64,000 nucleotides of DNA from Carya illinoinensis (lineage: Eukaryota; Streptophyta; Magnoliopsida; Fagales; Juglandaceae): positions 28,828,385 through 28,892,384 of the forward strand of contig NC_056759.1 in NCBI RefSeq assembly GCF_018687715.1, given 5' to 3'. Positions 1 to 64,000 of the stretch are shown here, piece after piece (position 1 is the first letter of the stretch; each line of letters begins with the position of its first letter). A program made the position numbers and the translations under genes. The notes below the pieces were generated by a model. The model worked only from the letters and a program-made list of their open reading frames with translations. It was not told where the DNA came from and searched no databases.

Positions 1-673
1 ACATTATATAGTTAATATATAATATTTTTGGAGAGAATTCCACGAATAATTATAAAATATTATAAAACTTATTTTAATTTTAAATACCATAATTAGTTAA
101 TTACACGTTATTATTTTAATTTTATGTGGGATTTGATAGGAATTTTTGAAGTGTGGGGTTTGACTTGTCCAAGTCATTATGAGGAGGGACATTAGAGGGT
201 AATGAAAGCTTAAAAGAATTAAACATTGGCATATGGTATGATACCTCGTTTGCTGCCTTTTGTCTCGGGCCTTTGTACTTTGACTGGGACCCCACCCGTA
301 CCATTATTTGATATTTCCTTGTGAACCCGAAGCTGCCTTCACTTGCAGCCTCCCATGCCCCCTTCTTCTTCTTATTATTATTATTATTATTTATTCTGTC
401 ACAATTCTTGCTTCTAGATGACACATACCCTATCAATATCATCACCTTTTATGTCTCACCCTCTTAGATTTGTACATCTCAGTAGATTGCGGGTAACTGC
501 ATGTGTCGGAGGCCACAAGGACCCAAGAATCGGATATCACAGCTACAAATCAATAAATATTAATATTCCCATGCTTCTTCTGTTTTTGCCAATTCATATT
601 AGGCAAATAATATTTCTCTAACTTTTTTAAATCGAATTGGATGCCTGACAAGATAAATATGAACAGGAAAATC
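1..673. other. AT-rich intergenic DNA
   Basis: No coding exon can be supported on either strand. The stretch is AT-rich with a slightly more GC-rich patch around 240-500. The open frames there have no start context, splice sites or recognisable protein motif. Confidence 0.6.
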
Positions 674-838
674 TGATTATAAGCAATTATGTGTATTAAT
701 ATGCACGCTCATCTAATGTGATTGATCAGAAAGTCAAAATTTAATGAAAATAGTATCAATTTAAATTTTAAATATAAAGATTGTAGCAATATTGATATAC
801 AGATCGGTATGCTATTTCGCTTGTATATAACAAAACTC
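674..838 (+). repeat. MITE family M1, copy 1 (diverged)
   Basis: This is one of five dispersed copies of a segment of about 160 bp (others at 3140, 10709, 45536 and 52003). The family has a central AATTTAAATTTTAAATATA-like core. It has inverted subterminal sequences of the form GTATTAATCTG near the left and CAGATTAATAC near the right, and it ends in ATAACAAAACTC. No coding capacity. The first copy is the most diverged of the set. Confidence 0.6.
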
Positions 839-845
839 AATATTA

Positions 846-979
846 ATTGTGATAGATACTAAGAGATTAATTAAAAGTAAACCTATAAACTGACTTAACT
901 TCATGAAATATCACATCAGGTTGTAAGTTTATTTTTATATAATCTTTTTAAAGTTAAAGTATTTCTTTAATAAATATTG

Positions 980-1012
<33 letters not shown>

Positions 1013-1409
1013 GAGATTATCATTGTTTATTATAATTTTTTTTAGGACAACTGAGAATTTCTCATAGCATTACAGTAGACAGTCCCAACCTTTGACTTCA
1101 CTCTGTCTTCCATTTTAAAGTTGAAGAATTCTAAAGTCTATGAGCCTCAATCGTTTAAAAAGAAATCTAGGTTTACACATCATTAGAAACAAAATAGAAA
1201 AAACGACAAGAAATTGATGAAACCCACAATTTGACTTTATAAAAACAGAACAGCATTTCAAGGCAGTAATATAATCAGATTAAAATAAGTATTGAGAGTT
1301 TAAACTTTGTTCATTTAATTTCCATTCAGCTAAACTCGATTATTTGTATTTTTTTAATTTGTTTGATTGAGCTATTTATGTTTTATATAAGAATTATTCT
1401 ATTTTTAAG
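846..1409. other. Intergenic DNA with a TA/TG microsatellite
   Basis: AT-rich with no supported gene. A compound simple repeat, (TA)n followed by (TG)n, lies at about 979-1011. Around 865-960 there is a weak resemblance to the short palindromic element in the tRNA methylthiotransferase intron at 19154. Confidence 0.5.
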
Positions 1410-1575
1410 TCTGTAATTTTATGTATAATCGTGAAGTATGTAAACGCTGTGTAATTATTTTGATAAAAGAATGTAATCCATTATTAAAAAATAATTTTTT
1501 TTTTCATATAGGTCGTATATTTTATTTATTTTTTTCAAAATGATTACATGACGATTACACAATTCACAATTATAA
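1410..1575 (-). repeat. MITE family M2, inverted copy
   Basis: The reverse complement of this segment matches 8318-8480 over about 160 bp. Shared blocks include a GTGTAATCATTTT-like motif, an AAATAAATAAATA run, a CGACCTATATGAAAAAAA block and TTTTTTAATAATGGATT. Both copies have no coding potential. This supports a small dispersed non-autonomous element family. Confidence 0.6.
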
Positions 1576-3139
1576 ATATCTTTTCTCATTTTCATATTAG
1601 AAATGAACACTTCAACTAATTATTTGTACCATTGTTGTGGTTTAAAGCAACTGGACCAAAAGTAAAAAGCAAGCAGCAACTAAAGATCAACACATATTAC
1701 TTTAAAGATCCTACTTTATTTCTAGGAATCTGGTTTATTGGAATATTTTCCACCAAAGAACATGCATGCAAGCTCTCATAAGACTCATTTTATATGTTTA
1801 TTTCTCCTGTTTAAAGATTTCATTCCTAAAAAAATTCAAGAACCTTGCCATACTTTCTGGTCGCCACAAATTAAGTAACCGCGCATTATGACAATACCTA
1901 ATAGAAAAGGAAAAAGAAAATGGTTGTTGGAAGACCAACAACTTCCCTAGCTGTATTAAAATAATCATGCATTAATCCTAATTAATATGCTCTAATGAAT
2001 AGAGTCAACTAGCTAGGGCCAATAACAAAGATGGTCATCATCTTTAATTGGTGTCACATGTATGCATGTATGCCCCCACATGGGCAAGTTCTATGAGCGA
2101 ATGAATCGGACTCAAGCAACGTTCCTTTTACCTTTTGTTCTCTTTTGTACAATTTCTCTAGGGTCCAGCGGCGAGAATGACGGAAATTAAGGAACGGGAA
2201 CCTCGACGGTGGGACCCCTCTCCCACTCCACTCCGCCTACTCTGATCACTGTTTCTTTTTCTTTGCGCAGATTTCGGGTTTTATTGGCGTGCCGTGTACA
2301 ATTAGGTCACGCATTCATCATAAATCTCACCTACTAAGTAATAAAAGATAATTACCTGGTGCACAAAAGTATTATCTCCGCTACAGTAATATTAAATACA
2401 GTCATAAATTATGTATATATTATATAATTTTTAAAAAAATTAATAAAATTTGAAAACTAATTTGTATAAGTGTCTAATAATCTATTATAAGGATGAGAAA
2501 TATTACATACAATCTCTAAAATAATATTATTTTTGAAATATTTTAAAAATTTTAAAATATCCTTCTTAAAATGATATTTTTTCTTCTTTAATAAAGAATC
2601 TGCACATGCAATTCCCTCTTGGAGATTGCAAATAAAATTTTTCTACAAGTATTCAGAATTTTACTAGATAAAAGATATGTTATATTTATACCATTTTTAA
2701 GAATACTCTTCATGAAAAAAGAAAAAAAAAATAATAATATCATGTCTAGTGAAAGTGTTATGGGTTATTCCCAAAGGTTTAAAATAATAATTTTTTGTTA
2801 AGTGAATCTAATAACTTAAACCAATAAACTTGTGTTTTTATTTTTTTCTTCTTTTCTATTTTATATTTTTTAACATTTTAAAAAATAAAAAAATATATAT
2901 CATTACACTAAAAAATACTTTTTTAATCATTAAATAATAAAAATTAAATAAAATTAAAATGCATTTGATTAAGAGATAAACTCAAGCCATATACCAACAT
3001 TTCTCTTAATTTTTACACTGTTATATTCTTTGTTTAATCCCTAGGTGATGTTGTTCTGTCACCTCATATTGTTTTCTTCCCCGAAGAAGGACAAACAGAT
3101 GACAGACATCCAACATTTTTGGAAGGTGAAAAAAATATA
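1576..3139. other. Intergenic DNA without a supported gene
   Basis: Mostly AT-rich. A GC-richer patch at about 2160-2300 looks like relict promoter or exon DNA but has no usable frame or splice sites. No RNA gene was recognised. Confidence 0.5.
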
Positions 3140-3298
3140 GTTATAAATACGATTATGTATTAATCTGTATATCAATATGATGTGATTGGTTAAAAAGTAG
3201 ATTATATTAAAAATAGTGTTAATTTAAATTTTAAGTATAAATAAATCAATATTGATACACAGATTAATACACGACTGTATTTATATATAATAAAACTC
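3140..3298 (+). repeat. MITE family M1, copy 2
   Basis: This copy shows the inverted ends best. GTATTAATCTGTATATCAATA near the left (about 3157) is complementary to ATTGATACACAGATTAATAC near the right (about 3250). It ends in the family-typical ATATAATAAAACTC. Confidence 0.65.
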
Positions 3299-4494
3299 AA
3301 CGTTGAAACGGGTGGAAGCAGGTGCAGGAGTACTCTTTTCTAGAGGTTTTGCACGGCATATATTAGAAATTCATGAACAATCTTACAGTTCTGGAACCTC
3401 ATATGTTGTATCATGACACCTTGTGTGTGCTGTATCTTTATTTATTAATTCCACCGCATTTTCTCATTGCAATCTGACAGTGACCCCCTGATGTTATGCC
3501 ATTTGTGTGTTAGGTAAAGTTAGGTTTACTCCTCATGCACACAATAATACCATATTGAAAAAATTCTCCTCATCAATCCTATGCCAAAAACTTATTTTTA
3601 TTATTATTTTTTTCTTTCTCGTGAGTCGTGTGTAATATAAAACTGCTAAGTAAAATAACTCTACTACATTCATCACCATCATCATCATTATCATATATAC
3701 ACATACATATATATATATATAGGTTTCACCATTTGCAGACAACGCAACATAATGTCATAACATGTGGTGTATCCACATGATTTGGTATCTTTTTTCATAT
3801 TCCTCTAAATTAAAGGCGTGGGATTAGGGTTTTATGAAACCTCCGAATAATATGGATCACATATTAAGTACTATTAAATTTTAATTTAATTTAATTTTTT
3901 TTTTTACTTCAAAATGCATAATTCAATCTTAAATTAATAAACGATTCTATTATCAAGTCAGTATGTAGATCACATTTAATAAAATATTTATGTAATGTAA
4001 TTTAATTTAAAAAATAAATTTTAAATTTTATAAATTAAATTTTATTATTTAAATAACGTAAATAATGCGCATCGCTAAAATGAATAGATAAGATCTAAAT
4101 TGTTTCCGTTCAAGTACATAAATGCCGCCATCAATTCATTTAAAAAGCTACTGTAGCACCATCTATAATTTAATACATAAGATAAGATTGGTGGCCTCTA
4201 CTATTTATTATTTCGCTGTCTTTACGGTTTTTTTTATTATTATTATTTTTATCTAATCAAGCTTGCATATATATAAATATTGGAAAGAAATTACAACAAG
4301 TCTAAGGAAGGTCTTTGCCACTATCAATATACAAAATACTATTTGAAATATTAGAAAATGAAATGCTATCAAATTTAGAGTTTGTAGCGACCCATTGTGC
4401 TACTGAGTGTGCAAATCGATTTTGTGACCTATTGATTTTTTTGAAGATCTAATCCTGTTGAGATCAACGGTTTGGCTCTGTTGATTGGGCAGGT
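3299..4494. other. Intergenic AT-rich DNA
   Basis: No supported gene. A CATCATCATCATT-type short repeat and a (TA)n tract lie around 3669-3720. The minus-strand frame there of about 69 codons is low complexity and is not considered coding. Confidence 0.5.
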
Positions 4495-4690
4495 TTGGGG
4501 TAGGGAATTTTAATATTAAATTTAAAATTCTTATTTTATTATTATAATTTTTTTAAATTTTTATATAAGATATAATAAATAATTTAATTTTTATAAATTC
4601 GAATTTAACTTTTTCAAATTTCAAAATAATTATAATACTAAAAAATAATATTTTAAACTTTTATTTCAAATTCAAAATTCTCATCTCTAC
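4495..4690 (+). repeat. MITE family M3-like AT-rich repeat
   Basis: The segment matches 41618-41785 in the same orientation, sharing TTATTATAAT, TTTTTAAATTTTTATATAA, ATATAATAAATAATT and the ending AAAAAATAATATTTTAAAC. It also matches the MITEs at 16691-16905 and 39295-39520 in inverted orientation. The terminal GAGATGAG motifs are degenerate in this copy. Confidence 0.45.
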
Positions 4691-5689
4691 TCCTAAATCT
4701 GTCTCGAGAGGATTCAGTGAAGTATTTTGTAAGAAAAACAGAAATTCTATTGAATTGCTAGTCCTCATTTGAAGATTATATGTGATGATCTTTTATTAAA
4801 TGAGAAAAATATTTTTATCATTTTAAAGATAAAATTAATTAAACTTGCATTATAATCTCTAAATAAGAATTGTACTTACATTAAAAGGGCAGGCAAGCCC
4901 TACTTGTTTTTTTCTTTTTCTTTTTTATATATAAATTAAAGAGTCAACGAGTTTCGAATTCAAATTTTTTATTTAAAAATTCAAGTCATATAGAATTAAA
5001 TCTACTCTACTATTTAATAAATAAGTTAAGATCGGTGGACTCTACTATTTATTATTTCGCCGCGTTTATAATTTTCCTTCCTTTTTTTGAAATGGATTCA
5101 ATACCGAATGCAAAACCCTTAAAAAAATATATAAAAATCTACTTCTTTGTCTAAAATTAATTTATAATTCTATTTAAAATTAACGATAATTATATAAAAT
5201 TAAAAATAATTTTTTAATAAAGTGGCATAATTACAGTGTAGCCCACTAATCATATAATTTTAGCCATTAATGTACTACATTTATATAAACTTTTATTCTC
5301 TCTTTTTAATTTAAAAAATATTATTTGTACTTATAATTTTTACTTAGATAATAATAATAAAAACTGATAAAATAAATTTTATAAGTAAAATTGTAATTAA
5401 AAATTATAGATTAGACATGATTAAACATTTTGTACATCGTTGAAATATTTCTAATAGTTATGCATTAAATTTTTATTAAGTATCTTAAATTATTTCTACA
5501 TTACGTAAGTCTATAATTTAATATAATATATTAGATTATAAATTTTTTTTTTTTTTTAAATTGATGTAACGTATCGTATTAAATAATAACCGCTTGTAAA
5601 GTTTTTTGTAAGGTTTTTTGGATGTAAAAATCAGAAGGCAGTAGAAATTGATGGATTCGACAAGATTATCAGAAGGTATCAGCGACGAC
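4691..5689. other. Intergenic AT-rich DNA
   Basis: No supported gene, RNA gene or clear repeat boundary. Long A/T runs and short homopolymers dominate. Confidence 0.5.
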
Positions 5690-5945
5690 TGCTGCCACAG
5701 CGTGATCTGATTGGCTGGGATGTGGGATGGTCCACGTGACAGAACGTGGCCACCACAAGTGTGGTAGTTGAATGGGGACCCACAAAAATGAAAAATAAAG
5801 GCGACGCTGCACGTGGCGTGCATGTTTGCCTTTTCCCACCGCTCGAGATCCTCCTGTCGTCAACCACTGAACGTCGGTGGATATATATACCCTATTCTCA
5901 TTGGCCAACTGAGAATCCAACTCGTTCCACGTCAACGTAAATAAC
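5690..5945. promoter_or_regulatory. Orphan promoter-like G-box/CCAAT/TATA cluster
   Basis: In about 250 bp there are four ACGT-core motifs: CCACGTGACAG and AACGTGGCC near 5731-5750, GCACGTGGCG near 5809-5820, and CCACGTCAACG near 5927-5937. A TATA-like ATATATATA lies at 5880-5889 beside ATTGGCCAA at about 5900. GC content is well above the flanks. In plants ACGTG(G/T)C motifs bind bZIP/bHLH factors in ABA and light responses. No coding exon follows within 2 kb on either side, so it may be a relict promoter, a transposed promoter or the control region of an unrecognised non-coding transcript. Confidence 0.35.
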
Positions 5946-6284
5946 AAAAATATGAAAATCTTATTCTAATAAAAATGAAAAATTCCTTGTCATTTTTATA
6001 ACACTTTTTAAGTAAAAATAAAACAAGTAAAAAAAATTACAAATTAACATTTTTTTGATGTGAAATATTTAATTATAAAATTAAATTATTATAATATAAA
6101 TTTAATAAATTACATAAAACTATATCAATTTATAAATTTATTTTTATAAAAATTTTTTATGATTATAATACTCCTATTCATGATACTTTAACCGTCTAAT
6201 TATAATATTATTTTAAGTAATGTTATTTGATTATATTAATCTGAATAGGAATAAACTTAGGAACTTTTTACAAGCCTGAACTAT
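5946..6284. other. Intergenic AT-rich DNA
   Basis: Nothing supported beyond A/T-rich sequence between the promoter-like patch and the first hAT-type element. Confidence 0.5.
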
Positions 6285-6742
6285 TAGGGGGGAAAAATCG
6301 ACCCCTTCGACACTATTTTTTGACAAAATCAACACCGACTAATGAGAGAAAATAGGGAGGAAAGAAAGAGGATGAGAGAAATTGAGAGAGTGAATCGAAG
6401 AAAAAGAAGACGATTTAATTCTAAAATGACGCCGTCATCATTCAACTTATATTTTTTTATACGTTATGAATAAAACCATTCTGTTTTAATTGTATTTAAA
6501 ATATAACTATAGGCATAAAACGACACCGTTCTATTTAAATTTAAGTGGTATGGCATCGTTTTGAGTACATCATATATATATATATAATATTTATTTTATT
6601 GGTCAGTTTAGTGGTTTGACCTAAATCGAATCGGCTGACATCGATTTTCTCTATTTGCTGCGGCATGCCAACTAGTTTTCCACTTATTTTGGCCAGTTCT
6701 TTGTTGGTGTAGGTTGGTCCAACTGGTTCCTGTATAGTCCTA
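6285..6742. mobile_element. Non-autonomous hAT-type element, copy 1
   Basis: The left end TAGGGGGGAAAAATCGACC and the right end (TAGTCCTA) fit the TAGGG-type hAT terminal inverted repeat. The flanking octamers TGAACTAT (6277-6284) and TTAATTAT (6743-6750) agree at 6 of 8 positions, as expected for a decayed 8-bp duplication. Interior blocks (AATGACGCCGTCAT, AAACGACACCGTT, TTTAAGTGGTATGGCATCG) are shared in the same order with the element at 12300-12896. There is no transposase. Confidence 0.65.
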
Positions 6743-7859
6743 TTAATTATATTCTATTAAAAAGACAGTGAATTTTTATAATAATCATTTGAGTAATGAA
6801 GACTAAAAATCACATCAAATGAATTAGGTTCCAAAAACAAAAAAAATGAAAAGAAAACCAAAACTCTTTTTTTTCTCTAATTTTTGGAAGACTTCAAGTT
6901 TTCAAATTTGTTTTGAGAAGATTTAATTTTGGAAAATATTTTAGTAACAAAAGGATGGCATAAAAATAAACTTATAAATTGATATGAATTAATGCGGTAC
7001 ATCAGATTGTAAAATTACTTTTATTATAAAGTAGATCGGATTTCATAAAGCTACATTAGTTTGTAAATTTTATTTTATGTAATCTTTTTGTATCTATAAC
7101 AGTTCTATTTAATTTTTCTCTTTTATCTTTTGGGCATGTTAATTAATAGATATATTTTTTAATTTATTTAAAATCTAAAAGATGTTTTTTTTATTTTTTT
7201 TAAAAGTAGCACTGCTCCTAAAACTTTGGGGATGAGAAGTTTCTTAAGTTTGTTTGGGAACCGTGCCCCTGCCTTCCATTTGTCTTTGTTAAGTCTTTTG
7301 TCAAGTTTAATGCAGTTTCTAATATTATTGATCATGTGACGCCGTCGCAGTTTTTAATATTACTCATGTGACGCTTTAAGGAAGGTTCAAGGCACATTTC
7401 ATCTTATATTCTAAAAGAGTTAGTCAATGATATAATTAAAACTTTATTGAAACTATTAAAAATAGTACGAAATTATCATTTTTATATAATGTAAAATTTC
7501 ATACACCACCTACTATTATCACTGGGTATGAAATATTATAATCTCTCATCTTTAAATTCTTGATATTTTTTTAAAGTATAGACACAAATATGAGTTGAGT
7601 CTCTTTTTGGAGCGTTATGGGTCCATTTCAAGGTGAAGAATGAAAATGATGGTTTTTTTTTTTTTTTTTTTTTGTAAAGATTTCCCGTTAAAACGTGATT
7701 TCCATTCTCTTTCCTCTTAAAACGTTATTTGAAGGAAGTTTCTTGTCAAGTCCATGTGGTTGAGTACGGCCTTTTTGAAATTGAAAGTGTACATACGTTG
7801 AGTACGAACCTCAAGCTCATGAATTCATGTTACCAAACTTGTTTACTCAATTTTGGTGA
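6743..7859. other. Intergenic DNA
   Basis: No supported gene. A poly-T tract lies around 7652-7673. At about 6963-7092 there is a weak match to the short palindromic element family seen at 19154-19275. Confidence 0.5.
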
Positions 7860-7909
7860 TAGGCAAGCGGAATTGATGCACTAGATGCTGCCCCGAGGCT
7901 AGAGTTGCG

Positions 7910-8100
7910 GAGGGCATTCCTTCATTTACACGACTTACTCTAAGGCTGCACGTTTTCAGCTCCATAATTACTTTGTTCGACAGCCTTCACACTTTGGGTC
8001 CTGAGATGGTGGCCCTTTGGCCTTTATTGTTTTTTTTTTTTTTTTTTTTTTTAGTATATATGATTTCTTTATGTTCCTTCAACAACACCACTCTTGTAAA
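7910..8100 (+). repeat. Segmental duplication, copy A (left block)
   Basis: This block is recognisably homologous to 10475-10650. Both carry, in order, a CTTCATTxACACGAxTTACTC-type motif, TTTTCAGCTCC, TTCACACTTT, a TCCTGAGATG/GCCTGAGATG motif and CCTTCAAC followed by a CCACx-TTGTAA motif. A second pair (9579-9620 with 11527-11583) lies in the same order downstream. See the finding on the duplication. Confidence 0.5.
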
Positions 8101-8317
8101 GTGGATTGGATTGGATTCCTTTCCTTTCTTTTCTTTCGTTTTTTTTTAACCTAATTTTGGGAGGCCATAATCAACAAGATCAGGACTTGACAAAACCGTT
8201 TGTTTGCCACCACTACTAAAAGGTTTTGTTTAGGTTTGGGTGAGAAAATGTATTATGCTGCTTAATCACAATGCTTAACTTATGATGCCAATATAGAGCA
8301 TCATATTATGAGAAATG

Positions 8318-8480
8318 ATACTTGCAGTCGTGAGTGTATAAGCGCCGTGCAATCATTTTTAAAAAAATAAATAAATACATGACTTATATGAAAAAAATAA
8401 AAATTAATTTTTTAATAATGAATTCTACCATTTTTTAAAAGAATTGTACGTCATTTGCACACTTTACGACTGTATGTATT
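8318..8480 (+). repeat. MITE family M2
   Basis: Matches the reverse complement of 1410-1575. Shared blocks include GTGCAATCATTTTTAAAAAA, an AAATAAATA run, GACTTATATGAAAAAAAT and TTTTTTAATAATGAATTC. It sits inside copy A of the local duplication and has no counterpart in copy B, so it probably inserted afterwards. Confidence 0.6.
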
Positions 8481-8537
8481 ATTACTCTAATGTTATTTAT
8501 TACAAAGAGATTGGGCATGCATGCATGCAATCGCAGG

Positions 8538-9449
8538 TAGGCCTGTGCATAAAAGGGCCTAGGCCGATTAACCCGTTAGGCTCGACATGGCCCCACCCGC
8601 CTAAAATCATGTTCAGCGGGTCAAACCCATTACCGGATTTATTACCTATGACATCGGTCGAAACCGATCACCCGCAGAAGAAGAACAACCCAGAAGAACA
8701 TAGCCCAGCAACCCATTAAGAAATCTCAGATATTGTAGTGATGGAAATGGCACAGGCGGACGTAAGGATCAGAGCTCGACCATTTCTGGCCATGGCGGCG
8801 AGCTCAACAACCACCACTAAGAGGAGGAAGCTCCATGTCGAGGAATAGTGCTTTTCGTCGTCCTCATCGTCGTCATTTTAAAAGTTGAGATGGAGACGCC
8901 TCGCGATCAACACAAAGGCGACGGAGGAGCTCCTGTGCTCTAGCCCTAGAGTTTGTAAAGTTTGTCCCTCTATTTCTTCGGCATGACACTGTAAAAGTTG
9001 GATTTTCGTATTAAAACACAGATTCTCTTTACCAAAGGGAAGATTAAACCCATTTCTGAGAAGTCCAGTCGATCCCCTCAAAACGACCTCGTTTTGTTCC
9101 ATTTCACAGAAACCCTAATCCCTCTCTCATTCCCCAGTCCTCCCTCTTTCTCATTCTCGCTGATCTCTTCTCTATTCTTTTTTTTTTCCTCAAGAATATA
9201 TTATTGCATTATTAGCCATTTTTAAGATTGATTAAGATACAAACCCATCTTCTTCCTCTCGCTAAAGCTACGATGCAGAAAGTGAACAGATCATGGTAGA
9301 ACAAACAAGGAGAACGCGAACGGTTTAGAACGGATTCGACCCGACCTAAATTTCAAGGATCGGATCGGATCAATTGTGGTTTTGTTTTCCCTGCGGGTCG
9401 AATCGGATCGGACCAAAATTTGAACCGGGTGGTTTGGTGTGTAGCCCTA
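8538..9449. mobile_element. Non-autonomous hAT-type element with captured gene fragment
   Basis: The 912-bp element begins TAGGCCTGTGCA and its reverse complement begins TAGGGCTACACA. These are hAT-like terminal inverted repeats. It is flanked by an exact octamer ATCGCAGG (8530-8537 and 9450-9457); the base before it also matches. Subterminal GGATCGGATCGGA-like motifs are typical of hAT elements. No transposase is present. The interior (about 8725-8900) encodes a fragment similar to plant KRP/ICK cell-cycle inhibitors, so this is a gene-capturing element analogous to Pack-MULEs. Confidence 0.75.
8725..8900 (+). pseudogene. KRP/ICK cyclin-dependent kinase inhibitor fragment, captured
   Basis: From the ATG at 8741 the frame reads MEMAQADVRIRARPFLAM, then an Ala-Ser-Thr stretch and TKRRKL, ending at TAG 8846-8848 after 35 codons. 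Plant Kip-related proteins have this N-terminal layout: an acidic/hydrophobic start, a VRTRAR-like motif, an Ala-rich run and a KRRK basic motif, then a serine run and a basic RRR segment. Beyond the stop, the same frame continues with a serine-rich run (8852-8875), a second stop and an Arg-rich segment. The C-terminal CDK/cyclin-binding region is not present. It is therefore a broken fragment rather than a functional inhibitor. The family call rests on motif order only. Confidence 0.5.
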
Positions 9450-9457
9450 ATCGCAGG

Positions 9458-10464
9458 CTCTTATAATTTTGTTTCTGATTTTGTCATTCAAAAGGGTAAC
9501 AAGGTCGTATAAGAGAGATTATTAAGAGCTTCCACATACATACAACATGATTAAGGAAACTTTTATACCATTTTAGGACCCATGCTATAAAAGGTACATA
9601 TACCACCCACATACATGTCATAGTTGTGTAATAATGTAGTGATTTTGATATTCATTACATTAAAAGGGTAGTTGAAGATGTTCACCAATCAGGTTCAACT
9701 ATAATAAGGGATGTCCTTTTACCCATGTCACCCCTACATTGTTTTTACAACTCTATGCTTAAAAAAAGGAAGAAGAAAATTCACCATTTTCGTATCCATA
9801 TACTTTCCATTACATTTTCGCCCTTAAGTTTTGCGATACACAAGTCAATAAGTTAACACACCACTTGTTTTGAAGCCCATTATAACTTTAGGAGAAAATT
9901 AAAATACCAATCATTTTTTAATATAATTAATGTCTACATCAACCGTGTGTTGGTTTGTAAAAAAATGAGGCTTATAAATAGATTTTCTCTTTTAATTTTA
10001 TAAAAAAAATAACAAAGTTTGGTTTTAGAAAATTCTTAGCAAGTCTCTCAAGCACAAGAAACCTTTACTATGCTAGAAACTTTTTCTCAAGAAAAATAAA
10101 AAAACAATAAAGGAATTCCTTATATACCTAGGTAGGCATGACTATTGGTTACACACCTAATAAAATTAATTATATAGCTATATATATTTTTCTTTAATGA
10201 GGAAATATATAGCAATATATGTGAGATGTCCCACAATATATACAAGTTCAATAAATCTTCTTAGTTCTTGGTGCCATGTGCCTCAACCAAAAAGGGGATA
10301 AAAGGGGTTTACTAGGTAAGACTTGTTAAATGCAATGATTCATTAGCACATGGACTTTTTGGGTAAATATTCTCTCTAATCACTGGTAAAAGGAAAATTA
10401 AGACAAGCACCGCTGCACCAACACCTGCAAAAAGGCAGAATTTGATTCACTTTTAGGACTTGGA
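9458..10464. other. Intergenic DNA
   Basis: No supported gene. The left part (9579-9620) belongs to copy A of the local duplication. The rest is AT-rich with short TATA runs. Confidence 0.45.
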
Positions 10465-10474
10465 TACTCCCTTG

Positions 10475-10650
10475 GAAGCCCAATTCTTCATTGACACGAT
10501 TTACTCAAATGGTAAACCTTTTCAGCTCCCCATCATTATTTTCGTGACACCTTTTCACACTTTTTGGGGCCTGAGATGCTTGCCCTTTCTCTATTGCTCT
10601 TTTTGTCACCCTTCTCTAGAACCTTCAACGATTCCACCCCTTGTAATAGA
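10475..10650 (+). repeat. Segmental duplication, copy B (left block)
   Basis: Partner of 7910-8100, with the same motif order and roughly 70% identity by eye. The 96-codon open frame here is not considered coding because the partner copy does not preserve it. Confidence 0.5.
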
Positions 10651-10708
10651 AGTGAATGAATATCTCACCTCTCTCTCTCTCTCTCTGTTTTTGATTTCCG
10701 AAAAATTT

Positions 10709-10868
10709 AATTATAAGTATAATTATGTATTAATATATATATTAATTTAATATGATTAGTTAAAATGTAAATTTTATTAAAAATAATATTAATTTAAATT
10801 TTAAATATGAATGAATCAGTATTGATACGTAGATTAATGCATGACTTTACTTGTATATAACAAAACTC
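10709..10868 (+). repeat. MITE family M1, copy 3
   Basis: Carries the family core (ATTAATTTAAATTTTAAATA), the AGTATTGATACGTAGATTAAT right inverted region and the end TATATAACAAAACTC. It lies inside copy B of the local duplication and is absent from copy A. Confidence 0.65.
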
Positions 10869-11029
10869 TAAAAATATGAAAAAATTACTCTAATTTTGTT
10901 CAAGAACTGTATTTCATTGAAATGCCAAATTTAGACCCCAGAACTTTAAATTTGCAAACTTTCCCTCTCTGCAATTAGTCTAAAGAAACAAGAAAGAAGT
11001 GCATGAAACACTGACAAATGCAAGTGTAA

Positions 11030-11346
11030 GGGCTCGTTTGGTTGTTAGACTGAGTTTTGAGCTCAGTTCAGTGTAATTTTAAATTAAATTTAACATCCAA
11101 ACATTCAATTTTTAAATTACTAAACCTATCTTAATTTAAAACCTCTTTACATGTAAAATCCATAATCTTTTTTTAACTCAACACATCTTTATATATGAGA
11201 TTCACAATATTTTTTTACCTTTTTATAAATATCTCTAAACTCGTTTTAATATATAAATATATTTTAAATAGATCTCATATAACTCATTCTACCAATTTAA
11301 CTATTACTATTTATAAAGAGATCAACTCAACGTTACAAACGCAACC
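11030..11346. mobile_element. Tourist/PIF-Harbinger-type MITE
   Basis: The 317-bp element begins GGGCTCGTTTGGTTGTTAGA and ends ...AACGTTACAAACGCAACC, whose reverse complement begins GGTTGCGTTTGTAACGTTGA. It is flanked by TAA (11027-11029 and 11347-11349), the 3-bp target duplication typical of PIF/Harbinger elements. AT-rich interior, no transposase. A diverged fragment of the same family may lie at 44345-44470. Confidence 0.65.
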
Positions 11347-12299
11347 TAAATCTAAAATATGTAAAAATAGGGCACGGCTCCATCTTGCAACATTGGTTAA
11401 GGCAGTGAATGGAATGTCGAGTGGAGATGCTAACACGCCCCCCCATAAAAAGAGGTCAAGTCATGGCCTCCTCGTACACTCTATAATTATGTTAAGCCCC
11501 AAAAGCAAGCAAGTAATTATCATTGAACCCATGCTCTAAAAAAGTGTATATATATATATATATATAAAACACCCACATACATTAATAAATCTTGCATAAA
11601 TATCAGGAATTTAGCAATAGCAAATGCAATAATGTTGTGATACATTCTGTCGGTGCCTACTCAAAAGAGTAGGTTTTTCTGCATTAAAAATTGCGTGAGA
11701 TGAAAGATGCAGCAACATGGTCCATCCCAAACACATGTGGTTCCTCGCATACTCACCACAATTAATACAGAGATGCCCATAACGTGTTGGTTTTGTTCAC
11801 TAGTAGTAGTACAAAAGCCGAAAGCTTTTCTAAGATTCCAACTCCATTTTCATAAGTGATAATGCTAGGGGATCCAGAAGAGAAATATGTCTATATATTG
11901 TACCTATAAGTGTAATTATATATATTTTTAAAGTTTAAATATTTAAAAAAATTCACAAACTCATTAAAAAACACTTTCATAACCATGAATTAAAAAAAAA
12001 AAAAAGGTAATATCGATCGTTTTGGAGCACCATTGTCGATTCTCCAAGCGTTTTCCTTTATACTTTATTAATGAGTAATGCTGCACATTTCCTTTGTTTT
12101 TTCATGTTTTGGAGGATGAATGCTCTTTAGTTAGTCGGTCTGACAATTTGAGGTGCCCCCACAGGCCATTCTCTGCTTTTTCATACTTTGTGGCTAAGAC
12201 CCTCTTTTGCTTTCAATCAGCTCAGCTCTTCTCCATTTTTTGGATGTAATAACTGAACTATCAGCTATGCCCTCTCGCTCTCTTTTAATATATAATATC

Positions 12300-12492
12300 T
12301 AGAGGTGAAAACCGACACTTTTAGCACTATTTTTGAGTAAAACTGATGCCGATAGACAAGAAGAAAAATGGAGGAACAATCGACCGTAACCGATCGATGG
12401 TGAGAAGAGAAACAAGCTGTATCGACTCTGGCGGTTTTCTGACAGTTTACGGTCGGTTTTTGATTTCTCCTTAATGGCAATGGTCATCTGAT

Positions 12493-12535
<43 letters not shown>

Positions 12536-12896
12536 CAAGAGAAACAACAAACGAATTAGGAAATAAAAAGGGTGAAGAAGACAATATAAATTTAGAATGA
12601 CGCCATTTGGTTTAATACCAAACGGTGTGTGTTTTCAATTGTGTTTTAAACACAACTCCAGTCATAAAATGATGCCATTTTACGTAAACTTAAGTGGAAC
12701 GACATCGTTTCGCATATGTATAATGTAAAAAAAAAAAAAAAGGTATATGTGATTGGCCGATTCAGCGGTTTGAACTGGCCTCAAACCAGGACCTAATCGA
12801 CGTTTGTTGGTCTTTTTAAAAGGTTGCCAATTCCAGCCTCCGGCAGCTGGTTTGTGTTAGTCATGGCCGGTCTTGTAGTTTTTTTTTACACCACTA
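12300..12896. mobile_element. Non-autonomous hAT-type element, copy 2
   Basis: The 597-bp element starts TAGAGGTGAAAACCGACAC and its other end reads (reverse complement) TAGTGGTGTAAAA. The octamer ATAATATC is exactly repeated at 12292-12299 and 12897-12904, the 8-bp duplication diagnostic of hAT transposition. The interior is shared with 6285-6742 and includes a (GA)n tract at about 12498-12532. The minus-strand frames across this tract are low complexity and not genes. Confidence 0.8.
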
Positions 12897-13422
12897 ATAA
12901 TATCTCAACAGATAATTATTAAATAAAAATTTATAAATTGACGTGATTTGATAAAATATTTATATATATTTATATATAAAATATTTATATATATTTTATT
13001 CTTTAGAAAAAACTATAAAAATTTATTTTACAGCGCAACTGACTTGATATGATTCGGATGTAAATATTACCTTAGGTCAATCTGTAAAATAAATTATTAT
13101 TATTATTTTTGTATAAATTATTAGATTTATCGTTCCTTTTTTTTATAGTAATGAATTGACTAAATTGAAGTGTCGCTAGCCCATAATTTTGGGCTTTTGC
13201 TTTGGTTGCACATTATTTGAGCACTTGTGATTTGGCAGGTGAGCCCAAGAGCATAAGAACAGTTCAAACATTATCTGTTTTGGGCTTTCAATGTAAGCCC
13301 AATTATGAGGGCCCAAACTGCCTTGACTCAGGAGAGAATTCCGCCCATCTTCTTCGAGGTACTACTCGGTTGAAGTAGGGCTACTTCCGCCGCCATTAGA
13401 ACCGGAACAAAGGAAGGGAGAG

Positions 13423-15524
13423 ATGGGATTTGGATCTTTGAGGACCCTAATTCGACCGCTATCGAGAACTCTGATATGTCGTACCTCCACTCGCGTCACT
13501 ACGACCCCGTTTCCTGCCACTTTCACATCCCCCGAGTCCGTTTGCCTTGGCCCCCTTCACCGCCTAGTCCCGTGGTTTCCGATCTCGACCCATTTTCACA
13601 GCTTGACGGATGCTAGGTTTCCAAAGAGACGGCCCAGCGATAGGTCTCGTCGCAAAAGAGCCAGCTTGAAACCTCCAGGTTCCTCGTTATCTCTCCAACA
13701 CTAGCTCTTCTTTTACAGTTTTTTTTTTCTTCGCATCTTTCTCGGCAACCAAACTCGGCAAAGCGTGCGTTTTCACGAACTTCCGGTTTTGTGAGATTAG
13801 AGTTTTTGGAAAATGAGTTTCGCTATTTAGTTGCATTTGGTGGATATGATTATTCAGAATTGACAGCCTGAATGGCTTATAATTAGTTGAAGAATGCAGG
13901 TCCGTATGCTTGGGTTCAGTACACACCAGGCGAGCGGATACCTCCGAGTAGTCCCAACGAAGGCAGTGTAAAACGAAGGAACGAGAAAAAACGCATAAAG
14001 CAGCACCGCGCGTTTATACTGGTGCGTATTTTGCGAAAATCCTGAATGAAGATTTGGTTCCTTCTAAATACTATGGGAATTTCTCGTCTTTTTTGTTTTT
14101 GCTCGTTGTTCAATTGGGTTTGATTTAACTCTGGAAATCTATACCTTGGATAGGTTCGGTTTTAACTAAAGCAAATAATTGATTTGATTGGAGAAGACAA
14201 ATGGAAATTCTTGTACTCTAACGTACTATATTATCGATATAATTCCCCCATAATCATTAAGCAGTAACGCAACCGAAGCTTGAAATGAAGATTCACTGAT
14301 CAGGATTAGCAAACATTACAGAACTATGAATGCTCCAGTAATCGTTTTGGATTTTCAATTCATCAGTCATGCTCTTGCCAATCATGTTGATGCAATAGAT
14401 GTGTGCATGCTTGACTTCTCTTGCTTAACTCAACATTTTTACCAGTATTTGTAATATGGGGACTGTGTCCCATCACGGAATCAATTTAACATATATCATG
14501 GGGAGTATGAATGTTTGAAATATATGATAAATGTGGACTTTTTGACTCCATGAATGCTTAGCTTCTCTCAGTTAACTCAATTTATTTTCCTGTAATAGTG
14601 TGCTGATAAGTATTCCGTAATGGTAATGCCCACCCATTCAGACCCTTTATCATGATATAAATATGCATAATGAAACATATCAGATTTATTTATCAAAAAA
14701 GAAAATGAAAGGTATCAGATTTCTTGTTCTGTAAATGTCTTTTAGTAAGTGTTCTTTATTGGTGTTGACTTTTGAAAATATTAACTCATTTGGGAAAGAT
14801 GAAATAATTTAGGAATCCTTAGGGGTTGGCTCAAGTGGTAAGGGTCTTGGTTTTGGTGGTATACTCCCTCTAGGTCTAAGGTTTGAATCCTGGTAGGTTC
14901 AAACAATTTCTATAGGCCATCAGACGAGAAGAATATCCCCTTGAATTACTCAAGGTACACTTTCGGAAAACTCCTTGCCGAGGCCTGTGCACCCTGGGAT
15001 TAGTCGGGACTTTATTCTTGGACACCCGGTGCCAATGAAAATATAAAATAATTTGGGAAGTCCAAAGGTGGTTTTTAATGGTCCCTTATAACGGGTTTTT
15101 CTGTCAGGTAAAACTTACATTATACCAGCAGTCGCTGTTGGACCTATAATTTGCTGGAGACATCCCTGCTATGAGATGGATATATACTCTTTACTTTGGA
15201 GGGACAAAGTTTTTTGATACTTTGACATTTTTTCCCCTGGTCCAATTGCAGAAGTCTCTAGTATGTACATTTTTTGTGTGCTAACATTAGATGTAAATTA
15301 CTTCTTTGTATAGTTGATTTTTTTTTCTTGAATGCCATCTGGAATTTGGGCATGTGCAGTCAGAAAAAAAGAAACGAAAGGCTCAGTTGCAAGAGGCTAA
15401 TAGGAAGAAGATTATAAAGAGGGTAGAGCGTAAAATGGCTGCCGTGGCAAGGGAAAGAGCATGGGCTCAAAGACTGGCAGAACTGCAGCAGCAGGAGGAA
15501 GAGAAGAAAAGATCCATGGCTTAA
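13423..15524 (+). CDS. Unrecognised 180-aa basic protein, probably organelle-targeted
   Basis: Three exons join cleanly: 13423-13678, 13900-14021 and 15360-15524, all with GT-AG borders and continuous phase (256, 122 and 165 nt), giving 180 residues. Residues 1-55 are rich in Arg, Ser and Thr with almost no acidic residues, as in mitochondrial or plastid presequences. Residues 65-82 are strongly basic (RR/KR repeats). The segment PYAWVQYTPGERIPPSSPN (about 87-105) is followed by a long charged, probably helical tail (about 110-178) rich in Lys, Arg, Glu and Gln and ending EEEKKRSMA. The start is the first ATG of the frame, 34 bp after a GC-rich leader segment. I do not recognise the family. 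The presequence plus basic helical tail would fit an RNA- or ribosome-binding organellar protein, but that is inference. Intron 2 (14022-15359) contains a SINE. Confidence 0.75.
14815..15045 (+). mobile_element. tRNA-derived SINE in an intron
   Basis: The body begins near GGGGTTGGCTCAAGTGGTAA, which fits a pol III A box (TGGCTCAAGTGG), followed about 40 bp later by a B box-like GGTTTGAATCC. It continues through CTCCTTGCCGAGGCCTGTG, GGGATTAGTCGGGAC and CACCCGGTGCCAAT to an A-rich tail. The 13-bp flanks AAATAATTTAGGA (14802-14814) and AAATAATTTGGGA (15046-15058) match at 12 of 13 positions, a target-site duplication. It resembles the angiosperm Au-type SINE from memory. Same strand as its host gene, within intron 2. 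Confidence 0.8.
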
Positions 15525-16690
15525 CATTCATCCGCTGGACCTCAAATGCAGATGATGTTTCTTGCTTTCTAGCTTTTTACCCATTCTCGACTGCATTTGT
15601 CAAATTAGTTTCTTTCAGCTCTTATGTTGTTCTCTCCTATCTGTTATATAGGGGAGCCTGTGCTCGATTTCTCAGTATTTAGCCTTCTTAACATATGTAG
15701 TGGTCTGTTATGCACATTTTTCAATTGGAGAATTGGACTCCTTGGAGTTTATACTTTGGCATAGGCATTGGGCAACTCTTCTTAAAATATAGAATAAATA
15801 ATAAAATCTATCTCTTTCCATCAGTTTGAGCTTTTGAGATAAGTGATAATTTCACATGGTATCATAGCATAGGTCTTAAGTTTAAATTCTTACCTTACAC
15901 TCTATCCTATTTATTTAAATATTTCACGTGTTTGGCCATCCATCGAGGAAAAGTTTGGCACACACGTGAGAGTGTTAAGATTTAAAATGAATAATAAAAT
16001 CTATCTATTTTCATTAGCTAAAATTTTTAAAATAAGTGATGATTTAACAACTCTATATGCTGTCTTCCCCAACTCCCTATCCGCGTACTTTTTTCCCCTC
16101 TAAAGCAAGATTTTATTGAAAGGGTGCTGTTACTTGGGCCTCAAAGTTACCATTCAAAATTACCACCGATTCATTTAATGGCTTTTGTGTATTTTGTCCT
16201 TTTTCTAAATATTAATAGCAAAACAAAAAAAAAATAAAAAAAATAAAAGAAAATAAAAAAGAAAAAAGAAATTGATATTCCCACTGACAGTGTACCGATC
16301 ATTTTTTTTTTTTTTAAATGTCGTAAAGCATTTGTGTGTACTTATTTATTTTTTTAAAAGAAAATACTAAAACAAAGGATTTAATTTTTTTTTTAACACT
16401 ATCGGGACAAAGGGTCGGTACCATGTGTCTGTAGATGTAGCATTATCTAAAAAAATATATACAAATACACTAGAGGGGTACTTTGAGCGTAAAAAATGAG
16501 AAAAAAAAAAAAAAAATTACACTGGCAATTTTGAGTGACAACTTTAAAGGGGCTACTTAAAAATTCCTTCATTAAATTAAGCACAAAAATTTAAGTGGAA
16601 GGGGGGAGGCTTCAACAAAAATTTCATTACAGAAGTGCAACAATATAAAAAAAAAAAAAAGGCACGAGTCTAATAAATTAGAAGATCAAT
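15525..16690. other. 3' flank and intergenic DNA
   Basis: Downstream sequence of the 180-aa protein gene with several AATAAA-like motifs (for example near 15792 and 15988). Two short segments around 15780-15850 and 15985-16045 resemble each other (ATAATAAAATCTATCT, then CATTAG/CATCAG and AGATAAGTGAT/AAATAAGTGAT motifs), a small local duplication. No gene supported. Confidence 0.45.
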
Positions 16691-16905
16691 CTCGTTTGTT
16701 TTTACAGATGAGATGAGATGAGATAAATTAAGATAAAAGTTAAAAATAAAATAAAATATTATTAGCATATATCTTTTTAATATTATTTTTATTTTAAAAT
16801 TTAAAAAAATTAAAATTTTTTATTTTATTTTGTACAAAAATTTAAAAAAATTATAATAATTATTTGAGATAACATGAGATGAGATGTGTTATGAAAACGA
16901 ACGAG
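16691..16905. mobile_element. MITE family M3
   Basis: Left end CTCGTTTGTTTTTACAGATG, right end reverse complement CTCGTTCGTTTTCATAACAC, a clear terminal inverted repeat. Just inside both ends are GAGATGAGATGAG-type motifs, and the interior is AT-rich with AAATTTAAAAAAATT runs. Same family as 39295-39520 and, inverted, 4495-4690 and 41618-41785. Confidence 0.65.
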
Positions 16906-17737
16906 TATGGCCAAGGTGACTGCTAAGAAGCGATTTCATAGTCCAATTGGTAAACTCTTCAAAAGTAATTTGGGGAATGAACACTATAGTCGACTACCAT
17001 GATGTTGTCGAAAGAGATGTGGACGTCTTCATCCTCTAAATCCCTGAAATCCGTGATGAGGCAGATTTGAAATAGAGGAATGTTACACAATATCCCACAT
17101 TACACATTTGATATATTAAAATATTATTTTTTATTTTTTTAATTTTTAATTTAATTTTATTCTTATTAAACTAATTGAATTATTCTATTTATCATCTACA
17201 CACTTCATATTTATTATAAAAAAATAAAAAATAAAATATAATAAGTATAGTGTGTGAAGTGTGAAGATGATAAGAAGAATTTTCCTTTAAAATATAGTTG
17301 AATAGCTAGAACTGGAAGGCCCAGGTCGGCAATGGGTAACGTCTACCCTCCCCAGGTATCTTGTATTAGCATCTTGACATGTTCGTATTTATAGTACAAC
17401 ATACGCACACTTGCATATTAAACAACCGTGAAATTTCTTAGGTTGCTTCTTCAGTTCTTTGATCTCAGATTACAATAATAGTTCCCTGTATAAACAATTA
17501 CATTGAAAAGATAAAAAAACCGAATGCCTAAGAGCAAAAAGAAGTTTTATGGAGTGCAGATTGCAATTGTCAATCTACACATGCTGTCCATCACAGCGCT
17601 ATTGACCGGTAACTAGACATGAAAATTATTAAAAAAGATGTTCATCCTCTTCACTGTTAAAGTTGGAAAGAATAATCTTGAAAATTTCTTTCAAGGGAAG
17701 ACAGAATTGCACATCCAAAAGAAGATCCAGGGAATTG
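16906..17737. other. Intergenic DNA, 3' flank of the methylthiotransferase gene
   Basis: No gene supported. A short palindrome-like AT-rich stretch at 17115-17275 (TTATTTTTTATTTTTTTAAT and its complement) may be another degenerate MITE. Confidence 0.4.
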
Positions 17738-20700
17738 TCAACTGCGGCTTTCACAAGCAACAGCTTCTTCAGCCACATTGTCGTAGAATGAACTCAATTT
17801 GGTTACAGCCAGTGCCTCCCCAAAGAGTGACGCTCGTGTTGACTTCAAGATATGAACTTCCACATAATCTCCGACTACTGGGTTTCGTCTCTCGTTAACA
17901 GTACCATCCGAACATGATGGTACTGATCGATTAACAAATGAAACTCTATGACCTCTATCACTCTTGCCAATAAGCTCTGTATCTGGAGCTCTCTTATTGG
18001 GTCCTTCAACCAGCACTAGTTGGACTGTTCCGATCTGGGACTCATAACACTGACCTGTGCTCTCACGGAAAGCCTCGATCAGTTCAGCCAGTCGCCTCTG
18101 CTTGACTTTCTCAGGAACATCATCAATGTAATTCCTATGGGCATGGGTTTTCTCCCTCATACTATATGCAAACATGTATGCCATATCATAACCAACAGCC
18201 TTAATAAGGCTTAGAGTGTCCGCATGTTCCTCTTCTGTTTCCCCACAGAAACCTGCAGAAAGGAATAAACTCATCATGAGAACAGTTAAGTATGTGTCTA
18301 ACTGTTCACAAAGTGAAAGTTAGCAAATAATTGTGGGTTCTAATTTCTGGCTGTGGAATGTCAACGGACCATCTAATGTAACTGGATATCTTTTTATAAT
18401 TATATTTAGAGGTATCATGCAATTACTCAAGCACAAAAAACAGCAAAATCACATTCAATCAGTAAAATGAGAATATTACTGTATTTGCAATTGTTGGTTG
18501 ATGTTCAATAGATTAACTATGGAAGCATTAAACAAAATAGCAACTTGTCACGTGATTGGTGATCCGACCTCTTTCACTGCTTTGCAATAAAGATAAATAC
18601 AAAGTCACCAGAACAAGCTTCAATTCCAACATGGGAGAGATCACTTCATCTATTTTATTTTATTCCTAAATAACTGGACGGGCACACAATGTGGTCTGTC
18701 CAAGGTATTTTAGGTGTAAAATTTGAAACCTTAATCACATCTACAAAAAGGAAATTATACTTTACCATTCTATCCTACAACTCTTTTTGCAACATGATCA
18801 CTTATTTACTCAGTTATTACTTTACTCTCCCAAACTACCACTCTTTTTACAATGTGCCATTTCTTTAAGATTCAAATTTCTAGATTATGTCATGTTACCT
18901 ATTTTCTGTCCATCTTAAGAGTCAGATCTTATTGAAGCGTAAATTGTAACTAATGTTTCAAATGAGGAAGCTAAATGACAACTTTGATAGTTTAATATTC
19001 ATATTGCAAAAGAAATGATAGTTTGAGATGGTAAACTTTGACTTCACTAAGAAGAAATATAGTTTTACAGCCCCCTCCTTTAAGATTTAACAGTCAAGAT
19101 GGTGTCATGGCACCTATTTTCTGCCTGAAAAGTGCTAACTCTATAAAGAGAATTACAAAAAACTATCCACAAAGTCACGTGGCTTGATGTAGAATGTCAA
19201 ATCTACTTTATAATAAAATAAAGTTTTATAATGTAATCTATCACATCAAGCCACCTAAGCTTGTAAGGTAGTTTGTGCTATTTTTTTTTTTGGTGGATCA
19301 GGCATTTCCCTTTTCTGCCCATCTTAATTGTCAGATTTTAATAACAGGTAAATTGTAACTTATGTTTCAAATTAGCATGCTATGTGACAACTTCGGTAGT
19401 TTAATCACCAGATTGCAAAAGAAATACGAGTTTGAGATGGTAAAGTGTTATTTCCTTGAAAGCATATACTTACTGACACTCTTTGTAAACAAGTTCATCA
19501 AAGTGATTTTCACATGTAAAATAGAATCTAACAAGACTTACCACATATGAAATCACTAGTAATTCCCACTTCTGGAACAATTCTCCGTATCTTTTGCACA
19601 AGATCTAAGTATGCATCTCGCGTATATCCCCGACGCATCCTTTCAAGGACATTGCTATTCCCAGTTTGTGCAGGTAAATGGATACATTTGCAAATATTAG
19701 GTCTGTCTCGCATTAAATAGAGTAAGTCATCAGGGAAATCTTTAGGATGTGGGGATGTGAATCGGAACCGGATTTCAGGGAATTCTGAGGATAGTCGATC
19801 CAAAAGATCAGAAAAACGTAGACCCATTTTTCTGACCTTGGACATGCTGGAAAATCCTTCACTAAGTCTCCAATTAGTCCCGGGTTCAACTTCATTTTCA
19901 TCAATAGATGCATCATTATAGCTGTTTACATTCTGGCCAAGAAGTGTTACCTCTTTAACTCCTACGTTCCAAAGCTCCCCCACCTCCCTCACTATTGAGT
20001 CCACTGGACGCGACCGCTCCCTGCCTCTTGTAAAAGGAACAATGCAAAAGGAGCACATATTATTGCAACCTCTCATCACTGAAACAAAAGCCGTAACTGA
20101 ATTGTTTGAGATTCGAACTGGACTAATATCTGCATAGGTCTCCTCAAGTGAAAGAAGAGTGTTGATCCCCTTCTGACCATAGTCTACCTCTTCTAACAAT
20201 CTTGGCAAGTCTCTGTAAGCATCTGGTCCACAGACCACATCGACCATCTTGTCTGCATCAAGTATCTTGTCCTTTAACCTCTCAGCCATACATCCCAAAA
20301 CCACTACCTTTGGAGGGCGCATGGAACTCGACCTTCCAATAGCGACATTGCTCTTCCAGTGTCTCTTAAGAAACCAAAAGTAGTTAAGCCTCTGCCACAC
20401 CCTTTGTTCTGCATTGTCCCTAATAGCACAAGTGTTAATAAAAATAATCTCTGCGCTCTCAGGAACACCCACCACTTCACTATATCCAGCCTTCTTCATG
20501 ATAGATAAGACAACTTCCATATCATTGATATTCATCTGACATCCGTAAGTCTCATGATAGATACGCCCTCTTGAAGTAACTTCTGACGCAGGTAATTGGC
20601 TAGACACATTAAGTAAAGAAGAAAACATAGAGGTATGAGATATAAGTTTGCATAATTTGCAATCGTGGAGAAAGAACATTAGAAGCTCTGCACGCTAATG

Positions 20701-20844
20701 TCCCTAAGAAGTCCATATGGATGATGCAGAAAGCCGCTCCAAAGAAACACACTATGTGCAAATAAATAATCAATAACCATAGCAGACAGCAAAGGTACAA
20801 GCACTGTAATTGTTGGCCATATTATGTGCACGAAGCACTGCTTT

Positions 20845-20879
<35 letters not shown>

Positions 20880-21434
20880 GTTCATTTATTCACTCAGGTG
20901 GTAATTCTAACATACTTTGCACCTTAGGGTCGGGACTTCATTTAAAAAATTGACATGAAAGCAAAGCAGCCACTGAATAAATGCTTCGCAAAACGAAATT
21001 CGTAACAATACAATCAAATTCCAATTACAAGAACTAGAATTAATAGTCCTAATAATGCCAAAAAAAGCTCAATACATTCAAATATATATATATATGAAAT
21101 GCTCAGCAATAATACGTGTGTTTGGGATAACTAACTCGGGTCGAGCTTCGGAGGAAGCAGTGAGAGCAGCTTGAGCAATGAAGTGGCGGAGGCTTGGGCC
21201 CTCATGAGCAGAGATATGTGATTGCGAGAAGCTTCTGGAGGAGGGTGCGAGAGGAAAGGTCTGCCTAAGCGGCCGTGACGTGCGGTGGCAGAAGCAGCGG
21301 GAAATGGAAGCCTGGGGCTTCGGTGGGGGTAGAACCCTGAGGCCTAAGCGGCATCGACTGTGGAGCTTATTGAGGCGGAGACCGCAGTGAGGGTGGCCAA
21401 AGACCGAGGAGAACGACGTGAGCGACGACGCCAT
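17738..21434 (-). CDS. tRNA-2-methylthio-N6-(dimethylallyl)adenosine synthase, MiaB/CDK5RAP1 type
   Basis: Exons on the minus strand: 21434-21136, 20599-19542 and 18252-17738. All junctions are GT-AG and in phase, giving 623 residues. The family adds a methylthio group to i6A37 of tRNAs by radical SAM chemistry. Residues 1-100 are Ser/Arg-rich, a likely plastid or mitochondrial transit peptide. The MTTase N-domain has its three cluster cysteines at 120 (TYGCQMN), 157 (NTCAIR) and 203 (LGCMAE). The radical-SAM motif CNNMCSFC occupies 278-285. A C-terminal TRAM-like domain spans about 523-600. An in-frame ATG at 21587 would add 51 residues; I chose 21434 (MASSLTSF) because the sequence after it looks like the transit peptide. 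Intron 1 (20600-21135) holds a (TC)n tract at 20845-20875. Intron 2 (18253-19541) has an internal duplication and a MITE. Likely orthologue of the plant CDK5RAP1-like gene. Confidence 0.93.
18890..19045. repeat. Intronic direct duplication, copy 1
   Basis: Matches 19305-19450 at about 75% identity by eye. Both include TTTTCTGxCCATCTTAA, GTCAGAT, GTAAATTGTAAC, ATGTTTCAAAT, the motif GCAAAAGAAAT and GTTTGAGATGGTAAA. The two copies lie in intron 2 of the methylthiotransferase gene and flank the MITE at 19154-19275. Confidence 0.55.
19154..19275. mobile_element. Short palindromic MITE in an intron
   Basis: The left arm (ACAAAAAACTATCCACAAAG, then ..GTGGCTTGATGT) and the reverse complement of the right arm (ACAAACTACCTTACAAGC, then ..GTGGCTTGATGT) align over about 36 bp. 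Total length is about 122 bp, without coding capacity. Related but diverged segments can be seen near 865, 6963 and 47370-47480. Confidence 0.55.
19305..19450. repeat. Intronic direct duplication, copy 2
   Basis: Partner of 18890-19045 (see that entry). The 62-codon plus-strand frame here is fortuitous. Confidence 0.55.
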
Positions 21435-21587
21435 TGAAGAGGAGAGAGAGCTAGTGTTCGTGTGCAAGCCAGTCGGCGAACTCGGAATTGGATAGGGAAT
21501 CGACCTGATCGTGGGCCAAGATGGGCTGAACTGGGACAAGGCCCTTCTGGTTTTTGTGCTGGACCCCAGCACAAGGATCACATCCAT

Positions 21588-22959
21588 TTATTCCAACGGC
21601 ATTTTCATTTGTTTGCCCAGGGAAACAAACATGCCCCAAATCAAGGGTGATAATATACAACACAATCGGTGAGTTTGATACAAATACAATATAAAATAAG
21701 TGATTGAAGTTTTATAAATGGATTTGGATTAAAATAAGTTGATCTAATAAGACGCTATTAATAAACGCATTAATTACGGGTCAATCGACAATCAACCCAT
21801 ATAACATGAATAAATTATATTTTCAAAATTTATAAGTGTTTAGTTTTATATGTGTTGTTTTATTATTGGGATGTAATATTAATATAAGTATTCGACTACT
21901 TGATATGTTAAACTATTAATTTTTTTTTTGTTAATATGCACTTTTATTTTATGAAATATTAATTTTCTTATATATTATTGGTTTGAATATTGATTTATAT
22001 AGTTTTTCTAGTGTTATATATGAAATTAGACTAATTGGGTTAAAAATAAATATATGGGTCAATTAAATTCATTTATATGAAACAAGTTACGTAGATTAAA
22101 CAACATATGGGTTGTCTCCAGGTTAACCTAAAAGAAATGAATTATTAAATTTTACTTACAAAGGCCATGTTAGGATTTTAGAATTTGGCTCGTTTAATTA
22201 AATGAGCCGTATTCGGGTTGATTCCTATAATTTAATACTTATAACTTGACACTACACGTATACCAATTACGAATACGAATTGCCACTCCTAACTGGTTCC
22301 AAATGCACAGGCCGCCTTTTATATGCTTGAAAGAATTCTTATAAATTTATTATATGATTAAAAAAAAAAAACCTAAAAATCCCGGTTCATTTTATGCTTT
22401 GTTCCTGCAACTCAAAATATTAAAAAAGCTAAAGTTATATTGAATGCACCCATTATTCTCACTATTCCATCCATATATAATACATAAAGGGTAATGATGA
22501 AATGATTATGCATTGTTTTTACAATACAAAAAATTCTAAAGGGTAACATTACTGATCTTTTATTAAATTAAGAAACTTTCTAAAAGAATATTATCATATC
22601 GGTTCATTTTGCAATACACACAAATTTATCATTTTATCGAAATTATACTAACACAATATCACAACTTGTACTACATATTGTCCCTTTTATATTTAATATA
22701 CTTCATACATATATAAGTACTTACATTTACATAACATATTTTTATTAAGTTCATTTACTTACCAAAAAAAAAAGTAGAAAATTCTTCATTAATGCAGAAG
22801 TATTAATGGAAGAAAGTGATATTTATAGGCTTTTTAAAATCAGGAAGATGATGAGTAGAAGACTAATGGATAGCATTTTTCTAAATTGAATAGCTATATT
22901 CTGATCCAAAAATTTCAGAAAAAACAATGAGAATAAAATTAAAGAACTCTGCTGCCATT
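21588..22959. other. Intergenic AT-rich DNA
   Basis: Upstream of the methylthiotransferase gene. No other gene supported. The short GC-rich region to about 21650 is likely promoter or leader. Further on are short CCCATAT/GGGTTG segments and an A-run at 22362, but no element with definable ends. Confidence 0.45.
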
Positions 22960-23158
22960 CTACTCTTCCTTGGATTTGGAGAGAGCTTTCTTCCCCTGTC
23001 CAAGCATATAGCTGTACATGTTGAGGACTGCCTTGCCTGCACCATTACCATGCCATTTTATCAAACGCCTGTAAACGCCTCATTTTCGTCAGCAAACCCC
23101 TAATATAAGCTAATTTACCTTTGTCTGCTACGGGGCTCCATATCTTGTGAGGATAGCC
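22960..23158 (-). pseudogene. 3'-terminal two exons of a broken, unrecognised gene
   Basis: Minus-strand exon 23158-23119 (40 nt, preceded by ACATAG acceptor and followed by GTAAAT donor) reads GYPHKIWSPVADK. It joins in phase to exon 23036-22960 (preceded by GGTGCAG), which reads KAVLNMYSYMLGQGKKAL, then SKSKEE and a TAG stop at 22960-22962. The two good splice sites and continuous phase suggest a genuine gene end. I do not recognise the protein. No further exon is visible upstream: a solo LTR begins 121 bp away (23280-23642) and non-coding DNA follows. It may be a gene truncated by insertion or rearrangement, or the end of a gene with a very long intron. Confidence 0.45.
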
Positions 23159-23279
23159 CTATGTTTGCTTTGAAGGTAATAGCCATGGTGCAACACATTA
23201 TTACAGGTTTATATCTGTGTGTGTGTGTGTGAATTAAAAATGAAAATCAGGAAATCGAATTGCAATAGGTTGAGCTAAC

Positions 23280-23642
23280 TGTTAGAATTTGAAGAGTGAA
23301 AAGTGAAGATGAACATGAGCTAAGAAGAAAGGAAAAACTGAGAGATGAATTCTGATTCTCATTTATTTTCTCTAAGGGCGTACAGTGCTATATATACATA
23401 TAAGGCTGGTATCACAGCAGACAAGAATAAAGAATATTCTACCTACAACGTGTCCTATTCTACTGCAATGTACAGGCGTGGTGGAGCAGTGTAGTGGGCA
23501 TCAACATAAAGGAAAAACAGAAACAGAATGGTAGTGGTGCACTGCCATTGTACAGCTACAAGATCAGCAGAAGGCTGATCTCCTATGTCTCGGAAGCAGA
23601 GGAATCAGTAGCCTCACTTTCCTTCTTTGGCATTTCCTGAGA
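23280..23642 (-). mobile_element. Copia-like solo LTR
   Basis: On the minus strand the 363-bp segment starts TCTCAGGAAATGCC (expected TG mutated to TC) and ends CTTCAAATTCTAACA. The 5-mer CTAAC flanks it exactly at 23275-23279 and 23643-23647. Inside, in LTR order, lie TATATGTATATATAG (TATA box), a CACTGTACGCC start-like region and AAAATAAATGAG (polyadenylation-like). No internal retrotransposon domain, primer site or second LTR is adjacent. Confidence 0.65.
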
Positions 23643-23647
23643 CTAAC

Positions 23648-24118
23648 GGCTAGAAAATCCCGCAACATAAAAAGCATAGAAGGATATGTGGCCGTTTGGA
23701 TTAGATATCCATCCAACGGTCAGAATTTTCCCCACAAACAAAAATTAATCCTAAATCATATTCTTCATAATATATAAAAGGACTGACAAGCAACGGCTAG
23801 AAATTCCCCGAACATAAAATTGGCTAGGAATTTCAAAACGGAGAAGGGAGAAATATATTAACGGCTAGAATTTCCAAAAAGACTCGTTTCATATTGTTTA
23901 TTTTACAATGTTCCTCCGTAATTGCAAAACCTGTACCTATAGAGAGAAAGAAACACAGAAACTCAGAATCAGAGAGAGAGAGAGAGACTGCAATGTTTGG
24001 GTTCGATGAGCTGGCGACAACTGATTGTAGACGTTGAAGGAGGAGAGACGCACAACAGTTGTCTCCAAGTGTTTCTATCGCCCTTGTTGTTTGCTATTTC
24101 TCTCAATAACAAGAAGAG
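23648..24118 (+). promoter_or_regulatory. Possible promoter and leader with uORF
   Basis: The decamer ACGGCTAGAA occurs three times with spacers (about 23647, 23794 and 23861), a promoter-style repeat. ATATATAAAAGG at about 23770 is a good TATA box. At 23993 an upstream ORF of 14 codons (MFGFDELATTDCRR, stop) precedes the candidate start at 24119. These fit a plant promoter with a leader, but no downstream gene is secure. Confidence 0.35.
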
Positions 24119-24154
24119 ATGGCCTCTGGAGTTGTTCTCCTGCAACAGCAAGAG
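24119..24154 (+). CDS. Candidate first coding exon, gene not found
   Basis: ATG at 24119 in an AAGAAGAGATGGCC context reads MASGVVLLQQQE and is followed by GTACTT, a plausible donor after GAG. No matching downstream exon was found before the tandem array at 25.5 kb. Either the gene has a long intron crossing the array, is truncated, or the exon is fortuitous. Low confidence. Confidence 0.2.
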
Positions 24155-24189
24155 GTACTTCAAAATTTATTTTTTAGTTCTCAATCTAT

Positions 24190-25546
24190 CTCTGTTCATT
24201 CACTTTTTGATTTGTTGGTTTTATATGAAATGTACATTGGTTTTGTTTTAATTTCTTTCGCATCATTGGATTCAATTTGCAATCGGATTTCCTTTTATGA
24301 TATGATTTGCTTTCGATTTCTTTTTTTCTCTCTTTTTTTTTAAATCTATTTGCTGGACTTGTGACATCAGGGTTTTGATTTCCATAGGAGAAATCTGATA
24401 TAACATGAAGATTCTTAATTTTGCTAAACAATTTCGAGGGAGCCACATTGATGTAGTTTCTTTTGGTTTTTTGTAGTCAACTACAATTCCTAATTTGCTA
24501 ATTTCATTTTTTGTGCGAGGTTGCTTAACAAATTTTGTTTCTGGCTGCCGGAGTCTCAACTCTATAATGAAGAGAGAGGGAGAGATTGTTCTTCTGCTTT
24601 TTCACATGCTCACAGGTTGATATAATTCTTCCTTCTTCTCATCTCTCTTATTTGATCGCAATACTTGCCGTAAAAATTCTTGTAGTTCTGCCAAACTCAA
24701 ATATCCAACCCCCCCGTCCCTCGGTCGTCTCCCTTCGTCCCTCCTCTCTCTGTGTTAATATTTTTTCTAGTTTGTTCTTTTATTTCTAAATTTTCACATT
24801 TTTCATAAATTTTGTACATGTTGGTTAATTCAATAGGATTGGATTGCATCAGTAATGCAATGTCATTTTATCATCGACTTTTTTTTTTTGATTGTTATTC
24901 ATTTGATGTCATCATGAATGCTGAACAAAAAAGGGCATGAGTTTCTTTGTTAATTTTTGTGTCCTCACCTATTGAACCTAACTCTTCGGAAGATTAGCAA
25001 CTCTCACCATCATGATACCCACTTAATTGATTCTCTATTGCATTGAAGTGCGTTAGTGACATTTATCTTGCTGTGTTTTTTTAGACCAAATCTAGGTATT
25101 CTTATTTTTGTGTTGTCCTCTATAGTGGTCCTTTTTTGCATATATTTGTGTTGATAATAATCTCTTGAATTGTTAAAGCTTATGCATTTCTGTGGGGGGA
25201 AAAAGGGCCCGAATACATTTATTGATTACGTCAATAGTATAGAATACATCTTGCCGACAAATCACAACCTTTGTTTTTGTTAGAACCAAAGGGGTGCACG
25301 AAAGTTCATAAATTTTCCACAAAACAAAACGTGGCCTAGTTTGATGTCTCAGACAATGAAATCTATTTTTAATTAATTAAAAATAATTAGCCTGTATTTT
25401 TTACCCTTTATTCACTGGACATAAAATCCACTTTTATTACCTCAAAAATAATTATAATACTTTATTTTTTCCATGAAATCTTAAAAGGATAATAAGTAGG
25501 TTACATAGTTAATTACTTGGAATATGTAAAACTTCTAGATGCATGC

Positions 25547-25547
<1 letters not shown>
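24190..25547. other. Intergenic or intronic T-rich DNA
   Basis: No exon supported. At about 24708-24752 a CCCCCCCGTCCCTCGGTCGT-like segment followed by CTCTCTCTG resembles the CCCCCGCCGTCCCTCGTTGT block at 27188 inside the array. This may be a detached piece of an array unit. Confidence 0.45.

Positions 25548-25548
<1 letters not shown>

Positions 25549-25626
<78 letters not shown>
25549..25626 (+). repeat. (TC)n microsatellite at the array's left end
   Basis: About 39 uninterrupted TC units, the longest in the window. It marks the start of the first array unit and occupies the same relative position as the (TC)n tracts at 27257, 30863 and 36351. Confidence 0.95.
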
Positions 25627-25628
<2 letters not shown>

Positions 25629-27254
25629 GCCCGCTTGAGTTTGGTTCTAGATGATTATGATTTTGGATACTTCTTTTTAGTTGGATTTAAGCAATTGTTT
25701 TGGTGGTGTTTTGGTGCTGGTTTGGGTTGTTGTAGAGGCTAAGCTATTGATGTCGAAGCTTGGTTGTGTGGGAAGGTTGGCCGTGAGGGCCAATTAACCC
25801 TACCACATACGATGTGTATAAATGTGTGCATGCGTGTATGTGTATTCATTGCATACATGTTTGTGTGTATATGTGCGTGCATGTGTGTGTGACTGCGTAA
25901 GTGGGTGCTTTTGCATGTGCATGCACATGGGTGTGTGTGGTGTGCGTGTGCGTGTGTATGTTCATGCATATGTGTTTGGTGTGGGTGTGTGTGTGTTTGT
26001 GTTTTGGGTGTGGGTTTGTGTTTGGGTGTGTGTGTGGTGGGTGTGTGCATGTGTATGTATGTACATGCATGTTTGTGTTTGTGTGTGAGTGCGCGCATGG
26101 GGTGTGTATGTACATGCATGTTTGTGTGTGTGTGTGTGTGTGCAAGTGCAAGTGCGAGTGCAAGTGCGCATGTGGGTGTGTGTGTGTATTTGTGTTTTGG
26201 GTGTGGATTTGTGTTTGTGTTTGGGTGCGTGTGTGGTGTGTGTGTGTGCGTGCATGTGTATGTATGTACATGTGTGTGTGTGTGTGTGTTTGTTTGTGTT
26301 TGTGTTTTAGGTGTGTGTTTGTGTTTGTGTTTGTGTTGTGTTGTGTGTGTGTGTGTGTGTGTGTGGATTAGTCTGTCTTGGTGTGTGTCCGTTTGGTTGT
26401 GTCATTGTGTTGGTGCGTGTGTGCATGTGGATGTGTATGTGTGACCATGTGAATGAGTGTGTATGCGTGCGGGTGTAAGAGAGAGAGCGCATGTGTGAGT
26501 GCACGTGTGTGCACTATTAGTAGGATATGCTTGCTTAACTGGGAGCTAGGGGTGAGGCTCTAGTTGGGCCTTACCATAACCAAAATTTACCTCGTCGGCT
26601 AAGCCTTACCTATATCTATATATACTTATGTATATAGTTTAATAAAATGGCGTGGTTTTGGGGATAAAAAATGGATTACTCCCCAAAAATGATGCCATTT
26701 TATCCTAACATTTGTTTTTTTTTTTTTTTTAAAATGTAACGATGATGTTTTGTGCAGACTCTTAATACCGAGTCTCTCAAAAACGAGATCGTTTCTTATT
26801 AGGATTATTGAAAACTTGAACCCCTCCTCCTTGCAGCAACTATCTCTCTTTCCCCTCGCTCTCTCTTTCTTGTCTCGATCTCTATTCCTTCATTTACCTC
26901 AATGGCTCAGCTCCCATCGTCTGTCGTATTTTGTCTCTCTTCCTCTCTCCATCAACCTCGGCCTCCCTACTCCAGGTATGTCTCTCTCTCTCTCTCTCTA
27001 CTAGAGTTTGGTTTTGGATGATTATCAGTTGGATTTAAGCATTTGTTTTGGCAGTATTTTGGGCGGTGTTCTACTAGTTATTTTTAAGGTGGTTTGGCTG
27101 TCATAGAGGCTTAATATTGGTGTCAAAGCTTGGGTAGGCGGGAAGGATGGCCACGGGATCCAATCAACCCCATGGCATCAATGTCTCAGACCCCCGCCGT
27201 CCCTCGTTGTCTCTCTCTTCCTCCCTCTGTTGACTTGGGCCCTCTTTCTCTAGG

Positions 27255-27303
<49 letters not shown>

Positions 27304-28638
27304 CAAAGTTTGGTTTTGGATAATTATGCTTTTGGATACTTCTTAAGTTTATTAGTTGGATTTAAGTGGTTATTTTTTGAGTATTTTGGACAGTGTTTTT
27401 TGGTGGTGACCCTACAACATATGGTGTGTTTATGTGTGTGTGCATGTGTGTATATTGCATGGATGTTGTTGCGTGTATGTGTGTCCATTTGTGTGTGTGT
27501 GACTGTGTAAATGGGAGTGTTTGTGTGTATGTGCACGCAAGTGGGTGCAATTGTGTGTGCATGCGCATAGGTGTCTATGTGGTTTGCGTGTACGTGTGTG
27601 TATGTGCATGCATTTTTGAGTGTGTGTGTGTGGTGTGGGTGTGCGAAACGTGTTTGTGTTTTTGGTGTGTGTGGGTACACGCTTGTGTGTATGTGTTTAT
27701 GCATTCTTGCTTGTGTGTGTATGTGTGAGTGCGCATGTGGGTTTGTATGTGTGTTTTTATGTTTTGTGTGTGTTGAGGAGTGCGTGAGTGTGTATGGCTA
27801 GTGTTGGTGTGTGATTATTTGAGTGTGTCATTGTGTGTTGGTGTGCGTGTGTGAATGTAGACGAGTATGAGTGCACTTGTGACTTGTGAGTGATTGTGTG
27901 TGTGTGTGTGTGCAGGTTCACAGAGTGTGTGGGTGTCTGAGTGTGAGTGGAGGCGGGGCTCTAGTGGGCCCTACCATGCCTAGGACTTACTTCATCTGCT
28001 CAACCTTGCCTATATATACTTGTATATTTAGAAAGAGTATATTTCTTTAATAAAACAATATGGTTTAAGGGACAATAAACTGATAATTACCAAAAAAGTG
28101 ACTTCGTTTTGTCTTTGCATTTGTTTTTCTTTTTAATGAAACGATTTTGTTTTGTTTAGCCCCCAGTCTACTAGTCTCTCCAAAACGAGATCGTTTCTTA
28201 TTAGGTATTATTGAAAACCAGAACCCTCATTCTAGCAGCAACTATCTCTCTTTCCCTCCTCTCTCTTTCCTATCTCAATCTTTATTCCTCTATCAACCTC
28301 AATATCTTAGGCTCCCACCGCTTGTCGTATTATCTCTCTGTTCCTCTTTCCGTCGACCTTGGCCTGCATACTCCAGGTATGTCTCTCTCTTTGCCAAAAC
28401 TTGATTTTTGATGATTATGATTTTTGGGTAGGTGGGAATGGCCAAAATCAGCCCCGTGGCATCAATGTCCCAGACCCCGGCCATCCCTCGTTGTCTCTCT
28501 CTCTCTTCCTCTCTCTATTCAACAGGCCATCTTGATCCAACTCTCTCCCTCTCTTTGCGCCAAAACATAAGTTGGATTTAAGCAGTTGTTTTGGCGGTAT
28601 GTTTTGGTGGTGAAACGGTATGTTTTGGTGGTGAAACA

Positions 28639-29219
28639 GGTTGTCATAGAGGCTGAGCTATTGGTGTCGAAGCTTCGGCGGGTGGGTATGGCAGCCATGT
28701 GGGCCAATCAACGCTGCAAGATACGGTGTATGTGTGTTTGCATGCACATGCACGTGTATTGCATGCACGTTTTGTATATATGTTTGTGTGCATGTGTGTG
28801 TGATTGCTTGAGTGGGTGCATTTATGTGTGTGCGGTATGCATTTATGTGTGTGTGTGTGTGTGTGTGTGTATGCGTGTGTGGTGGGCATTTATGTGTGTG
28901 TGTGCATGCATGTTTTTGTGTGTGTGTGCATGCATATTTAGGTGTGTGTGTGTGTGTGAGAATGCACATGTGGGTTTGTGTGTGTGGTGTGGGTGTGTGT
29001 TTGTGTTTTGGGTGTGTACTTGTGTTTGGCTGTGTGTGTGAATACAGGTGTGGATGTGTGTGTGTGTGTGTGTATGCGAGTGTGTGTGTGAGTCGGAGTG
29101 TGTGTTTTTGCTTTTATTTTGTGGATTTTGTTTTGTGGGGGTGTGCACGTGTGTGTGTGCGTGCGTGCATGTGGACATGTATGTGTGAGTGCGCGTGTGA
29201 GTATGTGTGCTTGCACATA

Positions 29220-29290
<71 letters not shown>

Positions 29291-29546
29291 CTGAAATGGG
29301 TTGTTTTGGTGGTGAAACAGGTTATCATAGAAGTTGAGCTATTGGTGTCGAAGCTTCAGCGGGTGGGTATGGCAGCCATGTGGGCCAACCAACCCTACGG
29401 GATACGGTGTGTGTGTGTGTGTGTGTGTTTGCATGCGCATGCACGTTTCGTATATATGTTTGCATGCATGTGTATGTGTGATTGCGTAAGTGGGTGCATT
29501 TATGAGTTTGCAGTGTGCATTTATGTGTGTGTGTGGTGTACGTTTA

Positions 29547-29579
<33 letters not shown>

Positions 29580-29844
29580 ACGTGTGGTGTGGGTGTGTGT
29601 TTGTGTTTTGGGTGTGTATTTGTGTTTGGCTGTGTGTGTGAATGCGCTTGTGGATGTGTGTGTGTGTGTGTGGATGTGGGTGTATGTGTGCAAGTGTGTG
29701 TGTGTGAGTCGGTATGTGTGTTTTTGTTTTTGTTTTGTGGGTTTTGTTTTATAGGTGTGTGTGTGTGTGGAGGTGTGCACGTGTGTGTGTGCATGTGGAC
29801 ACGTATGTGTGAGTGCGCATGTGAGTATGTGTGCTTGCACATGT

Positions 29845-29908
<64 letters not shown>

Positions 29909-30420
29909 CTGAAACGGGTTGTTTTGGTGGTAAAATGGGTTGTCATAGATGCTGAGCTATTGGTGTCGAAATTTCGGTGGGTGGGTATGGCAGCCATGTG
30001 GGCCAATCAGCCCTGCGAGATACAGTGTGTGTGTGTTTTCATGCGCATGCATGTGTATTGCATGCACGTTTTGTATATATGTTTGCGTGCATGTGTGTGT
30101 GTGATTGCGTAAGTGGGTGCATTTATGTGTGTGCGGTGTGCGTTTATGTGTGTGTGTATGTGCATGCATGTTTGTGTGTGTGTGTGTGAGAATGCACGTG
30201 GGTTTGTGTGTGTGGTTTGGGTGTGTGTTTGTGTTTTGGGTGTGTACTTGTGTTTGGCTGTGTGTGTGAATGCGCTTGTGGGTTTGTGTGTGTGCGTGCG
30301 AGTGTGTGTGTGTGCATGTGGACATGTATGTGTGAGTGCGCGTGTGAGTATGTGTGCTTGCACATGTGAGAGAGAGAGAGAGAGAGAGCGCGTGTGGATG
30401 TGTGCGTGTGTGTGAGTGCA
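28639..30420 (+). repeat. Second-order duplication inside the array
   Basis: The block GCTGAGCTATTGGTGTCGAA plus TG tract plus (GA)n recurs at about 28652, 29332 and 29950 (periods of about 680 and 618 bp), giving one array unit of 2.5 kb instead of 1.4 kb. Long GA tracts at 29223-29289 and 29849-29907 terminate the first two sub-units, and a shorter one at 30369-30387 the third. Confidence 0.8.
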
Positions 30421-30858
30421 TATATGGGTGGAAGAAAAAAAATACTTAACTGTGAGTCGGAGGCGGAGCTCTAGTTGGGCATCTGCCCCAGGATTTACCC
30501 TGTTCACTTGGCATTGCCTATATACTTATTAAGAAAAAGTAAATTTCTTTAATAAAACGACGTGGTTTGTTGGAAAATAAACGAATTATTACCCAAAAAT
30601 GACGTTGCTTTACCCTAACATTTGTGTTTTTAAAGTGATATGGTGTCATTTTGTGTAGAGTCATGTCTCGAGTCTCCCCAAAACGAGATCGTTTCTTATT
30701 AGGTATTAAAAGCCTGAACCCCTCGTCCTCACGACAACCGTCTCTCTTGCCCCCCTCTCTCTTTCATGTCACCTCCATTGACCTTAATATCTCAGGTGAG
30801 AATCTCAATCATATTCTCTCTCTGTTCCTCTCTTCGTCGACCTTGGCCTGCCTACTCT

Positions 30859-30912
<54 letters not shown>

Positions 30913-31659
30913 CAAAACATTAGTTCGATTTAACAGTTGTCTTGGCGGTATTTTGGGCAATGTTTTGGTGGTGAAATGGGTTGTCATAAACATAGCTTTT
31001 GGTTTCGAAACTTGGGTGGGTGGGTATGATGGTCGTAGGGGCCAATCAACCCTGCGACATGCGGTGTGTATGTGTATTTGCATGCATGTATGTGTGTGAA
31101 TTGTAGGCACATTTGTGTGTGTATGTGCTTGCATGTGTGTGTGACTGCATAAGTGGGTGTGTTTGCGTGTCAGTGCATAAGTGGGTGCATTTGAGTGTGC
31201 ATGAGCATGGATGTGTGTGTGGTGTGCGTTTATGTGCGTGCATATTTGTGTGTATGTGTGTGAATGTGCGTGTGGGTTTGTGTGTGTGTATGTGTGTGGT
31301 GTGGGTGTGTGTGTGTTTTGGGTGTGTTTGTGTTTGGGTGTGTGTGTGGGTGTGTGCATGTATTGTATGTGCATGCATGTTTGTGTGTATGTGAGTGCTC
31401 GTGTGGGTTTGTGTGTCTGTGTGTGGGTGTGTGTGCGAGTGGGTGTGTGTTTGTATTTGTGTTTTTTGACGGTGTGTGCACGTATGTGCGACCTATGTTG
31501 GTGTGTGCGTGTTTGGGTGTGTCATTGTGTGTTGGTGTGCATGTGTGCATGTGTGAGTATATGTGCTTACGGGTGAGAGAGAGAGAAAGAGAGAGAGAGC
31601 GTGTGTGGGTGCGTGTGTGCATATGTCAGTGCACATGTGAGTGCGCATATGGATGGATG

Positions 31660-31965
31660 GAAGAAATATGCTTAACTATGAGCTGGGGGCGGGGTTCTAG
31701 TTGGACCCTATATATATCCCATTCACTCAGCCTTGCCTATATATATACTTAGATATTAAGAAAAAGTAAATGTTTTTTATAAAGCGACGTGGTTCGTTGG
31801 AACGCATATGAATGGAAGAGAAATATGCTGCTTAACTATGAGCCGGGGGCAGGGTTCTAGTTGGACCCTACAATGCTGAGGATTTACCCTGTCCACTTGG
31901 TTGCTTAGATATTAAGAAAAAGTAGATGTTTTTTTACAAAGCGACGTGGTTTGTTGGACAATAAA
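31660..31965 (+). repeat. Local duplication of the unit-end block
   Basis: The block reading ATATGCTTAACTATGAGC, GGTTCTAGTTGGACCCTA and ATATTAAGAAAAAGTA occurs twice (about 31667-31800 and 31828-31965), whereas other units have it once. Confidence 0.7.
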
Positions 31966-33976
31966 CGAATTATAACCTAAAAATGACATCGTTTTATCTC
32001 AACATTTATTTTTTTTAAAATGAAACGATGTCGTTTTGTGTAGACTCTCAGTCTCTAATCTCCCCAAAACGAGATCGTTTCTTATAGGTAATTTTGAAAA
32101 CCTGAACCCCTTTTCCTCACAGCAACTATCTCTCTTTCTTGTCTCAATCTCTATTCCTCTATCGACCTCAATATCTCAATCTCCCATCGTCTATCATATT
32201 TTCTGTCTGTTCCTTTCTCTGTCATCCTCGGCTTGCCTACCTTTGCTATGTCTTGCTCTTTATCAGAGATTGGTTTTTTATGATTATGATTTTAGATAGT
32301 CTTTTGTTTATCAGTTGGAATAAGTTGGGTGTGTGTGAAACGAGTTCTCGTAGAGGCTGAGCTATTGGTGTCGAAGTTTGGGAGGGTGGGTGTGCGGCCT
32401 GGGGCAAATCAACCCTGTAGCATACAATGTGTATGTGGGTGGGCGTGCATGTATGTGTTTGTATGTGCGAGCATGCGTGTGTGTGACTGCATAAGTGGGT
32501 ACGTTTGCGTGTCTGAGCGCAAGTGGGTGCATTTGTGTGTGCATACGCATGGATGTGTGTGTGGTGTGCATGTATGTGTGTGTGTGTATGCGCATGCATG
32601 TTTGTGTATGCGTGTGTGTGAGTGCGCATGTGGGTTTGTGTGTGTGTGGTGTGGGTTAGTGTGTTTGTGTTTATTTTTTGGGTGTGTGTGTGTGTGTGCA
32701 CGCTTATGGGTTTGTGTGTGTGTGTGTGTGTGGGTGTGTGTGAATGTTTGTATGTATTTGTGTTTTTTGTGTGTGGAGATGTGCAGTGTGTTGATATGTG
32801 TGCATTTGGGTTGTCATTGTGTGTTGGTGTGCATGTGGACGTGTATGTGTGAGTGCGCGTGTGAGTGAGTGTGTGTGGTTGGTGTGAGAGAGAGAAAACG
32901 TGTGGATGTGTTCGTGTGAGTGCACATATGAGTGGAAGAGAAATATGCTTAATTGGGAGCCATGGGTGGGGCTCTAGTTGGGCCCTATGATGCCCATGAT
33001 TTACCCCATCCATTCGGCCTTGCCTATATATATATACTTATATATTAAGAAAAAGTATATTTCTTCAATAAAATGACGTGGTTTTGGGGACAATAAACGG
33101 ATTATTATGTAAAGATGATGTTGTTTTTTCTTTATATTAAAAAAAAAAAATGAAATGATGTCGTTTTGTGTAGACTCCCAGTCTCGAGTCTTTCCAAAAT
33201 AAGAGCGTTTCATATTAGTTAGCAATTGTCTCTCTCATGTCTCAATCTTTATTCCTTCATCGACCTCAATGTCTCAGGCTCCCACCGTCTATCGTATTCT
33301 CTTTGTTCCTCTCTCTCATTGACCTAGGCCTGCCTACTCCAGGTATGTCTCTCTCTCTCTCTCTCTCTCTCTTAGAGTTTGATTTTTGATGATTATGGTT
33401 TTGGATACATCTTTTGTTTTATCAGTTGGATTTATGCATTTGTTTTGGCGGTATTTTGACTAGTGTTCTACTAGTCGTTTTTAAGGTGGTTTGGCTCTCA
33501 TAAAGGCTTACTATTGGTGTAAAAGCTTAGGCAAGTGGGAACAACCATGGGGTCCAATCCACCCCATGGCATCAATGTCTCGTCTCCCTCTCTGTCTCTC
33601 TCTCTTCCTCTTTCTATTGACCTCGGCCTTCCTGCTATCTCTCTCTCTCTACCAAAAATATCAGTTGAATTTATGCAATTGTTTTGGCAATATTTTGGTG
33701 GTAAAACGGGTTGTGATAGAGGCTGAGTTATTGGTGTCGAAGCTTGGATAAGTGGGTATGGCGGTCGTGGGAGCCAATCAACCCTACAACATACGGTTTG
33801 TATATGTGTGTGCATGTGTGTGTATTGCATGCACGCTTGTGTGTGTATCTGCATGCCTGTGTGTGTGTGACTGCATAAGTGGGTGTGTTCGCGTGTCTGT
33901 GCTCAAGTGGGTTCATTTGTGTGTGCATGCTCATGGGTGTCTATGTGGAGTACGTGTATATGTGTGTATGTGCATG

Positions 33977-33978
<2 letters not shown>

Positions 33979-34022
<44 letters not shown>
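33979..34022 (+). repeat. Pure (TG)n tract
   Basis: About 22 uninterrupted TG units within the TG-rich part of array unit 5. Alternating purine-pyrimidine of this length is a classic Z-DNA-prone sequence. Confidence 0.9.
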
Positions 34023-34024
<2 letters not shown>

Positions 34025-36347
34025 TGCATGTGTGGGTTTTTGTGTATGTGTGAGTGGTGTGGGTTAGTGTATTTGTGTTTGGGTGTGTGTATGTGTATGC
34101 ATGTTTGAGTGTGTGCGAGTGTGTGCTTGGCTTTTTGTGTGTGTGTGTGTGCGAGTGTTTGTGTTTTGTGAATGTGTTTGTGTGGAGGTGCACGCCCGTG
34201 TGTGCAGCCTGTGTTGGTTGTGTGTGCTTTTAGGTGTGTCATTGTGTGTTGATATCTGCGTGTGTGGACAAATGGACGTGTGAGTGTGTGTGAGTGAGTG
34301 TGGGTGCTTGCAGGTGTGAAAAAGTGCGGGTGTGTGCATGTGTGGGTGCACGTGTGAGTGCACATATGAGTGAAAGAGAAAAATGCTTAATTGGAAGCTG
34401 GGGGCGGAGCTCTACTTGGGCCTTATGATGCCCAGGATTTACCCCGTCCACTTGGCCTTGCCTATATGAGTATATATTTAGAAAAAGTAAATTTCATTAA
34501 TAAAATGACATGGTTTGTTGGACAATAAACGAATTATTACTTAAAAATGATGTCTTTTTATCCTAACATTTGTGTTTTTAAAATGAAATGATGTCGTTTT
34601 GTGTACAGTCCCATCTCAAGTCTCCCTAAAACAAGATCATTTTTTATTAGGTATTGTTGAAAACTTGAACCCCTTGTCCCCCAACAATTGTCTCTCTTCC
34701 CCCCCCCCCCCCCAATTTCTCTTTCCTATCTAAATCTCTATTCCTTAATCGACCACAATATCTCAGGCTCCCATCGTCTATCATATTCTCTCACTGTTTC
34801 TCTCTCTCTCTCTATAGAACTTTGCCTGCCTACTCCATGTATCTCTCTCTCTCTCTCTACCAAAACATCAATTGGATTTAAGTAGTTATTTTGGGCGGTG
34901 TTTTGGTGGTGAAACTGGTTGTTATAGAAGCTAAGCTATTGGTTTCGAAGCTTGGCCGGGTAGGTATGACAATCGTGGGAGGCCAATCAACTTTGTAGCA
35001 TATGGTGTGTGTGTGTGTATGTGCTTGCATGTGTGTGTGACTACGTAAGTGGGTGCGTTTATGTGTCTGAGCATGTGCATGTGCATGGATGTGTGTGTGG
35101 TGTGCATTTATGTGTGTGTATGTGCATGTGTATCACTCGGGTCCAATATCCAACTATTTTTTTAAATTTTTTTAGATTTATACAGATGAAAAGCCCACTA
35201 GAGATTTACGAATATCTTTAGTGTGTGTGTGTGTGTGAGGTGTGGGTGTCTGTGTTTGTATCTGTGTTTTGGGCTTGTGTTTGTGTTTGGGTATGTGTAT
35301 CCATGTGTGTATGCGCATGCATGTTTGTTTATGTGCGAGTGCACGTGTGAGTTTTTGTGTGTATGGGTGTGTGTGTACGTGTGGGTATGTGTGTTTGTAT
35401 TTGTATTTTGTAGGTGTGTGTGTGTGTGGAGGTGTGCACGTGTGTGTGGCATGTGTTGGTGTGTGTGCATTTGGATGTGTCATTGTGTGTTGATGTGCAT
35501 GTGTGTGCCTGTGGACGTGTATGTGTGAGTGAGTGTGTGTGCTTGCGGGTGAGAGAGAGAGAGAAAGCGTGTGGGTGAATGCATATATATGGGTGGAAGA
35601 GAAACATGCTTAAATGGGAGCCGGGGGCAAGGCTCTAGTTGGGCCCTATGATGCCCAAGATTTACCCCATCCATTCGACCTTACCTATACATACTTATAT
35701 ATTAAGAAAAAGTAAATTTCTTTAATAAAACGACATGGTTTGTTGGATAATAAACGAATTATTACTAAAAAGTGACGTCGTTTTATCTTAACATTTGTTT
35801 TTTAAAATGAAATGATGTTGTTTTGTTTAGACTCTCAGTCTCGAGTTTTCCCAAAACGAGATCGTTTCTTATTAAGTATTGTTGAAAACCCAAACCCTTT
35901 GTCCTCACAGCAACTGTGTCTCTTCCCCCCTCTCGCTTTCCTGTCTCAATCTCTATTCCTCCATCGATCTCAATGTCTCAGTCTTCCATCATCCATCGTA
36001 TTCTCTCTCTGTTATTCTCTCCGTCAACCTCAGCCTTGCCTACTCTAGGTGTGTCTCTCTCTCTCTCTGCCAAAGTTTAGTTTTTTATTATTATGATTTT
36101 GGATGGGTCTTTTGATTATTAGTTGGATTTAAGTATTTGTTTAGGCTATATTTTGGGCAGTGTTCTAGTGGTTGTTTTTAAGGTGATTTGGCTATCGTAG
36201 ACGCTTAATATTCATGTAGAAGTTTTGGGTAGGTGGGAAGCACGGCCGTGGGGTCCAATCATGTGGCGTCAATGTCTCAAACCCCCGCCATCCCTTGCTA
36301 TCTCTCTCTCTTCCTTTCTCTGTTGATCTCGACCTTCCTGCTCCAGG

Positions 36348-36350
<3 letters not shown>

Positions 36351-36398
<48 letters not shown>
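36351..36398 (+). repeat. (TC)n microsatellite in the last array unit
   Basis: About 24 uninterrupted CT units following CTCCAGGTAT, the same junction seen in the other units. Confidence 0.95.
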
Positions 36399-36402
<4 letters not shown>

Positions 36403-37300
36403 CAAAACATCAGTTGGATTTAAGCAGTTGTTTTGACGATATTTTGGGCGGTGTTTTGGTGGTGAAACATGTCATCTTAGAGGCTAAGCTATTAGTGTCA
36501 AAGCTTAGGCAGGTGGGTATGACGACCTTGGGCCAATCAACCCTGCGACATACTGTGTGTTTGTGTGTGTGCATGTGTGTATTGCATGCACTTTTGTGTG
36601 TATATGTGTGTGCACGTGTGTTTGTGACTGAGTAAGTAGGTGCGTTTGCATGTCTATGCGCAAATGGGTTTATTTGTGTCTGCATGCACATGGGTGTATA
36701 TGTGTGGTGTCCGTGTATGTGTGTGGCATGCATGCATGTTCGTGTGTGTGAGTGCACGTTTGGGTTTGTGTGTGTGTGGTGTCGGTGTTTGTGTTTGTGT
36801 TTTGGGTGTGTGTTTGTGTTCGGGTATGTGTGGGTGTGTGCGTGTGTATGTGCATGCAGGTTTGTGTGTGTGTGAATAGGTAAGTGGGTGTTTGCGTGTC
36901 TGCACGCAAGTGGGTGCATTTGTGTGCATGCACATGGATGTGTATGTGGTGTGCATGTATGTGTGTGTGTATGTGCATGCATGTTTGTGTTTATGAGTGC
37001 GCATTTGGGTATGTGTGTGTGCGTGTGAATGTGCATGCATGTTTGATTGTATGTGAGTGCACATGTGAGTTTTTGTGTGTGTGCGTGTGTGGGTGTGTGT
37101 TTGTATTTGTGTTTTGTGGGTGTGTGTGGGACATGTGTTGGTGTGTGTGCGTTTGGGTGTGTCATTGTTTGTTGGTGTGCGTGTGTGTGCCTATGGATGT
37201 GTATGTGTAAGTGAGTGTGTGTGTGCTTGTAGGTATAAGAGAGAGAGAGAGAGAAAGCGCTTGTGTGTGCGTGTGTGTGAGTGTGCATATGGGTGGAAGA

Positions 37301-39294
37301 CCATCATGGTAAAATTTTGAGTTTCTTCAAATCATTCTCTCCTTCCAGTTTTAGGTTTCAGCACCTATATATATGGAGATTGAGACTTTAATTGTTATTT
37401 GGCTGTTGGGGCTATAATACTTTGAAAGCTATAATATATGCTCATACGAGATTATTTTATGCATGTATTGAGGACTATTTTTGGTGCGTTATGTGGATTA
37501 TACATTTTGGTTTTAACCAAGTGCACACCAGGTGTATGTGTTTTTTCCTCAATCAAGTCACACTATTTATTTGTGCATATTTGTTTTGGTTATCTTACAC
37601 ATATATTTAGAACATAAGTGTGATTGGTCTGTGTGGAAAGTTGACACAATTCCGAATGGATAACAATGTCATGTTTTTCATTATCTTTAGACTCATTCAA
37701 TTCTAATTTTGCTTATTTCTACTTTGATTTTGTTGACTTGATTATCCAAATGAGGTTCAAGGAGAGAGCAAAGCAAAAGAATTTTGATATTTTGTCTCAA
37801 TCGAGTTGTTTCAATTATTTGCTCATTGTTTGACATGCATTCGTAATCACATATTAGGTTTATCAAAATGCATGGTTGAGTTAAGATCATATGGAGTTTT
37901 AGTAGTATCAAATCAATATCTTTTCTTAGTGTCTTCATTTCGGCACATATAAGTGATAATTATTTTCTTATGAGTCTTGTCAGATTAGTGACAAAAAGGG
38001 AAAGTATTGAGAACTTGAGTCAATGTGTTGTTGAGGGAGGGTTGAATGAATTTGCCGTTGAAATAAATTTATTAAGGGAGAGTTGATTTTTTTTTTTAAT
38101 TTTTTTTATGTTTAAGTTAGTTTAATATTGAGGATGAGAACTAACTATATTGAGGGGAAGAATTAAATTTTGGTTTGCAAAAATTACTTTAAAAACTTTT
38201 ACTTGATGGTTAATTTCATTTAAGTCTATTTTTGCTGGACATAATTTTAATGTTAGACTAGAATATGCTTAGAGTTTAAAATCTTGTGAACTTTGATAGT
38301 ACTAATCTTAGTCATTATTCTATGTTATTATCTTTCTTCTTCTTGATTATTTACTTAAAATTTCTACTTGGTTTCCTGGTCTGCTAGTTTTGCTTTGATA
38401 GGTCTAATTCATTAAAGTTGATTTTATTACCAATCTGCTAAAAGGGAAGATTATAGATATAAGAGTTTGTCACTAATGTGCCAAAGGGCTAGGATTAGGT
38501 GACTAAGTTAACAAGTTTAGATAGGACTAGATGACTAAAATGATAGAGTTTATTCTATCATTAAATTTGTAATTTTGAATGAATGTAAATTATTTATTGA
38601 CTTTATTTATAACAATATTAAGTTTATCTAAGAGGTATTAGAGGTTGTTTAGAGAAGTTATATTTGAAAATCGAGCCCCAAAGAATCTGCACTTATCCAT
38701 AGAAGATGTTAAACTGAAATCTGTTACTACAGAGAATTTATCGTGAGTGTCACCACTCCGTTAGAAGACTTCTTCGCGACAGACTCACCCTGTCAGCAGA
38801 GTCCTACTGAAACTAAAACTGCTTTTGGATTGTTTATTTAAGAAATCATATTGGTTAATATCTATAGCGATTCAGATCTAAATATTTTCTAGAACACTTT
38901 TCAGTATATATTTTGGTAAGAAAATTCCTTGGAGAATTTTCATATATTTTTTTCTCTCTCTTTAAGTGTGATCGTTACTCCATGTTGAAGAATTGATTGG
39001 TCAAGTTTCAACCACTGGAGTTTTAGGAGAAAAGCCAAGTTTGAATATCGTTAAAGATTCTGGCTGTTATTACGGTAGAGACGAAGTGGTTGTGGGTGAA
39101 ACCAAATAATGATTTGATTCACTAGAAGTGGTTTTACAAACTTGTCTAATTATGAAAACTACAAGGACATCTACTTTATAGATTGAATTTTAGCTTGAAT
39201 TTTTAAAGCAAGAAAGGTTTCATTCAATAGGCAGTGTCTCTCTTACTATGATTAGAGTGTACAATGACTAGGGTTAGGTAGCGTCTCTCTTAAG
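37301..39294. other. Unique AT-rich DNA right of the array
   Basis: No gene, RNA gene or element with definable ends was recognised. Composition changes abruptly from TG-rich to AT-rich at about 37310. Confidence 0.5.
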
Positions 39295-39520
39295 GCATGG
39301 ATTAGATTAGGAGATGAGATGAGATTATTTTATTTGAAAGATAAAAGTTAAATAAAATATTGTTATTATTGTTTTGAAATTTGAAAAAATTGAATTGAGA
39401 TTTGAAAAAGTTAAATTGTTTATTATGTTTTTGTAGGAATTTGAAAAAATTGTAATGATAAGATAAGATGAGATGAGATGAATTTATATAAGGTGAGATC
39501 ACCTGCCAATCCAAACCAGG
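39295..39520. mobile_element. MITE family M3
   Basis: GGATTAGATTAGGAGATGAG at the left and CTCACCTGCCAATCCAAACC... at the right frame an AT-rich interior with GAGATGAGATGAG motifs at both ends. A direct repeat of about 28 bp (GTGTACAAYGACTAGGGYTA..) lies just outside at 39257-39284 and 39534-39561. That is longer than a target-site duplication, so the flank itself was duplicated. Confidence 0.6.
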
Positions 39521-39561
39521 CATTGTGATTGTAGTGTACAACGACTAGGGCTAGGCGGCGG

Positions 39562-41617
39562 GGCAATGCCTCCTACCACCCCACTGTCCACTGCCTTAGC
39601 CCTAGACCTAATTGGACTGCATAGGCGACCCTGCCTACACCATGTGGGGCAGGGTGTCCCACTTGCAAGCCACAAACATAGTGAGGGCGGTTTAGGACCA
39701 AGCCCACCCCCTACCCCCAACCACACTCCCAACCCACTCATTACAACCAAGTTCAAAATTATAATTATAAATATATATATTTCTATAATAATAAGTGTCT
39801 ATCCCATTACTACAGGAATAAACAGTAAATTTCTCATTCCATTTTTTTAATCCGTGTGTGTCCGTGTACAAGTAAATATCGTTTATCCGTGTCGTACCCC
39901 TGACTCTGTGTGTGTACTATGAAGAGTGAAGTGCGAAGACCGAACTGAACCCTAGCCCCCAATCTCGCATCCACCTGATACCCTTCCTCATGGTGACGGC
40001 CACCGACAAAATTACAGCACTTACGTGCGATTTTAGCATCAGCACTTACCTCACCGAAAAAAAAGAATTGCAACAGTCGATTTGGTGTGTCAATCTGCTG
40101 GGTGTAAAGTAGTCGATTTGGTCCTTCACCGAAAAAACCAGTGCAGCACTTACCGACAGTTGAGCAGAACTCCATCCACCTCACCGACAGTCGAGCACCG
40201 ACAGAACTCCGCATACATGCTGGTTCATGTTCTCTTCTCCCTTCACCGAATATTTAATTTTCATATCTAAGACCACTACTTTTGGTCAATGCAAGATTTG
40301 ACCTCACATATATACATAGTATCAAATATATATGCTTTTATTTTATATCAATGCGGACATAATTCTCCCAAATCCGTCCATCTTCATCTATATTTAAAAA
40401 TATTAGGAAAAAAATGAAGCGTGAACAAATGAAACCTAGCCATTTTTTTTAGTTCAATCAAACCAAATAACAGTGTACATATTTTCTACTTGTCAATTGA
40501 AAATTACCAGTTGAAGAATGGTGGAAGAGAGCTACGACAGCTAAAGGAAGAAGAAGAAGGAAAGTGAACAGCGCTTAGAAGGAAAGAGAATGGCGTTGAG
40601 AAGGAAAGAAAAAAAAGAAGAAGAAGCCCGAAGGCATGCCAAACGACGCCGTATTGCCAAGGAGAGAGGGCTGGGTTTCATGGCTCACGGGCTAGGCTGG
40701 GTTTCCGAATGGGCTTGGGCCCAAAATGAAGGGAAATCTAACAGCAATTTAGTGGGTTAGGTTGAAGGCTCACGGGTTGGGTTGGGTTGAAGGCTCAAGA
40801 GTTGGGCTGGGCCCAAAAGAAAAATAAAATACACTCAACACAGGCCCAATCCGAAAATATTAGACTTCAACAAAAGAAAAATGTACAATAAAATAAATAA
40901 AATAAGAGCAAAATAAAAACACTACAACTCAATATTAATAAAATAAAATAATTAAAGTCCAACATTAAATTAATTTAAAGTAAAGATCACTTTAAATGTA
41001 AAACAATAATTAAAGTCCAATATGTTAAATATTTAACATATAGGAGCATTTGCCGTTTATAGAGACTGTTGCAATACAAGTTTCAGAAAAACAGTGGATG
41101 ATTCAACTTGTTGTAGATCCAGAAATATTCAATCAGCAGCAATACAAAAATTTCAATGTTCTCTCTGTTGGCCCTGTGCAATATGGCCGAGAACTATAAT
41201 GATCATGGAAAAAAAATTCTGTTTGTACTTTTATTTTTTTGTTCAAATTTACTCTAAACAAATTTTTGTATAAGACAATAACAAAACACAACTAAGCAAA
41301 CGTGCAAAGCACGTTTAGCCTCCATTAGTATATATATACATGTGTATAATTTGTTGATGAAACAATATCATTTTATCATATGTTTTATTTTAAAAAAATA
41401 ACGATATCATTTTGGATCATATTATAAACCATACGTTATACAAACTATATTATTTTATCAATGTAAACACTACATACGTAATACCCATTTACTAAACCAT
41501 ATTATTAACTAGCAACATTTAATAGACTAAAATCTAAATACTATACTCTCATTTTTAATAGCAATTGGTTCATAAATTAGCTAATAATAAACTTTCCTTA
41601 GTAGGTTTGATAAGTAA
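39562..41617. other. Intergenic DNA
   Basis: No supported gene. GC-richer patches at 39560-39740 and 40080-40220 contain open frames without motifs or splice sites. A purine-rich stretch (GAAGAAG) followed by repeated GGCTCACGGG/GGGTTGGGTTGG segments lies at 40540-40830 and may be a degenerate transposon. Confidence 0.45.
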
Positions 41618-41785
41618 GAAGAGATATAAAATTTTCATTTCATCTTATCTCATTATTATAATATTTTTAAATTTTTACATAAAATATAATAAATAATTCA
41701 ATTTTTTTAAATTTTAATTCAATTTTTTTAAAATTTTAAAATAATAATAATATTAAAAAATAATATTTTAAACATTAAAAATTCT
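41618..41785 (+). repeat. MITE family M3, degenerate copy
   Basis: Close match to 4533-4690 in the same orientation (TTATTATAAT, ACATAAAATATAATAAATAA, AAAAAATAATATTTTAAAC) and inverted relative to 39295-39520. It ends about 190 bp upstream of the epoxide hydrolase start, so it may overlap that gene's promoter. Confidence 0.55.
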
Positions 41786-41917
41786 GTCAACACCGTCCAA
41801 TCCTACCACCCTTCAAAGTCTCTTCACTTTTTTGTCGTACCTGGCAATTATGTTTGATTTCCCGTGTAATGATACAATTCGCAAAGAATTTATATGCACA
41901 CCTGTAAAAACCATTGA

Positions 41918-41942
41918 TCTCTCTCTCTCTCTCTCTCTCTCT
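41918..41942 (+). promoter_or_regulatory. (TC)n tract in the epoxide hydrolase leader
   Basis: A CT dinucleotide run 37 bp upstream of the chosen ATG (41979). Such tracts are common in plant 5' leaders and core promoters. The frame is open through it, but the resulting low-complexity peptide is unlikely to be translated. Confidence 0.5.
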
Positions 41943-41978
41943 GTGTTTGTGAACTTTGAGGAGAGTTGGGGGAGTATC

Positions 41979-43838
41979 ATGAGCGGGGTGATCATGAGCG
42001 AGGTGAACCACCAAAGGATCAAAACCAACGGGATATGGATTCACATAGCAGAGCAAGGGACAGGACCCCTTGTTCTGCTGCTTCATGGCTTCCCAGAAAT
42101 CTGGTATTCTTGGCGCCACCAGATAACCCACTTGGCTAACCATGGTTACCATGCTGTTGCTCCTGATTTGAGAGGCTATGGGGATTCCGACTCTCCTCTC
42201 AGCCCCAACTCCTACACTGTTCTACACCTTGCTGGAGATCTCATCGGCCTTCTTGACCATTTTGGTGAACAACAGGTACTTTTTTCATAACTTTTATTTG
42301 AATGTTTGGTCACGGGGGATTCTGATTCCTGGCTGTTATGCTTTTGCGATATGAGAAAGGCGTTTGTGGTGGGAGCTGACTGGGGAGCCATTGCTGGATG
42401 GTATCTAAGCCTTTTCAGACCTGACAGAGTCAAGGGACTAGTCACTTTAAATGTCCCATACTTCCCAAGATCTCCAAATTCTAAACCAATTGATTCGATC
42501 AGAAGATTGTTTGGAGAAGGAAGCCATGTCTTCCAATTCCAGGTACTCCCTCACTCCTCTCTATTAATTTTGAAGTCCTCCTGCGATCAAAACTACTTGG
42601 TTGTGAGTATTGACTATTAATTGGAGCTTTTTGTTGGTTGGTTGATAAGGAACCAGGAAGAGCAGAGAGAGCATTTGCAAGGTACGATTATTTGACGGTG
42701 ATGAAGAAGTTCTTGCTTATAGTCAACACAGATGATTTGGTAGCTCCTCCGGGCATGGAGATCGTTGATTACCTGGAGACTCCTTCATTGCTGCCGCCAT
42801 GGATTACAGAGGAGGAACTCCAGGTCTATGCAGACACATTTCTTGAATCTGGTTTTACTGGTCCTCTCAATTACTACCGTGCCATGGATTTGTAAGTCTA
42901 GCCATGATTTTTCTGTCCTTGTTTTATGTTTTCTTGGGTCCAATTTTAATGTTCAAAAGCCCTTCGGTCATTGATAGGGAGCTTCCATGAATCTAAAGTT
43001 TACGACTGCATAAAACTTTGCTATGTCCAAATTGGAATTAATTAACCCCAGAAAGGGACAAGGATATACACAAAATTCTTTACACGTCTGATGTGAAAGA
43101 TACATCAAACCTAATTTCCAAATCCATTTTTTTTTATTTTTTTGGGATAAGTTTTTCTGTCACCAGGGGAAGATATTGGCCAGGTTCAGTGTGCTGTCTG
43201 ACGAGCATTTGGTTTTGAGTGTGTTGACTCACACAAAACCCAGATGCCCACAGCCCTGCAACATGTGTGTGTTCAAACTCATCTTTGACTGAAATACGTT
43301 TTGCAAGTTTCTCAATATTCAAACCCAAGAGCTTGATCAAACCACATCCGCCATTAAAGTAGTGTTACCCAAGACTATTGGGAGAAACAGCTGGAAAAAA
43401 TACTTTATGAACGTGTTAATCTTATTACAAGAATCTTAAGATTATTACAAGAATTGGTTTGAGTTTTGACATATGACTGTTTGAAGGCGCTAGTAAAATT
43501 GGCATTGTTTGGGTATCCGTACAAAATTAGGCCAAAGTTTCTTATTTCTTTCCTTTTCTTTACTATGTTCCTTATGAAATGACAACAGGAATTGGGAGTA
43601 TCTTGCACCATGGCAAGGATCAAAAATAACAGTTCCTACAAAGTTCATTGTTGGTGACAAAGACATTGGTTTTGAAACTATTGGCACCAAGGAATATGTG
43701 GAAGGAGATGTTTTCAAGAGTCTTGTCCCTGACCTGGAAGTTGTTATTCTAGATGGTCATCATTTTCTTCATGAAGAGAAAGCTCAACAAGTCTCCCATG
43801 AAATTCTGTCCTTCCTGCGCAAATTTTCAGCGGATTAA
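41979..43838 (+). CDS. Soluble epoxide hydrolase-like alpha/beta hydrolase
   Basis: Four exons: 41979-42275, 42360-42542, 42650-42891 and 43589-43838. All have GT-AG borders and continuous phase, giving 323 residues, the usual plant sEH length. The family opens epoxides of fatty acids and related lipids in cytosol or peroxisome, for cutin monomers and defence. HGFPE (36-40) supplies the oxyanion region. The nucleophile elbow is GADWG with Asp106. The cap tyrosine is Tyr235 (NYYRAM). The charge-relay acid is probably Asp266 (VGDKDIGF) and the catalytic base His299 (DGHHFLHEE). Two oddities: most plant enzymes have His before the nucleophile (HDWG), here Ala105; and the other cap tyrosine position (HYISRFQ in potato StEH1) reads SHVFQFQ, with His155. 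A second in-frame ATG at 41994 (MSEVNHQR) may be the true start. Confidence 0.9.
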
Positions 43839-44489
43839 TTAAATGGGATTTTGACTTAAGAAGATTCTGTGATGATAATTCCAATTTCCATGTTGAATGA
43901 TTTACTTCTTATGAATGCTTATTTCAAAGGTGGTTTAATTTTAGGACGATGATACCCTTCCAACTGGTTAACAACCAGTTTATGAAGTCAATAAAATTAT
44001 TTTACAATTTTATCAATTTACAACTAATAAAAATGATAAAATTGTTTTTTTTTTCAATTTTATTTAAATATTTTTTTAACATATTTAACCATTAAGAAAA
44101 AATTTAAAAAAATATATAACTTTATTAATAGTTACTTCTTTAATCATTGATTAAATTATTAAATAAAAATAAATAAAGTATTCTAACAGTAACTTTGAAA
44201 AGTAACATTGAGATGATTAAGTAGTATTTTACTTTACAAAATTATTAAACAAATTTACATAATTTTTTATTAATTTTATAAACTTTTTTAATACCTAAGT
44301 TGTTAATTGGTTGTCAACTAGTGACAAAGTTATCATTATTCTTAGGTTTCGTTTGGGTGTTGAACTAAGTTAAAATAAGTTAAATTCTTTATAAATAATA
44401 ATGAATTGACATGGTGAAGTAAATTTTATGAGATCCAGTTAAAATATTATAATTTTAACTATAAAAAATTGTAATTATTATTTTTATAA
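43839..44489. other. 3' flank and AT-rich intergenic DNA
   Basis: Downstream of the epoxide hydrolase stop. A fragment at about 44345-44470 (GTTTCGTTTGGGTGTTGAAC, AGTTAAAATAAGTT) resembles the left end of the Harbinger-type MITE at 11030. No gene supported. Confidence 0.45.
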
Positions 44490-45480
44490 AATAATAATAT
44501 TATTTTGCTAAAAGAAAAGAAGTGAAAAAGGAATGAAAGTAGAATAGCAAAGGCAAGTAGAAGTCTTGCTGAAAACAAGATAATAACTTACTCACTGTAA
44601 AAGGAAGAGGAAACCATTTTTTTCCAAGTAAGCATATTATAGATAACATAACGGTTACAAGATACGATAGTAAGTAGGTTGGGAGGCCCCAACATTCAAA
44701 AAGAAAAAGGAAAAAAAATAAAAGATCTGGAGCCAATGACTTGACCTCCACCCATGTCTCGCAAAGGGATGCTAGTTTTGAAACAATAAATGGTCTGATT
44801 AAGCTACGATTGAATGTTGCAGCGAAGGGGCCTGTGCTGCATATTGCTAATCTAGATTGGTTGTTGGAGTCTTCAACTTCCTCTTTCCAACGATCCTTGG
44901 TTAGGAGAAACAAAAACATAAAAGAGTAGCAAACTGGAGAAGTATCGAATCGCCGGAAGAAGACCGCCTACGATAGTGGTGGCACGTGGGAGACATGCAC
45001 CACACTAGACGAGAAGGAAAAGGTCAGATCTAAGAGATATGAGGTCACCGACACTAGAGAAGCCACGCGTGGCGGCAGGAGACACCTCTCGATGTGGAGG
45101 TGCACGGGTCTCACGCACTGACTAGGTCACGCGTCTGGCTCACAAGCCACTCCGATTGACTTTGTACTACTATCGCTTGGAAGATTGGTGGCAGGGGAGG
45201 CTTTTGGTCGGGCGCGAGCAATTTTTTAGTCTTGGAAAGCAAAAGATCGGCACTCCTCCTTACTATAGACTGAAAACTGGTAAAAAAATAAGAGAAACTA
45301 AAACAGATAGCTACTTGATGAATCAAAGAGTAGGAGAGGGAGGAAGGAGTAAAGACTCTAACCCCCCTGGAGTTAAGCGACTGGATGCTTTGGTTTTGGT
45401 AGGAAAAGAGGAAACCATTTAATCTTTATAGAAAGTTGTTTTTGCACTTTCTTGTATTTCTCTCAAGTTTTTCTCTTGTT
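44490..45480. repeat. Unclassified repeat-like segment
   Basis: GC content is higher than the flanks and the composition is transposon-like. The motif AGAGGAAACCATTT occurs near both ends (about 44607 and 45409), suggesting direct terminal repeats of a non-autonomous LTR-type element, but I could not define exact ends or a target duplication. Frames on both strands lack recognisable domains. Confidence 0.3.
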
Positions 45481-45535
45481 TAAAAGAAAAAATTTAGTTG
45501 CAATTACTCTTAATAAATCTTTTTTAAAAAAATTT

Positions 45536-45694
45536 AGTTGTAAGCATAACTGCATACTAATAAGTGCACTAATATAATATGATTAATCAAAAAATAAATT
45601 TTGTTAAAAATAATATTAATTTAAATTTTAAATATAAAAAAATTAATATTGATACACATATTATAAACACATTTACTTATGCATAACAAAACTC
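45536..45694 (+). repeat. MITE family M1, copy 4
   Basis: Shows the family core AATATTAATTTAAATTTTAA, the right inverted region ATTAATATTGATACACATAT and the end GCATAACAAAACTC. Confidence 0.65.
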
Positions 45695-47878
45695 ATCTTC
45701 TTTTACGCATTTTCCTCGCCAAAAAGGAGGAGCGAACGCCTCCCTTCTGCTTCCCCTTTTTCATGTTTATAAGTTTTTAGTAGTTTCTTCCAGTTTTACT
45801 TTATGTAGCTAATCTTCAATTTGATTTACTACCTTCCAATGACTAAATTCAAACACGCGCCGCTCCACATCCACCTGCCCGTATGATGGGGACGGACAAA
45901 GTTTCTATGGGGCGAGGGCTGGCGGCAGTGTGGCATATGGCCATTCAGCCCAAGCGAGGCTGAGAGCAAAAAGGGCTTCGATCTGCCCATATAGGACGAG
46001 TAGCAACCCTAAATTGATTGGAGCCAGTGGGTTGAAAGCAGAGTTGGGTTCGGTAAGTTGGAGTCGGTCAGAAAAAACCACCACGTCCTCCTCTAACTCC
46101 GATGAGATTTTGTGAAAAATTTCGACCCCACCTCCATTTTGCTGCAACTCCGACTCTGCAAAGCCGGTGCGGAGCCAATGCCGGAGTTTTGCATGCCCCT
46201 ATTCTTGCTCTCTCTTATGTTGAAACCCTTCATTTGATATATAGAAAAATCACTATATGTCTTAGTTATTCATTGTAATCCCTTTCATATGTAACTCCTT
46301 TTGCTGTTGCACAGAAGGATTGTTTGCAGGTTTTACAATGAATATTAATCTTTTGAGAACAAGTTCTGAAGCCAATGTACTGACTGGTGGATCTGATTCA
46401 AAAACCACTTTTCTCATTTGCAAGCAATAAAGCAATCTCTGTTTCAATGGTCATTCCTAGCTAGCCATAACTCCCATAAAATCAACATAAGAGCAATGGA
46501 AGTAAGGATGGAAACTAGACCTTTCGTAGCCAAAGTCTTCCTTTTGACATATCATTTCTAGGAAATTCGTGAATATCAGTGAACTAGATGTGAGATTCGA
46601 GAACAAAGCTTGAAGGTAGGAATAAGAAGTGAGAACAACATCTTTCACCTTGAGCATCACGACACCAAGTTATCCCTTTCTGACTTCACCCATGCTAGCT
46701 CTATATACTGTTTCTTATAATATAATATTACATATGCAGACAGAAAATTAACCTTTAAAAAAAGCTTACAAGAAAGTCTTCACGCACCTTCATTTCCACC
46801 CTACCTTTCTTGTGTGAATCATGAACTTCGACGTTACGTTATATGTATTAGACTACTCAAATAGATTGACTGTGAATGAAGCTATTGATTGCTTAGAAAA
46901 CACACCCAAATAAAAAAAATCCAACTCTATTTCGATTTATGACTAGGTAGTTAGAAGTATAGATAAAGTATAAGTCGTACTCTATCAGAACTTTCGAGAC
47001 TGCCTAATTCAAGAATATGGGTAAGATGATCCTTTCTCATCTCTTTCGTCTCTCTATTGAGTTTTTCTTTCCCTTGAGCTCATTTCACCTCACATCTCCA
47101 TTAAAAATGAGAACGGCTTAGATGTCTCTGATTTGGATGGATTCAGTTCTACGAAGTTTCTGAAATTTGAGCTCGAGGAGAGCATTTACTTTAATTGATA
47201 TTAATTCTTATGATTTTAAATTGGTATTTTAATTTATTAACCACTAATCAATCATGCATCCAATCAGTGCTAAAATACTTTTTTACAACCTAACTATAAT
47301 CTTAAAAGAACTCATAATAAATAGATTAAAAGAAGTGTTAAATACACAAAAAGATTTTGTTAAAAGAATGTTTGCAGTCTGATATGACTAAATGTGATTC
47401 ATCAAATCTATTTTATATTAAAAGGAACTTTACAATGTAATGAACTTTATTAAGCCATGTCATTTTGTAACCTTATTTTCGTATAATATCTTTGTACACC
47501 AAGCAGCATTTCTTGTAAAACAATAATCAATTCCTTTCTTGCTTTCCTAGAGACAGGCACACGAAACAACAAAATCGTGCCAATAATGGAACTTCCAGCC
47601 TCCAGTCACTGACAAAACCAAAAAACAACGTGCATCTGTAGACATAAAAATTGTTATGATTGTTCCTATAGGTTCCAATAAATTACACCATAACATGTCT
47701 CGGCTAGTCATTCCAAGTGAATATTGAACAAAACTTATCTATTTATGCTAACCTGTACCCACAATTTTGTTAAGAGGATAACATCAAATTTATCTACTCA
47801 AAAAGACACTAAGCATGAGTACAAAACTGTTTCCATGTCGATCCATGGAGAGAGCCCTTTAACTCGAACAAGCAGTCA
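45695..47878. other. Intergenic DNA
   Basis: No supported gene. 45840-46200 is GC-richer with open frames lacking motifs. About 47370-47490 is a diverged relative of the short palindromic element at 19154-19275. The last part is the 3' flank of the RCL1-like gene. Confidence 0.45.
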
Positions 47879-50800
47879 TCATGAGACCTTTCGATTTAGG
47901 TTCTTCAATCCACAACCAATACATTTAAGTATAACAGTCCCTGTGGATGGATCTGGCTTTATAACAAATTTAACACCAAGGAAATCTCTTATGTGTCTAA
48001 GCATTTCTATTCCATATGGTGAAAGCTTTGCAGAGCGAATCTTTGAAACATCTTGTGGACATAATGCACAAAGAAGAAATAACAATCCCTACAAAACAGT
48101 CATAACAGCAAAGATAATTAGAGGGGATAATGGAAACAAAATAAATAAATAAATAAGAACAGAATCGATCATTGGCAGCATATGCATTTGAGTTCTTTTC
48201 TCCTTTTTTTTAATTCTTATTAGCATTAAAATTCATACTGGAACCCAGATTCTCTTGTGCAAAAGCATTCAGTATCAACCACTTCAAGGATTACGGCATC
48301 GGAATTAGTTTTGGGATCAAAAGTCCATCTGACAATCATTTCCAAATATTGGCTGCTGAGATATTTCAGCTTCGTTTTGCAATTAACGTCATATGCACCA
48401 AAAAAAAAAAAAAAAAAAAATTCTAAGGTGATAGATGGGGAATTGTTTTTTATTCCAACTTTGAAAACAACATTAGGATGGATCTATTCTCAAACAAGGA
48501 AACCCGAATTTTGGTATCAGGGATTCTCAACAAAAAGTTTCTGTATGACACCAAATTAGAGGAATTTCAACCACAATGGTAGAATGATTGGCACTACCTT
48601 AAGGCCTTTACATCATTCTTCAAATAAAAGGTCCACTCATAACTCCTCAAAACTAACATAAGAAGAGGGCAAGTTCAACAGTTCTCACTAAATCTGCCTT
48701 AAGAAATTTACAGTTTTTCCAATCAAAAAGAAAGTTGACTGTTTTCGGTCATTTCACAAACCACTGAAAGGGATTGAACTATTTTCATAAACTTTGTATT
48801 AATTTATGCATGCTTCTTAAAGCCCTTTAGCTAATTTCACCAAATGAGGTACAATTAGTCTGTAGGTTGGAATATTTACTAGGTTTTAATGAGTTGTATC
48901 CATAAACGAAAAGGATTTCGACAAGTGGATTAACTGATTTTCATGTGCTTTCTGAAAGCTGCCTTTAAGAAGGTCCTGAACAGAATTTACCAGTAAAAAC
49001 CGAAAGGCATGCTAAAAGGCCTTAGAAACAACATAACCGCATATTAAGGCCTTGAAAATCACAATGGTTGCTTTCAAACTCAATTGTATGGATTTTGCCG
49101 AATCAGAATATAAAGTATTAAGTGCTGATTCAGCAAAATCCATACCATTGAGTTTGAAAGCAATCATTGTATTTAATGAAATTAACCTGCTAGATTACAT
49201 TAAGAACTTTATTATCTTGATGCAGAGAACCAACAAATATTTTCTTTCAACTGTTTATACCAATCAGGATAGAGCTTATTTGTAGCCTTTTTTTCCTTGT
49301 TCTTAGTCATTTGTATTGAGAAGAAAGATGAAAGAAATGGACTAGTAGAGGGCAAGGGGATTGAGCTTTGTCATCTCAAGCACCAAAACATAATAATGCG
49401 CACAGCCAAATCACACCTCTGATGATATATATATATATATATATATATTTTTTAAAAAGATTGATTCTATTAATGATTAAGAGGAAGAAACTCCACTACA
49501 CAAGATGTGTACCTTAAATCCACCTAATAATCAAATCCTGAAGATTAGAACCAGAAAGGGTAACTTTCAGATTTGCATTAAAGTCAATGCATCTATTTAA
49601 TAAATTAAACTTTTCACAATCGCAATTTGAATTAAGACAGCAGATTAACAAGGACCTAATAAAAAAACAAGGACCTAATTAGTTTTTTATGAGTAATATA
49701 AAAACAAAGACCTAATTAATTACAAGGTCAAAAACCCAATACAAGTATTGGTGTTAACGATCTTAGACCATTAATTCATCATGAGCTCCAGCTCAAAGCA
49801 CAACTACTCCCCAGATAAATGGGGTGTCCGTGAAAGTGATTCAAGACCAATTGGTTGCATGCATTAATAAAAAATTAAAACAAAAATTATTTTAAACCTT
49901 TCAGAGGAATTAGAAGACAATAATCCATGGCCAAAATTGTTATGAAATTTTTTTGATAGGTTAAAAAAAAAAAAAAAAAAAAAAGAGAGAGAGAGAGAGT
50001 TATGAAATTATGAGTTAAAACTTTTCACAACAGGAAAAAGACAAAAAGACATATATCTTCATCTAACTTTGAGGCTTTGCCTATGTTATGTTGGTTACAA
50101 GGATGTGTCAGTAGTGTAACTGATACAAACAACTGCCATATATCATACAAGCATCAATAGCACTATATGAATTTCTAGCATCCAAAACAAGCAAAAGGCC
50201 AATCTAGTGGCAAACATATCCAAAAAGAGACATCTTAACCAAGCATTTACTTGAAGACGAATCTAGTCCAGACTCCGCTAGTAAAACAATTTAGTCCAAT
50301 GACCTAGAAGCATAAAGAAGATGAAAAACAGCAACTATGATGGTATGCAAACCTGATGTGTCGAATCTACAACGCCGCCTTGCTCGATTTCCCCAAGTAG
50401 AATAGAAGCAATTTGCCCGCCAACATCTTCAGGAGGCATCAACTCTTTCTTCTCATCTTCAATATCACCTGTTTCTTCTTCCCGTGCATAAGCAATAGCC
50501 ATATCAGCGGAGATGAAGCAACCAGCATTAGTTTCCGCAACAAGTGAAATTCCATAACCAGGGGAGCTGCAATCAAATCATTGTTATCTAGATGAGCCAA
50601 ACTACTTGCTTAATTAACATGAAAAAACACCTCGATGGCATTAAAATATATTTTCAAATTAAACAACTACTGCTATCTACCTAAAAGACATACCTTCCAG
50701 CTTGTGTGCCTGCCTTATGATCAGTAAAGATGTGAACATCAGGAATAAAGCGATTAAAAATGCCACGAGCAGCATGTATCATGGTATTTTCAAACTGGGA

Positions 50801-51874
50801 AGACACCCTGGTCGAGAAAGTAACTCCTCTAATCCTTTTGACCATTCCAACATCAGTCCAGGTGACTGCCTGCGAAGCAAATCATATAAGAGAGCTGCTA
50901 AATAGATTTAACAACACATAAGTACACAAGCACTCACATTAAGACTTTGAACAACTGGAATTGTCAAAACAACTTCTCCACCTCCATGAGGAGGGGATCC
51001 ACGAGACTCTATTTTTAGATCTAATCCTTCTGAAGGAACTCCAAAGCGCTTTAACAAGGGCAGGGTAGTAGATCGGAAAGTATCCACTAATGGGTCATTA
51101 GAATCATTCGTAATACCTGAAAAGAACCAGCACATATCATCTTATTATTATTATTTTTAAATATATGGCCATTTTATTAATTACTCTATATATGCCCAAA
51201 AGAGAAATCTTTAAAATGCTCAAGGCCTCAAGCTTACAACACATAATTATTAACCAAAAACTCAAAGTAGAAACCAATAACAAGAACAATAACAAGTCAA
51301 ACAAAAAATCAGCTCCATAATTATATTATGCATAAGCTAAGGATGATCAATGACTCCAGAGAAAAATACCTTTTATTAACAAGTAATTGAAAATTTTCTT
51401 AGAAAACAAACATGAGTACCTTTGAGCCTTATAGTGAGGGGTTTATTTGCAAACAAACCAAGCAAAATCAATGGCTCCAAGAAATAGCCAATGGACCGAC
51501 TGACACCACAGTCATGGACAAGATGTCTCCCACCCATCACAATGCCGGGCCTGTACTTCAATTTGGTCCCTGGCACACATATTTCAAATCAATATCAACA
51601 CAAATTACCAGTTTCGGTATTTATTATATCCTTGTCAAAATATATTATATCACTTTGTGAAAAAATTACCGGTTTCATTAATTTCGACGACGCAATCATC
51701 AGAGACCTTATCAAACAACCGAAGGAGGGAGACCTCATGTTGACGAAGGCCAGGCAGTGTATCGTCAGCACGGATATCCTCAATTAGAATAGGACTAGAC
51801 GAGAGCGTGGCCAGCAAAAGCCTGTGCCTAAGGTTCTGACTCCCCTTCAGCCTCTTGTAAGTTGTCTTCCCCAT
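47879..51874 (-). CDS. RCL1: RNA 3'-terminal phosphate cyclase-like protein (RCL1 family)
   Basis: Six minus-strand exons: 51874-51670, 51569-51420, 51116-50938, 50869-50694, 50566-50353 and 48088-47879. Every junction is GT-AG and in phase, giving 377 residues, the family's usual length. RCL1 is a catalytically inactive relative of RNA cyclase. In yeast it binds the GTPase Bms1 in the nucleolar small-subunit processome and is needed for early 18S rRNA cleavages. The diagnostic order is present: GSQNLRHRLLLATLSS near the N-terminus, RPGIVMGGRHLVHDCG (75-90), SRGSPPHGGGEVVLT (about 160-172), GTQAGSSPGYGISLVAE, GGVVDSTHQGLLF (exon 5/6 junction) and the end KPDPSTGTVILKC. No residue loss or frameshift was seen. 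The start ATG is the first of the frame, with a (TC)n leader tract beyond it at 51883-51905. The last intron is 2.26 kb and contains the foldback at 49061-49170. Confidence 0.95.
49061..49170. repeat. 110-nt near-perfect foldback in RCL1 intron 5
   Basis: 49061-49106 pairs with 49125-49170 over 46 bp with only about four mismatched or wobble positions, around an 18-nt loop (49107-49124). The left arm contains GCTTTCAAACTCAATTGTAT and the right arm ATACCATTGAGTTTGAAAGC. It is either a very short MITE or, if transcribed, a miRNA-precursor-like hairpin. No flanking duplication could be assigned with confidence. Confidence 0.8.
49424..49448. repeat. (AT)n microsatellite in RCL1 intron 5
   Basis: About 12 AT units followed by a T run. 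It lies in the same intron as the foldback. A poly-A plus (GA)n tract follows at about 49962-49999. Confidence 0.85.
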
Positions 51875-52002
51875 TCTCTCACTCTCTCTCTCTCTCTCTC
51901 TCTCTGTGTGAGCTCAAAGAGAGATCACCTACCCTAGGATTCGATTAGTTACACCAAAAGTGAAAGATTGGCTAATAGGTCACTTTAATTAAAGGAAAAA
52001 TC

Positions 52003-52161
52003 TAATTATAAATTCATATACGAATGTAGATTAATTAATTTAATGTGATTGATTAAAAAATAAATTTTATTAAAAATAATATTAATTTAAATTTTAAATA
52101 TAAATAAATTAATATTAGTATGCAGATTAATATACGACTTTACTAATATATAAAAAAACTC
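52003..52161 (+). repeat. MITE family M1, copy 5
   Basis: Family core AATATTAATTTAAATTTTAA, GATTAATATACGACTTTACT near the right end and a degraded terminus ATATAAAAAAACTC. It lies about 130 bp upstream of the RCL1-like start codon, in its probable promoter. Confidence 0.65.
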
Positions 52162-52587
52162 TTAATTAAAACTTGAACTCCATGTTAGATTAGTCATTGC
52201 ACTCCCTATAACAATAAAATATTATTATTATTATTTATTTATTTTTTAATGCAATTTTTTATTTATTTAAATACTTTTTTATTTTTATTTTCATAAATTT
52301 TAACAATCATTTTCTTTTTCATTTTCACAATTTAACGATCTATGCAATTAGCTTCTCTAGTTAAGCAACCAATTGTGCTACTTTGATTTTCATTTTCACA
52401 CTCCAACAATATAATTTCTGTTCAAAATTATCACAAAACACATTTTAACACCCATATATAGCATTCTGCCCACATATCACATTATCGCTCAAATTATCAT
52501 TCTTCACATTCTGCCCACATATAACAGTAGCATATAGTTGCTCAATTGAAGAATGGATCACATCAAAGCAAAATTCAGCTTCAATGA

Positions 52588-53926
52588 TGTTGAACTCAAG
52601 ATTTCAAGTTTTGTGTAATTATATATTTACACATGGATTTTGATAATAACAAATGAATTTAAAGAATAAAAAAGTTTCAAGCTCAAGTTGTCTACACAAT
52701 GGAGTCAAGCACATCAAGGAAACAAGCATGAGCAAGAAGGGAACAAGTTCACATTAAAATTATAGAGTAATGTTGTAAATCTCTTCAAAATTCAAAATTA
52801 GGATTAATGCTCAAAATTAATATTTTATCATAAAGCATTAAAATACATTTTCCACATGTGCATGAATATTTTTGAAAATTAAATTTGAAAATTTTGAAAG
52901 ATAATTGATTGTCATCTTTTGCATGTGCATATCTTGATTAAAGGGTTGAATTTTGAAAATATTAAAGATGATTGATTGTCATCTTTCACATGTGCATATT
53001 TTATTTGAATATTTTCAAAAGTGATTGATACTTTTTTGGACTTATACAAAAGGTAGATGATTTTGTTTGAAAAATTTGAAAAGTAAAGTGTGCTCATTTT
53101 GTCATATGCAAAAAGTAAAAGATTAGGTTTGAATTTTTTGAAAATGAAAGTGTGTTCATTTTGTCATATGCCAAAAGTAAAAGATTAGGTTTGATTTTTT
53201 TGAAAAAGTAAATGATGTTGTCTTTGACAATTGAAAAAGAAGAACCTTTTATTTGAATTTTTTGAAAAAAATGAATGATGTTGTCTTTGACATGTGAATC
53301 TTGTTAAATTTGAATATGAAGTCTCATATGCCTATAAATAGATCATTTGAGAGCTTCACATTCACAACATCGAGAGCATACAACATTCATTCAAAACTTT
53401 CATTCTCTCTTCTCTAAGCATTGAGCCTTAATCCTTATTCATTTTGAGAGATATAGTTTGTGCTGTATTGTTCTTATTTCACTCATTGAGGAGTGTTTTC
53501 TGATAACCTACCCACTATCAGTTTTTGTATCAGAAAAAGGGTGTGTATAACCCTTGTACGTATAGAAAGTATTCTATACGGGGAATAGTTGAATCACCAC
53601 TTGTAAGGTGATTGCAAGTGTAGAGGGTGTTCTACACGGATCCTTTGTAGCGGTGTTGTTCAAAGGTGTAATAGGTTTCTATCTCCACCTGAAGGAGGTT
53701 GAATAGTAAATTTGGGAATTCTCAAGGGGTAGCTTGAGGCGAGGACGTAGGCAGTGGGGCCGAACCTCGTTAACATACTGAGTTTGCTTCTCTCTTACCC
53801 TTACTCTTTATATTTATTGTTATTTCATATTTTGTTTATATTTTATATTATATATTTGATTTATAATTGTTATTTTTTTAATACAACTCAATTCACCCCC
53901 CTCTTGTGTTAGTCATCTGGGCAACA
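52588..53926 (+). mobile_element. Solo LTR of a Copia (SIRE/Maximus-like) retrotransposon
   Basis: The 1339-bp segment begins TGTTGAACTCAAGATTTCAA and ends CATCTGGGCAACA, so its ends form TGTTG...CAACA. The 5-mer AATGA is repeated exactly at 52583-52587 and 53927-53931. Near the right end the AACTCAATTCACCCCCCTCT motif is one I know from LTR ends of large Copia elements. No primer-binding site, gag-pol or second LTR follows, so the element was reduced to a solo LTR by recombination. Confidence 0.85.
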
Positions 53927-55499
53927 AATGATTCCTTCATTGTTAAAAGAATACTATTTTCCTCGAGGTGCTCTTAATTTATCATTCTTTATAGAAGAGC
54001 ATTGGACAACAGCATGAAAGGTAAGAATCATTCTTTCCAGAAAAGCATTGAGCAGTGTAACTTATGACTATTTTTTCAGAAAAATATATATATATATATA
54101 TTAAAGGGACACCAATGCAACCTTGTAGACATCTAACAATTAAAAATGCATTCTAGCCACCAAAAATTCTTGAAACCAGAACGAACCTTGTAACGTCCCG
54201 ATCCCAAAAGTGTAATTATTATTATTATTATTGTTATTTTTATTAGATATGTTATTTTTACTAGACATATTTTGAGGTAGTAATTTGTTTTGAATAGGAT
54301 TTCTCTATTGTTAAACCATACGCCTGTTTTATTTTTTTGGTTTGCAGAGTGAGTAATTTCCTTACTTAAAACTAATTTTCCATTCAAATACTTCAAAACT
54401 CTTATCTTCTCGGTGTTTCTTTCCTTGTGAAAGTAGTTTTCCAAAGTCTAGTTGAATTCAAACGCCTCCAGATTACTCACGACATCTCCCTCTCCCTCAT
54501 CTATAAATCCCATGAGATCCTTAGAATTGAACACAAGAAAAATCCAGTTGAAATGTGAAAAAGTACTCATGCAGCCCCTTCGTTTTACCCAGCCACTACC
54601 AACCACCACAAAGAACGTCGAAGCACTTTCCCGACTGCCCAGAAACCGCCGATCAGGCACCCTGCACCATTTTCGGTAAGTTCCCGATAGGATCTCTCTC
54701 TCTTCTCGTGATTTCCAGTTCTCGGTATAGCTCTCTAACTCTCTATCTTGCCTCGCACCCTTGCTCTTTCATCTACTTTACTCTCACCGAATATCACTTA
54801 TTATCTTTTACCTTCATCTGCTTTATTCCAGCCTTGGGAGTTCTAAAAAGAAATTATGCGTTTAAGGAAGTCGGCGTTGGGCTTATTTTCCAGACAGTCA
54901 AACTGAAACATCGGGTCACTTTTTATGGTGTATTTCTACTTTTTCCAAAATATCCATGTTGTTCTGGGTTAATTCTAAAAAAAGAAAAAAAAAAAAACTA
55001 CCCCTTGAGTTTGTCGTGTAGCAAAACTTGACGTACAAACCAAATATTTTAACTTCCGTAAGACGTATCTAGAGTCTTATTTTTTATGAAATTCCATTTG
55101 TGCCCTTAAACATTGCTGTTGAGTTTCAAAAAAATCAAATTATTCTCCCGGCCTTTTAAGGGTATATGACAAAATGGGCTTTAAGGGTGGTTTATTTACG
55201 TGGGCTTCGCTGTTGGACTTGAGTAAATTTTAAACTTGGGCCAGGTTAGTTTTAAATTAGGCTAGATGATTTTAATGGATTGATTGTGTTTGTGAAAAAC
55301 TGTTGTGTATTTGAGTGGACTATTTTACTCAAATAAATATATTAGTTATAGACTTTTTATTTTATTTTATTTTAAACGAAGTCTACTTCTATTAGTCATA
55401 GTGGGAAAGACTCATCTGTTTATTAACTCATGACTGCGCCTACTAATGGGTGTCATTTGCTTGTTTTGTTGGGTTTCTATTAGCTAGTCTACTTCCAGT

Positions 55500-56222
55500 T
55501 TGGCTAAGAGAATGACCCAATGGATAGAGTGCATTTTAAGTCCTCACAAAACACTTGGCATCCATTTAAATGAAGAGCATTCTTTCCAGGTTTTTGCTCT
55601 TGTTACCATGGATAGTATCTGGTTTCTAGGAAATAAAGTTGTCCAGGAAGATATTAATATCTTAAAATGTTCATTTCCAAACATTGAAAATTTATTAAAA
55701 AAGAAAAAACATTATGAAGCTTGGGGCAATCGTATGATTAATAATAGCCACAACTGGAAAGTTGTCCCAAAAGACCATCAAATCTTAACATTTGACGTAG
55801 CAGTAAGGGAAAAAGGAAGTACTGCTACTGCAATCTGCAAAAAAGATGATGTAGAAATTACTTTTATTCAAACCAGCTTTTATTCACAGCACAAATCCTA
55901 ATCAAGGAGAGGCTACTACATTATTTATTGGTCTCCAAGCTGCAAAGGAAAAAAACATACAGAATCTAGTCATTGCAGGTGACTCCTTGAATACAATTCT
56001 GCCAGCAAAGGAATCAACATACAACCTAGATTGGATGACTCAACCGATCATGCAAGATATTTGATATATGTTGTGTGCTCTAAATAACTAGCAGTTGGGA
56101 AAAATACATCGATATCAGAATCAGTGCGCGCACTCTATTGTGCAATGGGCTGCATCCAAACTAATCTTTAGAAGCATACCTTTAATTCTTGTGCCTTCAT
56201 GTTTATTAGATTTTCATAATTA
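55500..56222 (+). pseudogene. LINE-type RNase H remnant
   Basis: The frame from 55500 contains NWKVVPKDHQILTFDVAV, matching the W.PP....K.N.D.A start of plant LINE RNase H domains. After a frameshift near 55900 the next frame has NQGEATTLFIGLQAAKE, VIAGDSLNTI (the acidic GDS motif), then HRYQNQCAHSIVQWAA, the conserved R.N..AH..A end. Stop codons at about 56062 and 56090 break it. It is clearly dead. Confidence 0.65.
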
Positions 56223-57107
56223 GTCATAGACTTGTTTTCATCAGAAAATATCTAAGGGATTTTAAGCATATTTTAAAGTACATTTTTTTAGTCTATTATT
56301 TTAATTAATATTCTTATTGTCTATTTTATTTAACTATGTTTTTAAGAAAATTATTAAGTTATATTTTTAAATAGAAGTTAGGGAATATGTTATGAGTTTT
56401 GAATAATATTATTTTATGTAATCTTTGTATGATTGAATAATTATTAAATTATCTCTTTGATATTATTTTAAGTATTTAGAATGCTACGACACGTTTTTTT
56501 TAGAAAAGTTAGTAATGATTAATGCCTCGTACAGGTTACGAGTTATTACATGAGATTGTGGAAGTAGCGCTAAGAGGTAATTAATATGATTATATAATTG
56601 CATGTGTATTGTAAATTTTCTAATGGTATATAAAAATATGATGTTTGTCGACGTTACAAGCTAAGTCAAGGTTAAATTCCTTTCCCGATCTTTGATGAAT
56701 TATGACATTATGCTTATATAAATAAATTTGTTGTTTGAATGAATGATTCTAAAATTACATGGAAGCCATGAAATGTTCACATAGTAATTTAAGTCAAGTA
56801 TGCCATGTAATAAAATAACTAGATTACATATGTCATATTCATGTAGTACTTAGATCTTGTATGACATGTTCATATAGTGATTAAATCATATATGCTATCT
56901 AATGTCATGAAGTATGTAGATCAAGTATGTTATGTAAAGTTCATATAAAACTTAGATCCTGTATGCCATAGAATGTTTATGTTTAGATTATATTATGTCA
57001 TGTACAAGAATATGACATGTTATGCTATGCCATGTACAAGTATATGTCATCCTAGAAAAGTTCATAATATTAAATAAGTTCTCATGCATTAAGAAAAATA
57101 AGATGTT

Positions 57108-57585
57108 TAAGGGTGACACGGATCTAAGCGTATTCACCACAAGCTATGTTAAAAAGATGCCACGGACCTAAGCGTGGTTCACTATATATTAAGTGAAGCA
57201 CGGACCTAAGTGTGTTTTACTCTAAGTTATGTTAAGGGTGACACGGACATAAGCGTGTTCATCACAAGTTATGTTAAGGGTAACACAGACCTAAGTATGT
57301 TCATCATAAGATATGTTAAGGATAACACAGACCTAAGCGTATTCATAACAAGTTATGTTAATGATGACACGGACCTAAGCATGCTCATCGCAAGTTATGT
57401 TAAGGGCGACATGAACTTAAGTGTGTTCACCACAAATTATGTTATGCGGTGCCATAGGTTTAAGCATGGTTCACCTTATGTTAAGTAAAATACAAATTCA
57501 AGCGTGTTTTACTCTATGCTATGATAAGCTATGGGGTGCCATAGACTCAAGCATGGTTCACTATATAATAAGTAAATTACAAGAC
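57108..57585 (+). repeat. 45-bp minisatellite, about ten copies
   Basis: Units of the form GACACGGACCTAAGCGTGTT followed by CATCACAAGTTATGTTAAGG. Because the period is divisible by three, one frame (57210-57488) reads as 15-residue repeats beginning SYVKGDTDLSVFIT. Divergence rises at both ends. Degenerate repeats of similar period precede it (56760-57080). Confidence 0.8.
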
Positions 57586-58091
57586 AAACAAGTAATTTAT
57601 GCATTCACGTTATATGTTGCCATGATTATGTATGTTTCCGCTCATGTTCATGATGAATAGACATGCTATTTGAATCTATGAATGATATATATTGTTTGAA
57701 GAGTCTTTCAAAATTAGGTCTAAGCTAAATTATATTTTACGATATGATGTGTTATTTACTGAGTATTCGACTTATTTTTATTTGTTTCTCTGTTTCCTCC
57801 TAAGTTTAAATATCACAGATGATGAATTTTGAGGACACAGAGCTAGAGGGCCAAGAGTAGATCTAGTGCAAGAACATAGTTTTCTTTATTCTTTTTGGAT
57901 AAAAAGCTACATGTAGGTTTAGTTTATGTTTTTACTTTATGTTTTCAGCTTCATGTTTCACAAACAGTTATGTTCAGTTTAGTTAATGTTTTAATAAATG
58001 AGGTATTTTAGGATATAAATCTCTTTATTGAGTACTATGCTATGAATGTTAGTAATATCTCTATCCTACGAGAATAAGGTATTACAAACAT

Positions 58092-60004
58092 AAATAAAAA
58101 TACCCAAAATATTGCAGTAATTTGTAACACAAGCACCTAGGAGGAAGAGAACCTCATTGATCAGAATACCAAGCAAATAATTCAATCCTACATAATTACA
58201 AAATTTACAACCAAAAGCAATTGAAAAAGAATTGAGAACCTTATCAAAAGCCCCCTAAACACAAATCAAAGCTAAAAAAATACACAAAACTATGAATATA
58301 TATATACATGTATATATGCAATGGGTGAAACAGTTGAAGCAGAGAGATGGGAAGGTAGACAAAATGCGAGAGATATGATTTTGTGAAAGGAAAATTATGA
58401 AAAAGAAGAAAAACAGTGAAACTTTTACCTTTGTGCACAGAGAGAGAGCCACCGATGGGGACGAGCTAGAGAGAAGGCATAGGAGGAGAAACGCTTGTGG
58501 GAGAGAGAACTAGGGTGCTGAGGGAATAAACAGATGAGTAGGATTTATGAGGAAATAATAAAAAATGAGAAAAGCTTCTTTGCCGCCCCCATCTTGACTG
58601 TTGGTAAAATGATTTTTGATTTAATAATAAAGAAGTGATTTTACATATATTAGTGTATTTTATATTTTTTAAATATTTAAATCTATTAAAATATAAAAAG
58701 AAATACAAAAAAAAGGCCTAGCAATAAAAAGAGCGGTGCTACTCAGGCAATAGAGTAGCCCGCTCCAATAAAAAATCATATGAATTTTCTACATTAACAA
58801 ATTATATTTGGCTTGTGGGATGGATTGACCGTAGCTCATAGAACGGATAATTTAGTTGAAGATATTAACTAAATTAATAGCTCTATTTGTATTTGATCAA
58901 GTCAATATCAGTTAATAATAAGTTCATGTTAATTGTGCTTATCCAATTAATCAAAAAAGGTTTCAAATTAATAAATTAACTTTATAAATAATCAATTAAA
59001 TATTAAATGGTTAACCATATCACTATAACTGAAACATTTCAAACATTCTGAAAAAAGGGATTCTATAAACACATTTAGATGTGAAAAACCCCAAACTTTG
59101 TAGAGATTTATTTTTTTATGGTTAGTATTATTTTATTTGGAGTGTTAAGGTATAAAATTATGTAAAACTACAATTAGCCTATTAACCCATATCAATTGTT
59201 TGAGGTTTATATTTTGAGTAATTCTACTTATCATTCCAATTCTCATCATAATCTCATGATGTGACATTAGATGATTAGAGATTATTTATAATAGTTCACA
59301 TGTAAACTTATTATCTAATGTTAATCATGGAATGATGAGAGAAAGATGAAAAAATTGATGATGAATAAATTTTTTCTATAGGAATATGCCATGGGCTCAA
59401 TAATTTATTTTGGATGGCTATGGATTTAATTGAGCCCAACAAGTTGGTTAAATCATAGCTAATTCTTATTGAGCAAATAGCTTCATATTTATGAATTTTT
59501 AAATATTTACTGGATGAGATGGGCTTAGATTCAATGCTTGACCCATTGAAATTAATCAAAAGACTTTAGCCATGAAATAATAGGCAAGCTCAATAATTTA
59601 GCTAGCCCATCAAATGGCCCAACCTATGGTTAAGCCCAAGAAGATTTTTAAAAGCCCACAATGTGCCTATGGATTAGGCAAAACCCATGAGGAAGGCTGT
59701 TAGCCTTGGCCAAAATATGATGTCCTTTCGAGGGAGTTGTCTTTGCGGGATCTATTTATTTAGCGTAAGTATCTTACAATATAAGATCTATTGGATGAAA
59801 TTCTTTGCTACATAAAGTAAATCCTATGCCTTCCTGGGTCTCGCCAAACGGTACAATTTACTTAATTGAACCTTCCCTTGCCTTCTTTCATATGGGTTTG
59901 TCATGTATATCTCTTTGGTCGCATGTTGATGTTTTCTCACTTTGGTTATATAGTTTTATCTAATATAAAGTATAGAACCTAGGGTTTGGTAGAGAGATGC
60001 TCAG
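58092..60004. other. Intergenic AT-rich DNA
   Basis: No supported gene. Purine-rich GAGAGAG stretches lie near 58338-58375 and 58440-58510. Several short GAGCCCAA/AGCCCA motifs recur at 59390-59660 without a definable element. Confidence 0.45.
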
Positions 60005-60192
60005 AGTAAAATGTAAAATTAAGAAAACCTAGGTCCATGATAAGTAATTGCTTAAATACATATAGAAGCTATCTGAAATTGAATTTGACTCTACCTAAAT
60101 TAAGGGAGTATGTTTGCATAATCTAAGTCCATGACCCATTCAACATATTCTAAGACTCAAACTACTTCAACATAAATAAATATTACAATTGA
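60005..60192 (-). repeat. LTR-like segment, left copy
   Basis: Shares with 63745-63987 an exact 24-base block at its left edge (60005-60028 with 63745-63768), then TTGCTTAAATACA, ACCTAAATTAA, GCATAATCTAAG, CCATTCAACA and ATTACAATTGA in order. The gypsy pol remnant lies between the two copies, so this is best read as its 3' LTR (element on the minus strand), truncated or internally deleted. Confidence 0.6.
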
Positions 60193-60289
60193 ACGCATTT
60201 ATAGTGGAGGCTAACCATAAGCTACCTAAAAGAAAAAAGCAATGTTGAAGTGTAAACGAAGGTGTTGTATGTATATTCAGCCAATGATA

Positions 60290-62400
60290 AAAGCATGGGA
60301 ACAATCCTTCGATTGATCACTTGAGAAACATAGCCCTTGTTCATTATCTCAATTTTTCGTCAATTTGAGGGTGATATGCTAAGGTGACTAGCAATTTTGT
60401 GTCGCAAATTCAAAATAAGTCATTCCAAAACTAGTTGATGAACTCGAGATCATGGTCACTAATAATCGTTTTGGTCAATCTGTGTAGCTTGAAGATTTTG
60501 TCCATGAAGATCCTCACAACTGTTGCAACAATGTATGAGTGTCTGAGGGACTTGCTCAATCTATAAACCACAATCATAACCACACTATGCCTTATTGATG
60601 GTGATAACCTCTCAATGAAGTTCATGCTAATATTTAACAAGTTCTGAGAGGGTATTGGTAGTGGTCAGAATAGATATGCTAAATGGAAGGTTTTAACTTT
60701 GTTGCATTGACATACATCACATTCTCAAACAAATCATCAAGCCTCATCTCTCAGGCAAGGCCAAAAAAATTCTCATTTAATTATTGCATCAGTCTTTTAT
60801 CACGTGGCCCCCTAATGGACTAATTTGAAATTATTGTAGTATTTACTATTAGAATGGCATTAGTGTTCTTAGATGTAGCCTGTCTTTTTAAAAGAGTAGA
60901 CTATTACAAAACTAATTACGAGTTTGGTCTAGGCCTCCTAATGGTAGTCACTAACCAACTCCTACAACTAGGAGTCTTAGAAGTAAGATTTGTGAAGTTC
61001 TTCTATCCATTATGCCACCATTACACAGATTGTTTGAATTTGCATATTGTAATTGTTGGTATTAGTTTTTGTGAATTTTGTGAGAGTTGAAGGTCACATG
61101 TTGATTTTTTTTCAAGGGCAACTAAGATAGTGCATCTGTTACTTTGTTTGTCCTTGCACTCTTGTACTCCACCATATAGTCATAGCCAAGTATTTTAGAA
61201 ACTCACAAGTATTTCAATGCTTGTTGGTTGGTTCGTATCTCGAACACATAACCCAATAAATAATTCATTCACTTCTTTATTGTCATGACCAAGACTAGAA
61301 GCACTTTTTCATTGGTGATAAGGATAAACTCTTCCATTTTAAATGTTGACTAAGATAAGTAATAGGTCTCCATTCTTGTACAAAATTACTCTTAATCCAT
61401 CTTATAAAACCTCACATTCAACAATGAAAGCCCTAGAAAATCTAGTACTCCAACATTGGCAAATTCATTATAGCTTCCTTCACTTGACTAAATGCTCAAT
61501 GAGCCTTTTCAATCCAAAGAAATGAATTCTTTTTAAGTAGGGAGTGAGGGGAGCTACAATTGCACCATAGCTTTTTATAAACTTTCGATTTTGCCCTTTT
61601 AAGTCTTGAACTTTTTAGGAGTTAGCCAATTTATCATTGCTGATATTTTGTGACAATCTACCTTGACTACATCCCAATATATTAAATGTAAAAAAAAAAA
61701 CTTTACCTTCTGGCTATCAAAAGTACATATGGAAGCCACGACATGTAGCCATTGTGCTTTTAGATTTTCCAACATAATTTGTAATTGGTACAAGTGATCG
61801 TCTAAAGTCTTGCTATAGATAAGAATATCACAAAAGAAATACAAGAATAAACTTGTGAATATACAGTTAAAGATTTTATTCATCAAATCTTGAAAGGTTA
61901 ATGGTGAATTGGTAATTCCAAATGGCATTATCAAAAAATTCATAATGACCCTCATGGGTTTGAAAAACGATCTTTTATATATCTTTTGAGTTCATCCGGA
62001 TTTGATGGTATCGATGCCATAATTTAGAAAAGATAGTAGGCACATATAACTCATCTAATAACTTGTCAATATTAGAAATAATATTTTTATCTTTCATTGT
62101 GTCTTTATTTAATGCACGGTAGTCTACGCATATACGCCAAATGCCATTAGCCTTCCTTACTCTCAAAACAGGTGAAGAATAAGGGCTTGAACTAGTTCTA
62201 ACAATCCCATTGTGTAGAATCTCTGTGACCAAATGTTCAATCTCCCTTTTTTGGTAGTAAAGGTATTGGTATAGCCTTACACAAGTAGGTTTGACTCCTT
62301 GTAGTTGAATTTTGTGATTATGGTTACAAGGTGGAGGTAGACCATGAGTTTTAACAAAAAAAGGCCCCACATTCATCTAATAATTGTTGTACAACAATAG
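60290..62400 (-). pseudogene. Decayed Ty3/gypsy pol (RT, RNase H, integrase)
   Basis: On the minus strand, 62376-61975 encodes the start of reverse transcriptase (HGLPPPCNHNHKIQLQ, SSPYSSPVLRVRKANGIWRI, CVDYRALNKDT). 61955-61599 continues with FLIMPFGITNSPLTFQDLMN and an active site reading FFCDILIYS instead of FFDDILIYS. Near 61170-61117 lies VEYKSARTNKVTDALS, the usual RNase H to integrase junction. 60740-60431 has CDVCQCNK (zinc-binding) and NISMNFIERLSPS...VVYRLSKSLRH, the integrase core, to IISDHDLEF. Frameshifts and stops interrupt it and the active-site change makes it inactive. Confidence 0.85.
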
Positions 62401-63744
62401 CAAAATTGCTGTCCTTGAAACCATGCTATACTGTTAATAGTTGAAGCCATATCGTATTTTCTGAATCTTTTTTGAGTTTGCTAATGTGCTCCTCTTCTTC
62501 CAGAGTGCTCCTTGAGGGTTTCACGTCCTATAGTTATATTGCAACTCCATGGAGAGAAAATTAATGATGAGGTGATAAGATTCCACGATATGGGATGAAG
62601 ACTCGGCAGTCAATCCACTCCCAACACAAATCACAACCTTCTAATGTTGTTACAACAACAACAACTAGTGAATAACTAAAGAAAATCACTAGATGGGAGA
62701 TATCAGAGGAAGAACTAAGTATAAACATCTCTCATGATATAGATAGATATATATATATTTAACAACAACATTCTAAGAAATGACATTTTTAGATATCGGT
62801 AGTCGTTTGGTCGTACCCAAATAGTAAGATTCTAGAGAGAAATGCACCTAAGATCAAATATTTCAAGCTGGTTTTCGTGGAAAATCTAGACTTTCTTTTT
62901 AATGCTGCGATCACATAAAAACATACACTTTAAAGGATCAAATCTTGGGGTTGGACAGAGATCATGACCGACTCCCCTGTTCTTGACAAATGTGCATGGA
63001 GAGTGGATGTCCCACTCGCCTGCCGTTAAGGTGCTGACTAGGAAAGTCATGCCGTAATAAATACTGCGGCATGGCGGCAATAAGTAAGGGATTGGACCCT
63101 GACGCTGGATACGAAATGTTCCCCTCAACAGGTAATATATAAGCTAAGCTCATCACAAGGTGAAAATTCTTTTTAAGTTGGTTAATTCTAATAAAAATTT
63201 TCGATAGGGATATTCTAACTTTGTCATCGAAGGTTCCCTCAAAATCCCAAGATCCCCCAAGTTTTTTGTGTTGCATGTGACTGAATTGGGTACCCAATGT
63301 GCAAAATATATAATTAACAGTGTTGATATAAGAAGTTTGCAACTTGTGATCCTTATGACTGTGACAATAAGAGAAAAATTTTTAGGCTTTAAAGATCTAT
63401 TTTTTGAGTTTCGAACATCAAACCTTAAAAAATCTGGCTGAAGAGTTTGAGGTTGAATTTTCTCATTTCCTTCAACAATGGGTTACCGTTGAGCTTCAAG
63501 GTGGTTCAAGAAAAGCCTTTACCAAAATTAGTGTTCTTAGTCATGATAGCCAATTGATCATAACTTTGCTACCAAATTATTTGTTTGATAGCATACTATC
63601 TCCAAATTACCTTGACTGCCCCTATATTTCTTGTAGATGGACAGTTTCTCTCTTCAGGTTGGACACAATATTAGAGAGTTTAACATTGCAGGTATCTTCA
63701 ACCATGGTGTAGGAATGCAACTTTCAAACCACATGTTAGCTTAA
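62401..63744. other. Probable internal region of the gypsy remnant
   Basis: Between the RT remnant and the right LTR-like segment, where gag and protease would lie on the minus strand. Frames of 80-126 codons occur on both strands, but I recognise no gag zinc knuckle or protease motif, so it is either too decayed or replaced. Confidence 0.35.
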
Positions 63745-64000
63745 AGTAAAATGTAAAATTAAGAAAACAAGAGATTGTTAACTTGAAGAACCAAAAGACC
63801 TCCAACACATTGTATTTTTGCAAAGGAACAATTCTTTCCTGTCATGATAAATCCTTGTCCTTGCTTAAATACACAGTGACCAAAACTGACTGCACCTAAA
63901 TTAATGGAGCATGTTAACATGGTCATGCATAATCTAAGGCCATTAGCCATTCAACAACCCCTAAATAAAAACAAACATTACAATTGAAAAAACAAAAACA
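63745..64000 (-). repeat. LTR-like segment, right copy, cut by window end
   Basis: Homologous to 60005-60192 with one larger insertion after the exact 24-base block. In minus-strand orientation it would be the 5' LTR of the gypsy remnant. Homology runs to about 63987; the outer end is beyond or near the window edge. Confidence 0.55.

What the first reader, a model, noticed from the sequence alone, without database searches (positions are those of the whole stretch)
25548..37300. An 11.7-kb composite array whose units mix TG tracts, GA/CT tracts and a conserved promoter-like block
This is not a simple microsatellite. About seven units of 1.1-2.5 kb repeat a fixed order of at least six distinct blocks, three of them non-repetitive (the AAAACGAGATCGTTTC block, the GCTGAGCTATTGGTGTCGAA block and the GGGGCGGGGCTCTAGTTGGG block). 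Low-complexity DNA and unique-like DNA have been amplified together as a higher-order repeat. I do not know a described family with this architecture.
Basis: seen in the sequence. Interest (0 to 1): 0.8.

Follow-up and report, generated by a model that had tools for sequence, protein, structure and literature searches.

The report
Repeat array beside broken cyclin copy
In pecan, a decayed piece of a cell-division gene (cyclin B1) is followed by a long, old array of promoter-like and TG/CT-rich repeats, and the same arrangement sits on four chromosomes; it looks like a gene-derived repeat locus, not a known satellite or a working gene.

Summary
The array is real. Window 25548-37300 holds seven full copies and one partial copy of a ~440-bp promoter/5'UTR-like block (P; 74-83% identical), 13 copies of an intron-like block (C) and TG-rich tracts. 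The window is pecan chromosome 8. Scored genome matches to the unit lie only on chromosomes 3, 4, 8 and 11 (12 and 7 candidates unscored). At all four, the main array follows the same module: a decayed, intron-containing partial copy of a cyclin B1 gene, from promoter and exon 1 to the end of exon 4 (control 126). Unit subtypes pair across chromosomes, so a diverged array predates copying of the locus. P shows no slow-evolving core; two translated array frames found no homologue. Most likely: a non-coding composite array amplified locally beside a gene fragment, largely neutral. Unresolved: the source of P, how the loci spread, and whether the inherited cyclin promoter is active. Another copy of the module is followed by an array with different unique blocks.

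The parts
23094..23287 (.). Left end of the DNA that this window shares with the other three loci (79-85% identical); no blastn match to the cyclin gene
   Evidence: (alignments to C11, C3 and C4 all start at 23094)
23640..23960 (+). Decayed cyclin B1 promoter: six AACGG/CCGTT cores in 23601-24020 (0.24 expected), two of the six identical at all four loci; TATATAAAAGG at 23771, present at all four array loci but not in three more distant module copies; differs less among the four loci than the module mean
   Evidence: profile match to the C14 cyclin B1 gene, L042:611-708, E 5e-8
23961..24154 (+). Cyclin B1 5'UTR and exon 1 remnant (start codon 24118; MASGVVLLQQQE, donor GAG|GTACTTC; the pecan cyclin B1 reads MASRAVVPLQKPRG)
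   Evidence: E 6e-56 for L042:734-1236
24155..25507 (+). Rest of the cyclin-derived module (intron 1 and degenerate DNA; exons 2-3 not recognised)
25508..25546 (+). Remnant of the end of cyclin B1 exon 4
   Evidence: profile match to L042:2355-2444, E 3e-10
25548..25626 (+). Pure TC tract that opens the array; lines up with the CT tract of cyclin B1 intron 4 and also with the TC tract of the unit, so the two look fused here
   Evidence: at C4 and C11 0.7-0.9 kb separate module end and first partial P
25548..37300 (+). Composite tandem array, about eight units of P, C, TG tract and GA tract
26540..26985 (+). P block 1
27945..28385 (+). P block 2
30455..30868 (+). P block 3
31680..31802 (+). Partial P block (model 1-131), local duplication
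31840..32252 (+). P block 4
32952..33350 (+). P block 5
34392..34845 (+). P block 6
35618..36056 (+). P block 7
28611..30387 (+). Local triplication of C-TG-GA without P (77-83% identical)
25606..25830 (+). First C block; further C blocks start at 26979, 27278, 28538, 29299, 29916, 30887, 32246, 33348, 33609, 34840, 36053 and 36377
36574..37300 (+). Last TG tract; the array ends here, before a P block; sequence beyond is not shared with the other loci in the DNA held

Best explanation
A partial, unprocessed copy of a cyclin B1 gene (promoter to end of exon 4 and some DNA beyond) lost its cyclin-box half. Behind it stands a composite segment made of a promoter/5'UTR-exon-like block of unknown source, an intron-like block and a TG-rich tract. 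That segment amplified in tandem, most likely by unequal exchange and slippage between the CT, GA and TG tracts. The locus, with an already diverged array, was then copied so that it now stands on chromosomes 3, 4, 8 and 11, and each array went on duplicating and losing units. In this window the module's CT tract and the unit's TC tract look fused, as if a deletion had removed the DNA that separates them at C4 and C11. The array makes no recognised protein and is probably largely neutral. Shown: the array, its four-locus distribution, the cyclin module before each main array, the common starting phase at C3, C4 and C11, and unit subtypes shared between loci. Inferred: the amplification mechanism, the fusion, the way of spread, neutrality.
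For: Unit matches lie only on C3, C4, C8 and C11 (82 matches, 40 of 52 candidates scored; 48 matches, 40 of 47 scored). The same module precedes the main array at all four loci, and arrays at C3, C4 and C11 begin with the last ~100 bp of P followed by C; C8 begins with TC then C. The module profile matches the C14 cyclin B1 gene collinearly at promoter, exon 1 and exon 4/intron 4: 17.9, 176.8 and 25.1 bits, against at best 5.7 bits in 156 kb of control DNA. That gene holds the best Cyclin_N match of the genome. Tree of 46 P copies: strict, well supported sister pairs C11_50364/C3_11064 and C11_57521/C3_10269, C3_12152 beside the C11 clade in which 49289 branches first, and, in the second arrays, C3_31334/C4_10883 and C3_35099/C4_14076; order along the arrays agrees in both sets. 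No slow core in P. The best other copy of the epoxide-hydrolase-like gene is on C7 (91%), and the pecan paralogue of the CDK5RAP1-like protein bears a chromosome-7 locus name, so C3, C4 and C11 do not look like the genome-duplication partners of this spot.
Against: The source of P was not found, so its origin as a gene 5' end rests on appearance. The module's promoter differs less among loci than the module mean (0.089 against 0.123, permutation p 0.002), which could mean retained function; but the module's far end is about as low (0.091, p 0.057) and only 2 of the 6 C8 AACGG/CCGTT cores are identical at all four loci, no more than other pentamers there (30%). Clock readings clash: modules of the four loci differ by K 0.107-0.163, but C8 units by 0.196-0.328 although six of the seven C8 units group together, weakly (81/94); the array evolves faster, or modules were homogenised or constrained. 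The smaller second arrays on C3 and C4 have no module of their own in the DNA held. Right flanks are not shared, so no ancestral right junction was seen. With so few pairs, agreement in order is suggestive only.
Confidence: 0.62

Rival explanations
1. Transposon-borne: a Helitron, Pack-TYPE or other element captured a cyclin B1 5' fragment plus a second gene's 5' end (P), spread them, and tandem repeats grew inside the copies.
For: The cyclin module has 47 matches at 22 places when matches within 20 kb are merged, some short, and of these only C14 has a Cyclin_N match nearby (61 matches); gene-fragment capture by plant transposons is documented (PMC13317346, passages).
Against: No common termini seen: homology between C11, C4 and C3 continues left of the 23094 equivalent and ends at different points, and right ends differ. 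Module copies differ by up to K 0.37, old for one burst.
Confidence: 0.2
2. Functional array: each P is a live promoter with a non-coding first exon, or the cyclin-derived G2/M promoter drives a long non-coding RNA through the array.
For: P resembles promoter, 5'UTR and donor; the module at the four loci has 4-6 AACGG/CCGTT cores in its first 420 bp and an identical TATA box, and its promoter part is among the least changed.
Against: No constrained core in P; only 2 of 6 C8 cores identical at all four loci, and the TATA box is absent in three other module copies; no homologue for two translated array frames; no Rfam match; donor consensus altered in copies 3, 4, 6 and 7, GT itself lost in copy 4; exon 1 of the module has a 4-bp insertion at C11. 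No transcript data were available.
Confidence: 0.1
3. Ordinary satellite DNA that happens to lie beside a pseudogene.
For: Tandem, non-coding, spanning some 38-50 kb at C4 and C11, other insertions included.
Against: Four chromosomes only in the scored matches, units of 1.1-2.5 kb with variable content and 17-26% divergence in this array.
Confidence: 0.04
4. Assembly artefact.
For: None found.
Against: All P copies distinct (74-83%); related arrays on four chromosomes with shared subtypes; contig N50 26.5 Mb in the assembly it matches.
Confidence: 0.02

Closest known systems
Duplicated (unprocessed) partial pseudogenes, here of cyclin B1
   Same: The left module keeps promoter, 5'UTR, exon 1, intron 1 start and exon-4 end in gene order.
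   Different: A pseudogene does not explain the 11.7-kb composite array behind it.
Satellites grown from tandem sub-repeats inside LTR retrotransposons (Lathyrus sativus, PMC7004042; abstract and outline seen)
   Same: Short local arrays at dispersed places that expand at some of them.
   Different: Here the anchor is a gene fragment, not an LTR retrotransposon, and the arrays are low-copy and diverged.
Gene fragments captured by plant Helitrons and Pack-TYPE elements (PMC13317346; passages seen)
   Same: Fragments of one gene's 5' part dispersed in the genome, joined to other DNA.
   Different: No shared element termini seen; older and larger (comparison with typical sizes is recalled).
Genes with tandem alternative first exons, each with its own promoter (recalled; a chelicerate Dscam paper with tandem 5' cassettes appeared in a search listing, PMC4835542)
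   Same: Promoter plus exon plus donor repeated head to tail.
   Different: No common downstream exons and no constraint found.

Membership tests
Unprocessed partial copy of cyclin B1 (left module) | Collinear similarity to exons and introns of a cyclin B1 gene | tested here: met
   control
Unprocessed partial copy of cyclin B1 (left module) | Loss of coding capacity | tested here: met
   No cyclin box: a memory-typed probe gave only three chance matches (E 8.8-9.3) in the loci then held, and no Cyclin_N match lies near the four loci; 4-bp insertion in exon 1 at C11
Satellite DNA | Long homogeneous arrays of high copy number | tested here: not met
   this genome only, not all candidates scored
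Satellite DNA | Head-to-tail tandem arrangement | tested here: met
Helitron / Pack-TYPE element | Captured gene fragments in dispersed copies | tested here: met
   47 matches, 22 places after merging within 20 kb; one with a cyclin body
Helitron / Pack-TYPE element | Fixed element termini or target-site duplications | tested here: inconclusive
   Edges differ between the four loci; most module places were not fetched
LTR retrotransposon-derived repeat | Direct terminal repeats flanking the array | tested here: not met
   Self-BLAST of the window: left-right matches are only short dispersed repeats away from the array's edges (e.g. 16710-16886 with 39311-39480, and a ~170-bp repeat at 0.7-10.9 kb and 45.5-52.2 kb)
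Alternative-first-exon gene | Common downstream exons shared by loci | tested here: not met
   Right flanks not shared within the DNA held
Alternative-first-exon gene | Transcripts from each unit | not testable with these tools
   no RNA data

The most novel reading that the evidence does not exclude
The cyclin-derived module is an active G2/M (MYB3R-type) promoter that reads into whatever lies downstream, and the region behind its exon 4 is a repeated seed of tandem amplification: at least two composite arrays with different unique blocks (type A here, type B at C11:33.365 Mb) arose behind the same module, giving fast-changing, cell-cycle-timed non-coding transcription units on several chromosomes.
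Probability: 0.08. Interest if true: 0.75.

Novelty: new variant of a known kind. Interest (0 to 1): 0.45.

Why it matters
It shows a route by which promoter-like, low-complexity DNA becomes a large locus-specific repeat: not from a centromeric satellite, but behind a broken gene copy, with the same gene fragment standing before different arrays at different places. It offers related arrays on four chromosomes of one tree for studying how composite tandem repeats are born and decay, and it raises a testable question: whether an inherited mitotic promoter still fires into them. It also warns annotators that first-exon and promoter predictions there are probably false.

Tried and rejected
Coding array: no candidate protein shared three 5-residue words with a C-block frame; 2599 candidates shared words with an alignment of five P-region translations but none reached E 10. 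RNA family: no Rfam match at gathering threshold in the window or in eight module loci; no tRNA. LTR element: no direct repeats at the array's edges. P as a piece of cyclin B1: no convincing match (best E 0.046, in the CT tract). P as a dispersed element: no scored match outside the arrays. P core under selection: not supported. Papers: ten counted searches, several with capped listings, listed no paper that by title or abstract describes this array; the two searches by sequence letters listed none about it. Most subscription papers are not held. Plant repeat libraries and other Fagales genomes were not available.

Not settled: where the second CDK5RAP1-like copy lies on chromosome 7, and hence an empty-site test; that search did not complete. 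The genome-wide count of type-B units likewise, and a C-block search (not repeated).

Results against my reading: the clock conflict between module and array; low change in the module promoter; second arrays without a module of their own; background-level TG-tract pairs; exon-4 alignment at C11 no better than the null; weak TG-tract matches between the type-B array and type-A regions, which may be composition or kinship.

Dropped before counts: of 108 P hits (they include minus-strand hits of P's own near-palindromes) 46 were kept for the tree, those covering at least 280 model positions at E below 1e-25.
Full report
What is there. The window is pecan (Carya illinoinensis): its CDK5RAP1-like protein is identical to CIPAW_08G137300 over 98% of the query, and the tool places the window at contig C8:28828385-28892384 of a 674.4-Mb genome in 17 contigs. 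Size and protein match the 'Pawnee' assembly (674.27 Mb, contig N50 26.5 Mb; PMC8257795, passages); the identification with that assembly is inference. The array lies between the CDK5RAP1-like gene on the minus strand (about 17.7-21.6 kb; UPF0004, Radical_SAM and TRAM matches) and an alpha/beta hydrolase gene on the plus strand (from about 42 kb; 'epoxide hydrolase' is recalled).

Anatomy. Each unit runs on the + strand: P (about 440 bp: G+C-rich start with TTGGGCC, AT-rich stretch, ACGT-core near-palindromes, CT-rich 5'UTR-like exon ending in a donor-like CAG|GTATGT in the best copies), TC tract, C block, TG-rich tract of 0.4-0.7 kb, short GA tract. Seven P copies align at 73.8-83.2% pairwise identity, K2P 0.197-0.331. 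Internal branches are short against tips, a near-star tree. The donor consensus is altered in copies 3, 4, 6 and 7, and GT itself is lost in copy 4. Local events include nested C duplications in units 1, 5 and 7, a triplication at 28.6-30.4 kb and a partial P at 31680. TG tracts share sequence beyond composition for many pairs: 22 of 45 exceed the maximum of 150 order-6 null draws, 4 are at background.

Other places. A 601-bp unit piece gave 82 matches in the whole genome, all on C3, C4, C8 and C11 (40 of 52 candidates scored); P alone gave 48, all on the same four (40 of 47 scored). Profile searches of the fetched regions map main arrays at C11:8.9935-9.0432 Mb, C4:14.4937-14.5318 Mb and C3:46.0235-46.0315 Mb (minus), and smaller second arrays at C4:14.4639-14.4676 and C3:46.0456-46.0506 Mb. 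One 10-kb stretch of the regions read N, so counts are lower bounds.

The module. Window 23094-25600 matches all three other loci piecewise at 76-89% identity (the stretch 23288-23637 is not matched), whereas the right flank shows no shared DNA beyond the last unit except short dispersed repeats and CT runs. Arrays at C3, C4 and C11 start in the same phase, with the last ~100 bp of P followed by C. Between module end and that first partial P lie about 0.74 kb at C11, 0.85 kb at C4 and 0.27 kb at C3, against none at C8, where the CT tract passes straight into C. At C4 the separating DNA holds the 'type-B' fragment described below and a TG tract. So the fusion of CT tract and C at 25548-25626 looks like a deletion peculiar to C8, not the ancestral junction.

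What the module is. Searching 23638-24894 gave 47 matches (28 of 28 candidates scored), 22 places when matches within 20 kb are merged, some short. One, at C14:28084662-28084894, lies 1.4 kb before the best Cyclin_N match of the genome on the same strand (E 1.2e-32; 61 matches, 109 of 109 candidates scored). That locus (L042) shows a complete-looking cyclin B gene with exon 1 MASRAVVPLQKPRG, a destruction-box-like RRVLQDIGNL (motif name recalled) and the cyclin box. A profile of seven modules matches L042 collinearly: promoter 611-708 (E 5e-8), 5'UTR-exon 1-intron 1 734-1236 (E 6e-56), exon-4 end plus intron-4 CT tract 2355-2444 (E 3e-10). The best match in 156 kb of control DNA, shuffles included, was 5.7 bits; CT tracts alone gave up to 4.5 bits at the exon-4 end of the profile, against 25.1 bits for L042. 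Local alignment of L042 exon 4/intron 4 scores 122 for C8, 112 for C3, 132 for L037, 88 for C4, 72 for L040, 64 for L041 and 43 for C11, against a null of mean 20 and maximum 64 (500 draws); for C8, C3, C4 and L037 much of the score is the CT run itself, L041 equals the null maximum and C11 lies inside it. No other of the 22 module places has a Cyclin_N match nearby (searches compared), so they look like 5' fragments.

Promoter remnant. The first 420 bp of the C8 module hold six AACGG/CCGTT cores, the six other modules 2-5, and 340 bp of the cyclin gene 4; 0.24 per 420 bp are expected from window frequency. AACGG is the core of MSA elements bound by MYB3R factors in G2/M genes (PMC10905365, passages). 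Among the four loci the promoter part differs less (0.089) than the module mean (0.123; permutation p 0.002); so, nearly, does the far end (0.091, p 0.057), and 5'UTR plus exon 1 does not (0.141). Only 2 of the 6 C8 cores are identical at all four loci, against 30% of all pentamers in that stretch; the TATA box is identical at the four array loci and absent in the C12, C11:33.36 and C4:32.39 copies. The permutation ignores clustering of rates. I take this as a weak hint, not proof, of function.

History. Of 108 P hits I kept the 46 that cover at least 280 model positions at E below 1e-25 and built a tree. Units cluster by chromosome (10 label changes against a shuffled mean of 23.5), but well supported groups cross chromosomes: sister pairs C11_50364/C3_11064 and C11_57521/C3_10269; C3_12152 beside nine C11 units among which 49289 branches first; sister pairs C3_31334/C4_10883 and C3_35099/C4_14076; C11_58520 beside seven C4 units. 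Along the arrays the order of the first three, and of the two C3/C4 pairs, agrees. So several unit subtypes existed before the loci separated. With 1.60e-9 substitutions per site per year for pecan (PMC9899254, passages) module pairs among the four loci give 33-51 Myr, and the five cross-chromosome unit pairs just named (49289 standing for its clade, C11_58520 left out) 62-93 Myr; the discrepancy makes these crude. The Juglandaceae duplication has Ks 0.36-0.48 in the six species of that paper other than Rhoiptelea. The partner of this neighbourhood appears to be chromosome 7, by the alpha/beta hydrolase (C7:8095171-8095458, 91%, best of 20 other matches) and by the chromosome-7 locus name of the pecan CDK5RAP1-like paralogue (P0018), so the C8 copy does not look like one half of a genome-duplication pair with C3, C4 or C11.

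A second array type. At C11:33.36 Mb a module copy is followed by a different array (L041): CT-rich, TG-rich and unique blocks at spacings of about 1.2-1.8 kb. Its unit profile matches the end of cyclin B1 exon 4 (E 6e-8). No P or C match was found in L041, though its TG-rich part gives two weak matches to the C11 and C4 array regions (69-73%, E 3e-7 and 9e-7). So two composite arrays with different unique blocks stand behind copies of the same module.

Function. I find no sign of protein, known RNA or constrained core in P (site rates are weakly autocorrelated, 0.19). I therefore read the array as mostly neutral, formed by exchange and slippage at the low-complexity tracts; this mechanism is inferred from junctions inside or beside such tracts (for example GA followed by C at 29289 and 29907), not shown. 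The live alternative is transcription from the inherited cyclin promoter, for which no RNA data were at hand.

Noticed in passing
L041:1-4000 (C11:33365001-33369000): A different composite CT/TG/unique array behind another copy of the cyclin module; its unit includes the end of cyclin B1 exon 4.
   Followed up: partly
L020:23-301 and L019:9755-9973 (C4); L009:8930-9110 (C11, by eye): Type-B fragments between cyclin module and type-A array.
   Followed up: partly
C3:46045643-46050617 and C4:14463883-14467603: Second, smaller type-A arrays without a cyclin module of their own in the DNA held; some of their units pair with each other in the tree.
   Followed up: partly
L018:2431-3769: Receptor-kinase-like open frames (name recalled, no family search) on C4 between two stretches that are adjacent at the C11 locus; about 90 bp of C11 match both sides, as if a deletion between repeats had removed the gene there.
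   Followed up: no
window 23094-23287: Stretch shared by all four loci but without blastn match to the cyclin gene; minus strand reads a short frame (MAITFKANIGLSSQDMEPRSRQR) up to a GT donor.
   Followed up: no
window 35131-35220: A non-TG insertion of roughly 85-90 bp inside a TG tract.
   Followed up: no
window 39363-39489 and 41624-41750 (inverted); also 16710-16886: Copies of a small AT-rich repeat, two of them in opposite orientation right of the array; MITE-like.
   Followed up: no
window 668-838, 3131-3298, 10701-10868, 45528-45694, 51996-52161: Five same-strand copies of a ~170-bp dispersed repeat, about 71-83% identical.
   Followed up: no
window 52586-53932: A 1.35-kb repeat 96% identical to one inside the C11 array region and 82% to one on C4: likely mobile-element copies.
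   Followed up: no
window 57107-57582: Short tandem repeat (self-matches at offsets of about 82-293 bp) whose + frame reads SYVKGDTDLS-like repeats.
   Followed up: no
window 50338-50577: RNA 3'-phosphate cyclase insert domain (PF05189), minus strand: likely an exon of an RCL1-like gene (name recalled).
   Followed up: no
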